DNA of 64,000 nucleotides, taken from NCBI GenBank assembly GCA_021413845.1, contig JAIOPP010000020.1, positions 62,001 through 126,000 on the forward strand, written 5' to 3'. The notes beneath the pieces were generated by a model that saw only the letters and a list, made by a program, of their open reading frames with translations, ran no database searches and was not told the DNA's origin. Below, in pieces: positions 1 through 64,000 of this stretch (position 1 is the first letter of the stretch; each line of letters opens with the position of its first letter). The DNA comes from Planctomycetia bacterium (GTDB lineage: Bacteria; Planctomycetota; Planctomycetia; Pirellulales; PNKZ01). A program made the position numbers and the translations under genes.

Positions 1-2
1 GC

Positions 3-2585
3 CACCAGCGCACCTATAAGCCGTACGTCATCGAGGCCAAAGAAGTCAAGCAAGACCGCTATCTCGGCGGTGAAAAGACGAAGAGTTATTCATCGCTCGT
101 GCATGTCATCGACAAAGAACGGGACATCGATCGGGGCGAGTTGATCCGCATGAACAGCCCGATGCGGTTCGCCGGCGAGACGTTCTACCAGAGCGGCTAT
201 AGCGAAGCGGGTCGTAAACTGACGACGTTGTCGGTCGTGGAAAACTCCGGCTGGATGTTGCCGTATGTTTCGTGCATGATCGTCGCCGTCGGCATGTTGG
301 CGCAGTTCGGCATCGTGCTGCTCCGCTTTCTCTCGCGACAACAAAAGCCGGGCGACGAACTCAAGGCTCCCGCTGATGCTCGCTCGAAGATCGCGGCGCC
401 GAAATCGGAACGAGAAGAACCGGCGACCCGCAAGCAGAAAGGCAAAGCCGCTTTTTCCGCGCCGCCGCCGATGGCCCACGAAGAGAAGTCCTCGTTCCGC
501 AGCCGCTACGGCATCGCCATCGCCGTGTTGCTGCTGGTCTCGTTGTTCGAAGCCAACCTGATCCGGCCACCGAAGCCGGACGACCGAGGGATGGACCTCG
601 CGGCCTTCGGTCGCTTGCCGGTCGGCTACGAATCGCGAGTAAAGCCGCTCGATGCCTTAGCGCGCAACTCTCTGGTCGACCTGCTGAATAAGCAATCGTT
701 TAAGTTCGACTACGCGGATCGCAAGGCGAAATCGAACTCGGCAGTCCGCTGGTTGCTCGACGTCGCCGTAGGAAAAAGGGAAACCGAAGACTACCAAGTT
801 TTCCGTATCGACAATGAAGACCTCGTGAAGGCGCTAGGGCTTACGCCGGTGCCGAACATGAGCTATTCGTGGAAACAAATCTTGGAGAAAACACGCCCAG
901 CCGCGAGTTCTCCGACCGGCGAAGAGCTTCCTGAACTGTTGGTTCAGGCCGGGCAGGCGCGGGAAAAAGCGGACGCCAACAAGAAGCTCGATGCCTCCGA
1001 GCGCGAAGTCGTGAAGTTGTACCAGCGGATGATGTTGTATAAGGCGATCGAGGCCGCGTTCGACGACGCCGGAAGTCGAATTCAAAACAAGAAAGATCCG
1101 GCGGGAGAAGACCCAAGCATCGCTTGGTCGTCGCTGCTGTTGGAGCTCTTGCAGGTCACGAAGAAGTCGGCGGAATTGGAACAGACGGCCAAGCAGCCGC
1201 CGATGGCCGTTCCGTTGAAAGACGGCTCGTGGATCACGGTCGTAGATGCCTCGCTGCTTCGTTACTTCAACACTTCGGATCACGCAACCGATATCGCCGC
1301 CGTGGAACGGCAACTCGGCGCCATGCCGGATCGCTGGAAACTCCTTTTGAACGATCTCGATCTTCAGACCCGACAAGCTCGGGGCAACACCGCCGAACTC
1401 GCCGAGATCGAATCGAAGCGACGACAAATTCGGAGCATGCAAACGGCGACGGGCAAGCTGGCGAAGCTCTTTGCGCTGCGCAACGATCCTCAGAAGCAAC
1501 TCGGCCCGGCGGGGGAAAAGTTCCTGGATATTCTCGATGCCTATCGGAAAGGTGATGCCCCGGCATTCAACGCCGACGTCGCCGCCTATCGAGAACTGAT
1601 CCAACAAAATCCACCGAATGAATACGATCTGAAACGCCGCGACTGGGAGGCCTTCCTGCTGCGGAGCGAGCCGTTTTTCTGGAACACGGCGATGTATCTC
1701 ATCGCGTTCTGCTTCGCCGCCGCGGCTTGGCTCGGCTATCGCAAGCCGCTGAACCGAATCTCGTTTTGGATCGTCGCCGCGACGTTCGTCGTGCATACCG
1801 CCGCGTTGATCTTGCGGATCTACGTCACCGAGCGGCCGCCGGTTACCAATCTTTACTCTTCGGCCGTCTTCATCGGATGGGCCGCGGTGTTGCTCGGTTT
1901 GATTCTCGAAGCCGTTTACAAGAACGGCTTCGGCAACGTCGTGTCGTCGCTTGCCGGTTTGGGATCTCTCTTGATCGCGTGGCTTCTCTCGCGTCAAGGA
2001 GATACGATCGAGTCGCTGGAAGCGGTGCTCGACACCACGTTCTGGCTCGCGACCCACGTAACTTGCATCACGCTCGGCTACGCGACGACCTACATCGCCG
2101 GCCTATTGGGAATGGTGTACGTCATTCGAGGCGTCGCGACTCCCTCGCTGACGCAAGGCGAGGGGAAGGAACTCGCGCGCATGACCTACTGCACCCTCTG
2201 CTTCGCGATCTTCTTCAGCTTCGTCGGCACCGTGCTCGGCGGTCTTTGGGCCGACGACTCTTGGGGACGTTTCTGGGGTTGGGATCCCAAAGAAAACGGA
2301 GCGCTCATCATCGTGCTCTGGAACGCGTTGGTGCTGCATGCTCGTTGGGATGGGCTCGTCAAAGACCGGGGTCTAGCGGTCTTGGCGGTCTTCGGCAACA
2401 TCACGACCAGTTGGTCTTATTTCGGCGTCAATCAATTGGGAGTCGGCCTCCACAACTACGGCTTCAATCAACAACTGATGGACGTCATGACCGGATTCGT
2501 GATCTCGTCGCTTTGCGTAGCGTGCCTGGGAATGCTGCCGAAAGACGCTTGGTGGAGCGGCAGCAAGCTGCGCGGAGCCGAGTAG
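3..2585 (+). CDS. ccsA: Fused ResB-CcsA system II cytochrome c biogenesis protein (5' end outside window)
   Basis: The frame is open to the first base of the window, so the true start lies upstream and what is visible is the end of a ResB-type region fused to CcsA. System II proteins carry heme across the membrane and attach it to apocytochrome c CxxCH motifs. The visible part reads as a short ResB tail (MNSPMRF, FYQSGYS), a membrane segment at about nt 255-345, a Lys/Glu-rich linker, a second membrane segment near nt 515-560, about 350 residues of soluble extracytoplasmic sequence, and a block of several membrane helices from about nt 1680 to 2560. That last block holds the tryptophan-rich WWD heme-handling motif (WGRFWGWDPKENG, about nt 2262-2300) and nearby histidines (ATHV, GLHNYG). 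The large soluble insert before the CcsA core is longer than in the separate bacterial proteins. It converges with the next gene across a 36-nt gap. Confidence 0.9.
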   Translation, partial: HQRTYKPYVIEAKEVKQDRYLGGEKTKSYSSLVHVIDKERDIDRGELIRMNSPMRFAGETFYQSGYSEAGRKLTTLSVVENSGWMLPYVSCMIVAVGMLAQFGIVLLRFLSRQQKPGDELKAPADARSKIAAPKSEREEPATRKQKGKAAFSAPPPMAHEEKSSFRSRYGIAIAVLLLVSLFEANLIRPPKPDDRGMDLAAFGRLPVGYESRVKPLDALARNSLVDLLNKQSFKFDYADRKAKSNSAVRWLLDVAVGKRETEDYQVFRIDNEDLVKALGLTPVPNMSYSWKQILEKTRPAASSPTGEELPELLVQAGQAREKADANKKLDASEREVVKLYQRMMLYKAIEAAFDDAGSRIQNKKDPAGEDPSIAWSSLLLELLQVTKKSAELEQTAKQPPMAVPLKDGSWITVVDASLLRYFNTSDHATDIAAVERQLGAMPDRWKLLLNDLDLQTRQARGNTAELAEIESKRRQIRSMQTATGKLAKLFALRNDPQKQLGPAGEKFLDILDAYRKGDAPAFNADVAAYRELIQQNPPNEYDLKRRDWEAFLLRSEPFFWNTAMYLIAFCFAAAAWLGYRKPLNRISFWIVAATFVVHTAALILRIYVTERPPVTNLYSSAVFIGWAAVLLGLILEAVYKNGFGNVVSSLAGLGSLLIAWLLSRQGDTIESLEAVLDTTFWLATHVTCITLGYATTYIAGLLGMVYVIRGVATPSLTQGEGKELARMTYCTLCFAIFFSFVGTVLGGLWADDSWGRFWGWDPKENGALIIVLWNALVLHARWDGLVKDRGLAVLAVFGNITTSWSYFGVNQLGVGLHNYGFNQQLMDVMTGFVISSLCVACLGMLPKDAWWSGSKLRGAE

Positions 2586-2621
2586 CTTCGTCCGGAGCAT
2601 CTCGGCCTGAGTTCGCTCTCG

Positions 2622-3941
2622 TCAGCGTAGTTGAACATCGTCGGCGGCGGGCTGCCGGAGACGCAAACGCGGCTGCCCGAGCGTCGGCTTTTCGGCCGTT
2701 TCGGTCGGCTTGCGCAAGCCGGAATTCGGCAGCGGCAAAAGACCCAACAAAGCGTTCGTCGGCGCTGCCAGCGGCACGAGCGCCTCGCGCTCCGGCGCGA
2801 GGGCTCGCAACAGGTTCGCGACCGGCTGCGGCCCGCTTTGCGGAACTTGCCAGTAGACGATGTCGTCGCGCCATAGCAAAGCGTCGTGCTGTTCGGCCGA
2901 ACGGGATTTGATCGTCAGCCCCTCGGAGTCGATCGAGAAATCGAACTCCAACCGATCGAACAACAGCGGCGGGCCTTCGGCGACCATCGTCTTCACGTCG
3001 CCCAAGCCGAGATGCACGATTCCGGCGCGCAAAAGATCGCGGCTGATCTGCCCGGGCCCTGCGACGATCGTTCCCCGCAGCCGCGCGATGCGCCCCGCGG
3101 CGAACTCCGCCCAATGAAAGCGGATCTCGCCGGTGCCCCAAAGTTGTTCGACGGCATGCCTGCCGACCAGCTGCCGAAAATCGACTTCGGTTGCATCGCT
3201 GCTCGTCATTCCTTCCCAGCCGCGCGCCGTTCGTCGGACTTTCAGTCGTCCGTTCCAGCGAGCTTGCTTGCCGAGCGAATCGGCCATATCGACCAACGGC
3301 ACGATCATCGCGCACGGAAGCAGCACCGCGCCGCTGCTGAGCTCGACGACGGTTTCCGGCGGCGAGCTCGTCGTATCGCGCGTCACACGCAACGCGGCCG
3401 GATGCGCTTCGTCGGAACCAGGCAATCGAAAACTGACCAACAACTGCTGCACGTTTTCTTCCGGGCCGAGAAGCCCCTCGAAGTCGACCAAGGTTTGCGA
3501 TTCCTTACCGACGTGCCATGTCAGCTCATCGGCTTTGATCCCGATTCGAGTTTCGATGTCGGGAATCTCACGCCGCAAGTGCCGCTCTAAGGCGGCGAAA
3601 AGCCTCGCGCCACGATCGGCGAAGATCTCCGCACCGGCAGCCCGCAGGCTCAACCCTTCGCTATCGGATATAGTCTCGACCGATCGACAATGAAGCACCA
3701 ACGCGCCGGTCTCGGGATCGTAGCACCGAAGCCCTTCCAACAGCGCACTTCCGGGCCGAGGATAACCGATACCGTCGAGTTCGACGCGCATCCCGGAGGC
3801 AGCTCCAAGCCGGACCTGCCAGGCTTCGCGGGTCGACTTACTTCGGCCTGCATAGCCGTAGAGCAACGTCGCCGCGGTCGGCAAGACGCAGAACAGCACG
3901 AAGAGAACTCGCAAGAGCGAGCGGCGTTGCGATTCGTGCAT
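2622..3941 (-). CDS. Exported or membrane-anchored AsmA-like protein, function unknown
   Basis: I do not recognise a precise family. The start is placed at the ATG at 3941 because a GGAGG sequence lies about 10 nt upstream (complement of 3952-3956); an in-frame upstream codon at 3989 lacks this. The protein is about 439 residues. It has an N-terminal hydrophobic segment after a basic patch (RRSLLRVLFVLFCVLPTAATL), consistent with a membrane anchor or signal sequence, followed by a long non-membrane region rich in alternating hydrophobic strands (LEGLRCYD, VETISDSEGLSLRAAG, LEFDFSIDSEGLTI). This pattern resembles AsmA/DUF3971-like beta-rich proteins on the outer side of the inner membrane, but I infer that from texture only. 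The C-terminal 60 residues are Pro/Leu-rich and look disordered. It is convergent with ccsA and downstream of aroC on the same strand. Confidence 0.6.
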   Translation of the reverse strand: MHESQRRSLLRVLFVLFCVLPTAATLLYGYAGRSKSTREAWQVRLGAASGMRVELDGIGYPRPGSALLEGLRCYDPETGALVLHCRSVETISDSEGLSLRAAGAEIFADRGARLFAALERHLRREIPDIETRIGIKADELTWHVGKESQTLVDFEGLLGPEENVQQLLVSFRLPGSDEAHPAALRVTRDTTSSPPETVVELSSGAVLLPCAMIVPLVDMADSLGKQARWNGRLKVRRTARGWEGMTSSDATEVDFRQLVGRHAVEQLWGTGEIRFHWAEFAAGRIARLRGTIVAGPGQISRDLLRAGIVHLGLGDVKTMVAEGPPLLFDRLEFDFSIDSEGLTIKSRSAEQHDALLWRDDIVYWQVPQSGPQPVANLLRALAPEREALVPLAAPTNALLGLLPLPNSGLRKPTETAEKPTLGQPRLRLRQPAADDVQLR

Positions 3942-4025
3942 GAAAAGAAAACCTCCGCTTCCTTGCGGCCCCGACACCGACCGCACCATCCTGATGCGAT
4001 CTCTACCGGCGTATTCGATGAACTG

Positions 4026-5165
4026 CTATCGTTCGCGAGCCATCTCCGAAAACAATCGGTAGCGTGCCTGCATTTCCATCAAACTATCGTTGCCGAATTT
4101 CTCGCAGAGAGCCGCGGCCACCTCGAACGCCACGACGTTCTCGACGATCACGCCCGCCGCCGGCACCGCGCACACATCGCTCCGCTCGTAGTTCGCCGCT
4201 TCGGTTTCTTTCGTGGCAAGATTCACGGAGTCGAGCGCTTTACGGAGCGTGCTGATCGGCTTCTTCGCCGCCCGTACGACCAGCGGCTGTCCGTTGGTCA
4301 TGCCCGCTTCCAAACCACCGGCGTTGTTCGTCGGGCGTTCGTAGCCGAGCGTCGGCGTTTCGCGCTTCGCGGCATCGTAATGAATGGCGTCGTGTACTTG
4401 CGAGCCGCGACGGCGCGCGGCCTCGAAGCCGAGCCCGATCTCGACTCCTTTGATCGCCTGCACGGCCATGACCGCTTGCGCGATTCGGCCGTCGAGCTTG
4501 CGGTCCCATTGAGCGTGCGTTCCTAAACCGAACGGCAAGCCTTCGACGCGCACTTCCAGCACGCCGCCGAGCGTGTCTCCTTCTTTGCCGACCGTATCGA
4601 TCAGGCTTTTGATCTCTTCGTCTTGCGCGATGTTGAGCGAATAGATCTCGCTCTTATCGCGCATCGCACGTTGTTCTTCGAGCGTGCCGGGCTGCGGTTC
4701 CAGGCGAACACCGCCGAGTTCGAGCGTATAGCCGAAAACCGTAATGCCGAACTCGCGCAACAGCTGCTTCGCGAGCGCGCCGGCCGCGACGCGCACGGTG
4801 GTCTCACGCGCGCTGGCGCGTTCAAGCACGCCTCGAATCGATCCCAAAAACTTAACCGCACCGGTGAGGTCGCCGTGGCCGGGCCGGGGGCGTTCTAAGT
4901 CGCCGAGTCGTTCGAGCTTGTAATCTTTGTTGACGACCTGGAGCGCGATCGGACTGCCGATCGACTTTCCTTGCCAAATGCCGCTGAGAATATCGACCTT
5001 ATCGGTCTCGATACGCTGCCTGCCGCCCCGGCCGTAGCCCCCTTGGCGTCGTAGCAATTCGGAATCGATTTCTTCGGTGCGCAGATCGACGCCGGCCGGA
5101 AACCCGTCGACGAGGGCGACGAGCGCTTTTCCGTGGCTTTCTCCGGCGGTCCAATAACGCAACAT
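4026..5165 (-). CDS. aroC: Chorismate synthase
   Basis: The last enzyme of the shikimate pathway converts 5-enolpyruvylshikimate-3-phosphate to chorismate using reduced FMN. The 379-residue length is normal. The N-terminus carries the family pattern YWTAGESHGKALVA. Further family blocks are present: a GRGGRQRIETDKV segment, GKSIGSPIAL, RPRPGHGDLTG, and RASARETTVRVAAGA, which corresponds to the conserved R-x-S-x-R-E-T region. The C-terminal segment with ERSDVCAVPAAGVI matches the phosphate/FMN-binding end of the family. The start is ATG with no clear SD. Other shikimate genes (aroDE, aroK) lie 45 kb away; aroA and aroB are not in the window. purC lies just upstream on the same strand, separated by about 150 nt. 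Confidence 0.97.
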   Translation of the reverse strand: MLRYWTAGESHGKALVALVDGFPAGVDLRTEEIDSELLRRQGGYGRGGRQRIETDKVDILSGIWQGKSIGSPIALQVVNKDYKLERLGDLERPRPGHGDLTGAVKFLGSIRGVLERASARETTVRVAAGALAKQLLREFGITVFGYTLELGGVRLEPQPGTLEEQRAMRDKSEIYSLNIAQDEEIKSLIDTVGKEGDTLGGVLEVRVEGLPFGLGTHAQWDRKLDGRIAQAVMAVQAIKGVEIGLGFEAARRRGSQVHDAIHYDAAKRETPTLGYERPTNNAGGLEAGMTNGQPLVVRAAKKPISTLRKALDSVNLATKETEAANYERSDVCAVPAAGVIVENVVAFEVAAALCEKFGNDSLMEMQARYRLFSEMARER

Positions 5166-5317
5166 ATGGCGACCAACAGACTCACGAACGGCATAAAGAT
5201 CGAAGTTGATAGACTTTCTATTCTACTTCGACCGCCGAAACGACGGTAGGTCGGATTCGCTGCCGGCAAGGCCCGCCGGCAACGTGCGGCGATGCGCTGA
5301 AGCCGAGAATCAGCCGC

Positions 5318-6220
5318 TTACTTCCAAGCGAATGCCCGGCCCGTAAGCTGTTCGTAGGCTTCGATATACTTAGCGCGGGTCCGCACGACGACCTCCTCGG
5401 GCAGCGGCGGCGGCGGACTGTTTTTGTCCCAGCCCGACGTCTCCAGCCAGTCACGCACGAACTGCTTATCGAACGAGGGGGGTGCTCGTCCCGGCTCATA
5501 GCGATCGACGGGCCAAAATCGTGAGCTGTCGGGCGTCATGACTTCGTCGATCAAAATGATCCCCTCCGAAGTCCGGCCCCACTCGAATTTCGTGTCGGCG
5601 ATGATGATCCCCCGCGTCAACGCATACTCGGCACCGCGGCGATAAACGTCGAGACTTCGCGTCCGGAGTTCTTCGGCAGTTTCAGTTCCTACTGCACGGC
5701 ACATCTCGTCGAAGGAAATATTTTCATCGTGCCCGCTCTCGGCCTTCGTCGCCGGAGTGAAGATCGGCTCCGGCAAGCGATCGCTCTCGCGCAATCCGGC
5801 AGGAAGTTTGATTCCGCACACGGTCCCGCTTCGGCCATACTCTTTCCAACCGGAACCCGAGAGATAGCCGCGCACGACGCATTCGATCGGCACCACATCG
5901 GTTTTGCGCACGAGCATCGTGCGCCCGCGGAGCACCTCACGATCGACACCCTTAGGCAATGGGGCTGCATCGACGTCCAGCGAAAGAACATGATTCGGAC
6001 CCGAGAGCAGCTCGAACCAGAAGGCACTGATCTGAGTCAGCACGCGTCCTTTGTCGGGAATGCCGGTCGGCAAGACCCAATCGAACGCACTGATTCGGTC
6101 GCTGGCGACGAGCAGCAATCGTTCCCCCAGATCATAAACATCGCGGACCTTGCCGCGACGAACGGGGATCGAAGGAATGTGCGACTCTAAAACCACGGAA
6201 GAGGTCACGGAAGATGTCAT
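5318..6220 (-). CDS. purC: Phosphoribosylaminoimidazole-succinocarboxamide synthase (SAICAR synthetase)
   Basis: This purine biosynthesis enzyme condenses CAIR with aspartate using ATP. The protein is 300 residues from the chosen ATG at 6220, nearer the longer yeast-ADE1-like form than the roughly 240-residue E. coli form. Diagnostic blocks are [12 protein letters not shown] (ATP-binding start), [26 protein letters not shown], the [20 protein letters not shown] segment, HDENIS, and [11 protein letters not shown] with [14 protein letters not shown]. An in-frame codon at 6289 would add 23 residues that do not look like the family, so I took the later start, where the sequence joins the conserved domain after a short Ser/Thr-rich leader. 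Confidence 0.97.
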
Positions 6221-6556
6221 CGATGCGCTCAAGAAATCGGCCGGCGGATCAGGGAAGTGGGGCACGGGTCGGAAATCGCGGCAATCCAACGTAGTGAGAA
6301 AGTATAGCAGACGACGTCCAAGCCAAACACGGTCGCATGGTTCCGCAACGCTGCGGACGCGTGCATCGGCCGATCAAGAATCGTGCCCGCTGATCGATGT
6401 TCACTCGTTTTCCAGCTTCGGGCAGCCATTCCCAACGGACATTTCAGCCCACGTGCAGGGTCGGCACGCCGCGTGCTTACTCATTCACTTCAGACTTAGA
6501 CAACGGGCAAGTTGCGACCGTCTACCCTCGCCCCTCCTCCTTTAGGAGAACGAATC
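6221..6556. other. Intergenic region between divergent purC and a DUF2892 gene
   Basis: About 336 nt separate the two divergent starts. It should hold promoters for both directions. I see no convincing -35/-10 pair, hairpin or repeat in it. The only clear signal is an SD (TTAGGAG) directly before the plus-strand gene. Confidence 0.5.
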
Positions 6557-7003
6557 ATGATTGCTTCTACTCGCGAACGTGTTCCGAAACATACGAATGC
6601 CTGCGTCAACGCGCGGATTCGAGAACAAACCCAGATGAGCATCGCCCATTATATGGCGGCCGGCGACGCTGCGATTTCCTTCCGGCTTGCGGAACTGGAT
6701 CGCGAGTGGGATATCGAACGATTTCTCGAAGCGAACGCCGCGACGGCATCGCTCGTCGGTTTGTCGCTCGGGGCACTGAAACATCGTGCCTGGTTCATCA
6801 TGCCGGCCGTGATCGCTGGTTTCTTGCTGCAACATGCCGTCGATGGCTGGTGCCCGCCGATGCCGGTTCTTCGTCGCCTAGGTTTCCGTACGGCGAACGA
6901 AATCGACTATGAACGCTATGCTCTAAAAGCACTGCGAGGCGACTTCCAAGACATTCCTGAGAATCAATCTCCGGATCGGGCCTTAGTCGCTGCGGAACGC
7001 TAG
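6557..7003 (+). CDS. DUF2892-like small membrane-associated protein
   Basis: The protein is 148 residues. The ATG at 6557 is chosen because TTAGGAG ends about 8 nt upstream; an earlier in-frame codon at 6512 has no such signal. Residues 50-75 (DIERFLEANAATASLVG, LGALKHRAWF) lead into two short hydrophobic segments (FIMPAVIAGFLLQHAVDG) and the CPPMPVLRRLGFRTANEIDYERYALKALRGDF tail. This is the layout of the DUF2892 (YgaP-like inner membrane) domain, whose function is not well defined; in some proteins it follows a rhodanese domain. Here it stands alone with a soluble N-terminal extension that contains HYMAAGDAAISFRLAELDREWD. It stands alone between two divergent or co-directional neighbours. 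Confidence 0.75.
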   Translation: MIASTRERVPKHTNACVNARIREQTQMSIAHYMAAGDAAISFRLAELDREWDIERFLEANAATASLVGLSLGALKHRAWFIMPAVIAGFLLQHAVDGWCPPMPVLRRLGFRTANEIDYERYALKALRGDFQDIPENQSPDRALVAAER

Positions 7004-7154
7004 GCCGATCGCACGGAAATCGAAGAGGAAATCTGCTCGGCGATGAACTTCGAGTGGGTGGGGAGATGCTTGTACGGCCGGCATGTCTGAGGTAGACTCG
7101 CGCGTCTATTTCGCACCCTCGAATGGTCGCTAATATCGCCTTAGCTGGTCCCCT

Positions 7155-8648
7155 ATGCCGGTCGGACAACTACGCTTCATCGTTCCCGACATGAGCCGTA
7201 TTTCGGATCGCTCGGCGCAGCAAGCGTACCTTACCGGCTTCGAGCCGATTCCGAACTATTGCCGCACGCGACTTAGTGAGGGAGAGCTTACGGTCGAACG
7301 CGAAGGGTTCGATTCGGTAAAGCTGAACATTCCTTGGCGCGTCGACGGCTTCGGGGAAATTCTCATCGGCTCCGCAACGCTGATGCAACGGGAGCGTCCG
7401 TATCTACTCCCGTTGGAATTAGCTCGGGGAAAGATCAATCAGGTTCGCAATCAGTTTGCGGAATGGCAACTGGCCGGTCTCGCTCAAACGCCGGCGCTCA
7501 AGGAAAAACTCTCGAGCGCCGTACGGCTTTTCACGGAAGCAGCGGTTCGGCAACACGAACCCGATACGGCGGCGAAGTATGCCCAAGAGGCGCTCGTCGA
7601 GGCTTTCGAGGCTGCACTGATCGTCGCCGATCTCTACTCCGAGCAGGCGCTGGTCTTTCGCCACCAAACGATGGCGAAGCTGCCGATCGCTTTCGGAACT
7701 TCGCTCGGGCGGGGCGTCGCCGAATCGCCGGTCTCGTTGCCGACCGCTTCGCTTTGCAACACGGCCGTCGTCCCGTTGATTTGGCGAAACACCTCGCCGG
7801 CTGAAGATGAATATCTTTGGGATTCCTACAACCAGCAGATCCAATGGTGCCGCAGCCAAGGAATGAACATCGCCGCCGGCCCCCTGTTGCGTCTCGATGA
7901 GCGCGGCTTTCCGGATTGGCTTACCGCTTGGCAAGGCGATGTGGATGCCATCACCGCATTCTCCGCCGAGTACGTTGCGAAGACCGTGCAGCAGTTTCGA
8001 GGACGCGTGTCGTTCTGGAATTGCGCGACGTTTTCTTATCGAGCGCAATCGCTCGGCCTCAAAGACGAAGACAAACTACGGATCATCGCTCGGGCCATCG
8101 ATACGGTCCGCCGCTTCGATGCCGACACGCCGTTGATCGTCAGCTTCGATCAACCGTGGGGGGAGTATCTTCGGAAACTTCCGTTGGCCTATCCGCCGAT
8201 TCATATCGCCGATCATCTCGTCCGCTCGGGCCTCCCCATTGCCGCGTTGGGGCTGGAACTCGAGGTCGGCTACCATCCTGACGGTTCGTATCTTCGCGAC
8301 CCCCTAGAGCTCGGCAAGCTCATCGATGCTTGGTCCATGCTCGGCATGCCGTTGTATGTGTTTCTCACGGTGCCGAGCGGCGAAAGCCCCGATCCGCTCG
8401 CGGAAGGAAGATCGTCGCCGATCGCGGGTGCCTACGCGGGGGGCTGGTCACCGGCAGCGCAAGCGGATTGGGTACGCAAGTGCGTGCCGATACTTCTGGC
8501 GAAGCCGTCCGTGCAAGGGATCGCTTGGCAACAATTGCGCGACGACGAACCGCACGACCTTCCGCACGGCGGACTGTTCGACTTCGAAGGGATGCCGAAG
8601 CCCGCACTCACGGCGCTGGCTTATCTTCGCAAACAGCATTTGATTTAA
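7155..8648 (+). CDS. Divergent GH10-like (endo-1,4-beta-xylanase family) protein
   Basis: The protein is 497 residues with no signal peptide. The first 200 residues form a beta-rich, then helical region (FIVPDMSRISD at the start) of a kind I associate with planctomycete proteins annotated as endo-1,4-beta-xylanase. The C-terminal 300 residues look like a TIM barrel: IAAGPLLRLDERGFPDWL, the block VSFWNCATFSYRAQ where GH10 enzymes have the acid/base W-N-x-x-N-E pattern, PLIVSFDQPWGEYL, and a long C-terminal SVQGIAWQQLRDDEP. The expected acid/base glutamate next to the WN pair is not visible (NCATFSY instead), so catalytic activity as a xylanase is doubtful. No SD is evident at the ATG. It converges with the phosphatase gene across 43 nt. 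Confidence 0.65.
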   Translation: MPVGQLRFIVPDMSRISDRSAQQAYLTGFEPIPNYCRTRLSEGELTVEREGFDSVKLNIPWRVDGFGEILIGSATLMQRERPYLLPLELARGKINQVRNQFAEWQLAGLAQTPALKEKLSSAVRLFTEAAVRQHEPDTAAKYAQEALVEAFEAALIVADLYSEQALVFRHQTMAKLPIAFGTSLGRGVAESPVSLPTASLCNTAVVPLIWRNTSPAEDEYLWDSYNQQIQWCRSQGMNIAAGPLLRLDERGFPDWLTAWQGDVDAITAFSAEYVAKTVQQFRGRVSFWNCATFSYRAQSLGLKDEDKLRIIARAIDTVRRFDADTPLIVSFDQPWGEYLRKLPLAYPPIHIADHLVRSGLPIAALGLELEVGYHPDGSYLRDPLELGKLIDAWSMLGMPLYVFLTVPSGESPDPLAEGRSSPIAGAYAGGWSPAAQADWVRKCVPILLAKPSVQGIAWQQLRDDEPHDLPHGGLFDFEGMPKPALTALAYLRKQHLI

Positions 8649-8691
8649 TCGAGCGCTGACGCGCGCTCACCGTCTTCATGCCGACGAATGC

Positions 8692-10380
8692 TTAAACGCG
8701 GCCGAAGCAGATAAGGCAACGATCGTCGCTCTGCGCACGCTTGCCGACGAAGAGATTCACATCTTCGAGAATCGCCTTGCCGAGCACGGCGGAACCACGG
8801 CCTGCCTTGTTGAGTTGCACTTCCAAGCGCTCGAAGCCGTAAAGCAGATTGTCGGAGTTCATCGCTTCATTGATGCCGTCGGTGTAAAGCGTGAGCACGT
8901 CTCCCGGCAAGAGAGGAACCGTCGCCGCTTCGAACTCGGCATCCGGAACGACGCCGAGCGGCAAGCCTTTCTCGTTCTCGCCGATCATTTCGACTCGGCC
9001 GTCGGCGTGTCGCAAATACGGAGACATGTGCCCGGCATTGACAACCGTGACTTCGTGTCGGACGGGATCAAGCGTAACGGAAACGAAAGTCACGAATCGA
9101 TCTTGCCAATCGCTCCGTGCGAATCCGGCGTTGAGTCGATTCACGGCATCGGCCGGCGAGGTGCTGCTCGCCAACGAATAGCGCACGTCGGCCGAGAGCT
9201 TCGCCATGAGCAATGCCGCGGGCATCCCTTTCCCCGCCACGTCGCCGATTACGACCGCGATGCGCCCCCCTTGGAGCGGAACATAATCGAAGTAGTCGCC
9301 GCCGATCTGATTGGCCGCTTCATAGAAATCGAAAAACTCATACGACGAAATCTGCGGCGGCGTGGCAGGCAAGAAGCCTTGCTGCACCTTGTGAGCGAGA
9401 TCAAGATCGCGCTCGAAAGCTTGTTGCCGTAAGGCGTCGGTATGGAGCTGCGCGTTCTCGATCGCAAACGCGGCTTGATAGGCGACCCCCGCCAAGACGT
9501 CGAGATCGCCCGACTGGAATCGGCTTCGCTGGTCGAGCGTGTCGATCTGGATAACCCCGAGCGCCTTACCCGAGGTATCGATCAGCGGCGCACACATCAT
9601 CGAGCGAATCCGAAAATCGGCGATGCTCTGGCTGCCGTCGAAGCGGGTATCGCCGGCCGCATCGGCCGAAAGAATCGCTTCGCACGACGTCATCACCTGA
9701 TTCACGATCGTGCGACTGATCCGAATCGATTCCGCATCGTCGCCCCGTCGATACTTCACGGCGCGCGGAACCAAGGTCCCCGTCGCCGGGTCGCGCAGCA
9801 CGACGAAGCCGCGGTCGGCTTGAATAAAAATCTTAAACAGACTGTCGATCACTTTGCCGAGCACGATGTTCAGATCGATCGAAGTCGCGAGGTTGCGCGT
9901 GATCTCGAGCAGAGCTTGCAGCTTCAACTCGGGATTGACCGAGATCTGAAAGCCCGACTTGTTCGACTGTACGTCGAACGACGACATGATCGTTCCGGCG
10001 GTCTTTTCGCTGGTGTCGTCGACGAACGTCGCACGCGAGCTATCGTCGAGCGGGATGATCGGCGGCGCGAGTTCTTTGCCGCCGACCGGAGTCCCTTGAT
10101 GAAAGGCGAAGATGATGTCGCAAACCTTCACGCGGTCGTTCTCTTGCAACCGCTGACGACCGCTGACGACCTCGCCGTTCACGAACGTCCCGTTGCGGCT
10201 CTTCAAATCTTCGACGAAGAACTCGTTGTTCTGACGCACCACGACGGCATGTTGCCGGCTCACGGCGCCGACATCCAAGACGATGTCGCATTCCGGATGA
10301 CGGCCGAGAATCATTCTCTCGCCGCTCAATTGAAAGATTTGACCGGCGGTCATTCCCTTGAGAACTTGCAGTACGGCCAT
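8692..10380 (-). CDS. FHA-GAF-PP2C (RsbU/SpoIIE-type) serine/threonine phosphatase
   Basis: The protein is 562 residues with three domains in order. Residues 1-100 are an FHA phosphothreonine-binding domain (ERMILGRHPECDIVL, VSRQHAVV, DLKSRNGTFVNG). Residues about 145-320 are a GAF sensor domain. Residues about 330-562 are a PPM/PP2C SpoIIE-type phosphatase with metal-site aspartates in NQIGGDYFDYV, GDVAGKGMPAALLMAKLSADVRY and LTLYTDGINEAMN. Such proteins usually dephosphorylate anti-anti-sigma or signalling partners in response to a GAF ligand or a phosphorylated FHA target. No kinase, anti-sigma or STAS gene is adjacent. There is no membrane segment, so it is probably cytoplasmic. Confidence 0.93.
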   Translation of the reverse strand: MAVLQVLKGMTAGQIFQLSGERMILGRHPECDIVLDVGAVSRQHAVVVRQNNEFFVEDLKSRNGTFVNGEVVSGRQRLQENDRVKVCDIIFAFHQGTPVGGKELAPPIIPLDDSSRATFVDDTSEKTAGTIMSSFDVQSNKSGFQISVNPELKLQALLEITRNLATSIDLNIVLGKVIDSLFKIFIQADRGFVVLRDPATGTLVPRAVKYRRGDDAESIRISRTIVNQVMTSCEAILSADAAGDTRFDGSQSIADFRIRSMMCAPLIDTSGKALGVIQIDTLDQRSRFQSGDLDVLAGVAYQAAFAIENAQLHTDALRQQAFERDLDLAHKVQQGFLPATPPQISSYEFFDFYEAANQIGGDYFDYVPLQGGRIAVVIGDVAGKGMPAALLMAKLSADVRYSLASSTSPADAVNRLNAGFARSDWQDRFVTFVSVTLDPVRHEVTVVNAGHMSPYLRHADGRVEMIGENEKGLPLGVVPDAEFEAATVPLLPGDVLTLYTDGINEAMNSDNLLYGFERLEVQLNKAGRGSAVLGKAILEDVNLFVGKRAQSDDRCLICFGRV

Positions 10381-10694
10381 AGATGCAACGGAAAGAATGC
10401 TCGAAGTGTTTCGCTATTCGCGGCTTCCGAAGCGCGATCGAAATCACGCCGCACGAACCGATCTTCGACAGGCTGCGCACGCTTACGGGATGCCGGAAAG
10501 CCATCGCCGAACAGGTTTGCATCGAAGACGACCGATTTTAGGGGTCGCGCGCAGTCGGAGTCAATCGCCCGTCGCAGCACTTGACGCTTAAAGCTAACCG
10601 TTCTACCTTACGGAGGTTGCGTCGATTCGTTCGCATCTCTTCGACGCCTCTCGTGGCCGGTCGCGACGGACCTCGTCGACGATTTCGGCACCTT
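10381..10694. other. Intergenic region upstream of the FHA phosphatase and of tRNA-Gln
   Basis: The stretch of 314 nt lies between divergent transcription units. Short open frames on both strands run through it without SD signals or recognisable protein texture, and I call none of them genes. No clear promoter or hairpin stands out. Confidence 0.5.
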
Positions 10695-10765
10695 TCCGGG
10701 ATGGTGTAATGGTAGCACGACTGGCTCTGAACCAGTTAGTCGGGGTTCGAGTCCCTGTCCCGGAG
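10695..10765 (+). tRNA. tRNA-Gln (anticodon CTG)
   Basis: A full cloverleaf can be drawn. The acceptor arms 10695-10701 and 10758-10764 pair perfectly (TCCGGGA with TCCCGGA), and the discriminator is G10765. The D arm contains GTGTAATGGTAGCAC, and the anticodon stem is ACTGG/CCAGT with loop CTCTGAA, which gives anticodon CTG for codon CAG. The T arm is CGGGG-TTCGAGT-CCCTG. CCA is not encoded; the next bases are CTA. It is a monocistronic gene with its own terminator. Confidence 0.96.
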
Positions 10766-10769
10766 CTAG

Positions 10770-10803
10770 AAGCCTCGTTTCCTTGTGGAAGCGGGGCTTT
10801 TTT
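10770..10803 (+). terminator. Intrinsic terminator of tRNA-Gln
   Basis: A 13-bp stem (10770-10782 with 10787-10799, two G-U pairs) with loop TTGT is followed directly by a run of six T (10798-10803). It starts five bases after the tRNA discriminator base. Confidence 0.92.
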
Positions 10804-11278
10804 ATGCGCCATCGATGGGCCGCAACCAATTGCGCTTTAATGAATGAGTGCGTCATCGTGCTCGGCGAGCTGCGAGACTTGCCTCGATCCGCAACCGTCG
10901 CTGGCCGGAGCGGTCGTCCGGGTTAACACACAATTTCCGACCGAAGCTTAGTTCTCCGTGAGAATCGTGTTCGCCTAGCCCGTGTGCAAGGCGTGCATAA
11001 GCCTGACGCACATGTCGGCGCGCCGTTTCGGCGTAGCGAATTGGCGGCTCACGCGTAATTGCCGTCTGTCGAGCGATTCGCGACTTGCGGCGACCTGCGA
11101 GTCGAAATCTTTTTTCTTAGCGGCACCATTGTTGCTTATCAACCGCCGCACCTCTTTCGCTCGTTCGCGCGACCACGCCCGCGTGAATTCTTCGTTTTTT
11201 CACTGACAGTCTCGCTCGCGCCCCACTGCAAAACAATTTCCATTCCCAGCGGTTGAGTTACGGATCACGGAGTCGGTC
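10804..11278. other. 475-nt non-coding stretch upstream of the ABC ATPase
   Basis: I see no supportable gene here. The longest open frame (10982-11206) has no SD and no protein-like texture. The stretch contains a candidate terminator (11075-11115), which suggests that a short transcript from 10804 onward ends there. An SD (CGGAG, about 11268-11272) at its end serves the next gene. Confidence 0.5.
11075..11115 (+). terminator. Candidate intrinsic terminator upstream of the ABC ATPase
   Basis: The stem CGACTTGC (11081-11088) pairs with GCGAGTCG (11097-11104), including one G-U pair. The loop is eight bases. Outer pairs GATT/AATC lie across a small internal loop. Six T follow (11110-11115). 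No gene lies directly upstream on this strand after the tRNA terminator, so it would end an unannotated short transcript or act as a leader attenuator for the gene at 11279. Confidence 0.5.
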
Positions 11279-12214
11279 ATGGCTTACCTGGAAATCAAGA
11301 ATCTCAGAAAATCATTCGGTTGCGGGCCGGGCAAGGTGGAAGCGCTCGATCAGGTGAACTTTTCGGTCAAGGCCGGCGAATTCGTCGCCTTCGTCGGCGC
11401 GCCCGGAAGCGGCAAGACGACGCTCGTCTCGCTCGTCGCCGGGCTCATCATGCCGGACTTCGGCTCGATCACGCTCAGCGGCAAGCCGGTCGTCGGTCCC
11501 GGGCCCGATCGCGGCATCTTGGCCCACTCGCAAACTTTGCTCCCTTGGCTCAGCATCATCGACAACATCGCCGTGGCGGTCGAGACGGTGCTCCCTTCGT
11601 CGACGCTGATGCAACGACGTCGCCATGCCGAGAAGTACGTCGAGATGGTCGGCCTGTCGTCGAATATGCACAAGAAGCCGCGCGAGCTTTCCGACGGAAT
11701 GCGGCAACGCGTATCGCTTGCCCGCACGCTCGCGATGAATCCCGACGTCATGCTTTTCGACGAGCCGCTCGGGGGGCTGGTCAGTTCTTCACGACACGAA
11801 ATGCAAGCGTTGATCGGTCGGATCGCCGCGATCGAGCGCAAGACTTGCCTGTGGATGACGGACGACGTCGAAGAGGCGGTGTTGCTCGCAGATCGCGTCA
11901 TCGCGCTCACGCCCGGACCGCGCTCGACCGTCAGCAGTGAATTTACCATCGACCTACCGCCGCGCTCCCGCGACCGCAAGCTAGCGCAGACCGCGCGGTT
12001 CCATGCTTTGTGCGATACGATCGAGACCCATCTCCTCACGCAGCGCGAAGAAAAAATCCTGCGACCTCTGTGCCCGGCCGAGATTCGCCCCGCCCCTCCG
12101 CATGCGGTCTTCCATGCGGAGACGGCGGCAACGGAGCCCGCAGCGAGCGAAAATCTGGCGGCTCCGCACATGCTGGATAAAGCGAGCACGATGATGCTCA
12201 TGCATCATCCGTAG
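11279..12214 (+). CDS. ABC ATPase of the nitrate/taurine (NrtD/SsuB/TauB) type with altered catalytic motifs
   Basis: The protein is 311 residues and aligns throughout with NrtD/SsuB/TauB ATPases, which energise uptake of nitrate, sulfonates or taurine. Walker A is intact (GAPGSGKTT, Lys46) and Walker B keeps the catalytic glutamate (VMLFDEP, Glu162). Four other positions that are near-invariant in the family differ: the Q-loop Gln is His83 (GILAHSQTLLPW), the signature reads LSDGM rather than LSGGM (Asp139), the D-loop Asp is Val168, and the H-loop His is Asp195 (WMTDDVEEA). About 75 C-terminal residues after the ATPase core are Ala/Pro/His-rich and unrecognised. No permease or binding-protein gene is adjacent. 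The SD GGAG lies 6 nt before the ATG. It may be a regulatory, non-transporting or asymmetrically paired subunit. Confidence 0.85.
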   Translation: MAYLEIKNLRKSFGCGPGKVEALDQVNFSVKAGEFVAFVGAPGSGKTTLVSLVAGLIMPDFGSITLSGKPVVGPGPDRGILAHSQTLLPWLSIIDNIAVAVETVLPSSTLMQRRRHAEKYVEMVGLSSNMHKKPRELSDGMRQRVSLARTLAMNPDVMLFDEPLGGLVSSSRHEMQALIGRIAAIERKTCLWMTDDVEEAVLLADRVIALTPGPRSTVSSEFTIDLPPRSRDRKLAQTARFHALCDTIETHLLTQREEKILRPLCPAEIRPAPPHAVFHAETAATEPAASENLAAPHMLDKASTMMLMHHP

Positions 12215-12250
12215 TCGTCACCGTTTTACTTGGCTCGGATTTTAGCTTTG

Positions 12251-12793
12251 CTAATCGCGGCTGCGCTTCGAGCGATTGATCGCCCGCGGCGGTAGCGGAG
12301 CAAGGGGCGGCAGCCAAACGATGTCCGCGGCCAAAGGACTCGTTTCCAAGATCGCGATCGACGGCTTACGATAAGTCCAGCCGCTCGTTTCTCCTGGGTT
12401 CACGAAGAGCCGCCCGCCGGCATCTCGTTCTACGCTCGGCTTGTGCGTATGACCGTAGACGATCACGTCGGCCCCTTCGATGTCGCCGCGCAGAAGCTCG
12501 AATTGATGGGTTACGAGGATGCGAGTTCCATCTGAGGCGCGAAACCCGAGGGGCGGGTCGCCGACCGAGCCGACGATGCGCAATCCGCCCAACAGCCCAA
12601 CCTTGTTTCCTTCATTGTCCCCGAAGCAGCCGATCAGCTTGCAGTTCAGATCGCGCAACACCGGCACGACGAACGTCGAAACGAAATCGCCGGCGAAGAC
12701 GACCAGTTCGCACCGGCGCGCATTAAACTCGGCCACCGCCGCGCGGGCATTATCGAGATGATCGTGGATGTCGGCGAAGATACCGATGCGCAT
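12251..12793 (-). CDS. YfcE/MJ0936-type metallophosphoesterase
   Basis: The protein is 180 residues. It has the calcineurin-like metal-binding motif series: D-x-H in FADIHDH (Asp8, His10), GD in VVFAGDFVS, GDNE in IGCFGDNEGN, a histidine in ILVTHQFE, and GHTH in VIVYGHTHKP, followed by FVNPGETSGW. These small enzymes hydrolyse phosphodiesters; the natural substrate of this one cannot be told. Its ATG lies three bases after the stop of the sugar kinase upstream, so the two are almost certainly cotranscribed and translationally coupled. The C-terminal tail is Pro/Arg-rich. It converges with the ABC ATPase across 36 nt. Confidence 0.9.
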   Translation of the reverse strand: MRIGIFADIHDHLDNARAAVAEFNARRCELVVFAGDFVSTFVVPVLRDLNCKLIGCFGDNEGNKVGLLGGLRIVGSVGDPPLGFRASDGTRILVTHQFELLRGDIEGADVIVYGHTHKPSVERDAGGRLFVNPGETSGWTYRKPSIAILETSPLAADIVWLPPLAPLPPRAINRSKRSRD

Positions 12794-12796
12794 ACG

Positions 12797-13885
12797 CTAC
12801 CGGCGCACGCGCCCGGCACCGGAACCGCCGACCAGCGCCTCGATCTCGTCGCGCGAGGTGAAATTGAAGTCGCCGAGGATCGAATGCTTCAAGCAGCTTG
12901 CCGCGACGGCGAAGTGCAAGGCTCTGCCGGGAGCGGAATACTCGGGAGTATTCAAAGCGAAGAGCAGCCCGGCCCCGAACGAGTCGCCGCCGCCGACACG
13001 GTCGACGATGTCGCGAATTTCATAAGGCTTGTAATTGCCGCCGGCGTCGAGCGGAGCGTAATAGGCTCGCTTTTCGCCCGCCTCGTAGAGCATGCCGCCC
13101 CAATTGTTGTGATCGGCCGAAAGGCTTTCGCGCAAGGTTACCGCCACCCGGCCGATATTGGGAAACCGCCGCACGATCTCGCGCGCCACTTGTTCATAGC
13201 CGGCGATATTCAATTTTCCTTGCTCGACGTTCGTTCCCTCGGCATGGATATCAAGCACATCGGCCGCATCTTCTTCGTTGGCGATCAGAAGATCGACCGA
13301 CTTCAACATCTCGCTCATGCACTCGCGCGCCAGCAGATTCGGCGCCGTGCCGGGTCGCCAACGCCAAAGCTTCTTGCGGAAGTTCAAATCGCAAGACACG
13401 GTCGCCCCGCGCTCTTTCGCCATCCGCACGAGAGCCAGCGTCGCTTGATAGGCTCGTTCGCTGAGCGACGGCGTGATGCCGGTCGCATGCACCCAACGGA
13501 CCCCTTCGAGTGCCGCGGCGAAATCGTATTCCTCCGGCGCGGCCAGCGAGATAGCGCTGAAGTCGCGATCGTAAGTCACGCTCGAGCCGCGCTGGTTGGC
13601 GCCGGCTTCGACGTAGTAGATGCCGAGCCGCCCTTCGCTGCGCCGGCGAAGCGTGCCGACGTCCACCCCTAAGCCGCGCAGGTTCGTCGTCACGGCGTCG
13701 GCCAGCATGTTTTGCGGCAGCATCGTGAGATAGCGCGCCTTCGCCCCGAGCAGCGCGAGCGACACGCAAACATTCGCTTCCGCGCCCGCGAACGTAACAT
13801 CGACCGAACCGGGAAGAACTTGCGCCAACCGGCGATGGCCGGAAGGAGCGACACGCATCATGATTTCGCCGAAGCCGAGGAACAT
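12797..13885 (-). CDS. kdgK: PfkB-family sugar kinase, 2-keto-3-deoxygluconate kinase type
   Basis: The protein is 362 residues. It opens with GFGEIMMRVAPSGHRRLAQ and FAGAEANVCVSLALLGAKARYLT, which match the KDG kinase branch of the PfkB family. YYVEAGANQRGSSVTYDRDFSAIS is the substrate-side block. The C-terminal ATP/anion-hole signature is DRVGGGDSFGAGL, with the catalytic aspartate in GGGDSF. KDG kinase phosphorylates 2-keto-3-deoxygluconate in the breakdown of uronic acids. I chose the ATG at 13885; the in-frame TTG two codons upstream is less likely. It lies 52 nt downstream of the sulfatase on the same strand, in a cluster that fits uronate-containing glycan use. Confidence 0.85.
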   Translation of the reverse strand: MFLGFGEIMMRVAPSGHRRLAQVLPGSVDVTFAGAEANVCVSLALLGAKARYLTMLPQNMLADAVTTNLRGLGVDVGTLRRRSEGRLGIYYVEAGANQRGSSVTYDRDFSAISLAAPEEYDFAAALEGVRWVHATGITPSLSERAYQATLALVRMAKERGATVSCDLNFRKKLWRWRPGTAPNLLARECMSEMLKSVDLLIANEEDAADVLDIHAEGTNVEQGKLNIAGYEQVAREIVRRFPNIGRVAVTLRESLSADHNNWGGMLYEAGEKRAYYAPLDAGGNYKPYEIRDIVDRVGGGDSFGAGLLFALNTPEYSAPGRALHFAVAASCLKHSILGDFNFTSRDEIEALVGGSGAGRVRR

Positions 13886-13937
13886 TTGCAAAAGCCGAGT
13901 AAGAGGAAGAAGCTACCGCCGCCGTTCGCGGAATCGA

Positions 13938-15365
13938 CTACTTATAACTTGCGTGAAGCCGTTTGCGAAGGTCCGCGAGCGTCTCACCGAGGGTTCGATC
14001 TTCGGCCAAATTCTTCAACTCTTTCGGGTCATGCTCATGATCGTAGAGTTGAACTCCTTGCCGGCCTTCGTCCCATTCCGTGTAGCGATAGCGCTCCGTG
14101 CGGATGCTGCGCCCCATGAAGCTCTTGCTGCTGCCCGCGGGAGCCTGCTTGTTGTTACGTGCCACTTGCGAAAACGCAGGCTTCGTCCAAGCGGCTTGAG
14201 GGTCCTCAAGCAGCGGCTTCAGGCTTGCGCCGTCGAGCGGCGTCGGGGCGGGAAGATCACATAGCGCGGCGAGCGTGGGATGCAGGTCGATGAGTTCGAC
14301 CGTGCGGCGGCACGGCTTGCCGTTCCCCTTCGCGCGCGGGTCGTAGATGATGAGGGGAACTCGCGCCGACTCTTCCCAAACGCTGAGCTTCTGCCAGAGA
14401 CCATGCTCGCTCAAATGGTAGCCGTGGTCGCTATGGAACACGACGATCGTTTTATCGGCGAGCCCGAGCCGTTCGAGGGCATCGAGGAGCTTTCCAAGCT
14501 GCGCATCCATGAGCGACATACTTGCCAAATAGGCTTGAATCGCCTCGCGGCGAAGTGCATCGGTGAGTTTGTTTTGCTCCGCTTTCTCACTGCCGAAAGC
14601 AGCCGCAGGGACACCGGTTTTATGATCCGATCCGACTTCCGTCGGCGCACATTGATCGAGCGGATATAGCTCGAAGAACTTCTTCGTCGCCACATAGGGC
14701 GTGTGCGGACGATAGAATCCGCAAGCGATGAAAAACGGCTTATCTTGGTTAGCTTCGAGCAGCTTGATCGTCTCGGTAGCACCAATGCCGTCGGTCTGGT
14801 CGTCGTCGCTGCCGTCGACGGCGAGCCAACTCAACGTGCCGCCGAACTGGCGCGGCGTGAGCGTGAAGATGTCCGCTTCCACGTCTTTGTCGCGACCGCG
14901 CGGATTGACGACGTGTTGCCACGAAGGGGGATCGTCGAGCCCGCTCGTGCCGATTCCGCCCGGCACGCCGTAGTGATAAAGCTTGCCGACGCGGGCCACG
15001 TAGTAGCCCCCTTTGCGAAACGTCTGCGGCAGCGTCTGCACATCCGGGACATGGGTTCGAGTCTGCGTTTCGTTCTCGTAGATCTTCGTGTGGTCGGGCC
15101 GAAGTCCGGTAAGAAACGACGCCCGACTCGGGTTGCAGAGCGGATACTGACAATAGGCCAAGTCGAACCGCACTCCCTTGGCCGCGAGCCTGTCGATGTT
15201 GGGAGACTTCGCCAATGGGTCGCCGTAGCAAGCGAGGCGATTGCAAAGATCGTCGGAGACGACGTAAAGGACATTCATCTTCCGCGGCGCAGGCTCGGCT
15301 GCCGAAAGGGAAATCGCATGCGTCGCCGATAATAAAAATAAAGCGCAAAGCAGTGAGCGATGCAT
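13938..15365 (-). CDS. Secreted Cys-type sulfatase, iduronate-2-sulfatase-like
   Basis: The protein is 475 residues from the ATG at 15365, where a signal peptide begins (MHRSLLCALFLLSATHAISLSA, with A-E-P after it). The metal site VVSDDL is at residues 36-40. The formylglycine motif C-x-P-S-R is CNPSR (Cys77), followed by ASFLTGLRPDHTKIY. Later blocks GKLYHYG, GFYRPHTPYVATKKFFELYP and VFHSDHGYHLSEHGLWQK belong to the iduronate-2-sulfatase-like branch, which removes sulfate from uronate- or hexosamine-containing glycans. It depends on an anaerobic or FGE-type maturase that is not in the window. It sits between the isomerase/epimerase and the KDG-type kinase. An in-frame codon at 15461 would put 32 unrelated residues before the signal peptide. 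Confidence 0.93.
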   Translation of the reverse strand: MHRSLLCALFLLSATHAISLSAAEPAPRKMNVLYVVSDDLCNRLACYGDPLAKSPNIDRLAAKGVRFDLAYCQYPLCNPSRASFLTGLRPDHTKIYENETQTRTHVPDVQTLPQTFRKGGYYVARVGKLYHYGVPGGIGTSGLDDPPSWQHVVNPRGRDKDVEADIFTLTPRQFGGTLSWLAVDGSDDDQTDGIGATETIKLLEANQDKPFFIACGFYRPHTPYVATKKFFELYPLDQCAPTEVGSDHKTGVPAAAFGSEKAEQNKLTDALRREAIQAYLASMSLMDAQLGKLLDALERLGLADKTIVVFHSDHGYHLSEHGLWQKLSVWEESARVPLIIYDPRAKGNGKPCRRTVELIDLHPTLAALCDLPAPTPLDGASLKPLLEDPQAAWTKPAFSQVARNNKQAPAGSSKSFMGRSIRTERYRYTEWDEGRQGVQLYDHEHDPKELKNLAEDRTLGETLADLRKRLHASYK

Positions 15366-15479
15366 GGGCGTGGTCTCGCGAACGTGCCGTGTGGGCCGAG
15401 TGTGAGCGACGTAGTATCGAGCGCCGCGCAGCGGCGAGCAAGCGAAAACGGGCGCTCGCATCAGGCGGCGAGAAACGAC

Positions 15480-16193
15480 TTAACTCCGCGAGATTCGCCG
15501 TGTTTGCAGCCACGTATCGAAGAGCAGCCGATCCATCGTCAGATCGTTTTTCGTTTGGTATTCCAGGTCGACTTCGCTGACGACGAACCCTTCGTAACCG
15601 ACCTCGGCCAAACGATCCAAAACGGCGAACACATATTCGCGGCTGTTGTACATCGGCCGATGCTCTTCCGGCCCGCCACGGCTTCCGGGGAGATGCACAT
15701 GCCGGAGCTTCGCGCCCTGCGCGGCCAACAGCCTGCCGACGGCTTCCGCCGCCTCGGCACACGAAGCGCCGGGATGCGTGAACATCCAAAGGTGCTCGGC
15801 ATCCAGCGTAAGAAAAGCATTTTCTTCCGCCCAACGCTGAAACTCCGCCAGCGCGAGCGAGCCGTTTTCAACCGTGAGGCAAACCCCAGCGTCGAGCTTC
15901 GCAATCTCGGGCGCGTACCGGTCGAACTCCAATTGATGGATCGTCATGCTCCGGCAATCGAGTGCTCGATAAAGATCGACCACCGCCCGGAGCTGCCGCG
16001 GCGTAAGATCGCGGCGATTCGGAAAGTGCAGGGAGTACCGCAAGTCGAAACGCTGAGCCAAGTCCGCCGTGTGCCGGACATCTTCCAACACGCTCGGGCC
16101 CGTCCAAAGCTCGGCGCAGCGGTAGCCTGACTCCACGGCGATTCGAAACGGCGCCTCTTCGTCGGGCTTGAGCTTGGTGGCAAGTTCGAACAT
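15480..16193 (-). CDS. Sugar phosphate isomerase/epimerase (AP-endonuclease-2 TIM-barrel family)
   Basis: The protein is 237 residues. It begins at the ATG at 16193, four bases after the stop of the upstream esterase gene. Textures of the xylose-isomerase-like TIM barrel are visible: CAELWTGPSVLEDV, YSLHFPNRRDL, MTIHQLEFDRY, VCLTVENGSLAL with a metal-binding Glu, FLTLDAEHLWMF, and LRHVHLPGSRGG. The end reads GFVVSEVDLEY. Members include hydroxypyruvate isomerase, sugar epimerases and endonuclease IV; the catalytic specificity here is not visible. The context of esterase upstream and sulfatase downstream supports a sugar substrate. Confidence 0.8.
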   Translation of the reverse strand: MFELATKLKPDEEAPFRIAVESGYRCAELWTGPSVLEDVRHTADLAQRFDLRYSLHFPNRRDLTPRQLRAVVDLYRALDCRSMTIHQLEFDRYAPEIAKLDAGVCLTVENGSLALAEFQRWAEENAFLTLDAEHLWMFTHPGASCAEAAEAVGRLLAAQGAKLRHVHLPGSRGGPEEHRPMYNSREYVFAVLDRLAEVGYEGFVVSEVDLEYQTKNDLTMDRLLFDTWLQTRRISRS

Positions 16194-16197
16194 CGGG

Positions 16198-18600
16198 CTA
16201 CTTCGCGCTCTCCACCTTCGCCCAAAACGGATGCTGCCGATCGCTGCGCGTGCGGGCATCTTCCAGCATCACGGCCGAATCCGGTTCGATATAGGCGCTC
16301 GGCTTTTTGATTCGTTTGTTCTTGATCGTCACTTCGCACGGTCGCTTGAAGTCGATCAACTCCGGCGTAAGCCAAACGGTCGCCGAAGCGGCAGCCGTAA
16401 CCACGTCGATGCCGTTGACGAAATTGACTTTCGCGGTCGTGTGGATCGCTCCCGAGACCTTATGCGGCCAAGTGTCGGGATCGACGAGTGCCCGTTCCGG
16501 GGGATCATGCGTTTCGACCCACCAAAACGAACCGTCCCACAAGCGCAGGCTGCGGCACGTAAAATTTTTCGGCGTGAAGTCTCGTTTCTGCCGGCCCATC
16601 CAATCGAACAGCCGGAGCAACTCATCGGAAAAATGCTCATGCCCCCGGCCTTTGAATTGCACGACGGTCGTGTTGGTTCCGCGAGTCAGGTAGTGATCTA
16701 AGTTCGTCGCATCTTTCACCCAAACGGCGCCATCCATCTCGCCGAAGACCAAATACATCGGCACATACTTGGCGTTGTCTTGGTAGAGCGAGATCGTCTT
16801 ATCGGCAATCGGCGTCATTCCGATATACCCGGCCCAAAGATCGGGATGGGCCAGGGCAATGTCCCAAGCGGCATCGCCCCCCATCGAGTGGCCGGTAATG
16901 AAGATGCGGTCGGTATCGATCGAGAAGCGACGCAGCGCATCGCGCAAGGCATAGAGCACCGCTCCGTGCTCTTGCTCCGAATAGTTGCACGACGTTTGCT
17001 GCTCGGCGGCCCAAGCCGGTGCGATGACGATATAGCCGTGGCGATCCGCCTGACCGAAGCGAATCCCTTCGTCGGTTGCCGGCCCTGCCCACCAGTCGAT
17101 CTGCTTCGCGGGAGACGTCCCCGCGGCATGCAGCGTAACGATCGTCGGGTAGCGACGATGCGGGTCGTATTCACGCGGCAGTTGCACGAGATAATCGATC
17201 GGCACTTGGTTCGCCAAATCGTCGACTTGCAGCTCATAGAGCCCGACCACTTTCTTCGAGGGCTCCGGCAACGGCAGCGGCGGCTTCAGCAGCGACAACA
17301 AGCGGGCCGTTAGCTCCGGCGTAAAACCTTCTTGTTTTCGCATCGAAGCGAGCAATTCGAGGAGCGGGGCATCGCCGTTTCTACGCGAGGTCTCCGCTAA
17401 GTAAGTGCGAATCAAACCGCGGACATCGAACATCGAGAGTGCCGTCGGGAGATTGCGCACCGCGAAATCGCTTCCTCCCAACCAACCGCTGACGGCCAGC
17501 GCGATCTTCTCTTCGGCCGGCATCTCGGCATCGGCCTCGAACTGCATAAACGCCGCCATCCGATCGAGCGTGTTGATACCGAGTTCCGCCTTGATTTCAT
17601 CGCGTGCTTCGGCGAGTCTCGCACGGAGTGCCGAGTCTTTGATTTGGCTCATCACTTCATCGAATCGTCGCAGTGCGGTTTTGCCCCGTTCATCGATCTG
17701 CTGGTATTCCTTCACGAGTCCTCGGACCGCTTGCAAAGTTTCACCCGCGACATTCTCGGCGGGAAACTCTTCCAACAACGAATATGAAAACCGATTCTGG
17801 CCGGCTTTCTTGCGCGTTTCGATCTCTTCCAGAATTCGACGTGCGCCGGCCTGACGTAGCCGCACTCGGGTCTGCTCGAACACTTGCTTCTGGTTCGCCG
17901 GTAGCGATGCGAAGTCCTTGATGATCGCCGCGAGTTCCGATTCCGCATCTTTGAAGCGTTCGCTTTGCATATACAACCGAACGATCTTCAAACGCTGATC
18001 AAGATTCTTAGGATCGATATGCTTTTCGAGAATCCGGCCCAGCATTTCACGCGGAATGGAATTCGTCGCGATTCGCATGTCCCAAATGAAATGCATGTTC
18101 TCGGCATCGACGCATTCGAGCTTCGTCCAGTCGGAGGTGACCTCGGTGATCCCTTGAATCACGCGTTGCGGCCCGAGATTCGTCTCCATCGAAATCACGC
18201 GCCGGCCGAACTCGTCGAACGGCGTGATATTGAAGATCGAGCCGACCGCCGCAACACGACTGCCGTTTTCCGTTATTTGCTGCGGTATCTCGAACGTCTC
18301 TACGGGATCGCCGGCATCGAGCATGTTGACTTCTTGGATCTGCACTTGCGGCACGTAGATCCGGCGCAAACCATCGTCGATCAACACGATGGTCTTGGCG
18401 GCGCTCGCCGTGGCGGGATTTTCGATGACCGACGTAATCGGCGCCTGCCGCCCCGTGAAGACCCGGCCGTCTTTCATCACCGTGCGCGCAGCTTCGGCGA
18501 AAGGAGCCCCAAGGAAGCCCAGTGCCGCCGCGAGGCCGATCGATGTCGCCCACTTCCGGCCGATCCGACGAGGTCGAGCAGTATCGAGGTGATGCACCAT
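16198..18600 (-). CDS. Secreted two-part protein with C-terminal alpha/beta-hydrolase (esterase/peptidase-like)
   Basis: The protein is 800 residues from the ATG at 18600; an in-frame GTG at 18642 is the alternative. The N-terminus has a twin-arginine-flavoured signal peptide (RRIGRKW, then a 15-residue hydrophobic run ending AEA). Residues about 35-170 are beta-rich (MKDGRVFTGRQAP, IYVPQVQIQEVNML), and residues about 170-440 form a long helical repeat-like region (KIVRLYMQSERFKDAESELAAI). Residues about 450-700 are an alpha/beta-hydrolase with YDPHRRYPTIVTLHAAG, the nucleophile elbow GHSMGGDAAWD (Ser about 572), GEMDGAVWVKD and a catalytic-type His in GRGHEHFSDE. This looks like the esterase fold of PHB-depolymerase or prolyl-oligopeptidase-like enzymes. 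It is the first gene of a probable operon with the isomerase/epimerase. Substrate unknown; acetyl or other ester groups on polysaccharide are plausible. Confidence 0.75.
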   Translation of the reverse strand: MVHHLDTARPRRIGRKWATSIGLAAALGFLGAPFAEAARTVMKDGRVFTGRQAPITSVIENPATASAAKTIVLIDDGLRRIYVPQVQIQEVNMLDAGDPVETFEIPQQITENGSRVAAVGSIFNITPFDEFGRRVISMETNLGPQRVIQGITEVTSDWTKLECVDAENMHFIWDMRIATNSIPREMLGRILEKHIDPKNLDQRLKIVRLYMQSERFKDAESELAAIIKDFASLPANQKQVFEQTRVRLRQAGARRILEEIETRKKAGQNRFSYSLLEEFPAENVAGETLQAVRGLVKEYQQIDERGKTALRRFDEVMSQIKDSALRARLAEARDEIKAELGINTLDRMAAFMQFEADAEMPAEEKIALAVSGWLGGSDFAVRNLPTALSMFDVRGLIRTYLAETSRRNGDAPLLELLASMRKQEGFTPELTARLLSLLKPPLPLPEPSKKVVGLYELQVDDLANQVPIDYLVQLPREYDPHRRYPTIVTLHAAGTSPAKQIDWWAGPATDEGIRFGQADRHGYIVIAPAWAAEQQTSCNYSEQEHGAVLYALRDALRRFSIDTDRIFITGHSMGGDAAWDIALAHPDLWAGYIGMTPIADKTISLYQDNAKYVPMYLVFGEMDGAVWVKDATNLDHYLTRGTNTTVVQFKGRGHEHFSDELLRLFDWMGRQKRDFTPKNFTCRSLRLWDGSFWWVETHDPPERALVDPDTWPHKVSGAIHTTAKVNFVNGIDVVTAAASATVWLTPELIDFKRPCEVTIKNKRIKKPSAYIEPDSAVMLEDARTRSDRQHPFWAKVESAK

Positions 18601-18712
18601 ATACGCGATGTCGTCGAGGGGTCGAAAAGACGGGCCGGGCACTATTCCATTGTCAGTCGCAATGAGCGTAAGTCAATGAAACCGCAACACCTTGCGCGAT
18701 GCAACCCGTTGA

Positions 18713-18741
18713 TTGACACTAACCATCGCAATCCGTAAAAC
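18713..18741 (+). promoter_or_regulatory. Sigma-70-type promoter of the small membrane protein
   Basis: TTGACA (18713-18718), a perfect -35 box, is followed by a 17-nt spacer and TAAAAC (18736-18741) as -10. Transcription would start near 18748, just before the SD (GGAG, 18765-18768) and the GTG at 18776. The naive start of the long ORF (18713) falls in the -35 box itself. Confidence 0.65.
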
Positions 18742-18775
18742 TGGGCGTTCCAGGAAGACCTTGCGGAGTGCTGCC

Positions 18776-19006
18776 GTGGTTCCAAAATGCCTGCTGAAAT
18801 CATTGTTTTTCGTCGCCCTGCTGCTTCCGGCGGCAATTTTGACGCTCGCAGGCATGGGCCGGCTCCTCTTTGTCTTAGGCGATACGGCTGCGGCCGGTTT
18901 TGTCGAGCGGTTGGTGCTGCTCGGCTGCACGGCTTGGGTTCTCGACCTGCTAGGCCTGCTCTTAGCCGTCGCCGCGAGACTCGTAGGCGAACGGGGCGAC
19001 GAGTAG
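18776..19006 (+). CDS. Small two-helix membrane protein
   Basis: The protein is 76 residues and begins at GTG, seven bases after a GGAG. It has two hydrophobic helices, FFVALLLPAAILTLAGMG and VLLGCTAWVLDLLGLLLAVAARL, separated by a short loop containing RLLFVLGDTAAAGFVER, and ends in an acidic GERGDE tail. A promoter with a perfect -35 lies directly upstream. I do not recognise the family. It is divergent from the hydrolase gene and convergent with the HAD gene, so it is probably a single-gene unit. Confidence 0.6.
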   Translation: MVPKCLLKSLFFVALLLPAAILTLAGMGRLLFVLGDTAAAGFVERLVLLGCTAWVLDLLGLLLAVAARLVGERGDE

Positions 19007-19062
19007 CTCGGATAGTTCGAATCGGGTCGACACGCAGCGACAGACCGGCTGGTAAGAAGCCT

Positions 19063-19692
19063 CTAATAATTGAGGCGAATATCGCGGGCTCGAAGTTCGG
19101 CTAAGTAGGCAGCGGGAGTGGTGTACAAGACGGCGTCGAAACCCGCAGCCTTGGCTCCTTCGACGTTCGCCGGGAGATCGTCGACGTAAAAGACTTCGCT
19201 CGGCTCGACTTCCGCCAGCCGCGCCGCCGCGAGATAGATCGCTCGGTCGGGCTTCATGAGCCGCAGCCTGTAGCTGAGCACCACGGTTTCGAACGATTCC
19301 GTAATGGTCGAGAACCGACCGTCGGAAAAGAAATCGTAGTGCATGTCGCACGTGTTGGAGAGCAAGCCGATTCGATTGCCGGCCGCTTCCAACTGCGCGG
19401 TGATCGCCTTCATCGGCGTGTTGACGTGAAAGATATCGCTCGACGCCCAGATCAGCGCTTCGTCGGCGGCTTGGCAAGGGAACCGCTCTCGAAACAGCCG
19501 GCAGAATTCCGCTTTGCCGACTTCACCGGCATCGCAGCGAAAGTTCAGGTCGGTGCGAAAGACCCCCTCGTAGATTTGCCGTTCGTCGACGCCGGCCAGA
19601 GCAGCCAACTGTCGAGCGGCCTTACGATGATCGAAAAACAGCAACACATTGCCGAGGTCGAAATATAGAAACTTCGGCTTTGCGTACTTCAT
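19063..19692 (-). CDS. HAD-family phosphatase, YihX-like
   Basis: The protein is 209 residues. Motif I is YFDLGNVLLFFDH with the nucleophile Asp12; the D-x-G form in place of D-x-D occurs in the YihX-type subfamily of HAD IA phosphatases. Motif II is IGLLSNT, motif III is LMKPDRAIY (Lys), and motif IV is EVFYVDDLPANVEGAKAAGF. These enzymes act on sugar phosphates such as alpha-D-glucose 1-phosphate, though the real substrate here is unknown. The ATG is at 19692. It lies 40 nt downstream of the DUF1080 gene on the same strand, so co-transcription is likely. Confidence 0.88.
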   Translation of the reverse strand: MKYAKPKFLYFDLGNVLLFFDHRKAARQLAALAGVDERQIYEGVFRTDLNFRCDAGEVGKAEFCRLFRERFPCQAADEALIWASSDIFHVNTPMKAITAQLEAAGNRIGLLSNTCDMHYDFFSDGRFSTITESFETVVLSYRLRLMKPDRAIYLAAARLAEVEPSEVFYVDDLPANVEGAKAAGFDAVLYTTPAAYLAELRARDIRLNY

Positions 19693-19732
19693 GCCGTGCT
19701 CACGGAGGTGTCGTTTTCAAAAATAGAAGTGG

Positions 19733-20368
19733 TTACTTCGCGGGGCCGAGCTCGGTGATTTCGATATCCTTATACCAAGCCTCGCTCGGCGGCCCGCCGT
19801 GGATCTGCACGGCGATAACTCCCTTCTCGTCGATATCGGCGTCTTTCTCCGTGTAGTCGACCGTCTGCAGTCCGTTGATCCACAGTTGGATATGTTTTCC
19901 TTCGGCGCGAATCACATACTCGTTCCAGTCGTTCGGCTTGATGACTTTCATCACCGCTTCGAGATCGGCCTGAGCGATGATCTTTTTGCGGCGTGATTCG
20001 TCGTACAGGCTCCCCCAATACTTCTGACCGAGATCGGCTTGGTAGCCGGAGACTTCATGATGGTTCGGAATGCGCTTGGTGCGGAATTGCACGCCGGCGT
20101 TCACCCCTTCGCCGAGCACCTTGAACTTCAAGCGAAGCTCGAAGTCGCCGTACTCTTTGGTCGTGCAGAGGAATTCGTTGCGCGGGATCTTTTCTTGGAG
20201 TGTCCCGCCGACGATCGCGCCGTCTTGGATATGAAACATCTTGAGGTTTCCCTCCCAACCGGCGAATGTTTTGCCGTCGAAGAGCGAAACCCGCTCGGCG
20301 GCGGGGCCGGCCGAAACCAACGTGAACACGAATAATGTGGCGGCTAAGCAGGTGTGGCGCGAAAACAT
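19733..20368 (-). CDS. Secreted DUF1080 protein (3-keto-disaccharide hydrolase family)
   Basis: The protein is 211 residues from the ATG at 20368, which has a GGAG SD six bases upstream and begins a signal peptide (MFSRHTCLAATLFVFTLVSAGPA). The rest is the concanavalin-like DUF1080 fold: VSLFDGKTFAGWEG, MFHIQDGAIVGGTLQ, EFLCTTKEYGDFELRLKFKV, NAGVQFRTKRIPNHHEVSGYQADLG, WNEYVIRAEGKHIQLWINGLQTVDYTE and IAVQIHGGPPSEAWYKDIEI. Members cleave 3-keto-glycosides and are greatly expanded in Planctomycetes. Its position next to a HAD phosphatase and an extracellular carbohydrate cluster fits a role in sugar breakdown. Confidence 0.92.
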   Translation of the reverse strand: MFSRHTCLAATLFVFTLVSAGPAAERVSLFDGKTFAGWEGNLKMFHIQDGAIVGGTLQEKIPRNEFLCTTKEYGDFELRLKFKVLGEGVNAGVQFRTKRIPNHHEVSGYQADLGQKYWGSLYDESRRKKIIAQADLEAVMKVIKPNDWNEYVIRAEGKHIQLWINGLQTVDYTEKDADIDEKGVIAVQIHGGPPSEAWYKDIEITELGPAK

Positions 20369-20549
20369 GGCGAAGGGCTCCGAAAAAGTGCGGCGCAAAT
20401 CGAATGCCAGCATATCCGAGCCGCGCAGATTGTAAATCGTCGCCGCTGCCGTTAGCGTGAACGGCCTTGTCGAGGAGCGATTTGCGATTCGTCGCCCCGT
20501 TTCGCTCGCTCCCCTCGCTCATGCCCCACAGGTTCGTAAGGAGACATCC

Positions 20550-21044
20550 ATGACGTTGGCCGAAACCTTCACCAAGAGCTACGCCCTCAACCGTACGCGC
20601 ACGCTTGACCTGCTGGATAGAGTTCTCAAGGAACCGGATGGCGAAAAGATTCTCGGCTGGCGACCGCAGCCCGGTCGGGCTCACATCGCTTGGCAGATCA
20701 TGCACGTCGGGATCACCGAAGAACTATTCGCCACCGAACGCCTGTCTCCCGGGAAGACTGCCGCATTCACGGATCTGTTGCCTCGCTTTCGCGGCGGCAG
20801 CGTGCCCGACGACGACATTCCGCCGGTCGACTTGATTCGCCACGTGCTGACGGAAAGCCGGAAACACTTGCTCGCGACGTTTCAAGAGTATCCCGACTCG
20901 CGGCTCGCCGAAGTTCCGCCGGCGCTGGCGGCCCGCAACTTGACGGTCGAAGACGTGATCTACATCCTCGGCTGGCACGAACCGCACCATCACGGCCAAG
21001 CGCACATCACACTCAACATGTACAAAGCCGCCCACGCCAAATAA
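20550..21044 (+). CDS. DinB-superfamily four-helix protein
   Basis: The protein is 164 residues from an ATG preceded by AAGGAG (20538-20543). It is helical, with histidines placed as in the DinB/YfiT metal-binding bundle: HIAWQIMHVGITEELFATE, and the C-terminal GWHEPHHHGQAHITLNMY, which gives the paired His ligands. DinB-like proteins include thiol-transferases and metal-dependent hydrolases; no specific reaction can be assigned. It precedes the AAA ATPase by 56 nt. Confidence 0.85.
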   Translation: MTLAETFTKSYALNRTRTLDLLDRVLKEPDGEKILGWRPQPGRAHIAWQIMHVGITEELFATERLSPGKTAAFTDLLPRFRGGSVPDDDIPPVDLIRHVLTESRKHLLATFQEYPDSRLAEVPPALAARNLTVEDVIYILGWHEPHHHGQAHITLNMYKAAHAK

Positions 21045-21066
21045 CGCCGCTGCCTTAATCGCCTTC

Positions 21067-21094
21067 CGACCACCGCCCCCTGACCACCGACCAC
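21067..21094 (+). repeat. Short heptamer repeat before the AAA ATPase gene
   Basis: Four 7-base words in register read CGACCAC, CGCCCCC, TGACCAC, CGACCAC. The last two form the 14-mer TGACCACCGACCAC (21081-21094), which also occurs twice in tandem at 53280-53307. It ends six bases before the ATG at 21101 and occupies the place of an SD. Confidence 0.7.
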
Positions 21095-21100
21095 TCTCTT

Positions 21101-22510
21101 ATGCCTCGTCCGACCAATCTTCGCGAACTGATCGACAGCGGCTGGACTTCGAAAACCGTCAAACGTGAATTGCACGACAACTTCGTGCGCCTGCTCGCTT
21201 CCGGCGAAGAACTGTTTCCCGGCATCGTCGGCTATGAGAACACGGTCGTGCCGGAGATCAACATCGCCCTGCTCGCACAGCACGACATGCTATTCCTCGG
21301 CGAGAAGGGACAAGCCAAGAGCCGACTGATGCGCTCGCTGGTCCGCTTTCTCGACGAGGCGATTCCTTACGTCGATATTCCCGAAGCTCCGATCCACGAC
21401 GATCCGCTGAAGCCGATTTCGGGGGCGGTCAAGAAGTTCCTCAAAGCCACGCCGCCGGAGAAAGTTCCGATCGCGTGGTGGCCCCGAGCCGAGCGCTATG
21501 TCGAGCGGCTCGCGCCAGGCACGAAGTTCGCCGACATTATCGGCGAGATCGATCCGGCGAAGCTCGCCGGCGGCGTGAGTATGTCGACCGAGGAAGCGAT
21601 CAGCTTCGGCCTGATCCCGCGCATGCATCGGGGCATCTTCGCGATGAACGAACTGCCGGAACTCGACGAGCTCGTGCAGGTCGGATTGTTCAACATTCTC
21701 GAAGAGCGCGACGTGCAAATCCGCGGCTTTCCGATCAAGTTCGACGTGGACGTGATGATTTTATTCTCGGCCAACCCGTCGACGTTCAATCGGAGCGGGA
21801 AGGTGATTCCGCAGTTGAAAGACCGGATCGGCTCGGTCATTCATACGCACTATCCGCGCGAGCGCGATCTCGGCATCAAGATCCTCGAACAAGAAGCGGC
21901 GCTCGAAACGGGGAGCGACTATCCCGTCGTCGTGCCGTATTTCATGAAGCAGATCATCGAAGAGATCACGGTTGCCGCGCGACGCAGCAAGTACGTCGAC
22001 CACCAGTCGGGCGTCAGCGCACGTTTCAGCTTGGCGAACTACCGCACGATGGTCGCCGCGGCGCGGCAACGAGCCATCGTGCGAGGTGAGAAGCCGGCCG
22101 TGCCGCGCATCAGCGACCTCGGCCATATCTATTCTTCGTCGCTCGGCAAACTCGAACTCGATCTGATGAGCAGTCATCAACTTTCCGAAACGCAAGTGCT
22201 CGACGCGATCGTCGCCGAAGCGCTGAAGACCGTGTTTCAGGAATACGTCGAAGAACATGGGCTGAAAGAGATTTCGGACATCTTCTCGCAGGGGGTGAAG
22301 ATCGAAGTCGGCGACATGCTCCCCTCGGCCGCGTATGCCGAACGGATCAAGCGGGTGCCGCCGGTCTGGGACAAAGCGTTCGAGGTCAACGCCTCGGGCG
22401 ACGAGGCGGTGCGTGCGTCGTGCGTCGAGTTCGTACTGGCCGGCTTGTACGCTACCGACCGGATCTCGCGAGCCCAACGCCACGGCAAGATGGAATATCA
22501 GCTTCCTTAA
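21101..22510 (+). CDS. MoxR/magnesium-chelatase ChlI-like AAA+ ATPase
   Basis: The protein is 469 residues. The AAA+ core shows [17 protein letters not shown] in the Walker A position (the usual G-K pair reads A-K), [14 protein letters not shown], and [36 protein letters not shown] at Walker B, where the usual D-E reads N-E, followed by a sensor region [16 protein letters not shown] with Asn. I recall these variants as typical of this subfamily rather than a defect. Such ATPases work with a VWA partner to remodel or insert metals into target proteins, and the next gene encodes that VWA protein (13-nt gap). Its target protein is not known. Confidence 0.88.
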
Positions 22511-22523
22511 CGCAAAGCGACCT

Positions 22524-24193
22524 ATGCCATCCGATCGCGACCATCTCGGCGGAATCGTTCACACGTATCAAAAATACGATCCGGCCTCGTTCCCGAGCCC
22601 GACCGCGCCGCAATCGGACCTCGTGTCGCCGGCGTTCGAGCACCTGCTGGCGCACGGCAACCTCCGTGAACTCACCGACGAAGAGCTCGCTCGGGCCGTT
22701 CATCTCGACCCGAGCCAGATTGCGGGCCTAGGCCCGAGCCTCGATGCGCTGCGCGAGATGCTGCTGGAACGGAAGCGCAAGATTCTCGAAACATACGAGA
22801 CCGATCGCGTCGTTAAGGAAGCCGGCGACACCTATCGGACTTCCGCCGAGCGACTAACTCCGCCCGGCGAGCTGCGTGATGCTTATGCGAAAGCAACTCG
22901 CGAAGAACAGATCCGCGACTTGGAACGGCTGTGGTACAAATCCGGCGGCGAGCGTTCGCGGTTCGCGGCCCATTTGATGAAGGTCATCGAACGGCTCAGC
23001 GAGAAGTACCAAATCGATCAGTTCGCGGCTAAGTATCCGTTCACGGGTCGGACGCCGATGAACGTCGAACAAGCTCTTGAAGTGAAGGAAGAACTGGAGA
23101 CGATCGACAAGCCCAGATCGCGATCATCGATGTCGAGGAACTTTCGCAATTCGTCGATCCCGAACAGATGGAAAACCTCAACAACCTGCAAAAGCAAGTT
23201 GAGGAGATGGTTCGTAAGATGGCCGAACAGCAAGGCATGGAGAAGACGAAGAAGGGCTACCAGCTCACGCCGAAAGCCTATCGCATCTTTCAGAGCAAGC
23301 TGCTCGAACAAATTTTCAGCCAACTACAAGCCGCGCGAACCGGACGACATCAAGGGCCGATCGTCGGCGAAGGGGCCGTCGAACTCCCTTCGACGAAGCC
23401 GTATGAATTCGGCGATTCGGTCGCGAACATGGACGTCGTCACGACGTTCACGAACGCGCTCATTCGCTCGGCCGGCGCTAAGCCTTTTCGCTTGAAGTCG
23501 GACGACATCGAGATCCATCGTACGCGCAACAATCCGAAATGCGCGACGGTCGTCGTGATGGACATGAGCGGCTCGATGGGGCGCAGCGGCCTGTATGTGC
23601 ATGTGAAGCGGATGGCGCTCGCTTTGGAAGGCTTGATCCGTCGCGAGTTCCCCGGCGACTTCTTGCAATTCGTCGAGATGTACACGTTCGCGAAGCCTCG
23701 GCATTCGAGCGAGATCGCCGTGCTGATGCCGAAGCCCGTCACGATCTACGATCCTTGGGTGCGTCTGAAGTGCGACATGAGCGACCCTGAAGTTTTAGAG
23801 TCGCGCATCCCGCCGCACTTCACGAACATTCAACACGGCCTGCAAACGGCTCGCCGCTTTCTCACGGCTCAGGACACCCCGAACCGCCAGATCATCCTGA
23901 TCACCGACGGCCTTCCGACGGCCCACTTTGAAGACGAGATGCTCTACATGCTCTATCCGCCCGACCCGCGCACGGAAGCGGCGACGATGCGCGAAGGGGC
24001 GGCCTGCAAGCGAGAGGGGATCGTCATTAATTTGTTTCTGCTGCCGAGTTGGTCGCAATCGAGCGAAGACATTCAATTCTCGCACAAGCTCGCCGAGTCG
24101 ACCCAAGGCCGCGTCTTTTTCACCGCCGGCAAAGACTTGGATCGTTACGTCGTCTGGGACTACGTGAACCGACGCCGCAGCATCATCTCTTGA
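22524..24193 (+). pseudogene. VWA-domain partner of the AAA ATPase, interrupted by a frame change near 23111
   Basis: Two frames together make one VWA protein of about 556 residues. The first (ATG 22524, frame stop at 23495) is helical and reads through NVEQALEVKEELETIDK. The sense then continues in the -1 frame from 23111 as AQIAIIDVEELSQFVDPEQME and on to TAG at 24193. The second part has a coiled-coil-rich region, then the VWA domain with the MIDAS motif DMSGSMGRSG (about nt 23560-23590), ITDGLPTAHF and a C-terminal FFTAGKDLDRYVVWDYV. The upstream stop of the second frame is at 23078-23080, and the first in-frame ATG (23168) has no SD. One missing G between 23109 and 23113 would restore the frame; a longer deletion of 3n+1 bases is also possible. 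It could be sequencing error or a real lesion. Confidence 0.8.
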
Positions 24194-24221
24194 TCGACTC
24201 TCCTTTCGCGATCGGAACGGC

Positions 24222-25259
24222 ATGAGCGACTGGCTGCTATACGGTGCCAACGGCTACACGGCAAAGCTGATCGCGCGCGAGGCGAAGGCCTGTGGGATGC
24301 GGCCGATTCTCGCCGGCCGAAATCGGCGGACGATCGACGCGCTCGCCCGCGAGCTTGATTGCGAGTCTCGCATCTTCAACCTCGACGATGCCGCGGCGCT
24401 CACGACGAACCTGCGCGGCATTCAAGTCGTGCTTAATTGCGCCGGCCCCTTCGTGCGCACTTCGCCCCCCCTGATCGCCGCGTGCATTAAGGCCAAGGTT
24501 TCTTATCTCGACATCACGGGCGAGATCGACGCGATCGAACATGCGGCGACATGCCGCGACGCGGCCCGTGCGGCCGGCGTTTCGATCATTCCCTCGGTCG
24601 GGTTCGACGTCGTGCCGACCGATTGCTTGGCTGCGATGCTCAAAGCCGAAATGCCCGACGCCACGCACCTCGCACTCGCCTTTACCGGCAGCGGCACGCT
24701 CTCGCCGGGCACCGCCAAGACGGCGCTCGAAAGCCTGCCGCACGGCGGCCGGGCACGCATCGCCGGCCGGATCGAAGCAGTTCCGGCCGGTTGGAAGACC
24801 CGCACGATTCCCTTTCCCGGCGGCCCGAAACGCGCGACGACGATCGCTTGGGGGGACGTTGCCAGCGCCTACTATTCGACCGGCATTCCCAACATCGAAA
24901 CCTACACGGTGCTCGGCAAACACGCCGGCAAGCGCATGCGCCTGCTCGCGCCGCTCTTGAAGTTCCCGCCGCTGCTCGCACTCGGTCGCTGGTTCATCGA
25001 CCGCATGATCAAAGGCCCAAGTGCCGATGAACTAGCGAACGGCCGCAGCGAAATCTGGGGCGAAGTCACAAACGAGGCCGGCCGAACGCACACCGCCACG
25101 CTCACAACTCCCAACGGCTACCGCCTCACCGTGCTCACGAGCCTCGCGGCGGTTGAGCGAATACTAAAAGGCAATATCGCAACCGGCTTTCAAACGCCGA
25201 GCCGAGCGTTCGGAAAAGATTTCGTGTTGGCGATTTCAGGTGTTCGCTTAGGTGAATAG
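24222..25259 (+). CDS. Saccharopine-dehydrogenase-like NAD(P)-binding protein
   Basis: The protein is 345 residues. It opens with a Rossmann dinucleotide site LLYGANGYTAKLIAREAKACGMRPILAGRN (G-A-N-G-Y-T-A), then NLRGIQVVLNCAGPFVRTSPPLI and YLDITGEIDAIEH, which define the saccharopine dehydrogenase / trans-acting enoyl reductase-like superfamily, followed by IIPSVGFDVVPTDCLAAML. The C-terminal half is substrate-side and not informative. The substrate is unknown; lysine-pathway activity is not implied by the family name. It begins 28 nt after the VWA gene and its stop is one base from the stop of the convergent DUF5615 gene. Confidence 0.88.
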   Translation: MSDWLLYGANGYTAKLIAREAKACGMRPILAGRNRRTIDALARELDCESRIFNLDDAAALTTNLRGIQVVLNCAGPFVRTSPPLIAACIKAKVSYLDITGEIDAIEHAATCRDAARAAGVSIIPSVGFDVVPTDCLAAMLKAEMPDATHLALAFTGSGTLSPGTAKTALESLPHGGRARIAGRIEAVPAGWKTRTIPFPGGPKRATTIAWGDVASAYYSTGIPNIETYTVLGKHAGKRMRLLAPLLKFPPLLALGRWFIDRMIKGPSADELANGRSEIWGEVTNEAGRTHTATLTTPNGYRLTVLTSLAAVERILKGNIATGFQTPSRAFGKDFVLAISGVRLGE

Positions 25260-25260
25260 T

Positions 25261-25614
25261 CTATTGGATCAATCGAACTCGAGTTCCACCGGGCGAAATG
25301 GTAACGAACGATTTGGTCCATTCGAGATGGGTCAATCGTAGCGACTCGGTAACGCAAGCTGACTTCAAAGCGGCGCTCAGACCGCTCAATCGCAGCAGTA
25401 TGATGCCGAAGTGAACACGTCTCAAACGATAAACCAACTCGCCGAAATCCTTATCGGAAGTCATCAGCGGTGACTTTTCCGTAACCGCTTTTTCAAGAAC
25501 CACATCGTCGGAGACACCAGGCGACACTTCCGAGATGTAGATTATCTCGTGCCCCATTGCGCGGGCATGCTCGACGATCGGACGGTCGACGCTTTCATCG
25601 GCAACGATTTTCAT
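25261..25614 (-). CDS. DUF5615 PIN-like protein (probable toxin of a toxin-antitoxin pair)
   Basis: The protein is 117 residues. The N-terminus MKIVADESVDRPIVEHARAMGHEI and the later LMTSDKDFGELVYRL place it in DUF5615, a PIN-like fold with acidic residues (Asp6, Glu7, Asp near residue 54) that could bind metal. In bacteria these proteins are commonly encoded just after a DUF433 gene and are treated as putative ribonuclease toxins. Here the ATG overlaps the stop of the DUF433 gene by four bases (25611-25614), so they are translated together. It is convergent with the preceding gene with a one-base gap between stops. Confidence 0.85.
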   Translation of the reverse strand: MKIVADESVDRPIVEHARAMGHEIIYISEVSPGVSDDVVLEKAVTEKSPLMTSDKDFGELVYRLRRVHFGIILLRLSGLSAALKSACVTESLRLTHLEWTKSFVTISPGGTRVRLIQ

Positions 25615-25853
25615 TTCGCCACTGAGGTAGCATGTACGACTTCGGACTTCATCGAATCCGCCGCGAAGGCCAGGGCAGCTAAAACGGCCTCTCGCGAGAC
25701 GTTCGGGAAGGCGCCGAGGATTTGGTCGATCGTTTCGCCGGCGGCCATGCGCTCCAAGATTAGTTCGACGGTAATACGTGTTCCGACGACAACCGGTTTA
25801 CCGAACATCACACTTGGTTCGGAAGTAATCCATTGCCGATAGGCGGTCGACAT
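25611..25853 (-). CDS. DUF433 antitoxin-like protein
   Basis: The protein is 80 residues. The ATG at 25853 is chosen because TAGGAG lies about 7 nt upstream (complement of 25861-25866) and the DUF433 domain fills the whole product: ITSEPSVMFGKPVVVGTRITVELILERMAAGETIDQILGAFPNVSREAVLAALAFA. This is a winged-helix or HTH-like domain. Its gene lies directly before a DUF5615 gene, the standard arrangement of this putative antitoxin-toxin pair. The longer open frame to 26105 runs into the 3' end of xylA and is not supported. Confidence 0.85.
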   Translation of the reverse strand: MSTAYRQWITSEPSVMFGKPVVVGTRITVELILERMAAGETIDQILGAFPNVSREAVLAALAFAADSMKSEVVHATSVAK

Positions 25854-25868
25854 CGCAAAGCTCCTAAC

Positions 25869-25905
25869 AAAAAAGGCCTGAGCGATCGGTGGATCGCCCA
25901 GGCCT
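25869..25905 (-). terminator. xylA: Intrinsic terminator downstream of xylA
   Basis: Read on the minus strand, a 14-bp stem (25892-25905 with 25874-25887, one G-U pair) with loop CACC is followed by six T (the A run at 25869-25874). It begins about 53 nt after the xylA stop and ends three bases before the SD of the DUF433 gene. Confidence 0.88.
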
Positions 25906-25934
25906 ATTATACAACGCTCGGAAATCATTGCGAA
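25906..25934 (-). promoter_or_regulatory. Promoter of the DUF433/DUF5615 pair, abutting the xylA terminator
   Basis: On the minus strand, TTCGCA (25934-25929) as -35 lies 17 nt from a perfect TATAAT (25911-25906). The -10 touches the first base of the terminator stem, so the start site (about 25899) would fall inside the 5' arm. The resulting RNA would lack part of that arm and so escape termination, letting the pair be transcribed independently of xylA. Confidence 0.6.
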
Positions 25935-25957
25935 TTCCGTGATGCCATGGATGTTCT

Positions 25958-27268
25958 CTACAAATACATATTGATCGTATTCTCGATCAATTCTTGTCGG
26001 CCGCTGCGGTTGGCGGTGATTTCGCCCTTGTCGAGCATGTATTTTTCGAGTGAGGCGAACGAGGCTTTGCCCCCTTCGATTTCGGCGCCGACTCCGGTGT
26101 CCCACGTGGCGTAACGCTCTTGTAACATCTTCTCGAGCTTGCCGTCGGCGCGAATCGCCGCGGCGATCTTCAGGCCGTGCGCGAAAGCGTCCATGCCGCC
26201 GATGTGGGCATAGAACAAATCAACCGGCTCGAAGCTTTCGCGGCGCACCTTAGCGTCGAAGTTCACGCCGCCCGGGGAGATGCCGCCGTACTTCAAGATC
26301 GAGAGCATGCACTGCGTCGTCAGGTAGACGTCGGTCGGGAACTGGTCGGTATCCCAACCGAGGAGCAAGTCGCCGGTGTTGGCGTCGATCGAACCGAGCA
26401 TTCCTTGCATGCCCGCGTATTCGAGCTCGTGCATCATCGAGTGGCCGGCGAGCGTGGCATGGTTCGTTTCGATATTCATCTTCACGTGCTTCTCCAAGCC
26501 GTAGGCACGGAGGAAGTTCACGCAAGCGGCAACGTCGTAATCGTATTGATGCTTGGTCGGCTCCTTCGGCTTCGGCTCGAAGAGGAACTGGCCGGTGAAG
26601 CCGATCTGCTTCGCATAGTCGACCGCCATGTGCATGAACTTCGCGAGATGATCGATCTCGCGCTTCATGTCGGTGTTGAAGATGCACTGATAACCTTCAC
26701 GACCGCCCCAGAACACATAGTTCTCGCCGCCGAGCTCCTTCGTTACCTCGATGGCCTTCTTCACCTGCGCGGCGGCGTAAGCAAACGCATCGGCATTGGA
26801 GCTGGTCGCCGCTCCGTGCATATAGCGTGGGTTGCTGAAGAGGTTGGCCGTGCCCCAGAGCAGCTTGATGCCACTCCGGCCTTGCTCTTCCTTCAACGTC
26901 TTCACGACGGCGTCGAGATTCTTATTGCTCTCGGCGAGCGTTTTTCCTTCGGGTGCGACGTCCCGATCGTGGAAGCAATAGAAACCGGCACCGAGCTTCT
27001 CCATAAACTCAAACGCGACGCGAGCCCGATTGCAGGCGTTCTCGACGTTGTCGACCGGACCTTCCCACGGACGGAGCATCGTGCCGGGACCGAACGGATC
27101 GCTACCCGTCCCGCGAAACGTGTGCCAGTAAGCGACGCCGAACCGCAGATGGTCGAACATCGTTTTGCCTTCGACCTTGGCTGTAGCGTCGTAGTGTCGA
27201 AACGCCAGCGGATTCTTCGACTGCGGACCTTCGTATTTGATCTTAGAGATATCGGCGAAAGCGGCCAT
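25958..27268 (-). CDS. xylA: Xylose isomerase
   Basis: The protein is 436 residues, normal for the longer (class II) xylose isomerases. Family blocks are present in order: [50 protein letters not shown] (catalytic His/Asp), [29 protein letters not shown] (metal ligand Glu), [14 protein letters not shown] (metal and substrate side), [20 protein letters not shown] and [13 protein letters not shown]. It interconverts D-xylose and D-xylulose with divalent metal. No xylulokinase is adjacent. It lies 120 nt downstream of the heme-tailed sugar dehydrogenase on the same strand and is followed by a strong terminator. Confidence 0.97.
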
Positions 27269-27325
27269 GACGGCGTCCTCGAGTGGGCGGTGTATGAAGG
27301 CAACGTGGAAGATCGAACCAGCTAT

Positions 27326-27339
27326 TTTGCAGATGCAAA
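27326..27339. promoter_or_regulatory. Palindrome upstream of xylA, possible operator
   Basis: The sequence TTTGCAGATGCAAA is a perfect 6+2+6 inverted repeat 58 nt upstream of the xylA ATG. It could bind a dimeric repressor, but no regulator gene is adjacent and a 6-bp half-site could be chance. Confidence 0.3.
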
Positions 27340-27388
27340 GCCCCTTCGCAAGGACCTCGCCGTCCGTCGATGAGTGGCTTTTTTGCGG

Positions 27389-30370
27389 CTACTTCGGGCT
27401 TTTCTCTAGGCTTTTCGGCGGGGCTTTCTGCGACCGGACATACTCGAACAAATCGGCGGCTTCCTGGCTCGTCAGATCGCTCAAGATGCGGTCGGGCATC
27501 AACGACTTGTCGCTCTTCTTCAACTCCTCGATGCTCTTACGCGGCAGCCGAACGATCAACCGTTCGGGCGTCTTGAGCACGACCTCTTGTACATTTTGCT
27601 CGACGATCAAGCCGATCAACGTACGGCCGTCGTCGGTGACGACGCTGTAGGCCGCGAACGGGTCGTCGATCTTCAGCGATGGGTTTAACACGTGCTGCAC
27701 CATGTCGCCAAGCGACGGATACTTCTTGGTAATCTCCTGCAGCGTGGGGCCGATCGACTTCTGCTTGTCGTCAAGTTCATGGCAATTGCGGCAGCGTGCG
27801 CCGTCGCTGAAATAGATGAGCTTGCCTCGATCGTGATCGCCGGTTTTGCCGAGAATCACCAGCGGATCGATCGTCGGCCCGAGCGTGGCCCGGCGTTGCG
27901 ACTCCGGGATAAACGTTTCGAACAATCCGCGAACATCGCTCTTCGACGTCTTCACACCGGCTGCGACCGCGGCTTGAAATTCCGCTTCGGGCAGCTTACC
28001 GCCGTGCATCTTGGCGACCAACGCGAGAGCGTCGCTTGTATTTTTCACGGCGTCTTCGGCCGGCATGTTAGCGACAGACGACGCTGCGTTCGGCGACAGC
28101 GAACGAATCCATTCGTCGATCAAGGCCACACCTCGACTATCGACGACGCGCGAGCCGATATACGGCATCCGTGCGTATCCGAGCTTCGACATGCGATAGA
28201 GCAACACGCTATGCGACGGTTCTCCCGGTACGATCAGCTTGGCATCCGAAAGACCGAACGTCCCGATGCCGGTCCCTTTGTTCGTGTTCAGCTTCTCGAA
28301 CGGCAAGTCGCGCCGCAAGAAAAACGACACGATCGCGTTACCGCCGGGATGATGACAGGCGCTGCAATTGGCGTGCAGGTAGCTGCGGGCCCGATCGTCG
28401 AACGGTTTCGCGGGATCGTGCGGATCGACGAGGCTCCACTTCGCTCCACCAGCCGGCGAAGGGGAGGGGGCGACGATTCCGGCAGCGGATAGTTGCATCA
28501 AGTTCGATATCGCAGCAGCCGGCCCCGACGAGGGCGATCCACTTAGATCGAGTTGTTGCGGCGTGAATCCGAGAATGAACTTCGGGCCGACGTTGTGGCA
28601 GAGTTTGCATTCATTCACGGCATTGACATGCCAGGTCCGATCGAGCGGCTCTCGAGCACCGGGCCCCGCGACCGAGGCTTCCTGGCGCAACGACTTACTT
28701 GTGCCGACCGACGATACCAGTTCGGCATCCGTTCCTTCATCGTTCCAAAGGTAGCTGTACGGTCGCCACGTGCCGTCTTCGTAGTGGAGAATTTGCGTCT
28801 CTAAGCGAATCGCACCGGGATTGTTAGGCAACGTGACATTCTTCGCAAACACGGTCCCTTCCGGATACGTCAACGATTCGTAAGCGTACGACACCGGAAT
28901 CGGCTCGGTGCCGGGTGCGGCGACGAACCGCGCGCCTTCAGCCCCGTCCATCCAGCGCGGCGCGACAACCGAATACGGCACGACACCGGCGGCCGGCTTC
29001 AGTTCCTTGAGCTTCGTCTTCGGGTCCGAAACGAAGAGCCCCGTCTCGCTCAGCTTTCGCGGGAACGTCGCCGAGTTGTCTTTCTTGTCCGACGGCAGCA
29101 ACTCGTAAATCTTTCCGGTCGCGTCGTAGTCGAGCACGTAGATTTCGCCCGCGCTTGCTTCCGTAAAGGCGACGATGCGTAAGTCGGTGTCGCAGAGGGT
29201 CGTGCCGGCGTACGAGTTGTCTTCATCGGGTTGCACGCTCCAGATCGTGCCGGTGATGTAGTCGCCGTAGACGAACGCGCCGTTGAGCCCCGGCAGCTTC
29301 TTACCCCGATAAACAGGGCCGCCGATAACCGAATTGGCTTCCGTGTGGGAGTGATCTTTGATCGGCGGCACGATCGGCGTCGGCCCGACCTTTACTTCGC
29401 TCCGGAGCGCGGCGCGTCCTTCCATCACCGGCCAACCGCAATTGCTGCCCGGCGCGAGGCGATGCACTACTTCCCACGTCTCCCAGCCGTTGTCGGCGAC
29501 GAACACACCGCCGGTCTGTGGGTCGATGCCGAACTTCCACGGGTTGCGCAAGCCGTAAGAATAGATTTCGGGCCGAGCGCCTGAAAGCGCGACGAACGGA
29601 TTGCCGCTCGGCACGGTGTAGGTCCGTTCGCCGGCTGCGCGGTCGACGTCGATTCGCAGCACCGCGCCGAGCAAGTCGTCGACCGTTTGCCCGGTCGTCA
29701 GCCCATCGGGCGGGTTCGGGCCCGAGCCGTCGCCGGTGGAAATATAAAGATAACCGTCGGTGCCGAACTCCAGGCAGCCGCCGTTGTGGCCGCCCGACGG
29801 CCACTTGATGACGACCTGTTCGCTATCCGCGAGAAGCTTCGGCGGGGCGTTGCCGGCGGCCGGCGAACGATCGAGCGTGAACCGCGAGACACGCGTCAGG
29901 CCGCCCCCCTCGGGATGAACGTAGCACAGAAACAGATAACCGTTCTCGACGAACTTCGGATGGCATTCGGCGTCGAAGAGCGAGATATTTTGCTGAGTCG
30001 ATCCGGCAGGCAACAACGACTGCAAGTCGACGAGCAAGTCGGCTTGTGCGATTTCATAATCCTTCGGAAAGCTGAAAACCTTGCCCGCCATCTCCGTAAT
30101 GAGAAGTCGCTTCGAGCCGGGAAGCTCTTCAATGCTCGTCGGCTTCTCGAATCGCAATTCCGGAAACGCCGACACGACGCGATACGGCTCGGGCTTCTCC
30201 GGCGAACCGTGAATGCGTGAGGTCGTCCAAGGCTGACGCTTCGAGGAACTCGCCGCCGTCCGTTCGCCGGCCGTCTGTGCGTCAACGGTCGTGAGCATGA
30301 GCCAGATCGCAGCCACGCCGAGGCTACCTACGGCAAACAAAGATCGAATCGAGAGGCGACGAACGAGCAT
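27389..30370 (-). CDS. Secreted sugar dehydrogenase (glucose/sorbosone type beta-propeller) with three c-type heme sites
   Basis: The protein is 993 residues from ATG 30370 (GGAAGGA lies upstream). A signal peptide (MLVRRLSIRSLFAVGSLGVAAIWLMLTTVDA) precedes a six-bladed propeller of the soluble aldose/sorbosone dehydrogenase type (residues about 50-440; LLITEMAGKVFSFPKDYE, GGHNGGCLEFGTDGYLYISTGDGSG, YGLRNPWKFGIDPQTGGVFVADNG). Three CxxCH heme motifs follow: CKLCH (588), CSACH (669) and CRNCH (860). The region between the second and third has the look of planctomycete cytochrome c domains of membrane-bound dehydrogenases (VDSRGVALIDEWIRSL, GKTGDHDRGKLIYFSDGARC). It probably oxidises a sugar in the periplasm and hands electrons to c-type cytochromes; PQQ binding is assumed from the fold. 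Substrate unknown. Confidence 0.88.
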   Translation of the reverse strand: MLVRRLSIRSLFAVGSLGVAAIWLMLTTVDAQTAGERTAASSSKRQPWTTSRIHGSPEKPEPYRVVSAFPELRFEKPTSIEELPGSKRLLITEMAGKVFSFPKDYEIAQADLLVDLQSLLPAGSTQQNISLFDAECHPKFVENGYLFLCYVHPEGGGLTRVSRFTLDRSPAAGNAPPKLLADSEQVVIKWPSGGHNGGCLEFGTDGYLYISTGDGSGPNPPDGLTTGQTVDDLLGAVLRIDVDRAAGERTYTVPSGNPFVALSGARPEIYSYGLRNPWKFGIDPQTGGVFVADNGWETWEVVHRLAPGSNCGWPVMEGRAALRSEVKVGPTPIVPPIKDHSHTEANSVIGGPVYRGKKLPGLNGAFVYGDYITGTIWSVQPDEDNSYAGTTLCDTDLRIVAFTEASAGEIYVLDYDATGKIYELLPSDKKDNSATFPRKLSETGLFVSDPKTKLKELKPAAGVVPYSVVAPRWMDGAEGARFVAAPGTEPIPVSYAYESLTYPEGTVFAKNVTLPNNPGAIRLETQILHYEDGTWRPYSYLWNDEGTDAELVSSVGTSKSLRQEASVAGPGAREPLDRTWHVNAVNECKLCHNVGPKFILGFTPQQLDLSGSPSSGPAAAISNLMQLSAAGIVAPSPSPAGGAKWSLVDPHDPAKPFDDRARSYLHANCSACHHPGGNAIVSFFLRRDLPFEKLNTNKGTGIGTFGLSDAKLIVPGEPSHSVLLYRMSKLGYARMPYIGSRVVDSRGVALIDEWIRSLSPNAASSVANMPAEDAVKNTSDALALVAKMHGGKLPEAEFQAAVAAGVKTSKSDVRGLFETFIPESQRRATLGPTIDPLVILGKTGDHDRGKLIYFSDGARCRNCHELDDKQKSIGPTLQEITKKYPSLGDMVQHVLNPSLKIDDPFAAYSVVTDDGRTLIGLIVEQNVQEVVLKTPERLIVRLPRKSIEELKKSDKSLMPDRILSDLTSQEAADLFEYVRSQKAPPKSLEKSPK

Positions 30371-30487
30371 TGCAAAATCCTTCCACACCGAGAGGGCCTG
30401 TGGGGTACGAATGCGAATAGTATCGCAGAATATGATTCCGGCTCAACAACCGGAGAGAAACTCAGGAAACACCGAACGGGAAGGGCG

Positions 30488-31849
30488 TTATTCCGCCGGT
30501 TCGGCAGCCGGCTGCGGCTCGGAGATTTCCGCGCGTCGCACGATCAACCGTGCGATCCGCATGTCGGCCATTTCATCTACATGGAGCTTGTATTGCCCCA
30601 CGACGACTTCGTCTCCCACTTCGGCCGAGCGGCGGAGTTGCGTCAAGGTATAGCCGGCGATCGTCTCGTAGCCTTCTTGCTCGCTCAGTTCCGTGCCGAA
30701 CTGTTCGTTGAATTCGCTGACCGTCATTAAGCCGGAAATCGACGCGGAGCCGTCGGCATGTACCTCAACCGGATGCCGCGACTCTTCTTCGTTCGTGTCG
30801 AACTCGTCGCGCACGTCGCCGACGAGCTCTTCAAGAATATCCTCGAACGTAACGATGCCCGCCGTGCCGCCGTATTCGTCGATCACGACCGCCATGTGGC
30901 ACTGTTTCGCGAGCATTTCCGACAAGAGATCGTCTATCGACAACACGCCCGGCACCGAGATCACCGGGCGAATCAGACTGCGCAAGCTGAAAGCCGGCTT
31001 GCGCCCTTCTTGCGTTTGATACACCATTTCGAACAAGTCTTTGATGTTCAATACGCCGATGATATTGTCGAGCGATTCTTCATAGACCGGGAAGCGCGTG
31101 AAGCGGCGCGTGGCGGCCAGTTCGATCAGCTGCGGAAACTTCGCGTTCGACGGAATCCCCTCGACTTCCGTGCGCGGCATCATCACTTGGCTCACGCGCT
31201 TGTCGCCGAAGTCGAACACGCGGCGGAGCATACGCTCTTCACTCGGTTTCAAGATGCCGGCCTCGCGGCTCTGCGCGACGAGCATTTCCAACTCTTCCAC
31301 GGAATGAATCGACGCGTGATCGTCGGTGCTCGATAAGCCGAATGAGCGGACGACGAGATTGCCGATGCCGTTCATCAACAGCACGATCGGGCGAAAGATT
31401 CGATTGAAGATCGCCAGCGGTCGCGCGACCCACATCGCGGTCATTTCGCTTCGCTGCAGCGCAATCGACTTAGGGACCAACTCCCCCATCACGATATGCA
31501 GCGCCGTGATCAGAAAGAAACTCACGCCGAACGCCAGCGCGTGCGAAAGAACCTTCGAGCCTTCGCCGACGATCGACGCGAACACCGGATCGAACAACCG
31601 AGCCAATGCAGGCTCGCCGACCCAACCCAAGGCCAAGCTTGCGAGCGTAATCCCCAACTGCGTGGCGGCGATATAGTTGTCGAGATGTTCCAGTTGCCCT
31701 TGGACGATCTTCGCGCTTCGTCTCCCTTCGGCGACGAGCTGATCGATGCGCGTCTTGCGCACTTTCACCAGCGCAAATTCCGCGGCGACGAAAAAACCAT
31801 TCGCGGCGACCAAGGCCAAGACGGCGAGCGTTCCCCAAACAAAGTCCAT
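30488..31849 (-). CDS. CNNM/CorC-family integral membrane protein (DUF21-CBS-CorC_HlyC)
   Basis: The protein is 453 residues with four hydrophobic segments in the N-terminal DUF21 domain (MDFVWGTLAVLALVAANGFFVAAEFALV, ITLASLALGWVG, ALAFGVSFFLITALHIVMGELVP). A pair of CBS nucleotide-binding domains follows (VMMPRTEVEGI, FTRFPVYEESLDNIIGVLNIKDLFE, CHMAVVIDEYGGTAGIVTFEDILEELVGD). The end is the CorC_HlyC domain (SASISGLMTVSEFNEQFGTELSE). This family exports Mg2+ or other divalent cations; the old label hemolysin is not meaningful. The C-terminus is Pro/Glu/Ala-rich. It sits between an SDR gene and the sugar dehydrogenase on the same strand. Confidence 0.92.
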   Translation of the reverse strand: MDFVWGTLAVLALVAANGFFVAAEFALVKVRKTRIDQLVAEGRRSAKIVQGQLEHLDNYIAATQLGITLASLALGWVGEPALARLFDPVFASIVGEGSKVLSHALAFGVSFFLITALHIVMGELVPKSIALQRSEMTAMWVARPLAIFNRIFRPIVLLMNGIGNLVVRSFGLSSTDDHASIHSVEELEMLVAQSREAGILKPSEERMLRRVFDFGDKRVSQVMMPRTEVEGIPSNAKFPQLIELAATRRFTRFPVYEESLDNIIGVLNIKDLFEMVYQTQEGRKPAFSLRSLIRPVISVPGVLSIDDLLSEMLAKQCHMAVVIDEYGGTAGIVTFEDILEELVGDVRDEFDTNEEESRHPVEVHADGSASISGLMTVSEFNEQFGTELSEQEGYETIAGYTLTQLRRSAEVGDEVVVGQYKLHVDEMADMRIARLIVRRAEISEPQPAAEPAE

Positions 31850-31975
31850 GAGTGTCGCTTTCGATCATCCGAAACTCGTGCAGAGCGGAACCCCGACCGC
31901 TCATCGGCTGCAAACGCCGCGCCTCGACCGAACAAATGTCCTCGGCCGAAATAGTGTAGCCGATTCCGACCAAGT

Positions 31976-32794
31976 TCAGGTGAACTTCCGGATTAACCAG
32001 TCGGCTAAAACAGGGGAAGTCTGCATCAGCGTAAACAGAATTCGAGCCTTCCACGGCACGATCAACTCCCCCCGACGTCGCTCGCACGCAGTCAAGATTT
32101 TCGCCGCCAAAACCTCGGGCTGTATTCGACTTACCTTCACACCTCCGCCCGGTTTTCGGGCGCTCTCGGGCAACTTCGCCAACTCTTCCGGGCTCCGCAC
32201 CCGACCGTCGTCGCGTGCAATCGGGCCGGGGCAGACCAGCAACACATGCAACCCTTCGACGGCGAGCTCGAGACGAAGCTGCTGCGTGTAAGCCGTGACG
32301 GCGAACTTCGACGCCGGGTATGCCCCGAGAAAGCGCGAGGCGGCCTTACCGGCAAGCGAGCCGATATTGACCAAGTGCCCTTTCGACGCGATGAGGTGCG
32401 GAGCCGCGGCACGCGTGCAACGCACGACCGCCAACAAGTTCAAGTCGAGCATCTCGCGGAAATCTTCGACCGTCGTCTCGAGCACCCCCTTGCGCATCGA
32501 AAGACCGGCGTTGTTCACCAAGGCATCGATCCGACCGAAGCGTTCGATCGTCCGAGCAATCAGCGCGGCGACGTCTTCGTCGCGCGTCACGTCGGTCGGC
32601 ACGCTGAGGAGGCCGACTTCTCGCGACTGGCCGTTGAGTAAGCGCAACCGCTCTTCAGCGGCTTGTAAAGTCGCCGGAGTACGCGCCGATAAGACGACGT
32701 TCGCTCCGGCGCGAACGAATGCTTCGGCGATCGAATACCCCAATCCGCCGGAAGCTCCGGTGACGACGACGACTTTTTGCGACCAGTAAGACAT
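31976..32794 (-). CDS. Short-chain dehydrogenase/reductase
   Basis: The protein is 272 residues. It has the SDR cofactor site VVTGASGGLGYSIAEAFVRAGANVVLSAR (T-G-x3-G-x-G), LVNNAGLSMRKG (N-N-A-G), the serine in LVNIGSLAGKAA and the catalytic pair in GAYPASKFAVTAY (Tyr-x3-Lys). Residues after the active site, with LRLELAVEGLHVLLVCPGPIARDD, match the NAD(P)H-dependent classical subgroup. The second half ends in a hydrophobic segment (ARILFTLMQTSPVLADWLIRKF) that may touch the membrane. The substrate cannot be told. Confidence 0.9.
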   Translation of the reverse strand: MSYWSQKVVVVTGASGGLGYSIAEAFVRAGANVVLSARTPATLQAAEERLRLLNGQSREVGLLSVPTDVTRDEDVAALIARTIERFGRIDALVNNAGLSMRKGVLETTVEDFREMLDLNLLAVVRCTRAAAPHLIASKGHLVNIGSLAGKAASRFLGAYPASKFAVTAYTQQLRLELAVEGLHVLLVCPGPIARDDGRVRSPEELAKLPESARKPGGGVKVSRIQPEVLAAKILTACERRRGELIVPWKARILFTLMQTSPVLADWLIRKFT

Positions 32795-32831
32795 GACGAA
32801 TTGGATTCTCTAAGGCAACGGCTGCGAAAGC

Positions 32832-33365
32832 TCATTCCGTGATTGGCTTAAATTCCGTAACTTCCCATTCCAAGTCTTGATGCCGTCCCATGATCTGATG
32901 CAGGTATTTTTTCGGATAGCCGAATCGCTCATCGAATCGACAACGAATCATGACGCCGGCCACATCGTTGCCGTATTTCTCTTTCGGCCGCTCCGTGCTT
33001 TCCAAATCGGTATCGACGGTATCGAACATGCCCGGCACCGTCCAAGGCTCCCAAGTTCGCTCTTGTTTCGGCTGAATACCGTTGCGGGTCATCGCCGTCG
33101 GTCGACTATCGCGCACGCTCACCTTAATCTCGCCCGACTGTCGGCCGCTGAGCACGATCGTGATGTCGTAGTCGGCAAGGCCGGCTGCGGCCCAGCGTTC
33201 GCGCGCCGCAGCAAGATCGGCGGGCTTACATTCCGGCAAGCCGGGCCCGATCCATTTGCGAATCCCGATCATCGCCGCCACAACAAGCACCGGAATCAAC
33301 GCTACGACGATCGTGCGACGTGCGATCCCGCGGCGCGCTCTCAAGATTTCCGGATGACAGTCCAT
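32832..33365 (-). CDS. DUF6174-like membrane-anchored protein
   Basis: The protein is 177 residues from the ATG at 33365; an in-frame TTG at 33416 would add 17 residues. A hydrophobic segment (RRTIVVALIPVLVVAAMIGI) anchors it and the rest is outside. The segment RERWAAAGLADYDITIVLSGRQSGEIKVSVRDSRPTAMTRNG matches the DUF6174 layout (W-x-YDITI, then a beta-rich region), and YGNDVAGVMIRCRFDERFGYPKKYLHQIMG closes it. The family has no known function and occurs as membrane-tethered periplasmic proteins. It is divergent from pyk. Confidence 0.6.
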   Translation of the reverse strand: MDCHPEILRARRGIARRTIVVALIPVLVVAAMIGIRKWIGPGLPECKPADLAAARERWAAAGLADYDITIVLSGRQSGEIKVSVRDSRPTAMTRNGIQPKQERTWEPWTVPGMFDTVDTDLESTERPKEKYGNDVAGVMIRCRFDERFGYPKKYLHQIMGRHQDLEWEVTEFKPITE

Positions 33366-33486
33366 ACAGGGGAGGCAAGCGCGCGTAAGAATGACGATGT
33401 AGCGATAACGAAGCAAGCCGCTCGATACGATCGAAGCCGATACAGTATACTCTCAGTCACTCCATTTCAGCACCAGGGATGTTGCC

Positions 33487-34932
33487 ATGAACGTCAATCG
33501 CTCGCGCGCCAATACAAAGATCATCGCCACGGTCGGGCCCGCTTCGCGCGAAGAGGCGCAACTCTCTGCGCTGATCGACGCCGGAGTCGATGTCTTTCGT
33601 CTTAACATGGCACACGGCGAGATTCCGCAACACGAAGAAGTACTCGCACGCATTCGCAAGCTAAGCGCCGAGAAGCGGCACCCCATCGCCGTGCTGGTCG
33701 ATCTGGCAGGCCCGAAGATTCGCTTGGGCGAACTCGTGGGAGGCGAAGTGAAATGCGAACTCAACGCACAATTCGAATTCATTCGCGAAGAACAATCTGC
33801 CGACCCGCACAAGCTTGGCTCCACCTACGATCGCTTAGTCGACGAACTCCAGGTCGGCGATCGCGTGATGCTGGCCGACGGCACGGTGAGCATGCTCGTC
33901 GAATCGAAAACCAAAAACGGCGCGAAGTGCCGTTGCGTGCAAGCCGGCCCGATCCGCAGCCGCCAAGGAATCAATCTGCCGGGGGTGAAAGTCAGCTTGC
34001 CGGCGATGAGCGAAGAAGACAAAGAACACGCCGTGTGGGCGGCGAAGAACGGCGTCGACTACGTGAGCCTGAGCTTCGTCCGCTCGCCGAAGGAAGTGCT
34101 CGAATTAAAGTGGCTGCTCGACTTCCACCATTCTTCGGCCCGCGTGATCGCCAAGATCGAAAAGCAAGAAGCGCTCGATCATTTGGAAGCGATCGTCAAC
34201 GCTACGGACGGCATCATGGTTGCGCGCGGCGATCTCGGCGTCGAGATCGATGTGGCCCGCATGCCGGTCGTGCAGAAGCAAATCATTGCGATGTGCCACC
34301 GGTATCAAAAGCCGGTCATCGTAGCGACGCAAATGCTCGACAGCATGCAACACTCTCCAAGGCCGACGCGCGCGGAAGTAACCGATATCGCCAACGCGAT
34401 TCTCGACGGCTGCGATGCCTGCATGCTTTCGGGCGAAACGGCCGTCGGCGACTTTCCGATCGCCGCGGTGGAAATGATGGATCGGGTAGCCGTCGCGACG
34501 GAACCGCTTTTCGCAACGCGTCCGCCGTTTCAAACTCCCGATCGACTCCCCGAAGGCCTCGAGCCGATTACGCACGGAGTCGTGCTCGGGGCCACGCAGA
34601 TCGCCAAGCAACTCGATGCGAAGATCATGATCGTGGTCAGCCATAGCGGCGTTACGGCGCTGGCCGTCTCGAAACATCGGAGCCTCATCCCGACGATCGG
34701 CGTCAGCAATCGAGAATCGACGCTGCGGCAAATGTGTCTTTATTGGGGGGTCATTCCCTTGGCCGAGGCGCCGACTACTGACAGCTTCGAGCTGATTCAG
34801 CATGTGCAGAAGTGGGGGATCGATAACGGAACCCTCGCGGTCGGCGACAACCTCGTACTCGTTGCCGGCATCGGCCTCGCCTCGAAGGGACACAACATGG
34901 TCCGCGTCCATATCGTCGGCCAAGCCGTCTAA
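33487..34932 (+). CDS. pyk: Pyruvate kinase
   Basis: The protein is 481 residues, normal length. Family blocks: TKIIATVGPASREEAQLSALIDAGVDVFRLNMAHG, VLVDLAGPKIRLG, KDKEH-style EDKEHAVWAAKNGVDYVSLSFVRSP, VIAKIEKQEALDHLEAIVNATDGIMVARGDLGVEI (catalytic Lys and metal-binding Glu/Asp), and VATQMLDSMQHSPRPTRAEVTDIANAILDGCDACMLSGETAVGDFPIAAVEMM. It catalyses PEP + ADP to pyruvate + ATP. AGGGA about 8 nt before the ATG is the SD. It stands alone on the plus strand, divergent from the DUF6174-like gene. Confidence 0.98.
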   Translation: MNVNRSRANTKIIATVGPASREEAQLSALIDAGVDVFRLNMAHGEIPQHEEVLARIRKLSAEKRHPIAVLVDLAGPKIRLGELVGGEVKCELNAQFEFIREEQSADPHKLGSTYDRLVDELQVGDRVMLADGTVSMLVESKTKNGAKCRCVQAGPIRSRQGINLPGVKVSLPAMSEEDKEHAVWAAKNGVDYVSLSFVRSPKEVLELKWLLDFHHSSARVIAKIEKQEALDHLEAIVNATDGIMVARGDLGVEIDVARMPVVQKQIIAMCHRYQKPVIVATQMLDSMQHSPRPTRAEVTDIANAILDGCDACMLSGETAVGDFPIAAVEMMDRVAVATEPLFATRPPFQTPDRLPEGLEPITHGVVLGATQIAKQLDAKIMIVVSHSGVTALAVSKHRSLIPTIGVSNRESTLRQMCLYWGVIPLAEAPTTDSFELIQHVQKWGIDNGTLAVGDNLVLVAGIGLASKGHNMVRVHIVGQAV

Positions 34933-35151
34933 GCCGGCGGCGTTCAGCTTGCCCGCATCGGTCGACCTGGTCGCCTATCGAAAGATTAACGATCGTACCG
35001 ATCGTTTCGTGCGCGCTGCGATAACTCGCTCGAATTGTTTCGCCGCGTTCGAGGCATGATCCGCCTCATCGCGCACTTCCGCCGATAACGATCAAAGCCG
35101 TTGCGGAGCGATGCCATCCTCATCGCGATCCGCCGGCATGGAGACCATCGC

Positions 35152-35511
35152 ATGCTCGCTCGCTACCTCGCACTTCGCGCCGCTACCATTCTGCTGGTCG
35201 TCGTCGGACTTTGCGGCACCTCGCGCGCCGGCGATTGTTTGCGCCGCCTCGGTCTGGGCTTCAGCGCCGGCTACCATGCCCCCGTTGCCTGCCCGACCCC
35301 TGGGTGCTGCGAAAAGCTCTCGGTCTGGACAGGTTGGAAGCAAGCCTGTGCTCTGCCGAACACTCGTCCGATCGGCGGCAATTGCGGCTGCGCACCCTGC
35401 ACGCCCGCTCCCACCTGCGGCTCGACGTTCGGCTTGCGGATGTTGCCCGGTTGCTCGGCATGCCAAGGGGGGACGGGAACGATCGGGCGTGCGCCGCTCG
35501 TGTTCAACTAG
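35152..35511 (+). CDS. Small secreted cysteine-rich protein
   Basis: The protein is 119 residues from the ATG at 35152, which opens a signal peptide (MLARYLALRAATILLVVVGLCGTSRAG). The mature part has about eleven cysteines: GDCLRRLGLG, VACPTPGCCEKL, WKQACALP, NCGCAPCTPAPTCG and LPGCSACQGG. The Cys/Pro/Gly texture suggests disulfide-rich or metal-binding surface protein. The family is not recognised. It lies between pyk and a terminator/mini-ORF region. No SD is obvious. Confidence 0.5.
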   Translation: MLARYLALRAATILLVVVGLCGTSRAGDCLRRLGLGFSAGYHAPVACPTPGCCEKLSVWTGWKQACALPNTRPIGGNCGCAPCTPAPTCGSTFGLRMLPGCSACQGGTGTIGRAPLVFN

Positions 35512-35622
35512 TCGTCGTCGATTGCACCTTTCCGATCCATTCTCGGCACCTGCTCGCGCTCCGCGGTCCATGAGTTTTCGATGAGCGATTCATGTATCGT
35601 CGATGTAGGGTGGAGAAAAGAA

Positions 35623-35661
35623 ATGAAGAAGTCCGGTCGAGTTGCCGATACACGTAGATAG
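35623..35661 (+). CDS. Candidate 12-residue leader peptide
   Basis: The ORF reads MKKSGRVADTRR and is preceded by GGAG (35612-35615) at seven bases from the ATG. Five of twelve residues are Lys/Arg. It ends 33 nt before the stem of a strong terminator. This is the layout of an attenuation leader or of a small RNA with a coincidental ORF; the peptide itself may have no function. Confidence 0.35.
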   Translation: MKKSGRVADTRR

Positions 35662-35694
35662 GACGTTACGGCCGGCCGTAGCGTTTCAGGATAG

Positions 35695-35738
35695 AGGTCA
35701 TGGCAAACCGACGGAACGGATTGCCATGACCTTTTTTT
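35695..35738 (+). terminator. Strong intrinsic terminator downstream of the Cys-rich protein
   Basis: A perfect 12-bp stem, AGGTCATGGCAA (35695-35706) with TTGCCATGACCT (35721-35732), has a 14-base loop that itself can form a short CCG/CGG pairing. Seven T follow (35732-35738). Confidence 0.93.
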
Positions 35739-35933
35739 ATCGGCTCATCGAGCGGCTCCTGGACTAAGTCCCGTCGCCTGCCGCTCAGTCCGACTTCTTC
35801 GTCGGATTCATTTGCCGCTCGGCGATCAATCGCCGCCGGGGCGGTTCGCGCGCCGTCGCCGTTCGTTTATCATGGCAAGCGCGTTCGCGACCGGCGGAGA
35901 GTTCGCGACGCATCCTTCGTCCGGAGCTAGTCG

Positions 35934-37823
35934 TTGATCGTCGGCCCTCTTTTCACGCGTGAATGGACGACCTTGCCGCGCCGCGGTCGATTGTTCTTTG
36001 CCCGCGCTACTTACGGCGGCGCCTCGGCGGTGCTCATCATCACCGCGTGGCAAGTGCTCGCAGGCTCGCAAGTCGTGCGCAACGTCGGCGACTTCGCCCA
36101 CTTCGGCACGACTATTTTCCAACTCCTCGCGCCGTTGCATCTGTCGGCCGCCGTTTTCTTCGCGGCTCTTTCGACGGCGGCGGCCGTGGCCCAAGAGAAA
36201 GATCGTCGCACGTTCGATCTGCTTTTACTCACGAATCTGTCGAATAGCGAACTCGTCCTCGGCAAGCTGTTGGGCAGCTTGCTGGCCGTCGCCAACCTCG
36301 TCATCGCCGCAGTGCCGTTCTTAGCGCTCACGGCCCTGATGGGAGGCATCGAGTTCAGTAAGATCATCGCGGTTTTTTGGATCACGGTCGGAGCGATGAT
36401 CGTCGCCGGAAGCCTTGGCTCGACCATCGCGTTGTGGCGCGACAAGACCTTTCAAACGTTGGCGACGACGACCCTCGTCATCATTGCTTGGACCGGCTTC
36501 TGGGAAGCGGTCGCGCGCGGGGCGCTGGGAAACGATTGTCGCGGAATTTCCTGTGATACTTGGGCAGCCGTGGCGAGCCCTTGGCATGCGATTCTGGTCG
36601 TGGTGCGGCCGTTTACGGTCGACGATTCGACCGTCGGTATCGCCTCTCGATTCGTTCCCTATTCGTCGTGGAGTCTTACCGTCGTCGTCTCGCTGATGCT
36701 AAGCGGCTTGCTGAACCTCTGGGCGATTTGGCGCGTTCGCGTGTGGAATCCTTCGCGCGAGGTGATGATCGCAAGTTCGACTCCCGGCCCGGTTCTCGAG
36801 GCCGAAGCGAAGTCACGAAATTCCGCAGCGCGACCTGAAGGTATCGAGCACCGCTGGAGTCTTTCCGCGGCGCGAACGTCCAATTCGGCCGCCGAACAAC
36901 GGCCCGATGCTTCGTCGCCGGTCGCCGGTCGCGGTCTGAGAAAGAGCCGCGCAGTGTGGGACAACCCGATCCTGTGGCGCGAAATTCGAACTTGGGCTTA
37001 CGGTCGAAAAGTGTTGCCGGTTCGTGCTGCATACGTCGGACTCATCGTCGCCGGCATGTGGGGACTATCGGCCGCCGCGAAAGAATCGACGACCTCGTTC
37101 GTCCAATTGGCGACGCTCGTCGTTCCGGCCGCCATCGTCGGCGCTTTGCTCATCAACATGCAAGCGGTTACCGCGGTCACCTCGGAGCGTGATGTTCGCG
37201 CGATCGATCTCTTGCTCGTTACCGATCTGACGCCGAAGGAATTCGTGTTCGGCAAGCTCGGCGGCATCTTTTACAACACCAAGGAGATGCTTGCCGCGCC
37301 GCTCGTCATGGCCTTGGCGCTGTGGTGGTTCGGTGTGACCGACGGAGAATCCGCCGGTTATCTTGCGTTCGGCTGGCTCGCGGTTGCCGGCTTCGCCGCC
37401 GTGGTCGGATTGCATATCGGCATGCACTACTCGAACTCGCGCAATGCAGCCGCGGTGAGCCTAGCGACCGTTTTCTTTCTCATCGTCGGAACGGCCGTGA
37501 GCATGCGCATCATGACCGCGTTCAGCGGTTCGTTTCAGGCGCAGCTGCAACCGTTTCTCGCCACGATCGTCGGCGGCGGCATCGGCCTCTACGTGGCGCT
37601 GGGGCGTAGAAACCCGTCCCCCGCGATCACATTGGCGTCGTTCGCGCTACCCTTGGCGACTTTCTATGCCATGACGAGCTTCTTGCTCGATGCGTTGCTC
37701 GCCACCTTTTTAGCCGTGGTCGGCGCATACTGCTTCGCGTCGGCGGCGCTGCTGGTGCCGGCGATCTTCGAGTTCGACGTAGCCGCCGGGCGCACGACGT
37801 CCGTAGATGAGAAAGAAGCCTAA
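35934..37823 (+). CDS. ABC-2-type transporter permease with two half-permease modules
   Basis: The protein is 629 residues starting at TTG (35934) with GGAG eight bases upstream. It has about twelve hydrophobic segments. Two related modules can be seen: QEKDRRTFDLLLLTNLSNSELVLGKLLGSLLAVANLVIAAVPFLALTALMGG in the first half and SERDVRAIDLLLVTDLTPKEFVFGKLGGIF in the second, so the permease is probably an internal duplication. The E-x-D-x-R-x-(F/I)-D-L-L-L segment is the cytoplasmic coupling helix region of ABC-2 permeases. A Pro/Ser-rich soluble linker of about 80 residues lies between the modules. No ATPase gene is adjacent; the protein probably serves export or gliding-type machinery with an ATPase elsewhere. 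Confidence 0.8.
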   Translation: MIVGPLFTREWTTLPRRGRLFFARATYGGASAVLIITAWQVLAGSQVVRNVGDFAHFGTTIFQLLAPLHLSAAVFFAALSTAAAVAQEKDRRTFDLLLLTNLSNSELVLGKLLGSLLAVANLVIAAVPFLALTALMGGIEFSKIIAVFWITVGAMIVAGSLGSTIALWRDKTFQTLATTTLVIIAWTGFWEAVARGALGNDCRGISCDTWAAVASPWHAILVVVRPFTVDDSTVGIASRFVPYSSWSLTVVVSLMLSGLLNLWAIWRVRVWNPSREVMIASSTPGPVLEAEAKSRNSAARPEGIEHRWSLSAARTSNSAAEQRPDASSPVAGRGLRKSRAVWDNPILWREIRTWAYGRKVLPVRAAYVGLIVAGMWGLSAAAKESTTSFVQLATLVVPAAIVGALLINMQAVTAVTSERDVRAIDLLLVTDLTPKEFVFGKLGGIFYNTKEMLAAPLVMALALWWFGVTDGESAGYLAFGWLAVAGFAAVVGLHIGMHYSNSRNAAAVSLATVFFLIVGTAVSMRIMTAFSGSFQAQLQPFLATIVGGGIGLYVALGRRNPSPAITLASFALPLATFYAMTSFLLDALLATFLAVVGAYCFASAALLVPAIFEFDVAAGRTTSVDEKEA

Positions 37824-37884
37824 GAGCCGCGTCGGCGAAGGTGGGCCTCAGCGAACCGCTTGCGTCTCGTCGTTGTTCTCTAGT

Positions 37885-38118
37885 TTAGCGATGATATCCG
37901 AGCGACTTGATCACGTTGATCATTTCTTCATGCGTGATGAAGCGGCGACGATGAATCCGCTTATAGTTGTCGATCGCCATCGCCAACTCGCGCGCTTCGC
38001 CGGAGAGCTCCGAATGGGCATCGGCGAATTGACGCCGTTCGACGGCCGGTTGATTCGCGGCCTCGCGTTGCCGACGATCCGACCAATTGGGCTCGGTCCT
38101 GCCTAGTTCTTGCGACAT
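37885..38118 (-). CDS. Small conserved planctomycete-type protein, function unknown
   Basis: The protein is 77 residues from the ATG at 38118. After a Gln/Arg-rich leader (MSQELGRTEPNWSDRRQREAANQPAVERR) comes the recognisable core QFADAHSELSGEARELAMAIDNYKRIHRRRFITHEEMINVIKSLGYHR, which I recall as a small protein common in planctomycete genomes. It is helical and basic, without a membrane segment. No function is known. It converges with the ABC-2 permease. Confidence 0.65.
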   Translation of the reverse strand: MSQELGRTEPNWSDRRQREAANQPAVERRQFADAHSELSGEARELAMAIDNYKRIHRRRFITHEEMINVIKSLGYHR

Positions 38119-38369
38119 CGATCGTATTCCTCGACGACTCCCCACGTTGCGAAACGGGCCACGCATCCCGCATCTTCTGGGCGCAACGAAAGCAGTCCTG
38201 CGGAACTTTAGATCGCCCTTAGCGGGGGAGCAAATGAAGCCGAAGCCGACGAGGCGGAATCATCGCTAGACAAGGCATTTCGCACAACCAGCGATATGAG
38301 ATCCATCGCCGAAGAATTCCGCTAAGCGTTACGATCGGATTATCCGTCGTCGCCGGTTCTCGCGACCAT

Positions 38370-39290
38370 CTACCGGCGATAGTTGCCGAGCGCCCCGGTC
38401 GCCGCGGCTGCGGTCTGCTGCAACATCGCGCGACAACGGGGATCGTCGGGAGCGAGCGCGATCGCTTGTTGTGCCGTGCGGTACGCTTCCAAGCTCTGGC
38501 CTGCCGATGTTTCTACTTCCGCCAGCGCGAGCAACAACTCCGACGTCGCCGGACCTCGCTCGCACGCAGCCCGCAACGACTTCGCTGCTTCGTAACGCCG
38601 GTCTAAGGCCGCGTAGGCAAACCCCTCGGCCACGAATAAGTCTTGCGGCTCTTCACCGGGCCCATAGGTATCGGCGAGAGCTTGCAAGGAGCAGAGCGCT
38701 TTGTTCGGCTGCTGCAACGCCGCGTAGAGGTCGGCCGATTGGCGCAAGACTACACGGTTTCGCGGCTCGTAGGTGAGCGAACGTTGAGTGTCGGCGAGTG
38801 CTTGTTGCAACTCACCCCGCTCGCGCAGGATCCGGCCTTTCATCGCCCAAGCCGCAGCCGACTTCGGATCGACGTCGATGGCCCGGCGTACATCGGCGAG
38901 CGAGCCTTCGTAGTCGCGCGTGATTAAGCGCATCTCCGCCGCGCGAAGGCGTGTCTCGGTATCGTCGGCTGCATGGTTAAGCGCAGCTTCGATTTGTGCG
39001 ATCGCTTCTTTCGGACGCCCTTGTTCCCATAGCACGTCCGCGTAATGCCGCCGCGCCTCCGGGTCGTCGGGGCAGGCCCGAATCGCTTGCGAGCAGTAGC
39101 GCTCGGCTTCGGAGAGATCGCGACGCTCCAGCGCGTTAACCCCTTGCTGCACGTATTGCCGACTCTCGACGACCGACTTGCTCACCGGATTCTGCATTCG
39201 CCAGAGGCAGCAACCACCGCAAGGCAACAGCAGCGGCAACAACAGCAGCGCGAGAAGAGATAACCGCTCGATAGGTCGCGGATAGAGCAT
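38370..39290 (-). CDS. Lipoprotein with tetratricopeptide repeats
   Basis: The protein is 306 residues from the ATG at 39290. The N-terminus MLYPRPIERLSLLALLLLPLLLPCGGCCLW has a lipobox-like LLLPCGGC; Cys23 or Cys26 would carry the lipid. TPR helices follow: RRDLSEAERYCSQAIRACPDDPEARRHYADVLWEQGRPKEAIAQIEAAL, DYEGSLADVRRAIDVDPKSAAAWAMKGRILRERGELQQALADTQRSL, and three or four further copies. It is probably a protein-protein interaction protein at the membrane. An in-frame codon at 39422 would add 44 residues unlike a signal sequence. Confidence 0.82.
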   Translation of the reverse strand: MLYPRPIERLSLLALLLLPLLLPCGGCCLWRMQNPVSKSVVESRQYVQQGVNALERRDLSEAERYCSQAIRACPDDPEARRHYADVLWEQGRPKEAIAQIEAALNHAADDTETRLRAAEMRLITRDYEGSLADVRRAIDVDPKSAAAWAMKGRILRERGELQQALADTQRSLTYEPRNRVVLRQSADLYAALQQPNKALCSLQALADTYGPGEEPQDLFVAEGFAYAALDRRYEAAKSLRAACERGPATSELLLALAEVETSAGQSLEAYRTAQQAIALAPDDPRCRAMLQQTAAAATGALGNYRR

Positions 39291-39477
39291 CACGACGTCG
39301 GGGGCTCGGCTGGAATTTCGGCACGAAACAGTGGGTCGAGATCGTAGTGGAAACGCGCGCTCGGGAGCAAGACGTCCGGAGATGCCGGCATCGAGCGGCG
39401 GCGAGCCTTCTTTTGCCGGCAACGTTTCCTATAATGCAAAGCATTGCCCCCTATTTACCTCTATCGCGTCGAAAGCC

Positions 39478-39924
39478 ATGCCTGCCGTATTTAATAAGAT
39501 GGGAATCCGGTTTACCTATCCCGACAATTGGACCGTCGATGAGACCTCGGCCTTAGAGGGGGCCGCATCGGTCACTGTTTACAGCCCGACGGAATCCTTT
39601 TGGAGTGTGTCGCTCCACCCGGCAGATGTGGAAGCGGAGTCGTTGATACGATCGGCCATCGCGGCGCTAAAGGAAACCTACAGCGACCTCGACGTAGAAG
39701 AGATCAACGAATCGATCCAAGGGCGAGAGATCGTCGGGGCGGATGTCAATTTCTATTGCCTCGACCTTACCAACACCGCCCAGATTCGCGTGTTTGAATC
39801 TTCAAATTGCGTCGTCGTCGTATTCTGCCAAGCCGACGATCGCGATTTCGACGCGATTGGTCCCGTGTTTCATGCGATGACGATCAGCCTGCTTGCCGGC
39901 ATGCCCGCACCGAACCCGAAGTAA
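39478..39924 (+). CDS. Small PsbP/DUF1795-like protein
   Basis: The protein is 148 residues from the ATG at 39478; the longer frame to 39331 lies in a promoter region, where TATAAT is at 39430-39435. It starts MPAVFNKMGIRFTYPDNWTVDETSALEGAASVTVYSP, typical of the PsbP/DcrB/DUF1795 alpha-beta fold (FxYPxxW), with FWSVSLHPADVEAESLIRSAIAALKETYSDLDVEEI later. No signal peptide. The function is unknown. Confidence 0.65.
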   Translation: MPAVFNKMGIRFTYPDNWTVDETSALEGAASVTVYSPTESFWSVSLHPADVEAESLIRSAIAALKETYSDLDVEEINESIQGREIVGADVNFYCLDLTNTAQIRVFESSNCVVVVFCQADDRDFDAIGPVFHAMTISLLAGMPAPNPK

Positions 39925-40132
39925 GAGTCGCTCGCGGTCGATTGTCTAGCGACTTCCGAGCGTTAAGCCGGCGGCAAAGCGCTTGAGCCGTCGCGGCTTG
40001 GATCGCTATATTTCAGTCTCCTAGTTGCCTTCGTCGTAGCTTCCATCACCCGCCAAGAACATTCGGGCGAGTGCGTAGGCAGTCGTGACGACGGGCTTCC
40101 TCAGTAGATCTTAGCGCACGGAGGATCGGTTC

Positions 40133-40348
40133 ATGGCGACGTTAGAGACATCAGGCACGACCGGCATCGGCGAGACTGCCGGCATCGTCTGGAAGACGCT
40201 TGCGGTGCAGGGGCCCACTTCGCTCACGAAGCTGATTAAGGAGACCGGAGCTCCGCGCGACACGGTGCTGCAAGCGCTCGGCTGGCTGGCCCGCGAAGAT
40301 AAGATCGAAGTCGAAGACGGCCGCACGAAGAAATTCAGCTTGAAATAG
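40133..40348 (+). CDS. Small winged-helix protein, DUF2582-like
   Basis: The protein is 71 residues with GGAGG (40120-40124) eight bases before the ATG. IGETAGIVWKTLAVQGPTSLTKLIKETGAPRDTVLQALGWLAREDKIEVEDGRTKKFSL is a full winged-helix domain of the type once called DUF2582, with the recognition helix around PRDTVLQALGWLARED and the wing EVEDGRTKKF. It may bind DNA, though no operator or partner is visible. It converges with corA. Confidence 0.85.
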   Translation: MATLETSGTTGIGETAGIVWKTLAVQGPTSLTKLIKETGAPRDTVLQALGWLAREDKIEVEDGRTKKFSLK

Positions 40349-40366
40349 CCGACCGGCGCGGATGGA

Positions 40367-41515
40367 TCAATCGGCTCCGTTCGATTCTCGATCTCGCTTC
40401 AGCAACGCGGAATTCGACTGAGCGCCGAGCCAGCCGCGACGGTAGAAGAACCCCAGCATCCCGCACGCCGTCGCCAAGATAATGATCCAGACGAACAGAT
40501 AGCCATACTTCCAGTTCAACTCCGGCATGTTCCAAGGTGAGTCGGCGTTGAAGTTCATGCCGTAGACGCCGACGATAAAGCTGAGCGGCATGAAGATCGT
40601 CGCGATCACGGTCAGCACGCGCATGATCTCGTTCATCCGATTGCTCAGGCTCGACAAGTAGAGATCCGTGAGATCGGAGCCCATTTCTCGATAGGTTTCT
40701 ACGATGTCGATGATCTGCACCGTGTGATCGTAGAGATCGCGCAGGTAAACACGCGTCTCCTCGCAGATGATCGACGAAGTATCTCGAGCCAACTCGTTCA
40801 TCGCTTCGCGCAGCGGCCAGATGACGCGCCGCAGCGCGCGTAAATTGAATTTCGCTTCATGGATGCGCGCGGCTGCCGCAGGCGACGGCGTAAGAATCAC
40901 TTCGTCTTCCAATTCTTCCAACCGTTCGCCGAACTCTTCCAACAACGGAAAGAAGGCGTCGACCGCTCCGTCCAGCAAGGCGTAGGCCAGATAATCGGCA
41001 CCCCGTTGCCGGATCAAACCGTCGCTTTCGCGCAAGCGTCGGCGAACCGCATCGAAGCAGTCGCCCGGATCTTCTAAAAACGTGATGACGAACCGCTTCC
41101 CGACGAAGAAGCTCACTTGCTCCGTCTGCAAGATCTCCTTCTGCGCGTGCATGCGAATCGTGATGAACAGCAGTTCGCCGTAACGATCGATCTTCGGCCG
41201 TTGATGCACGTTGACGACGTCTTCCATCGCCAACGGATGAAGATGGAATAACGCCGCGATGTCGCGCAACGTCTTCTCGCTGCCGAGCCCTTCGACATTG
41301 ATCCATACGACCTGTCCGGTCGCCAGATACGGCTTCACCGCCGCGACATCCGCGATGTCGCGATCGATCAGCTTATCTTTGTCGTAAGCCATCAAATGCA
41401 TCTCCGGACACGGCGCTTGCGGATCGATGATGATCGAACCCGGCGGCGCGCCGGCCGTCGCTTTGCGACGCCGGAAATGCGGCAAACGATGTTTGTCAGG
41501 CTTCTGTCGGCTCAC
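40367..41515 (-). CDS. corA: CorA-type magnesium/cobalt transporter
   Basis: The protein is 382 residues with a GTG start (41515) and AAGGGG upstream. The cytoplasmic funnel covers residues 1-310: WINVEGLGSEKTLRDIAALFHLHPLAMEDVVNVHQRPKIDRYGELLFITIRMHA and LLDGAVDAFFPLLEEFGERLEELEDEVI. The two C-terminal membrane helices follow, with the pore signature YGMNF (VIATIFMPLSFIVGVYGMNF). The segment after YGMNF (NADSPWNMPELNWKYG) replaces the usual short MPE loop and keeps MPEL. CorA pentamers import Mg2+ and some Co2+ or Ni2+. Confidence 0.95.
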   Translation of the reverse strand: MSRQKPDKHRLPHFRRRKATAGAPPGSIIIDPQAPCPEMHLMAYDKDKLIDRDIADVAAVKPYLATGQVVWINVEGLGSEKTLRDIAALFHLHPLAMEDVVNVHQRPKIDRYGELLFITIRMHAQKEILQTEQVSFFVGKRFVITFLEDPGDCFDAVRRRLRESDGLIRQRGADYLAYALLDGAVDAFFPLLEEFGERLEELEDEVILTPSPAAAARIHEAKFNLRALRRVIWPLREAMNELARDTSSIICEETRVYLRDLYDHTVQIIDIVETYREMGSDLTDLYLSSLSNRMNEIMRVLTVIATIFMPLSFIVGVYGMNFNADSPWNMPELNWKYGYLFVWIIILATACGMLGFFYRRGWLGAQSNSALLKRDRESNGAD

Positions 41516-41610
41516 GGCTTACGCCCCTTGCGAGGAAACTTCGCGACACGCCCTGCGGCAACGACGTTGAATCATCCTCGAACGAACCGGCGCTGTCGAC
41601 CCTCGTCGAT

Positions 41611-44600
41611 TTAGGCGACCTTCTTCTCGGTCAGAGGAAATGACGTTCGATCCTCCAAACCGGCCAGCAACGACTGCGTCGTGCGAAGCACCATTTCCTT
41701 CGGCCCGGAGGCGATCTCCAGGCCGGCTTCGTCGAACGTGCGAAGAATCGTCGTGTTGAGTTGATGGCGTAGCGGCGTGAGCGCTTCCAAACCGGAACTA
41801 AAGACGCGCAACTCGAACTCCAAACGTCCTTCGCCGACCTGCGTAAACGCCACGCTCGGCGAGGGATCGGCGAGCACCAAAGTATTCTCGCGGGCCGCCT
41901 GCAACAACAGTTCTCCGACCAACCGAACGTCGGAACCGTGCCCGACGCCGATGCGAATCACGGTTCGTAGCACATCGTCGGTGAGGGTCCAGTTGACGAG
42001 TTTTCCCGTAATGAATTCCTTATTCGGAACGATCAATTCCTTGCGATCCCAATCGACGATCGTGGTCGCACGGCCGCGGATTCGATTCACCGTGCCGGTA
42101 ACGTCGCCGATCGTGACGGTATCGCCGACGCGAATCGGGCGCTCGCAAAGAATGATGAGTCCGGAGATGAAGTTGGCGAAGATCTCCTGCAAGCCGAAAC
42201 CCAGCCCGACGGTCATCGCGGCGGCGAGCCATTGCACGCTCGACCATTGCACGCCGACCGCATTGCACATCGCCACGACTCCTGCGATGTGAATGACGTA
42301 ACGTGCGGCCGTCGTCACGGCGTAGCGAACTCCTTGATCGATCGGCAGCCAGCGTAAGCAAGAGATTTCCAATAGGCCCGGCAGGTTCCGACCCGCGACG
42401 ATCGTCATGAAGAGAATGATCGCGGCCCAGGTGACATCGGCAGCCGTCACCCATTGCAATCGGACGACCTCGACGACTTGCGCCGCACCATCGGTTCGCG
42501 CGACCGACTCGGCTTGCGTGACGGCATAAGAATACAGCTGCCACCGGTCGAGGAATTGCAGGGCGGGAAGCATGTCGGTCCAGATCCACCAGGTGCCCAT
42601 CAGGAGCACCAAAGCCCCGAAACTATTCAGAATTCGCCGACTCTGGATATCGATCGTTTTCAAACTGAGCCCTGCCACGGCACGGCGCGGTGGGGCAACG
42701 ATGCCGCTCGTCGTGGATATCGACGCTGCAATACTAGTTCCTAGTTTTGCGAAGCGTGCGGCGTCCGTCGTCGTTTCGAGTTGCGTCGGCGAGGTTTGCG
42801 CCATCTGTTGCCGCGCCAATTTCCGGCGAGCGACATAGAGCCAACGGAGGAGCAAGCCGCGCACCAGAACGCAACCGAGGACCAACCACAGCGTGCTTTG
42901 CAGTCGATAAGCGAGTTGCAACGCAGCGTAATGGTAGCCCGCGAGCGAGAGCCCGATGAGAACCGCCGGCGGCAGGCAACCGCCGATGAACCACAACCGC
43001 CGAAGACGATGACGGAAATCGTCGACATCTTCGTCGGAAAGCCGAGCGAGAATTCCTTTGGTCGGATGCAATGCAAATTGAGCGGCGCGCAACAGGCAAG
43101 CCATGCCGACGACGAACGCCGCCCGCCCGAGCGAAGCTTGCCAAGCGACGACTTCGAAAGACTCCATCGCCGCCGCGATCGCCGTAGCAGGAATGCCGAT
43201 CGAGGCGAGACGCCACATCAGTCGACGCGTTCGATCGGCGATCTCGCTCGGCATGTTCAGATGCGCGACGGCAAGACCGTTGCGGCGGAGCGACTGCCGT
43301 ACGAGGGCGATCGTCGCCCACACCGGGGCCGTCACGAACATGGCCGTTGCCAAGGCGCGAACGAAGCCATCGGCATTCGATTGCGCCGACAGGCGCGAAC
43401 CGAGAAACCACAACACGGCCGGGGCAGGGGAGGCGACGACGATCGTTAGAGCGAGAGCCTGAATCGTCGGACGAATGCCGACCGTGACGTCTTGCTCCGC
43501 GTCGGTCCCCAATTTCGCGATTCGGGACCGACTTCGATGCAGGCACAGCACGAACGCCACGGCCGTGACAAGCGCAACGAACCAGACCAGCGGCGCCGCT
43601 CGAGCGTCGGCGATGAGCCGCGAGCCGACGTCGAGCCAATTACTCGGGCTCACCAATTGACTTGTCGCAGCGGTAAAGTCGGCGGACGTGAGCCCTGTTT
43701 GGGGCGGATAACTCGCGACCCAGAGAATTCGTTCGTCGATATAGGTCTGATAGAGCCGCACCGTCTGCATCAGCTCGCGTTCGGTCTTATCTTGCTCCAG
43801 CACCATCGCGTTGAAGTAGGCGTTGTAATCGGCGATCAACGCATCGAGATAGCCGCGCCGCGCCGTGAGCAATTCTCGAATAGCGGGCTCTAATTTTCTT
43901 CGCTCTTCATCGTCGAGCTTTTCCTCCAACGGAGCGAACACCGCAAGGGTTTGCGCATCGATATCGGCAAGCTCCGAGCGCTGTGCTTCGAGATCGACGA
44001 GTTGCAGTTTCGTGCTCGCGATTTCCTGCTGCCGATCACGAACGGAATCGCCGAGCACGCGCACATCGGGAAGCTGCCGGCGTTGCTTCACGAGCAACTG
44101 CCCGAGATCACCCGTGAGATCGGCGACTTGCCTCATGTGGGAGAATTCGCTTTTGAGCCGCGCCAGCCGTTGCTTCGTTTCCTTGACGTTGCGCTGCACG
44201 ACTTTCAATTTCGCGGCCGGTCCGTCGGCGGCGCTCCGCTGCTGCGTCAAGCGTTCGTTTTCTTCCGCCCAAGGGAGCAACTCGCGGCGTGTCGTGATGA
44301 GTTTCCAACGCGCATCGCGGGCCTGCTCTTCCGCGACGACTTCCATCCGCCGCCCGACCGCTTCCTTCCACACGGCCGTTTGTTTGTCCAAAGCATTCGT
44401 GGTGCGTATCGCGATGTCTAACCGCATACGCAACAACTCTCGCGTCGCTTCGTAGCTCGGCAACTCTTGTGCATAAGAAGCTCGCTCGGCAAGGATGTTC
44501 GCGCGACGCGTCAGGAGCAGGACCCGCTGCGCTTTTTCCGCCGCCTCGTTCCGTTCGCCGCCGGTTGCCGGCGCTGCGCCGAGTTGCCGGTAGAGTTCTT

Positions 44601-45132
44601 CCAACCGCTTACGAGCGGCTTCGTCGAGGGTGCGTACTTCATCGAAGCGCGTCGTCCGACGGCGCTGCTGACCTTCCAAGTCGACTTGACCTTCGCGCGA
44701 CGTTTTCAGTTCGGCTTCGAGTAGCGCCAGCCGTTGTTTCAATTCATCGAGGTTCTCGGAGTTCGGCTTCTCCGGAGGCGCGTCGTCGGGTGCTTCGCTT
44801 TCGAGTGCCTTGAGCTTCTCTGTTTCCGCGGGAGCTTGCCCGCGCTGAGCATCGAACTCGGCTCCTTTCGCGCGCCACTGATCCGCTTGGCGCAGTTCGT
44901 CGAGTGCTTGCCGATAAAGTTCGACGATGCTTTTCTTCACATCGCCGTTCGATTCGGGATCTTGCTCGGCGGCCTGCAGCGCCGCTTCGATTTGCGCGGC
45001 CGAGACATCGACCGTCGGCTGCGTCGTTGGAGCCGGCGTCGATTGTGCCGCGACGATGCCAACGCCGCTCACCATCAGCAAGTAGACGGACGCCGCCGAA
45101 CGGAAAACCCGCGACATGATTCGATGCGACAT
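41611..45132 (-). CDS. Large MscK/KefA-like mechanosensitive channel
   Basis: The protein is 1173 residues. A signal peptide (RSAASVYLLMVSGVGIVAAQS) precedes about 450 residues of periplasmic coiled coil (LKQRLALLEAELKTSREGQVDLEGQQRRRTTRF and later). About ten membrane segments follow, then the MscS pore and beta domain near the C-terminus: WLAAAMTVGLGFGLQEIFANFISGLIILCERPIRVGDTVTIGDVTGTVNRIRGRATTIVDWDRKELIVPNKEFI. This is the MscK/KefA layout of a jettison channel against hypo-osmotic shock. It ends in VLRTTQSLLAGLEDRTSFPL. It is a single-gene unit. Confidence 0.92.
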   Translation of the reverse strand: MSHRIMSRVFRSAASVYLLMVSGVGIVAAQSTPAPTTQPTVDVSAAQIEAALQAAEQDPESNGDVKKSIVELYRQALDELRQADQWRAKGAEFDAQRGQAPAETEKLKALESEAPDDAPPEKPNSENLDELKQRLALLEAELKTSREGQVDLEGQQRRRTTRFDEVRTLDEAARKRLEELYRQLGAAPATGGERNEAAEKAQRVLLLTRRANILAERASYAQELPSYEATRELLRMRLDIAIRTTNALDKQTAVWKEAVGRRMEVVAEEQARDARWKLITTRRELLPWAEENERLTQQRSAADGPAAKLKVVQRNVKETKQRLARLKSEFSHMRQVADLTGDLGQLLVKQRRQLPDVRVLGDSVRDRQQEIASTKLQLVDLEAQRSELADIDAQTLAVFAPLEEKLDDEERRKLEPAIRELLTARRGYLDALIADYNAYFNAMVLEQDKTERELMQTVRLYQTYIDERILWVASYPPQTGLTSADFTAATSQLVSPSNWLDVGSRLIADARAAPLVWFVALVTAVAFVLCLHRSRSRIAKLGTDAEQDVTVGIRPTIQALALTIVVASPAPAVLWFLGSRLSAQSNADGFVRALATAMFVTAPVWATIALVRQSLRRNGLAVAHLNMPSEIADRTRRLMWRLASIGIPATAIAAAMESFEVVAWQASLGRAAFVVGMACLLRAAQFALHPTKGILARLSDEDVDDFRHRLRRLWFIGGCLPPAVLIGLSLAGYHYAALQLAYRLQSTLWLVLGCVLVRGLLLRWLYVARRKLARQQMAQTSPTQLETTTDAARFAKLGTSIAASISTTSGIVAPPRRAVAGLSLKTIDIQSRRILNSFGALVLLMGTWWIWTDMLPALQFLDRWQLYSYAVTQAESVARTDGAAQVVEVVRLQWVTAADVTWAAIILFMTIVAGRNLPGLLEISCLRWLPIDQGVRYAVTTAARYVIHIAGVVAMCNAVGVQWSSVQWLAAAMTVGLGFGLQEIFANFISGLIILCERPIRVGDTVTIGDVTGTVNRIRGRATTIVDWDRKELIVPNKEFITGKLVNWTLTDDVLRTVIRIGVGHGSDVRLVGELLLQAARENTLVLADPSPSVAFTQVGEGRLEFELRVFSSGLEALTPLRHQLNTTILRTFDEAGLEIASGPKEMVLRTTQSLLAGLEDRTSFPLTEKKVA

Positions 45133-45341
45133 TGCCTGCGATTCCTTTCGCGGCCCAAGCTACTTTGATAACTCCTCGCCGCCGGCAAATGCCGGTCGGT
45201 GAGGGGTCGCGATTGTAACTCGCGCAACGAACGTCGGCCACGCCAATCAGCGGCGTTGCAAGGCGTTACCGGCATTCACGTTGCGAATCGTCTCAACTGC
45301 GTGCCGGCGGTCGTAAGCCGCACCATGAAAAGTCCGTGCTC

Positions 45342-47207
45342 TCAGGGAGCCGGGTGCGGCGGCGGACGCGATCCGGTAGGGGTCGATGTCGGAACCGGTC
45401 GATTGATCAGTTCGATGACCTTTGCCGACAACGCGCTCGCGTTGGCGTTGGTCGGTTCATCGATCAAGAGTCGATCCAGATAATAGCGTGCCTCGTCTAA
45501 GCGCAGCTGTCGATAGTAGGTGTCCGCTAACGAGTATCGCGCCTCCGAATGGGTAGGCTCGATCCGCAGAACTTCCAAATAATGGCGCTCGGCATCGGCC
45601 CACTTGCTGCGATAGAGAAAGATATTAGCAAGATTAAAATGGGCACTGGTGTAGTTCGGTTCCATCTTCAATGTTAAGTAATACTGCTCGATCGCTCGAT
45701 CCATCGACTCCGGCGTACCTTCGATTTGCAAGTACACGCCGAAGTTGTACTTCGCACGCTCGTTGCCGGGAGCCTTGTGTGTCGCGTCTTCCCACAACGC
45801 GACCTGACTCCGATAGTCGTAGTTGCGGCGCAGCGTCAACCCAATCAAAGCCGTCGCGAGAAGCGCGACGACGACGCTCTTAAAGATCAAGCCGGTCGTC
45901 TCGCGTAAGCCGAACTTTCCGCCAAGCGCGTTGAGGCCTGCATTTCCGACGACGACGATCAAGGCAACGATCGGCGCGAGCGGCAAGTACATTCGATGTT
46001 CGAAGCAAAGATCGATGATCGGCGCGATGCTCGACGTAGGCGCTAAGATCAAGAAGAAAGAACCGGCGAGGAAGCCGAGCGGTGGACAACGAAAAAGCGC
46101 GATCAGCGTCAAGAATCCGAATCCGCCGACGACGATCGCAGGAAAAACGATTCTTTCCCACTCGAACTTGGTCGGCCGCGGAGCGATATACGGAAACCGG
46201 TCCGACGCCGGCCAGGTCACCGGCATGCGCCAAGCGTAGTCGATGTTCAGATCCACCGGCAAGACGGCAAGCTGCATGTAGCGCCGTACGACTCCCAATT
46301 GCGTTAGCGCGTACTCCTGGGGCGTCACGCGCGAAGTGTCGAGAATTCCCGCATTGGGGTAATCTTTCCAGGTGAAGGCCATCAAGAAGAACAACAGCCC
46401 GAGCGTAACGAAAGTCGCCAAATGATAAAGCCCGCGGTTTCGCAGGAGCTCGCCCCAGGCGGAAGCGACGAACGTCCGGTCATACCAGAGCACGACGAAC
46501 GGAGCAGTGATCATCACTTCTTTCGCGCCCATTCCGCACAGACACGCGAACACCGACGCAATCGCCCAGCCCCACCGTAAGCGGCTCCCGTCGGCGAAGC
46601 GAGTGAATGCGTAGAGCGTCAGCAAATAGAACATCCCCATCAGCGATTCATGCCGCTGATAGAGATAAGTAATGCTCTGCGTGTTCAACGGATGAACGAC
46701 CCAAAGGAGCGCCACGACCAACGCGACACGCTCGGACGAATTCGCAAAACGTCCTCCGAGACAAGCGGCGGCGAACCCGCGGCGCGCAACGCCGTACAGC
46801 GCAAGACCCGCGATGATATGAATCGCGATGCCCGTAGCATGCCACACGGGCAAGTAGTGCCCCGACGTCGGCTCGATACCGAACGTTTTCGTCACGAATT
46901 GCGACGTCTTAAAGTCGAGAGCGAACGACAGGTAAACGAGCGGTCGCGTTCGTGCCTCGATGAAAAATCGCTCGACCTTCGACTTCTCACCGCTCCAGAT
47001 ATCTCCGATCCACGCCTGCTCGACGATGTAGTTGAACCCATCGAACACGAAGGGAACATGAAACGAATTGCCGTACGCCATCAGAGGCGCGAGGATCAGC
47101 ACGACCCAGCCGAAGCGCCGCGCAAAGCTCTCGCTGCGCGACGACAAGCAAGCGTCCGGTGACGACGTCGTCTCTTGCTTAGGCGCCGCGGCGCCGCTCA
47201 CGCTCAT
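45342..47207 (-). CDS. Multi-pass membrane protein with C-terminal TPRs (TMTC/DUF1736-like)
   Basis: The protein is 621 residues. It has about eleven hydrophobic helices between residues 30 and 440 (GWVVLILAPLMAYGNSFHVPFVFDGFNYIVEQA, VALVVALLWVVHPLNTQSITYLYQRHESLMGMFYLLTLYAF, VVALLATALIGLTLRR). TPR motifs follow to residue 600 (NERAKYNFGVYLQIEGTPESMDRAIEQYYLTLKMEPNYTSAHFNLANIFLYRSKWADAERHYLEVLRIEP). The VHPLNTQSITYLYQRHESL segment is the signature of the O-mannosyl/O-GlcNAc TMTC-like family. Glycosyltransferase activity is not proven for bacterial members. The C-terminus is Pro-rich. Confidence 0.85.
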   Translation of the reverse strand: MSVSGAAAPKQETTSSPDACLSSRSESFARRFGWVVLILAPLMAYGNSFHVPFVFDGFNYIVEQAWIGDIWSGEKSKVERFFIEARTRPLVYLSFALDFKTSQFVTKTFGIEPTSGHYLPVWHATGIAIHIIAGLALYGVARRGFAAACLGGRFANSSERVALVVALLWVVHPLNTQSITYLYQRHESLMGMFYLLTLYAFTRFADGSRLRWGWAIASVFACLCGMGAKEVMITAPFVVLWYDRTFVASAWGELLRNRGLYHLATFVTLGLLFFLMAFTWKDYPNAGILDTSRVTPQEYALTQLGVVRRYMQLAVLPVDLNIDYAWRMPVTWPASDRFPYIAPRPTKFEWERIVFPAIVVGGFGFLTLIALFRCPPLGFLAGSFFLILAPTSSIAPIIDLCFEHRMYLPLAPIVALIVVVGNAGLNALGGKFGLRETTGLIFKSVVVALLATALIGLTLRRNYDYRSQVALWEDATHKAPGNERAKYNFGVYLQIEGTPESMDRAIEQYYLTLKMEPNYTSAHFNLANIFLYRSKWADAERHYLEVLRIEPTHSEARYSLADTYYRQLRLDEARYYLDRLLIDEPTNANASALSAKVIELINRPVPTSTPTGSRPPPHPAP

Positions 47208-47241
47208 GCCGCGACCTCGCGCGCAAGCGTCGCTCGCTCTA

Positions 47242-47694
47242 CTACCTGAAGCGCTTGATGAAGTTGCGATGCCCCGGCATCGGAGCGTGCGGCTCCCAAC
47301 CCAGCCGGGCCAGGAAGCGATCGGAAAGTTTCAGATTCGAGGCGTCGCATACGAGGGCGTCGGCATTCTTAAGGCGGGCGATTTCATCCAACGTCGTCAG
47401 CGCGCGCCGGAAGGTCGCGTAGTCGGCATCGCGCGTCGTTTCGACGTATTGCAACGCAATGAACTTCGGGCAGCTGCGGGGCTGATTGAAGTATAGCCGA
47501 CACCGGTTGCCCCGGAGAAGACGGTGCGCCAGTTGTCCGAAGAATCGTGTGCCGAGTTCCGTCGAGACCTTCGGAAACGGGCGGTAGGTCACGCGAAGCA
47601 GTTGCCCCTCGATGGTTTCGATCACGCCGTATCGCCGCCGCACGACGACTTCGGCGGACGACGAAAGATCGGTGATGGTTTCGTAGAGCAACAT
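47242..47694 (-). CDS. Conserved protein of unknown function
   Basis: The protein is 150 residues from the ATG at 47694; an in-frame TTG at 47730 would add 12 residues. It has no membrane segment. VVVRRRYGVIETIEGQLLRVTYRPFPKVSTELGTRFFGQLAHRLLRGNRCRLYFNQPRSCPKFIALQYVETTRDAD is followed by LTTLDEIARLKNADALVCDASNLKLSDRFLARLGWEPHAPMPGHRNFIKRF. The second part looks like the acyl-acceptor end of GNAT-type N-acyltransferases (SDRFLARLGWE..NFIKRF), but the core of that fold is not evident. Function not assigned. Confidence 0.6.
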   Translation of the reverse strand: MLLYETITDLSSSAEVVVRRRYGVIETIEGQLLRVTYRPFPKVSTELGTRFFGQLAHRLLRGNRCRLYFNQPRSCPKFIALQYVETTRDADYATFRRALTTLDEIARLKNADALVCDASNLKLSDRFLARLGWEPHAPMPGHRNFIKRFR

Positions 47695-47808
47695 CGGCAA
47701 ACGCTCGATCGGGCAGCGAAAATTCAGCAAGAGAGCCTTCGAGACCGAAGTTCTCCCGTGAAGTCTAGCTCCGAAATAAGCCGAGAATATCGACGCCGGC
47801 CGAATCGT

Positions 47809-49098
47809 CTACCGGCTGCCGAACGAGCGCAACGCCCGCAATAATGCCAGACTACAACCCAAGAGAAGAAACCCGACGACGAGCACCCCAGGCACGAGCC
47901 ACGCCATCATGAACCGGTCCGACGCCCATTCCCACACCGGGCTCCAAGCCAAGATTACGGCCATTGCGGCGGAGCAGAGGTAAGGGCCGTACGGGAGCAT
48001 TTCGCGCGTCCCGAAGAACCAAGACGGGAGACAAAGGATGAGCGCGGCGATCGGAGCGGCGAAGAACACGATCAAGGCCGGCTGCCAACCGAGATACGCG
48101 CCGATCATCGCCATGAGCGTGACGTCGCCGAAGCCCATCGCTTCCTTTTGAAAGGCCCATCCACCGAGAATGCGCACGATCCAGACGATCGCCGCTCCGC
48201 CGGCTAAGCCGATCAGCGCAGTCAACAGCGAGCCCCAACGAAGCGCTTCGTAGTTCCAAACCAGGCCGATCAGCGCCGAGCCGACGATGCCCGTACCGAC
48301 GACCCAAGGTATCGATGGATCGAGACGGATGCGCGCCATCGTCACTCGCGCCGTGCGACGCACTCGGAGGATGTTCCACTTGAGCGGCGGCAAGCGTCCG
48401 CCGAAGATCAAGCCCCAACACCAGAGCCAAAAGCACGCCAGTCCGACGATGAGCCCGATCGTCCGTCCGCCGCCGAAGACCGCCTGAGGCCAAATCTCGG
48501 GAGCTGCGGCATCGAGCGGCAGTACGCGTCCGGTTCGCAGATCGAATAAGTGCGGCAGCAGCCCCCAAGGAAGCAACGTCAACAACGCGAGCCCCAGCAG
48601 CGTGCCTGGTACCGTAACCGCATCCGGAATGTTGCGTTCATCGGCGTCGATCAGCGAAGCCGCGAGCATGAACATGCCGAGCACCAGATGCACGAAGAAT
48701 TGCACGTGCAAAATAAAACTCAAAGCAACGTCCGCGGCGATCGCCGGCGGCTGGGCAGGCGGAGATAACAAACCTCCTTGCACCGTCTCCCACCAATACC
48801 AACAAGGAATGCCGATCGCGCAGCCGATCTCGATCAAGAGGGGACGAATCCAAAATCCTCGCCCCAGCGTCGGCGCCATGCGCCGCAATCGCCACCAGCC
48901 GTAGATCGGCAGCCGATCCGAGGGCCCGAACGCCGTATCGCGCGGATGCCGGCGCGACCAAGGGCTATGGAATCGGGGCTCGTAGGCCAACGAATAGGTC
49001 GCCCAATTGACGACGGCAGCCAGCAACATGCCGACCAGGGCCGCGAGCGACAATCGGACGCCGAGCGGCAACGACAGAAAGCCGAGAAACAAATTCAC
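47809..49098 (-). CDS. Prepilin peptidase (A24 family) without the zinc cysteines
   Basis: The protein is 429 residues. The GTG at 49098 is chosen because GTGA overlaps the aroK stop (TGA, 49095-49097), giving coupling; the longer open frame to 49209 runs antisense through no signal. It has about nine membrane segments. Catalytic aspartates are in SLIDADERNIPD (first Asp) and in EAMGFGDVTLMAM (GxGD). The domain that normally carries the cysteines of the N-methylation zinc site reads RLPIYGWWRLRRMAPTLGRGFWIRPLLIEI, with no Cys pair, so only the cleavage role looks intact. It cuts type IV prepilin-like signal sequences at the inner membrane. Confidence 0.88.
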   Translation of the reverse strand: MNLFLGFLSLPLGVRLSLAALVGMLLAAVVNWATYSLAYEPRFHSPWSRRHPRDTAFGPSDRLPIYGWWRLRRMAPTLGRGFWIRPLLIEIGCAIGIPCWYWWETVQGGLLSPPAQPPAIAADVALSFILHVQFFVHLVLGMFMLAASLIDADERNIPDAVTVPGTLLGLALLTLLPWGLLPHLFDLRTGRVLPLDAAAPEIWPQAVFGGGRTIGLIVGLACFWLWCWGLIFGGRLPPLKWNILRVRRTARVTMARIRLDPSIPWVVGTGIVGSALIGLVWNYEALRWGSLLTALIGLAGGAAIVWIVRILGGWAFQKEAMGFGDVTLMAMIGAYLGWQPALIVFFAAPIAALILCLPSWFFGTREMLPYGPYLCSAAMAVILAWSPVWEWASDRFMMAWLVPGVLVVGFLLLGCSLALLRALRSFGSR

Positions 49099-49631
49099 GA
49101 CGGCTCCCTTACGGGCCGAAGACCCAACCGAGCGATGATTTCTTCCGCGGCGACTTCCGGAGGAGCGGCGTCCGTATCGACGATGAGCGCCGCACATTCG
49201 CGATACCAAGGCTCGCGCTTCGCGAGCAACATCGCGATCTCAGGCAAGCCGCCGTGAAGCGTGAGGTTCGGCCGGCGCCCGAGGGTCACGGCATCGGCTT
49301 CGATCCGCGCATGCAACGTCTCCGGACCTGCCTGCAGCCACACGACGCCGGGGCGTCCGCGGATCAGATCGCGATTCCGCTCGCGTACCACGACTCCGCC
49401 ACCGAGTGCGACGATGGTCTGCTCCCGCTCCAGCACATCGGCCAGGACTTCCGATTCCAAGTTCCGAAACGCTTCTTCGCCGTCTTCGGCGAACATCGCG
49501 GCGATCGTCTTCCCCGCGCGGCGCTCCAACTCGACATCGGCATCGAGCCAGCTCCAACCGAGCCGCTCGGCGATATGCCGCGCGACGGTCGTCTTTCCGG
49601 TCCCTCGATATCCGATGAGCAGCAAATTCAT
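49095..49631 (-). CDS. aroK: Shikimate kinase
   Basis: The protein is 178 residues. It has the P-loop LLLIGYRGTGKTTVARHIAERLG, the shikimate-binding aspartate in WLDADVELERRAGKTIAAMFAEDGEEAFR, and ALGGGVVVRERNRDLI. It phosphorylates shikimate at position 3. It begins 22 nt after aroDE and overlaps the next gene by GTGA, so the three are one operon. The C-terminal 60 residues hold the lid (LHARIEADAVTLGRRPNL). Confidence 0.95.
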   Translation of the reverse strand: MNLLLIGYRGTGKTTVARHIAERLGWSWLDADVELERRAGKTIAAMFAEDGEEAFRNLESEVLADVLEREQTIVALGGGVVVRERNRDLIRGRPGVVWLQAGPETLHARIEADAVTLGRRPNLTLHGGLPEIAMLLAKREPWYRECAALIVDTDAAPPEVAAEEIIARLGLRPVREPS

Positions 49632-49653
49632 ATTTCGCTTCGAGAGTCCGGCG

Positions 49654-51129
49654 TTAATCTTTGAGAGCGGCGCGCATGACTTCGAGCGGCGCGTGCGTTC
49701 CGGTGAAGTAGCGAAACTGCCACGCGGCTTGTCGAAGAAACATTTCGGTTCCGACGACGATCTTCGAGCCGCGCTCTTTCGCCTCTCGTAAAAGTCGCGT
49801 TTCGGCCGGATTATAGACGGTGTCGAACACGATCGCGCCGGGCCGCAAATAATCTTTCGCGAGCGGCGTATCGTCGATCTTCGGATACATCCCGAGCGGC
49901 GTGCAGTTCACGAGGATGTCGTACTCGACTTCGCTCCGTGCGTCCCAGTCGACAGTGCGGCAGCCGAGCGATTTCGCTAATTCTTCCGCACGCTCGGGAT
50001 TGCGATTGGTCACCGTCGTCACGACGCCGCGCCGCAACAATCCGTACACGATTCCTTTCGCAGCCCCTCCGGCACCGAGAACCAACGCCCGCTTACCGGC
50101 CAACGAACCCTCCGCGCCGGCTGCCGCTTCCAGGCTTTCCATCGCTCCCGGCTCGTCGGTGTTATAGCCCAACGTTTCCCCCTCGGGCTCAAACACGAGC
50201 GTGTTCACCGCGCCGATCGCTTCCGTCGCCGGATCGAGCTTCGTCGCGCGGCGAAGCGCTGCTTCCTTATGAGGAATCGTCACACTGATGCCGCGCACGC
50301 CGAACTCCGGAGCTTCGGCGAGAAACGCTGCGAGGTCCGCCGGAGGAACACGAAACGGCACGTAACAGCCATCTAAGTCGGCATCCGCCAACGCTGCGTT
50401 ATGAATCGCCGGACTACGACTATGGCCGATCGGGTCGCCGATCACGCCGTAGAACGGGGTGTCGGCCGTGATCGATTCGTACCGATAGAGATCGCGCATT
50501 TGCAGGAAGCCGATCTGCCCCGGTGCGACCGCTTCCACTGCCGACGGCGCAGAATAAGAAAACGGCGCGCCATACCTTGCGCCCATCACGCGCGACGGCA
50601 GGCCGAGTTCTCCCATGCAAAGCCCGACGGTAGCGGCCTTTGAGTTCGCATTCACGTCGCGCATCAAGCGCAACACACGAAACACGTCGGTCGCCCGCTC
50701 GGCCATCACGGCGAGTTTGACGACATCGGCATCGCACGCGGCGAGCTTGGCATGGATCGCCGCGAGGTCGCTCGGCATCGTTTTGAAATCGTGCATGCTC
50801 ACGATGCGGCGGGTCGTGCCCGAGCGCGGAATCGCCTGGGCGGCGTCGGGCTCGAAGTCGACATACTCGGCACCGGCCGCGACTGCTGCGCGCAAGATAT
50901 CGCGCCGCGTTTCTTCCGCAGCCGTCCAGCGTCCACCATCCTCGGGCCGGCGAACCGTGACGATGATCGGGCCGGGCCGGCCTGCGACGATGTGAGCGAC
51001 ATCGAACGGTTGCGACAGAAAATCGAGCCGGTATTCGACCAGCCCGCAGCCTTCGTGAACGAGCGCGGCATGGCGAGCCCGCAAGGTCGCGGGATCGTCG
51101 CAAGCCAAAGTGACGCAAATCAGCGACAT
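49654..51129 (-). CDS. aroDE: Bifunctional 3-dehydroquinate dehydratase (type I) / shikimate dehydrogenase
   Basis: The protein is 491 residues. Residues 1-225 are the type I dehydratase barrel with LVEYRLDFL, VTVRRPEDGG, the active-site His in SMHDFK and the Schiff-base Lys in VVKLAVMA. Residues about 227-491 are shikimate dehydrogenase: FYGVIGDPIGHSRSPAIHNAAL, VRGISVTIPHKEAALR with the catalytic Lys, AIGAVNTLVFE, YNTDEPGAMESL, and the NADP site RALVLGAGGAAKGIVYGLL. It performs steps three and four of the shikimate pathway; the fused form is known in plants and some bacteria including Chlamydiae. It lies 16 nt after mutL. Confidence 0.96.
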   Translation of the reverse strand: MSLICVTLACDDPATLRARHAALVHEGCGLVEYRLDFLSQPFDVAHIVAGRPGPIIVTVRRPEDGGRWTAAEETRRDILRAAVAAGAEYVDFEPDAAQAIPRSGTTRRIVSMHDFKTMPSDLAAIHAKLAACDADVVKLAVMAERATDVFRVLRLMRDVNANSKAATVGLCMGELGLPSRVMGARYGAPFSYSAPSAVEAVAPGQIGFLQMRDLYRYESITADTPFYGVIGDPIGHSRSPAIHNAALADADLDGCYVPFRVPPADLAAFLAEAPEFGVRGISVTIPHKEAALRRATKLDPATEAIGAVNTLVFEPEGETLGYNTDEPGAMESLEAAAGAEGSLAGKRALVLGAGGAAKGIVYGLLRRGVVTTVTNRNPERAEELAKSLGCRTVDWDARSEVEYDILVNCTPLGMYPKIDDTPLAKDYLRPGAIVFDTVYNPAETRLLREAKERGSKIVVGTEMFLRQAAWQFRYFTGTHAPLEVMRAALKD

Positions 51130-51145
51130 AGATTCGAGCTAAGAG

Positions 51146-53146
51146 CTACGTTCGTTTGAACTGCTTATCGAGTTCTTCTTTGGTAAACACCAAGGCGGTC
51201 GGCCGGCCGTGCGGACAGTGGTGCGTGTCGCGCACCAAGTGCCGCTGCGCGAGCAGCGCCGCGACCTCTTCCTGCTTCAACGGGTCGCCTGCTTTGATCG
51301 CCGCTTTGCAAGAGATCATGTGCAACAACTCGTCGAGCAAATCACGGCGTTGCGGCACCTTGCCGTCGACGATGAGCTGATCGACTACGGAACGCAAAAT
51401 CTCCGCGGCCGGCACCTTGGCGAGCATCGCCGGATAGCTGGAGACGAGAATCGTGTCGCCGCCGAACGGTTCGACCTTGATCCCGAGTTGCGCCAAGACG
51501 TCACTCTTCTCCAACACCATCGCCGCTTCGGAAGCCGGCAAATCGACCGGCTCCGGGACGAGCAACGCTTGGCTTTCGAGTTTGCCGTCGTTAATCTTCG
51601 CCCGCAGTTGTTCGTAAAGAATCCGTTCATGAAGGGCGTGCTGATCGATCACGAGCACCCCTTCATCGCTCTCGGCCAATAGATACCGATCGTGAACCTG
51701 AATGGCCCGCATCGGGTCGCGATAAAGCGCGGCCGGCTCTTGCGCAACGGCAAGCGATTCGTCGCGGCTCGCGGCGTTCGACTCAGGCGCGGTCTGCGTC
51801 GGACTTTCCGGACGAGTCGCGCTGCGGGCCATCGTCGAACTACCGAAATCGGGATACGGTCGAAACGGCGCGACCTTGTGCAAACCGAGCGGCATCCCAG
51901 GCGGCGCGGCCGAGAGGAGCGCGCCGGCTGTCGCACCGGAAGCGGAGTCGTCGAGATCCCACGGCGCGACGTTCGCGGCGATGCCCGCTGCCGGGCGATC
52001 GCCGGTCGCGGGCCCCCCTTGCGCCCAACGGACGAAATCTTGCCGAAGGCGGGCCGTTTGACTCGGGTCGTGAGCCGCGGAGTTCGCGTCGTCGGCAGGG
52101 CTCGGCAGAGCATCGGCCGTCGATTTCGCCGCGGGAACCGGTTCGAGTCGATGCGTGAGATCGGTCGCTAGGAACTTCGTGCGGAGCGTGCTCAGCAATT
52201 GGCTGTAGATCCGGCCGCCGTCTTGAAAGCGGACTTCCAGCTTCGTCGGATGGACGTTCACATCCACGGCGTCGGCCGGCATCTCGAAACGGAGAAACGT
52301 GATCGGGTATCTGCCCGTCAGGAGTAAGCCGCGATACGATTCGGTGAGCGCGTGCTGTAACGAACGATCGCGAATGAAGCGGCCGTTGAGAAACAAGTAT
52401 TGCATCCGCGGATGCGAACGACTCTGACTTGGTCGGGCGACATGACCGTGCAAGCGAATGTCGCCGTCGCGGTTGTCGACCTGAATAAGATCCCGCGCCA
52501 GATCGTCGCCGAAGAAGAGCGCGATCCGCGATTCGACGTCTTGGCCTGACGGGAGATCGTAGACGACCCGTTCGTTGTGCCGGAGCATGAAACGAACTTG
52601 CGGATAAGCGAGCGCGAGCCGGGTGAAGGCTTCGGTGACATGCCCCATCTCGGTCTGAGCGGAGCGCATGAATTTGCGCCGCACCGGCGTGTTGTAAAAC
52701 AGGTTGCGAATCTCGATCGTCGTGCCGGGCGACATGCCGCACGGAGCCGGATCGCCATGCACGCCGCCGACGACCTCGAGTTCCCAACCTTCGTCGCTCG
52801 TCGGCGTCCGGCTCTTGAGCAGGAACCGGCTGATCTCGGCGACGCTCGCCAACGCTTCGCCGCGAAAGCCGAACGTGTGGACGCGGAACAGATCGTCGGC
52901 ATCGACGAGTTTGCTCGTCGCATGGCTGGCTACGGCGAGCGGCAGTTCTTCGCGCGGAATCCCGCCGCCGTCGTCGGCGACTCGAATCAGTTCCATCCCC
53001 CCTTGCTCGACCGAAATCTCGACACGCGTCGCCCCGGCGTCGAGCGAGTTCTCCGCCAATTCCTTGACGACGCTCGCCGGCCGCTCGATCACCTCGCCGG
53101 CAGCGATCTTATTGACGACGGAAGTGGGGAGGCGGAGGATCGGCAT
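51146..53146 (-). CDS. mutL: DNA mismatch repair protein MutL with endonuclease motif
   Basis: The protein is 666 residues. The GHKL ATPase head shows VVKELAENSLDAGATRVEI (Asn/Glu), RVADDGGGIPREEL, SHATSKLVDADDLFRVHTFGFRGEALASVAEISRF. A linker of about 150 residues is Pro/Ala/Ser-rich. The C-terminal dimer domain carries VIDQHALHERILYEQL, matching the DQHA-x2-E-x4-E metal-binding nuclease motif of nicking MutL proteins, and the end has HCPHGRPTALVF, the C-P-H-G-R-P zinc-region motif. It should therefore nick DNA in a MutH-independent system. It follows the response regulator and precedes aroDE closely. Confidence 0.97.
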   Translation of the reverse strand: MPILRLPTSVVNKIAAGEVIERPASVVKELAENSLDAGATRVEISVEQGGMELIRVADDGGGIPREELPLAVASHATSKLVDADDLFRVHTFGFRGEALASVAEISRFLLKSRTPTSDEGWELEVVGGVHGDPAPCGMSPGTTIEIRNLFYNTPVRRKFMRSAQTEMGHVTEAFTRLALAYPQVRFMLRHNERVVYDLPSGQDVESRIALFFGDDLARDLIQVDNRDGDIRLHGHVARPSQSRSHPRMQYLFLNGRFIRDRSLQHALTESYRGLLLTGRYPITFLRFEMPADAVDVNVHPTKLEVRFQDGGRIYSQLLSTLRTKFLATDLTHRLEPVPAAKSTADALPSPADDANSAAHDPSQTARLRQDFVRWAQGGPATGDRPAAGIAANVAPWDLDDSASGATAGALLSAAPPGMPLGLHKVAPFRPYPDFGSSTMARSATRPESPTQTAPESNAASRDESLAVAQEPAALYRDPMRAIQVHDRYLLAESDEGVLVIDQHALHERILYEQLRAKINDGKLESQALLVPEPVDLPASEAAMVLEKSDVLAQLGIKVEPFGGDTILVSSYPAMLAKVPAAEILRSVVDQLIVDGKVPQRRDLLDELLHMISCKAAIKAGDPLKQEEVAALLAQRHLVRDTHHCPHGRPTALVFTKEELDKQFKRT

Positions 53147-53158
53147 AGGGCGGAGCAG

Positions 53159-53312
53159 GGGTCGGGGGTCGGAGATCGGGGGTCAGAGAGGGAATGACGA
53201 ATGTCGAATTTCTAATGACGAAGGAGCGAACTAGCTTCTTTTCTTCTGGTTTCTGACTTCTGGTTTCCTGTCTTTCAACTGACCACCGACCACTGACCAC
53301 CGACCACTGTCA
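53159..53312. repeat. Heptamer array of changing words between the response regulator and mutL
   Basis: About 22 consecutive 7-base units run in a single register from 53159. Words include GGGTCGG (twice), AGATCGG, GGGTCAG; ATGACGA (twice), ATGTCGA, ATTTCTA; CTTCTGG (twice), TTTCTGA, TTTCCTG; and ACTGACC and ACCGACC (twice each, alternating). Similar words sit in blocks, so the array looks like several short heptamer runs joined in register. It fills the whole gap after mutL's start and enters the last codon of the response regulator's 3' end. Its style resembles the STRR heptamer repeats described in heterocystous cyanobacteria, but the words differ. Confidence 0.85.
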
Positions 53313-54758
53313 CAGCCCGTATTCCTTGATCTTCCGATACAGCGTTCGTTCGCCGATGGCGAGCATGCGGGCGGCTTCTTCGCGATTGCCGTCGGCTGCG
53401 GTGAGAGTCTCGGTGATGAACATCCGTTCGATCTCTTCCAGCGGGCGACCGACCAGCGAAGCCAGTCCGACACCGCCGGCCGGAGACGCACCGACGGGAT
53501 GCTCGACCGTCGTGCCGGCCGTCTCTTCCGTCGCCGGATCGACGAGCTCACTCGGCAGATCATCGACGTCGAGCACGCCGTCCATATCGACGACGATCAT
53601 CCGTTCGACGGCGTTGCGCAATTCGCGGACGTTCCCCGGCCAGTCGTAGGCCATCATCCTACGTCGAGCAGCGGTCGACATGCTCTTGACCGTCTTCTCG
53701 TGCTGCTTCGCGAACTGCTTCATGAAGTGCTCGATCAACAACGGAATATCTTCCCGCCGATCGACCAACCGCGGCAAGACGATCGTGACGACTTTCAATC
53801 GATGATAGAGATCGCTCCGAAACGTCCCGGCCGCGATCGCTTGTTCGAGATTGCGGTTCGTCGCCGAGATGATCCGCACATTGACTTTGACTTGCTCATT
53901 CGAGCCGACGCGCGTAATCTCGCTGCTCTCCAAGACGCGGAGCAATTTGATCTGCGTCGGCATCGGCATGTCGCCGACTTCATCAAGAAACAAAGTGCCG
54001 CCGTTGGCGTATTCGAATTTGCCGATCCGGTCGTGCCGGGCGTCGGTAAACGCACCGGCGACGTGCCCGAAAAGTTCGCTTTCGAGAATGGTATCGCTGA
54101 GCGCAGCGCAGTTCAGCGCCACGAACGGCTTGTTTTTCCGCGGGCTGTTGTGATGAATCGCCTGGGCGACGAGTTCCTTGCCGGTTCCCGTCTCCCCTTG
54201 AATCAGCACGGCGGCGTTCGTCGGAGCGACCCGTTTCAACAACCCGATCAGGTCGTTCATTTTCGTACTAGTGCCGACGACCCCTTCGAAGCCGAACTTC
54301 TCGTCGAGCCGGCGATTGAGCTCGATATTCGTCCGCCGCAGCCGAGCCGCGACCGCCGCTTTCTCAGTGACGGCTCGCAGCTGGTTGATATCCAGCGGCT
54401 TAAGTAGGTAATTGAACGCCCCTTGCTGCATCGCTTCGACGGCCGAAGGAACGGTGCCGTGCCCGGTTACGAGAATGACTTCCGCGTCCGGCTGGTCGTC
54501 TTTCGCGCGGGCCAAGACTTCCAAGCCACCGACGTCGTTCATCACCAGGTCGGTAATGATGACGTCGAACTCGTTGCGCTCTAATTGCTTCAACCCCTCG
54601 GGCCCGCTCGTGGCCGTGGTGCAATCGAAGCCGACCCGCTCGAGACCGTCGGCCATCGTCAAGGCGTGCGGCTCATCGTTGTCGATGATCAGCACCTTGC
54701 TGCGCGTGAGGGGTTCGGTGACGGGTTTGGGAGCGGCTTTGGCCGCGGTCTTGGACAT
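53310..54758 (-). CDS. Sigma-54-dependent response regulator (NtrC family)
   Basis: The protein is 482 residues from the ATG at 54758, where the receiver domain begins after an Ala/Lys-rich leader ([20 protein letters not shown]). The receiver (residues about 20-135) shows [11 protein letters not shown], the phosphorylation Asp in [10 protein letters not shown], and the Lys in LLKPLD. The AAA+ domain has [11 protein letters not shown], the GAFTGA loop reading [19 protein letters not shown] and [11 protein letters not shown] Fis-type HTH closes it ([31 protein letters not shown]). It is activated by the histidine kinase upstream (82-nt gap). GAFTDA in place of GAFTGA occurs in several members of this family, so activity is not excluded. 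Confidence 0.95.
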
Positions 54759-54840
54759 AGGGCAATCATACCCAATCCCGCGGGAGGTGCGGAGGGGGCA
54801 GGGGGAGCGAACCCAAGCGCCGATGCACGGATTTCGTGAC

Positions 54841-55632
54841 TTAAACTTCGCGTTCCTGCGGCGCGGCATCCGTCGATTCGTGCAACGCCGAGTCTTCGCC
54901 CAAGCGCCGAAGCATCGGCAGCTCGATCGTAAAGCGAGTTCCACGGCCGAGCTCGCTTTGACAGGTAACCGTTCCGCCGTGCGCCTCGATCACTTTGCCC
55001 GTCATCGGCAGGCCGAGGCCCGTGCCGCCGGGCTTCGTCGAATAGAACGCCTCGAAGATGCGGGCCAGGGTCTTTTCGTCCATCCCACAACCGGTGTCGA
55101 TGAGATGCAGACAAACTCCGCGCGGCGTCGTGTCGGTCGCGACGACGAGTTGCCCGCCGCCGGGCATCGACTGCTGCGCGTTGAGAATGAGATTGAGCAT
55201 CGCCCCACGAAACTGCTCGCGATCGAGCAGCACGCTCGGCAAATCGGAACGCAAGTACGGCACGATTTCGATGCGGCTCTCTTCGGCTTTCGGGCGAAAG
55301 AAGTCGAGCAGTTTGCGAAGCTCTTCGTTCAAGTCGCTCGGCTCGAAGTTGAGCCGGCGCACCTTGGCGAAGTTCAAGAAGTCGTCGAGGATCGTTTGCA
55401 GCCGGCGACATTCGCGCTGCACCATTTGGATCTTCGCCGAGATCCGCTTATCGCGCGGTGTCTGAATGTCTACGAAGTCTTCGGCCAAGAGCTCCATGTT
55501 GAGCACGATCGTCGACAACGGATTCTTGATCTCATGAGCGAGCGAGCCGGTGAGCCGCGCGATCTGCGCATACTGCTCGGCATGGCTCTCGCGTAGAGCG
55601 TCTTCTTCGGTGCGTACTCCGTTGTCGATCAT
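54841..55632 (-). CDS. Soluble sensor histidine kinase
   Basis: The protein is 263 residues with no membrane segment. Boxes: H in [18 protein letters not shown] (phospho-His), N in [16 protein letters not shown]1 in [46 protein letters not shown] with F and G2. The first 20 residues and a coiled segment ([26 protein letters not shown]) lack a named sensor domain, so input must come from another protein or the cytoplasm. It phosphorylates the sigma-54 regulator encoded next on the same strand. Members of this compact type are often called NtrB-like. Confidence 0.92.
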
Positions 55633-55681
55633 GAATGCCGGCGGCCGAATTCAGGCGACGAAGATCGGGGCGATCAAAACG

Positions 55682-55716
55682 AAAAAGCCCGGCGGCCGCA
55701 ATAGCGACCGCCGGGC
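55682..55716 (-). terminator. pnp: Intrinsic terminator downstream of pnp
   Basis: On the minus strand a 13-bp stem (55704-55716 with 55687-55699, one G-U pair) with loop TATT is followed by five T (A run 55682-55686). It lies 53 nt after the pnp stop and 50 nt before the histidine kinase ATG. Confidence 0.88.
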
Positions 55717-55718
55717 CT

Positions 55719-55724
55719 ATTATA
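55719..55724 (-). promoter_or_regulatory. TATAAT abutting the pnp terminator, possible -10 for the two-component genes
   Basis: On the minus strand TATAAT is followed by AGGCC, identical to the -10/terminator junction after xylA. No good -35 is visible at 17 nt (CCGCAA), so promoter strength is uncertain. Confidence 0.4.
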
Positions 55725-55769
55725 CCGCACCGCACACGATGTTGCGGCGACGTTTTACTTCGATAACTA

Positions 55770-57884
55770 CTAGGCGCTCGGGGCCGTGGCTTCGCCTGCT
55801 TCGCGCATCGCAGCCTTGCGGCTGAGCTTCACGCGGTCTTGGTCGTCGATGGCGATGACCTTAACTTGGATGATGTCGCCGACGCGGCAAACATCCCCCA
55901 CGCTCCCGACATAGCCGTCGGCGAGTTCGCTGATGTGGCAGAGCCCATCCTTGCCGGGCAGGATTTCGACGAACGCACCGAAGTCTTTCACGCTCGAGAC
56001 ACGGCCTTCGTAGATCTTGCCGATCTTGACCGTCTCGGTGAGCGCTTCGACCCGACGCATACAGGCCTTCGCCGAAGCCGAATCGGCGCTGGCGACGATG
56101 ACCGTGCCGTCGTCGTCGACGTCGATCGTCGCACCGGTTTCTTCTTGGATCGCACGAATCGTCTTTCCGCCCGGACCGATCAAGAGGCCGATCTTGTCCG
56201 GAGGAATTTGCGTGCGGAGGAGCCGCGGAGCCCATTGCGAAATCTCTTCGTACGGACGGGAGATCGTCGAGAGCATCGTCCGCAAGATGTTGATGCGGGC
56301 ATCACGGGCCTGCACCAAAGTCGCTCGCGTGATTTCGAGGCTGATGCCCCGAATCTTCATGTCGAGCTGAATACCGGTGATGCCGTTTTGCGTTCCGGCC
56401 ACCTTGAAGTCCATGTCGCCGTAGTGGTCTTCGTCGCCGATGATGTCGGTGAGCAGGCTCCACTGTTGCGGGTTCTCATAAACCAACCCGATCGAGATGC
56501 CTGCGACCGGATTCGTGATCGGCACGCCGGCCGACATGAGTCCGAGCGTGGCACCGCAGACCGTCGCCATCGAGCTGGAGCCGTTCGACTCCATGATGTC
56601 GGAGATCACGCGGATCGTGTACGGGAACTCTTCCGGATCGGGCAGGATCGGCTTCACGCTTCGTTCGGCCAACGCACCGTGGCCGATTTCACGACGGCCC
56701 GGTCCGCGGATCGGACGGCATTCGCCGACCGAGTACGGAGGGAAGTAGTAATCGAGCATGAACTTCTTCGAGTATTCGTCGATGAGGCCGTCGACACGTT
56801 GCTCGTCGCGATTCGTGCCGAGCACGACCGTGATGAGAGCTTGCGTCTCGCCCCGTTGAAACACGGCCGAGCCGTGAACGCGAGGGAGAACGTCGACGGT
56901 GCATTCGATCGGACGAATGGTCGTGTAATCGCGACCGTCCGGACGACGGCCCGTTAGGATCAAGTCGCGAACGACCCGCTCCGTGAAGCGCGACCAAGCA
57001 CCCGAGAAAGCCGCCGGCGAATGGGCACCGGATGCGGCTGCGTCGGGAATGATCGCGGCGAGGGCTTTCGCCTTCACGGCCGAAACCGCTTCGTTGCGAG
57101 CCGACTTCCCTTCGATCGCCTTCGCTTGGCGGAGTTGATCGTAGAAGCCACCCTTGAGCAGGTCGTAGATGCCGTCGTCGGCCGGAGCGACCCACTCTTG
57201 CTTGATCTTACCGACCTTGCGGAAGAGTTCTTCCTGGAGGTCGATGATTTCGCGGATGTAGTTGTGACACGTTTCGATCGCCGCACCCATCTGGTCTTCC
57301 GGCAATTCGCGCGCGAAACCTTCGATCATGAGGATCGATTCGCGGCTTCCGGAAACGATCAGATCGAGGTCCGACTCTTCGAGTTGGGCCTGGGTCGGAA
57401 ACACGACGAACTGTCCGTCGATGAGACCGAGCCGAACCGAGCCGAGAGGGCCTTGGAACGGCAAGTTCGAGAGGCCGAGGGCCACCGACGCGCCGTTCAT
57501 GGCGAGCATGTCGCCGTCGTTTTGCTTATCGCTCGCCAAGACGCCGGCCATGATCTGGACTTCGTCGTGAAAGCCTTCCGGAAACAACGGCCGGATCGGA
57601 CGATCCATCAACCGCGACGTGAGGGTTTCCTTCATCGTCGGGCGACCTTCGCGCTTCAAGAAGCCGCCGGGAAACTTACCGGCTGCGGCGGCGCGTTCGC
57701 GATAATCGCATGTGAGCGGGAAGAAGTCGATGCCCGCTCGAGGAGCACCGGTGGCGGCTGCCGTGAAGACGACGGTGTCGCCGTATTGCACAAGGCAACT
57801 TCCGGCAGCTTGCTTCGCCAAATAGCCGGTCTCAATGGAGAGAATCCCGGCTCCGATTTGCTTTTCTACTCTTACTTTAGCCAA
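55770..57884 (-). CDS. pnp: Polynucleotide phosphorylase
   Basis: The protein is 704 residues with a TTG start (57884); AGGGGA lies six bases upstream, which decides it. Two RNase PH cores are visible: TGAPRAGIDFFPLTCDYRERAAAAGKFPGGFLKREGRP in the first and GEMQALITVVLGT-type GETQALITVVLGTNRDEQRVDG plus SVGECRPIRGPGRREIGHGALAERS in the second. A KH domain (GLLIGPGGKTIRAIQEETGATIDVDDDG) and an S1 domain (GRVSSVKDFGAFVEILPGKDGLCHISEL) follow. It degrades RNA 3' to 5' phosphorolytically in the degradosome. It lies downstream of rpsO, the classic order. Confidence 0.97.
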   Translation of the reverse strand: MAKVRVEKQIGAGILSIETGYLAKQAAGSCLVQYGDTVVFTAAATGAPRAGIDFFPLTCDYRERAAAAGKFPGGFLKREGRPTMKETLTSRLMDRPIRPLFPEGFHDEVQIMAGVLASDKQNDGDMLAMNGASVALGLSNLPFQGPLGSVRLGLIDGQFVVFPTQAQLEESDLDLIVSGSRESILMIEGFARELPEDQMGAAIETCHNYIREIIDLQEELFRKVGKIKQEWVAPADDGIYDLLKGGFYDQLRQAKAIEGKSARNEAVSAVKAKALAAIIPDAAASGAHSPAAFSGAWSRFTERVVRDLILTGRRPDGRDYTTIRPIECTVDVLPRVHGSAVFQRGETQALITVVLGTNRDEQRVDGLIDEYSKKFMLDYYFPPYSVGECRPIRGPGRREIGHGALAERSVKPILPDPEEFPYTIRVISDIMESNGSSSMATVCGATLGLMSAGVPITNPVAGISIGLVYENPQQWSLLTDIIGDEDHYGDMDFKVAGTQNGITGIQLDMKIRGISLEITRATLVQARDARINILRTMLSTISRPYEEISQWAPRLLRTQIPPDKIGLLIGPGGKTIRAIQEETGATIDVDDDGTVIVASADSASAKACMRRVEALTETVKIGKIYEGRVSSVKDFGAFVEILPGKDGLCHISELADGYVGSVGDVCRVGDIIQVKVIAIDDQDRVKLSRKAAMREAGEATAPSA

Positions 57885-58020
57885 TGTACGTCCCCTACCT
57901 TTTGCTGCGTCCTGGCAGCACGCTCGGAGGCGGAGGGAATCCGGTCGAGGAACCGACGTTTACGACCACCAGGGCCGGAAACCAAGGAACCTCGACGATA
58001 GCGCGACGAAGAGGGCAGGA

Positions 58021-58290
58021 CTACTTGCGGATTTCGAGCCGACGGATCACGTTGAGATACCGTTGCGCATCGACATTCTTTAGGTAATCCAACAAGCGAC
58101 GACGCCGGCTGACCATACCCAGCAGCCCACGGCGGCTGGAATAATCGCGCTTGTGCGTCTTGAGATGGCCGGTCAGCTCACCGATACGGCTGGTGAGTAA
58201 GGCGATTTGGACCTCGGGCGAACCGGTATCGGTATCGCCTTGGCGGTAGTCCGTGATCAAAGTTTGCTTGAGCTCTTTGGTAATCGACAT
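58021..58290 (-). CDS. rpsO: 30S ribosomal protein S15
   Basis: The protein is 89 residues, exactly the usual length. The pattern [72 protein letters not shown] is S15 throughout. It binds 16S rRNA helix 20-22 in the central domain. It lies 136 nt upstream of pnp, as in many bacteria. Confidence 0.97.
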
Positions 58291-58638
58291 CTGTGGTACC
58301 GTTCACCTAAACGTGCGTCGCCCGATCGACCTAAGTGGTTCGACCGTAAGCCCTTTCGGCCGAAAAATCGCAGCCCGTCCCTACGACGAATGCCGCTGAG
58401 TTCCGCGTGCCTGTGCCAGGACTCTTCCTACTGTGAATCAAAACAACAACTTAAGGAGCCCAATGTATCAGCCGCCGCGGCATTTTCAACCGCAAATCCT
58501 GACAGCCTCTTAAGACGCGCTCTAACTTCTGAGCGGCGAGTGTTTTTCCTGATTTCACAGGGAGTTACTTTCATTCGACCGCAACCGGAAAAAACTCGCT
58601 TAAATCCCGATCGATACTATTCCTTGTTCCCACTACTC
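58291..58638. other. Intergenic region upstream of rpsO
   Basis: The 348 nt between the rpsO start and the end of the next gene should hold the rpsO promoter on the minus strand. I find no clear -35/-10 pair. On the plus strand AAGGAG (58454-58459) precedes a 16-codon open frame (58464-58514, MYQPPRHFQ...) with no clear terminator; I do not call it a gene. Confidence 0.45.
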
Positions 58639-59493
58639 CTAGTTCCCACCCAGCGTCGGTTTCACGATGCCGTATCCCCTTTCGACCTTAAAACTCACGC
58701 CCCAAGCGCTATAGCCGTGACTCGTAATGCCGCGGCGGCTCGTGCTCGCATAGTTCTCATGGCCCGGCAAGATCGTGACTTTGACGATTCCCTTTTCGCC
58801 CTCCTTAAGCACCCCGGTATGCACGGCCGCGGTCGCCAAAGTCGAGTCGCTGGTGTAGATGTCGGTTCCGTAGATCGAACCGGAGAGATTGCCCGTAACC
58901 TCGAAGTACCAGACTTGGACGATTTCCGTTGATCCTGCTCGTAGTTGCCCTGGGTCGGGCCGGACGTCGCGAATCACCCCCGTCAGATTCGCGATGACGT
59001 TGCGAACGGCGAGCGCTTCGTCGAGCTTCGCCTCACGGCAAAGCTCTTTCATCAGCCGGTCGAGAGGGACCGCGGCACGAGCCCCTGCCGCTTGAATTCG
59101 TTCGAGCGTTTTTCTTTCGAGCTCCACGACTGCGAGATCGTGAGCTTTCGCGATTTCTCGCGCGTCGAGAGGCAGCGACTCGCGCGTCTCCGAACGGGAG
59201 CCGCCGACGGGCGACTTACCGCTCACCCAGCGAATGTGATCCCTCACGGCAACCGCTTCATCGAGCTTGGCGTCGCGGCAGAGACGATCTTGAATCGGCT
59301 GCAAGCGCTCGATCGTTTGCAACCGGAGCCGACTCAACTCGTTATCGGCGCTGAGTTCGATTCCATCCGTCTCGCGGCGGAACACGTCGACGACTTCCTT
59401 CACCGCAGGCGACGGCTCCTCGCTCGCCTCGCCTGCCGATAGCCCGACGACGAACGACAGCCAGGCCGATAAGGCGTGCAGAAAGATTTTCAT
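58639..59493 (-). CDS. Secreted LCCL-domain protein with repeated helical modules
   Basis: The protein is 284 residues from the ATG at 59493, opening a signal peptide (MKIFLHALSAWLSFVVGLSAGEA). Two related helical modules follow, each ending in the pattern LCR-x-AKLDEA-x-AVR: LQPIQDRLCRDAKLDEAVAVRDHI and LDRLMKELCREAKLDEALAVRNVI. The C-terminal 80 residues are an LCCL domain (GSIYGTDIYTSDSTLATAAVHTGVLKEGEKGIVKVTILPG, then YASTSRRGITSHGYSAWGVSFKV), a fold known from cochlin and Limulus factor C. Its role in bacteria is not established. It is divergent from a PA14-like secreted protein. Confidence 0.8.
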   Translation of the reverse strand: MKIFLHALSAWLSFVVGLSAGEASEEPSPAVKEVVDVFRRETDGIELSADNELSRLRLQTIERLQPIQDRLCRDAKLDEAVAVRDHIRWVSGKSPVGGSRSETRESLPLDAREIAKAHDLAVVELERKTLERIQAAGARAAVPLDRLMKELCREAKLDEALAVRNVIANLTGVIRDVRPDPGQLRAGSTEIVQVWYFEVTGNLSGSIYGTDIYTSDSTLATAAVHTGVLKEGEKGIVKVTILPGHENYASTSRRGITSHGYSAWGVSFKVERGYGIVKPTLGGN

Positions 59494-59784
59494 GGCCGAT
59501 AATTCCGAATGAACCAAAGCATCCATCGGTTCGACGCTGCCTCCGCTGCGAAAGTTCCCCGCCGTTACACGACTCGAACCACTTCCTCGTCCTTGAGTAC
59601 CGCTTCGAGTCATGCCCGCGCCGACGACGAACCTGGCTGGCGATCTTCGCCCGCCAAACGGCCTGCCACGGCAAGCCGACAAAAAAATTGTTCGCGCAAC
59701 GTCGTAAGTGTATATTGCGAATACCCCTCACCAAGATGGGCCCCACTACTCGAAATACGAGACACTTCGGCGGAGCGAACCCTC

Positions 59785-60357
59785 ATGCGTAGCGCGACCC
59801 TGGCGGCTTTGCTTTCGATCTTGGCCTGTTGGCAAGGCATCTCATGCCGCAGCGCATCCGCACAGACGCTTCTCACCCGAGCCGACCAGAAAAAGCTGAT
59901 GCCCGGCCTCGTGGTCGTCGTGTATCCGCGGCATGCAACGCAAAGCGGCAGAGAAGGGGCGTTCGTCGAGCAAAAAGATCTCGGCGCGCCGGTCCAAGCT
60001 CCAGGCAACCCCTATGTCATCAACACGCTCTACGATTGGAAGTTTCCGGCGGATTTCAACGCGATCGCCACAGGCCTGCTGAAGATCGACGTCGCCGGCG
60101 ACTATCTCTTCTCGACCAACAGCACCTGGGACCGCAACTCTCTCTCGGTAAACGGGCAGATGATCTGCCCCTATCGCGACGGCGAACAAACCGTCGCTAA
60201 GATTCGTCTCGAAAAGGGCTACGTGCCGATCGTCTGCGGCGGCTACTTCGCGTCGCGAGGGACGACGCAAGTCACCTGGCAACCGCCGGGCGCGCAAGCG
60301 CTCATGCCGATTCCATCGGAACTATTCTTCTTCCTCCCTGAGAAGAAGAAACGCTAA
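59785..60357 (+). CDS. Secreted PA14-like protein
   Basis: The protein is 190 residues from the ATG at 59785 (GGAG about 9 nt upstream). It has a signal peptide (MRSATLAALLSILACWQGISCRSASA). The domain reads GLVVVVYPRHATQSGREGAFVEQ, ATGLLKIDVAGDYLFSTNSTWDRNSLSVNGQMICPYRDG and KIRLEKGYVPIVCGGYF, matching PA14/GLEYA-type carbohydrate-binding beta barrels, in which a central strand pair GDYLFSTNSTWDRNSLSVNG is characteristic. It is divergent from the LCCL gene across 291 nt. It converges with the serine hydrolase. Confidence 0.72.
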   Translation: MRSATLAALLSILACWQGISCRSASAQTLLTRADQKKLMPGLVVVVYPRHATQSGREGAFVEQKDLGAPVQAPGNPYVINTLYDWKFPADFNAIATGLLKIDVAGDYLFSTNSTWDRNSLSVNGQMICPYRDGEQTVAKIRLEKGYVPIVCGGYFASRGTTQVTWQPPGAQALMPIPSELFFFLPEKKKR

Positions 60358-60373
60358 CGCTCGGCGAGGCACC

Positions 60374-61525
60374 TCACACGACTGCCGCGGCGACCCCGTT
60401 CGACAAACTCTTCAAGCGCCACGGCTGCCTCTCGCGGATCGCGTTGGTCAGCAGCACGCAGAACACTTCCGTGTCGGGATCCATCCACACCAGCGTGCCG
60501 GTCGCGCCGGTGTGGCCGAACGTGCGAGGGCCCAACAAGTCGCCCCAGCTGTCGTACGTGCCGGGATGATTCAAACGCCAACCAAGTCCCCACGGCTGCG
60601 TCCGTGCGACGGCTTCCGGCAACTCCGGAAGCTGAAGCAGCTGATTACGCGTCATCGCCGCGATCGTCGCCGGAGCGGCGATGCGAACTTCTTTCCCGTT
60701 CTCTAAACGAACCGCTCCTCCGCCGAGCATCAAGCGGCAGATCACGGCGAAATCGGCCGCGCTGCTGAACAGCCCGCCCCACGGCGCGCCGAGTTCTTGC
60801 CAATAGCGGCTGTTCCAACCGAACGCCGGCTCCTGATACTCGGGCGTCTGCACGCGCACCAGCCTTTTGCGATCGAACGGGCGCGAGCCGAGCCCGATCG
60901 ACGTAAGGCCGAGCGGGTCGAACAATTCCTTTTTCAGAAACTCCGCGATCGGCAGACCGGAAATCAAGCGCACGATCTCGGCCGTGAGGTTCGTGCCGAC
61001 GCTCTGATAACTCAGCTTCGTGCCGGGTGGAAACAGCGGCACCGTATCGCGTACCCCATGCTCGACGTACTTCGAGAGAGGCGCAAAACTCTTGCGCAAC
61101 TCGACGTTGTTCGCCAGCATGTCGGGCAGGCCCGAGGTGTGCGTGAGCAGATGCAGCACCAAAGTCTCTTCTTTGTGATGCGCGGCATACTCCGGCAAAT
61201 ACTTCGTCACTCGATCGGTGAGATTCAATAACCCCCGCTCGACCAAGAGCATCGCCCCCAAATAAACGACCGGCTTCGTGATCGACGCCATGAGGAACAG
61301 CGCGTCGTCGCGAATCGGTTCGGCATCGGCCTCGGGCCCCATCTTGCCGAACAACCGCGGCGCCACCATCCGACCCTGCCGCCCGATGCAAATCGCGCCG
61401 CTCGGCACCTCGGCCGAACCTGTCGCGCCCGGTTTCGTCCACGAATCGAGCAAGTCGTATACGCGCTGCAAACGGACAGGGTCGAAGCCGATCTCTTCGG
61501 GCTTAGCGAGGGGTAAGTGCGGCAT
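60374..61525 (-). CDS. Serine hydrolase of the beta-lactamase / class C penicillin-binding family
   Basis: The protein is 383 residues from the ATG at 61525. The catalytic S-x-x-K is LMASITKPVVYLG (Ser-Ile-Thr-Lys). The Y-x-N position reads YQSVGTN, so the Asn is replaced by Ser. Context blocks LVLHLLTHTSGLPDM, VPLFPPGTKLSYQS and EFLKKELFDPLGLTSIGLG are those of esterase/D-Ala-D-Ala carboxypeptidase-like members. No signal peptide is evident, so it is probably cytoplasmic and not a true beta-lactamase. The C-terminal GHTGATGTLVWMDPDTEVFCVLLTNAI carries the third motif H-T-G. Confidence 0.85.
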   Translation of the reverse strand: MPHLPLAKPEEIGFDPVRLQRVYDLLDSWTKPGATGSAEVPSGAICIGRQGRMVAPRLFGKMGPEADAEPIRDDALFLMASITKPVVYLGAMLLVERGLLNLTDRVTKYLPEYAAHHKEETLVLHLLTHTSGLPDMLANNVELRKSFAPLSKYVEHGVRDTVPLFPPGTKLSYQSVGTNLTAEIVRLISGLPIAEFLKKELFDPLGLTSIGLGSRPFDRKRLVRVQTPEYQEPAFGWNSRYWQELGAPWGGLFSSAADFAVICRLMLGGGAVRLENGKEVRIAAPATIAAMTRNQLLQLPELPEAVARTQPWGLGWRLNHPGTYDSWGDLLGPRTFGHTGATGTLVWMDPDTEVFCVLLTNAIRERQPWRLKSLSNGVAAAVV

Positions 61526-61690
61526 GTTCGGTCTCAATTCGTTGTGCTGCTGTGAAATCGTGCCCGTGATTATCGTCGCCTGAATGCGCACGGCAACGGA
61601 ATCTCACACATTCCGCGACATGCCCGGTTTTGCGTCATTGGTTTTGCTGACGCCGCAGTGCGACAGCGCTCGTGATGCCGATCTCAACCC

Positions 61691-62716
61691 TTAAGCCCGC
61701 GCCTCCGGCAGTCGAGCCTGGAGCCATTCGACATAGCGTCGCACGCCTGCTTCCAACGTCGTCGCAGGCTTTGCGTAGCCTGCTTCACGCAGCTTGCGCA
61801 TATCGGCTTGCGTGTAGTTTTGATATTGGGCCGAGAGCGTGGCGGGCATGTCGATGAAGCGAATGTTCGGTTCGCGATCCAGCGCGAGGAACACGGCCCG
61901 AGCGAGATCGGCGAAGGTGCGAGCCTCGCCGGTACCGCTATTGTACAGGCCGCTGAATCCGCTCGAGGTCCGCTTTCGTTCGCCGGCGAGCCACAGCATA
62001 TGGTCGACGCAGTCTTCGACGTAGACGAAGTCGCGCAGTTGCCCCCCGTCTGCATAGGCCGAATCGTTGGAACGAAAGAGCCGCACTTCGCCGGCGGCGA
62101 TCGCCTGCCGAAACGCGTGCAGCACGACGCTGTGCATCCCGTGCTTATGCTGCTCGTGTTGACCGTAGACGTTGAAAAACTTCAGGCCCGCCCAATGCTT
62201 CGGCACCGGTCGACCTTGCCGCACTTCTTCTAAGGCCCAGATGTCGAAGTCGTTCTTACTTTTGCCGTAGAGATTGAGCGGCGTGAGTTGCGCCGGCGGA
62301 GTACGATCGCTGAAGCCTTGCGCACCGTCGCCGTAGGTGGCGGCGCTCGAAGCGTATATCAGCGTGCAATCCTGCTCGGCGCACCAGCGCCATAGCGTCT
62401 GCGTATATTCGACGTTATTCGCCGCCAAATACGACCAATCGGTTTCCGTCGTCCGGCTACAGGCCCCGAGATGATAAATCGTTTCGAGCCGCAGTCCGTT
62501 GCCGACGGCCGCTTCGCCGCTCAGCCGCAACCGCTCGAGAAACGCATCGTGCGTCAACAGTTCGTAGCGTTCAAGTCCCACGAGGTTGGCCCGTTTATCT
62601 TCGACGAGCGGATGATCGACGAGCAAGAGCTCGGCTCCTTGCGCCGCCAAACGCCGCGCCAAGTTCGACCCGATAAACCCCGCCGCTCCGGTTACAGCAA
62701 TCATGGTTCGATTCAT
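61691..62716 (-). CDS. hldD: ADP-L-glycero-D-manno-heptose 6-epimerase
   Basis: The protein is 341 residues. It has the NADP Rossmann motif IAVTGAAGFIGSNLARRL, the HldD-specific CSRTTETDWSYLAANNVEYTQTLWRWC and the catalytic YGKSKNDFD (Tyr-x3-Lys), followed by KFFNVYGQHEQHKHGMHSVVLHAF. HldD makes ADP-L-glycero-D-manno-heptose for lipopolysaccharide inner core or related glycans. No other lipopolysaccharide gene is adjacent. It lies 47 nt after the ComEC gene in the same direction. Confidence 0.95.
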   Translation of the reverse strand: MNRTMIAVTGAAGFIGSNLARRLAAQGAELLLVDHPLVEDKRANLVGLERYELLTHDAFLERLRLSGEAAVGNGLRLETIYHLGACSRTTETDWSYLAANNVEYTQTLWRWCAEQDCTLIYASSAATYGDGAQGFSDRTPPAQLTPLNLYGKSKNDFDIWALEEVRQGRPVPKHWAGLKFFNVYGQHEQHKHGMHSVVLHAFRQAIAAGEVRLFRSNDSAYADGGQLRDFVYVEDCVDHMLWLAGERKRTSSGFSGLYNSGTGEARTFADLARAVFLALDREPNIRFIDMPATLSAQYQNYTQADMRKLREAGYAKPATTLEAGVRRYVEWLQARLPEARA

Positions 62717-62763
62717 TCCGTTGAATAATTCCGTGTCTTCCCACCTGTTACGCGCCGCTCATT

Positions 62764-63999
62764 CTAATGCCGAAAGGTCTCGATGCGCAAGGTGCCGTCG
62801 CGCTCGATCGTGGCGGTAATGGCGCCGGCCACGGTCGTTTCCAGCACCTTGGCCCCGGCCGATCGATATGCCTCGCGCACGGCACCGCTCGCATCGACAT
62901 AGCCGGACACCACGACCCATTCCGGCCGGCTCCAGCGTGCCAGCCCGGGCGGATTGCTCCGCGCGCTGCCGTGATGCGGGGCCAGCACGACGTCGCAGTC
63001 CACCGGCGGCTGCGCGAGTAAGCGCTCAAGGCCGAGCCCTTCGAGGTCGCCGGTCAATAATATCCGCCGACCCGCGGCGCTTAGTTCCAAGACGATGCTC
63101 TCGGCATTATCCGTTTCGAAATGCTCGTGCGGCGAAGGCTGCCGCATCTCGACCGTCGCGATCGAGTCGGCAGCCGAAAGCCGGTCGCCGGCAACGACGG
63201 CCCGAATCGGCACGCCGGCCCGAGTCGCCTCTTGCCGAATGTAGCGCATCGCCGGGCCGTCGCCGGCTTCAAGATTGCCGGAAACGCAAATCTCCGCGAC
63301 GCTAAACTGATCGAGAAGTTGCGGCAACCCATTGTAGTGATCGGCATCGCCGTGCGAGACGACGATTCGCTCGAGTCGCGTAATGCCGCGCGACCACAGC
63401 ACGCCCGAGATCGCGCGGGCCGCTCCTTCCTCGCTCCCGAGCTTGCCGCAATCGTACAACCAAGCGGCACCGTCTCTCGTCTCGACGACGACGGCCAACC
63501 CATGCCCGACGCTGACGAACGTGCAGCGTAGCGCGACGTCGTCTAACTCGGCGCGGCGCGGAATCATCGCCGCCGAGATGCCGACGAGAGCGATGAAGAC
63601 GATCGCCGGCTTTACCTTGCCCCCGCTCGGCCAGAGCGCCCACAAGGCGAGCAACGTATAGAACCCGAACGTCGCCGCCTGCGATGGTCCCGGCAGCCAT
63701 AACGCGGCTCCCGGCCAATGCTGCGTTCGTTGCACGACGAACTCGATGAGCCGCAACATCGCGCCGCAGACTTCCCCCAAGATCGGCGCGAGCGGCGGCA
63801 CCAGCCAGCCGAGGGTTAACGTAAAAAACCCGAACAGCAAAGCCAACGCGATCGGGATCCCGAGCAGCGGCGTGAGCAAGAGCGAGATCGGTGAGAGGAT
63901 GTGAAATCGCTCGGCGACGAGCGGGGTCGTTGCGAAACAGATCGCCGTCGAAACGACGAGCCCCCTCCCGAAGCGACTCCATCGACCGTAGATAAACCG
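62764..63999 (-). CDS. comEC: ComEC/Rec2-type competence protein, C-terminal part (5' end outside window)
   Basis: The frame stays open to the right edge, so the N-terminus lies outside the window. Visible are membrane helices (ATTPLVAERFHILSPISLL at the edge, LGIPIALALLFGFFTLTLGWLVP) of the ComEC competence domain, then the metallo-beta-lactamase-like domain: CTFVSVGHGLAVVVETRDG, VVSHGDADHYNGL (H-x-D-x-D-H), ILLTGDLEGLG and VVLAPHHGSARSN. ComEC forms the inner-membrane channel for DNA uptake. An internal TTG at 63879 would be only a naive start; homology continues beyond it. DNA uptake in Planctomycetes has been little studied. Confidence 0.9.
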   Translation of the reverse strand, partial: RFIYGRWSRFGRGLVVSTAICFATTPLVAERFHILSPISLLLTPLLGIPIALALLFGFFTLTLGWLVPPLAPILGEVCGAMLRLIEFVVQRTQHWPGAALWLPGPSQAATFGFYTLLALWALWPSGGKVKPAIVFIALVGISAAMIPRRAELDDVALRCTFVSVGHGLAVVVETRDGAAWLYDCGKLGSEEGAARAISGVLWSRGITRLERIVVSHGDADHYNGLPQLLDQFSVAEICVSGNLEAGDGPAMRYIRQEATRAGVPIRAVVAGDRLSAADSIATVEMRQPSPHEHFETDNAESIVLELSAAGRRILLTGDLEGLGLERLLAQPPVDCDVVLAPHHGSARSNPPGLARWSRPEWVVVSGYVDASGAVREAYRSAGAKVLETTVAGAITATIERDGTLRIETFRH

Positions 64000-64000
64000 C

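Follow-up and report, generated by a model that had tools for sequence, protein, structure and literature searches.

A degenerate, orphan NrtC-like ABC ATPase of a planctomycete genus with a possible role outside transport

We analysed a window of 64,000 nucleotides from a Planctomycetia bacterium (positions 62,001 to 126,000 of contig JAIOPP010000020.1, assembly GCA_021413845.1), whose genome, hereafter G000, is 7.08 Mb in size and 99.6% complete; sulfatases and similar genes give it a gene content that looks planctomycete-like. An open reading frame at 11279-12214 of the window (forward strand) runs from ATG to TAG with no internal stops and encodes a protein of 311 aa, which the frame itself, the family match and the trees described below together identify as a degenerate NrtC-like orphan ABC ATPase. 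The protein carries an ABC_tran domain (Pfam E 1.6e-27) and belongs to the ABC ATPase (NBD) superfamily; its best NCBIfam model is ntrCD (E 1.1e-59), with a score of 201.9 bits that lies below the cut-off of 291.8. In line with the initial annotation, the ten proteins scanned around the gene (window 99-16259) include neither an ABC permease nor a binding protein. Genome-wide, G000 has neither an NrtB-like permease nor a nitrate reductase: none of its 12 BPD permease domains is NrtB-like, and its next-best ABC ATPase is only 34% identical to the window protein. Promoters and terminators were predicted around the gene at chance level. A tRNA-Gln (CTG) gene lies about 500 bases upstream (10695-10766), and an FHA-GAF-SpoIIE domain protein is encoded on the reverse strand at 8692-10380, with 79-80% identity within the genus. 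The sibling orthologues of this protein and of the neighbouring phosphoesterase have no orphan ATPase alongside; an ABC gene beside the phosphoesterase of the sibling genome G006 was considered as an orphan and rejected, being a different ABC gene with a 26% match.

The catalytic residues of the window protein are partly kept and partly replaced, exactly at the positions initially annotated. Retained are Phe13, an A-loop-type aromatic (11315..11317, forward strand as are all motifs given here), the Walker A motif GAPGSGKTT with Lys46 (11396..11422), and an intact Walker B Asp161-Glu162 (11759..11764). Replaced are the canonical Q-loop Gln by His83 (11525..11527), the second residue of the canonical Ser-Gly-Gly signature by Asp139, giving Ser-Asp-Gly (11690..11698), the canonical D-loop Asp by Val168 (11780..11782), and the H-loop residue by Asp195 (11861..11863), where NrtC-type relatives have Asn and NrtD-type relatives His; the codons at 83, 139, 168 and 195 are cac, gac, gtc and gac. 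Where a functional ATPase has an LSGGQ-type signature, a Q-loop Gln, a D-loop Asp and an H-loop His, the window protein thus reads LSDGM, His, Val and Asp. Among canonical relatives, Gln83 and Asp168 are each present in 58/58 sequences, and Gly139 in 29/29 of the NrtC type and 10/29 of the NrtD type. Might the protein nonetheless hydrolyse ATP despite its unusual motif residues and serve a distant permease? Lys46 and Glu162 are in place, and by analogy MRP1 retains transport with Asn or Gln at one H-loop (PMC7756269), but in the window protein the signature Gly, the Q-loop Gln and the D-loop Asp have all changed, the H-loop carries Asp, unlike either residue tolerated in MRP1, and G000 yielded no matching permease, which makes continued activity very unlikely.

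The closest solved chains to the window protein are the ATPases of the nitrate importer NrtABCD (NrtC/NrtD; PDB 8w9m, 8wm7, 8wm8) and their relatives CmpC/CmpD (9u9z, 9ua0, 9ua1), with which it has the NBD fold in common at 33-37% identity. In contrast to the window protein, which has none of the four, NrtC, CmpC and CmpD keep Gln, SGG, Asp and His, and the ATPases of NrtABCD and of the bicarbonate importer work in a permease complex, whereas no permease accompanies the window protein. An AlphaFold2 model built on a 28-row alignment reached pLDDT 93-98 for the greater part of residues 1-260, with lower values of 84-89 near residues 81-90 and 221-240, and its best Foldseek matches were the CmpBCD and NrtBCD ATPases, with TM-scores of about 0.9 to separate NBD chains. 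The C-terminal tail (residues 262-311; 12062..12211) had been proposed to carry a new role; this finds little encouragement, as the tail is predicted to be disordered (pLDDT about 47-63), is unconserved and is not common to the other orphans described below, and canonical NrtC-type proteins of this group are also variable at the C-terminus.

Within the taxonomic family, strong full-length matches to the window protein (48-51%) were confined to two other genomes of the same genus, G004 and G006. The closest canonical relatives are the NrtC-like first ATPases of the nitrate operons of these two genomes (L012 in G004 and L011 in G006; 47-52% identity), the two of the genus that have the importer. 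They are canonical except for Asn at the H-loop, and they form the sister clade of the orphans. The G004 operon encodes, in order, a sigma-54-type regulator, an alginate-export-type porin, an NMT1-like NrtA, NrtB, the first and the second ATPase, and then a molybdopterin nitrate reductase, a nitrite reductase and a flavoprotein reductase. The nitrate reductase homologue of G006 (L155, G006:C512:5734-8862) is interrupted by three in-frame stops where it matches; the G006 operon may be decaying, or these may be assembly errors. As in G000, NrtB and nitrate reductase (NasA) are absent from a fourth genus genome, G005; G000 thus has the orphan without the operon.

The H-loop Asn extends well beyond the genus. 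All 29 NrtC-type first ATPases examined in the order combine canonical Walker A, Q-loop, signature, Walker B and D-loop with Asn at the H-loop, and 14 NrtC-type sequences sampled elsewhere in the phylum, in further orders and classes, have Asn there too. These sequences comprise L012:1501-2382 (forward strand) and relatives in L011, L017-L043 and L108-L128. The 29 NrtD-type second ATPases all have the H-loop His, and position 2 of their signature is Gln in 18/29 (Asn in one). These NrtD-type partners include the one encoded at L012:2407-3204 (forward strand); where the signature reads LSQGM, its position-2 Gln would share a composite ATP site with the H-loop Asn of NrtC. Cyanobacterial NrtC, CmpC and CmpD have His at the H-loop. 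Since an H-loop Asn can function in MRP1, the planctomycete-type NrtC displays asymmetry, not proven inactivity. At one further locus (L127, G628:C22:273290-274933) both ATPases apparently share a single uninterrupted frame and may be fused as NrtC-NrtD. Literature searches found no paper that deals with planctomycete NrtC, and none that deals with orphan NBDs like the present one. Because the NrtC-type parent already has Asn at the H-loop, one of the apparent losses in the window protein is ancestral, and the step in the window gene was from Asn to Asp.

The window gene has counterparts across the genus. An orphan copy is present in all four genus genomes (G000, G004, G005 and G006), as second copies unlinked to the operon in G004 (L013) and G006 (L014) and as a copy cut by the contig end in G005 (L050). 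We searched 396 genomes of the order with a profile built from all four orphans. It scored at least 450 bits for the three full-length orphans and 260 bits over 137 positions for the cut G005 copy; all other matches reached at most 330 bits, and those examined were operon-type first ATPases. The orphan is therefore genus-specific as far as sampled. Its loci differ between genomes, with the phosphoesterase and the SpoIIE-type protein in G000, the same DegT-like aminotransferase gene in G004 and G005, and what we take to be globin-like and DinB-like genes in G006; no conserved neighbour hinting at a partner recurs across the four loci.

Alignment of the orphans changed how the substitutions are to be read. 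The initial annotation had seen four coordinated changes, to be checked by their joint conservation in homologues. In the order window, G004, G006 and G005, the Q-loop residue is H/Q/P/Q and the signature SDG/SEP/GEP/TE-; for the first three, with G005 beyond its contig end, the Walker B Glu position is E/D/D, the D-loop V/E/D and the H-loop D/S/S. Common to the orphans are only the acid at position 139 (4/4) and, where readable, the lack of both His and Asn at 195. As they differ at the Q-loop, the Walker B Glu and the D-loop, the four changes are not conserved together as a unit: the orphans are altered at overlapping but different sites. Nor did the losses prove enriched in motifs over background, as the window protein has lost 12/41 invariant NrtC positions in motifs versus 12/36 outside them. 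Such an even spread is easier to reconcile with a protein freed from every transporter duty than with a redesign aimed at four catalytic residues. The ATP-binding elements have a different fate, since the aromatic at position 13 (F or Y), Lys46 and Thr47, and Asp161 where readable, are retained in all orphans.

Trees placed the window protein inside the NrtC-type clade. With all alignment columns it grouped with the other orphans next to the genus nrtC (support 99/94), and the grouping persisted after removal of the motif columns (97/90); the alternative of joining the window protein to the operon nrtC was 4 log units worse (p-AU 0.08). Moreover, 16/24 of the invariant NrtC positions lost by the window protein are also lost in the G004 orphan, against an expectation of 8.7 (p=0.0003). 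The window gene and the other orphans therefore probably have a common origin, although the long branches in the trees, that of the window protein measuring 0.54-0.65, stop short of proof.

We then weighed whether the gene is under selection or is a slowly decaying relic, a left-over ATPase gene drifting after the transporter had gone from the lineage and yet to gain a stop. For the window copy, such slow decay is the main rival to a functional reading: the nitrate operon is missing from G000, losses at NrtC-invariant positions are even inside and outside motifs, and the terminal branch is long. However, the 311 codons contain neither stop nor frameshift, and GC by codon position (0.64/0.46/0.78) resembles that of the neighbouring genes, with the contrast between third and second positions retained. 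In neutral simulations, the share of runs that gained no stop was 3.4% at 0.2 substitutions per site, 1.8% at 0.3 and 0.2% at 0.5. These indirect signs favour coding constraint on the window copy. Its own dN/dS was set aside as uninformative, since dS of about 1 to every relative is near saturation and the copy is too diverged for the measure. The G004/G006 orphan pair is under strong constraint, with dN 0.14 and dS 0.88 (NG86) or dN 0.12 and dS 2.14 (YN00), i.e., dN/dS of about 0.06-0.16; comparison pairs gave dN 0.13 and dS 0.80 for nrtD and dN 0.21 and dS 0.95 for nrtC, so the orphan is constrained like nrtD and more than nrtC. A homologous orphan also persists in every genus genome, and in G004 and G006 it coexists with the operon, which argues that it is not simply a remnant of operon loss. 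We regard a relic as less likely than a functional role. The original preference for something other than random decay is supported for the orphan family; it is weaker for the window copy.

If the protein is functional, it might act through a partner ATPase. The suggestion of an asymmetric pair, of which it would be the degenerate half, does not hold in G000, which lacks both NrtB and an NrtC/NrtD-grade partner and so does not supply the canonical partner NBD and transmembrane domain of a heterodimer. The exporter precedent serves only as a lead: in heterodimeric exporters (TAP, MRP1, CFTR, Pdr5), catalytic and signature residues are replaced too, often with nucleotide binding retained, and the influence of degenerate sites on the canonical partner site is well documented (PMC7756269), but there the degenerate site pairs with a canonical one inside the transporter. 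By analogy, the window protein could be a modulating or dominant-negative NBD that joins another importer's ATPase (or NrtC/NrtD, in genomes that have them) in poorly hydrolysing mixed sites and so tunes transport. The predicted intact fold and the LLPW and DVEEAV stretches kept in the window copy are compatible with this; with LLPW lost in the G004 and G006 orphans, and with the partner and permease gaps of G000, we regard it as improbable. A contact with the nitrogen regulator PII could also have been retained, with the orphan titrating or reporting on it. The lead here is that Synechocystis PII binds both NrtC and NrtD (PMC6603209) and that a structure of NrtBCD with PII is available (8wm7). 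Planctomycete NrtC-type proteins, at about 290 aa, nevertheless have no equivalent of the long C-terminal extension found in cyanobacterial NrtC (682 aa), and this analogy appears extremely unlikely to hold.

We favour, at a probability of roughly one half, the reading that the window gene encodes a genus-specific, hydrolysis-deficient but ATP-binding NrtC paralogue with a transport-independent role. An nrtC paralogue would have arisen in or before the genus ancestor and now stands apart from the operon. With the signature Gly, D-loop Asp, Q-loop Gln and H-loop residue, it would have lost ATP hydrolysis and the ability to complete a partner's site, while the aromatic at 13, the Walker A Lys/Thr and the Walker B Asp would preserve the nucleotide-binding parts. 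Judged from sequence, the protein may hold ATP or ADP without turnover and, soluble and nucleotide-bound, may act in a non-transport process as a sensor or as a binding partner. Of the initial proposal, the orphan status and the broken hydrolytic motifs are supported. As all four genus genomes keep a copy, even the two without the importer, the orphan probably has a small non-transport job. Weighing against this reading are the divergence of the window copy, including its losses at invariant non-motif positions, and an orphan grouping that is not fully secure, given its p-AU and a long-branch warning. More tentatively, the orphans may constitute genus-wide soluble pseudo-ABC-ATPases derived from NrtC, non-hydrolysing, nucleotide-bound regulators independent of transporters, with ATP binding kept and the signature Gly changed to an acid.

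Should the window protein prove to bind ATP without hydrolysing it, and its gene to have a phenotype, it would represent a clean natural passage from importer ATPase to pseudo-enzyme outside any transporter, with the active parent surviving in sibling species and available for comparison. A by-product may be equally important: the planctomycete-type NrtC of our phylum sample apparently lacks the H-loop His, so that asymmetry between ATPase sites can be put to a direct test in a nitrate importer.
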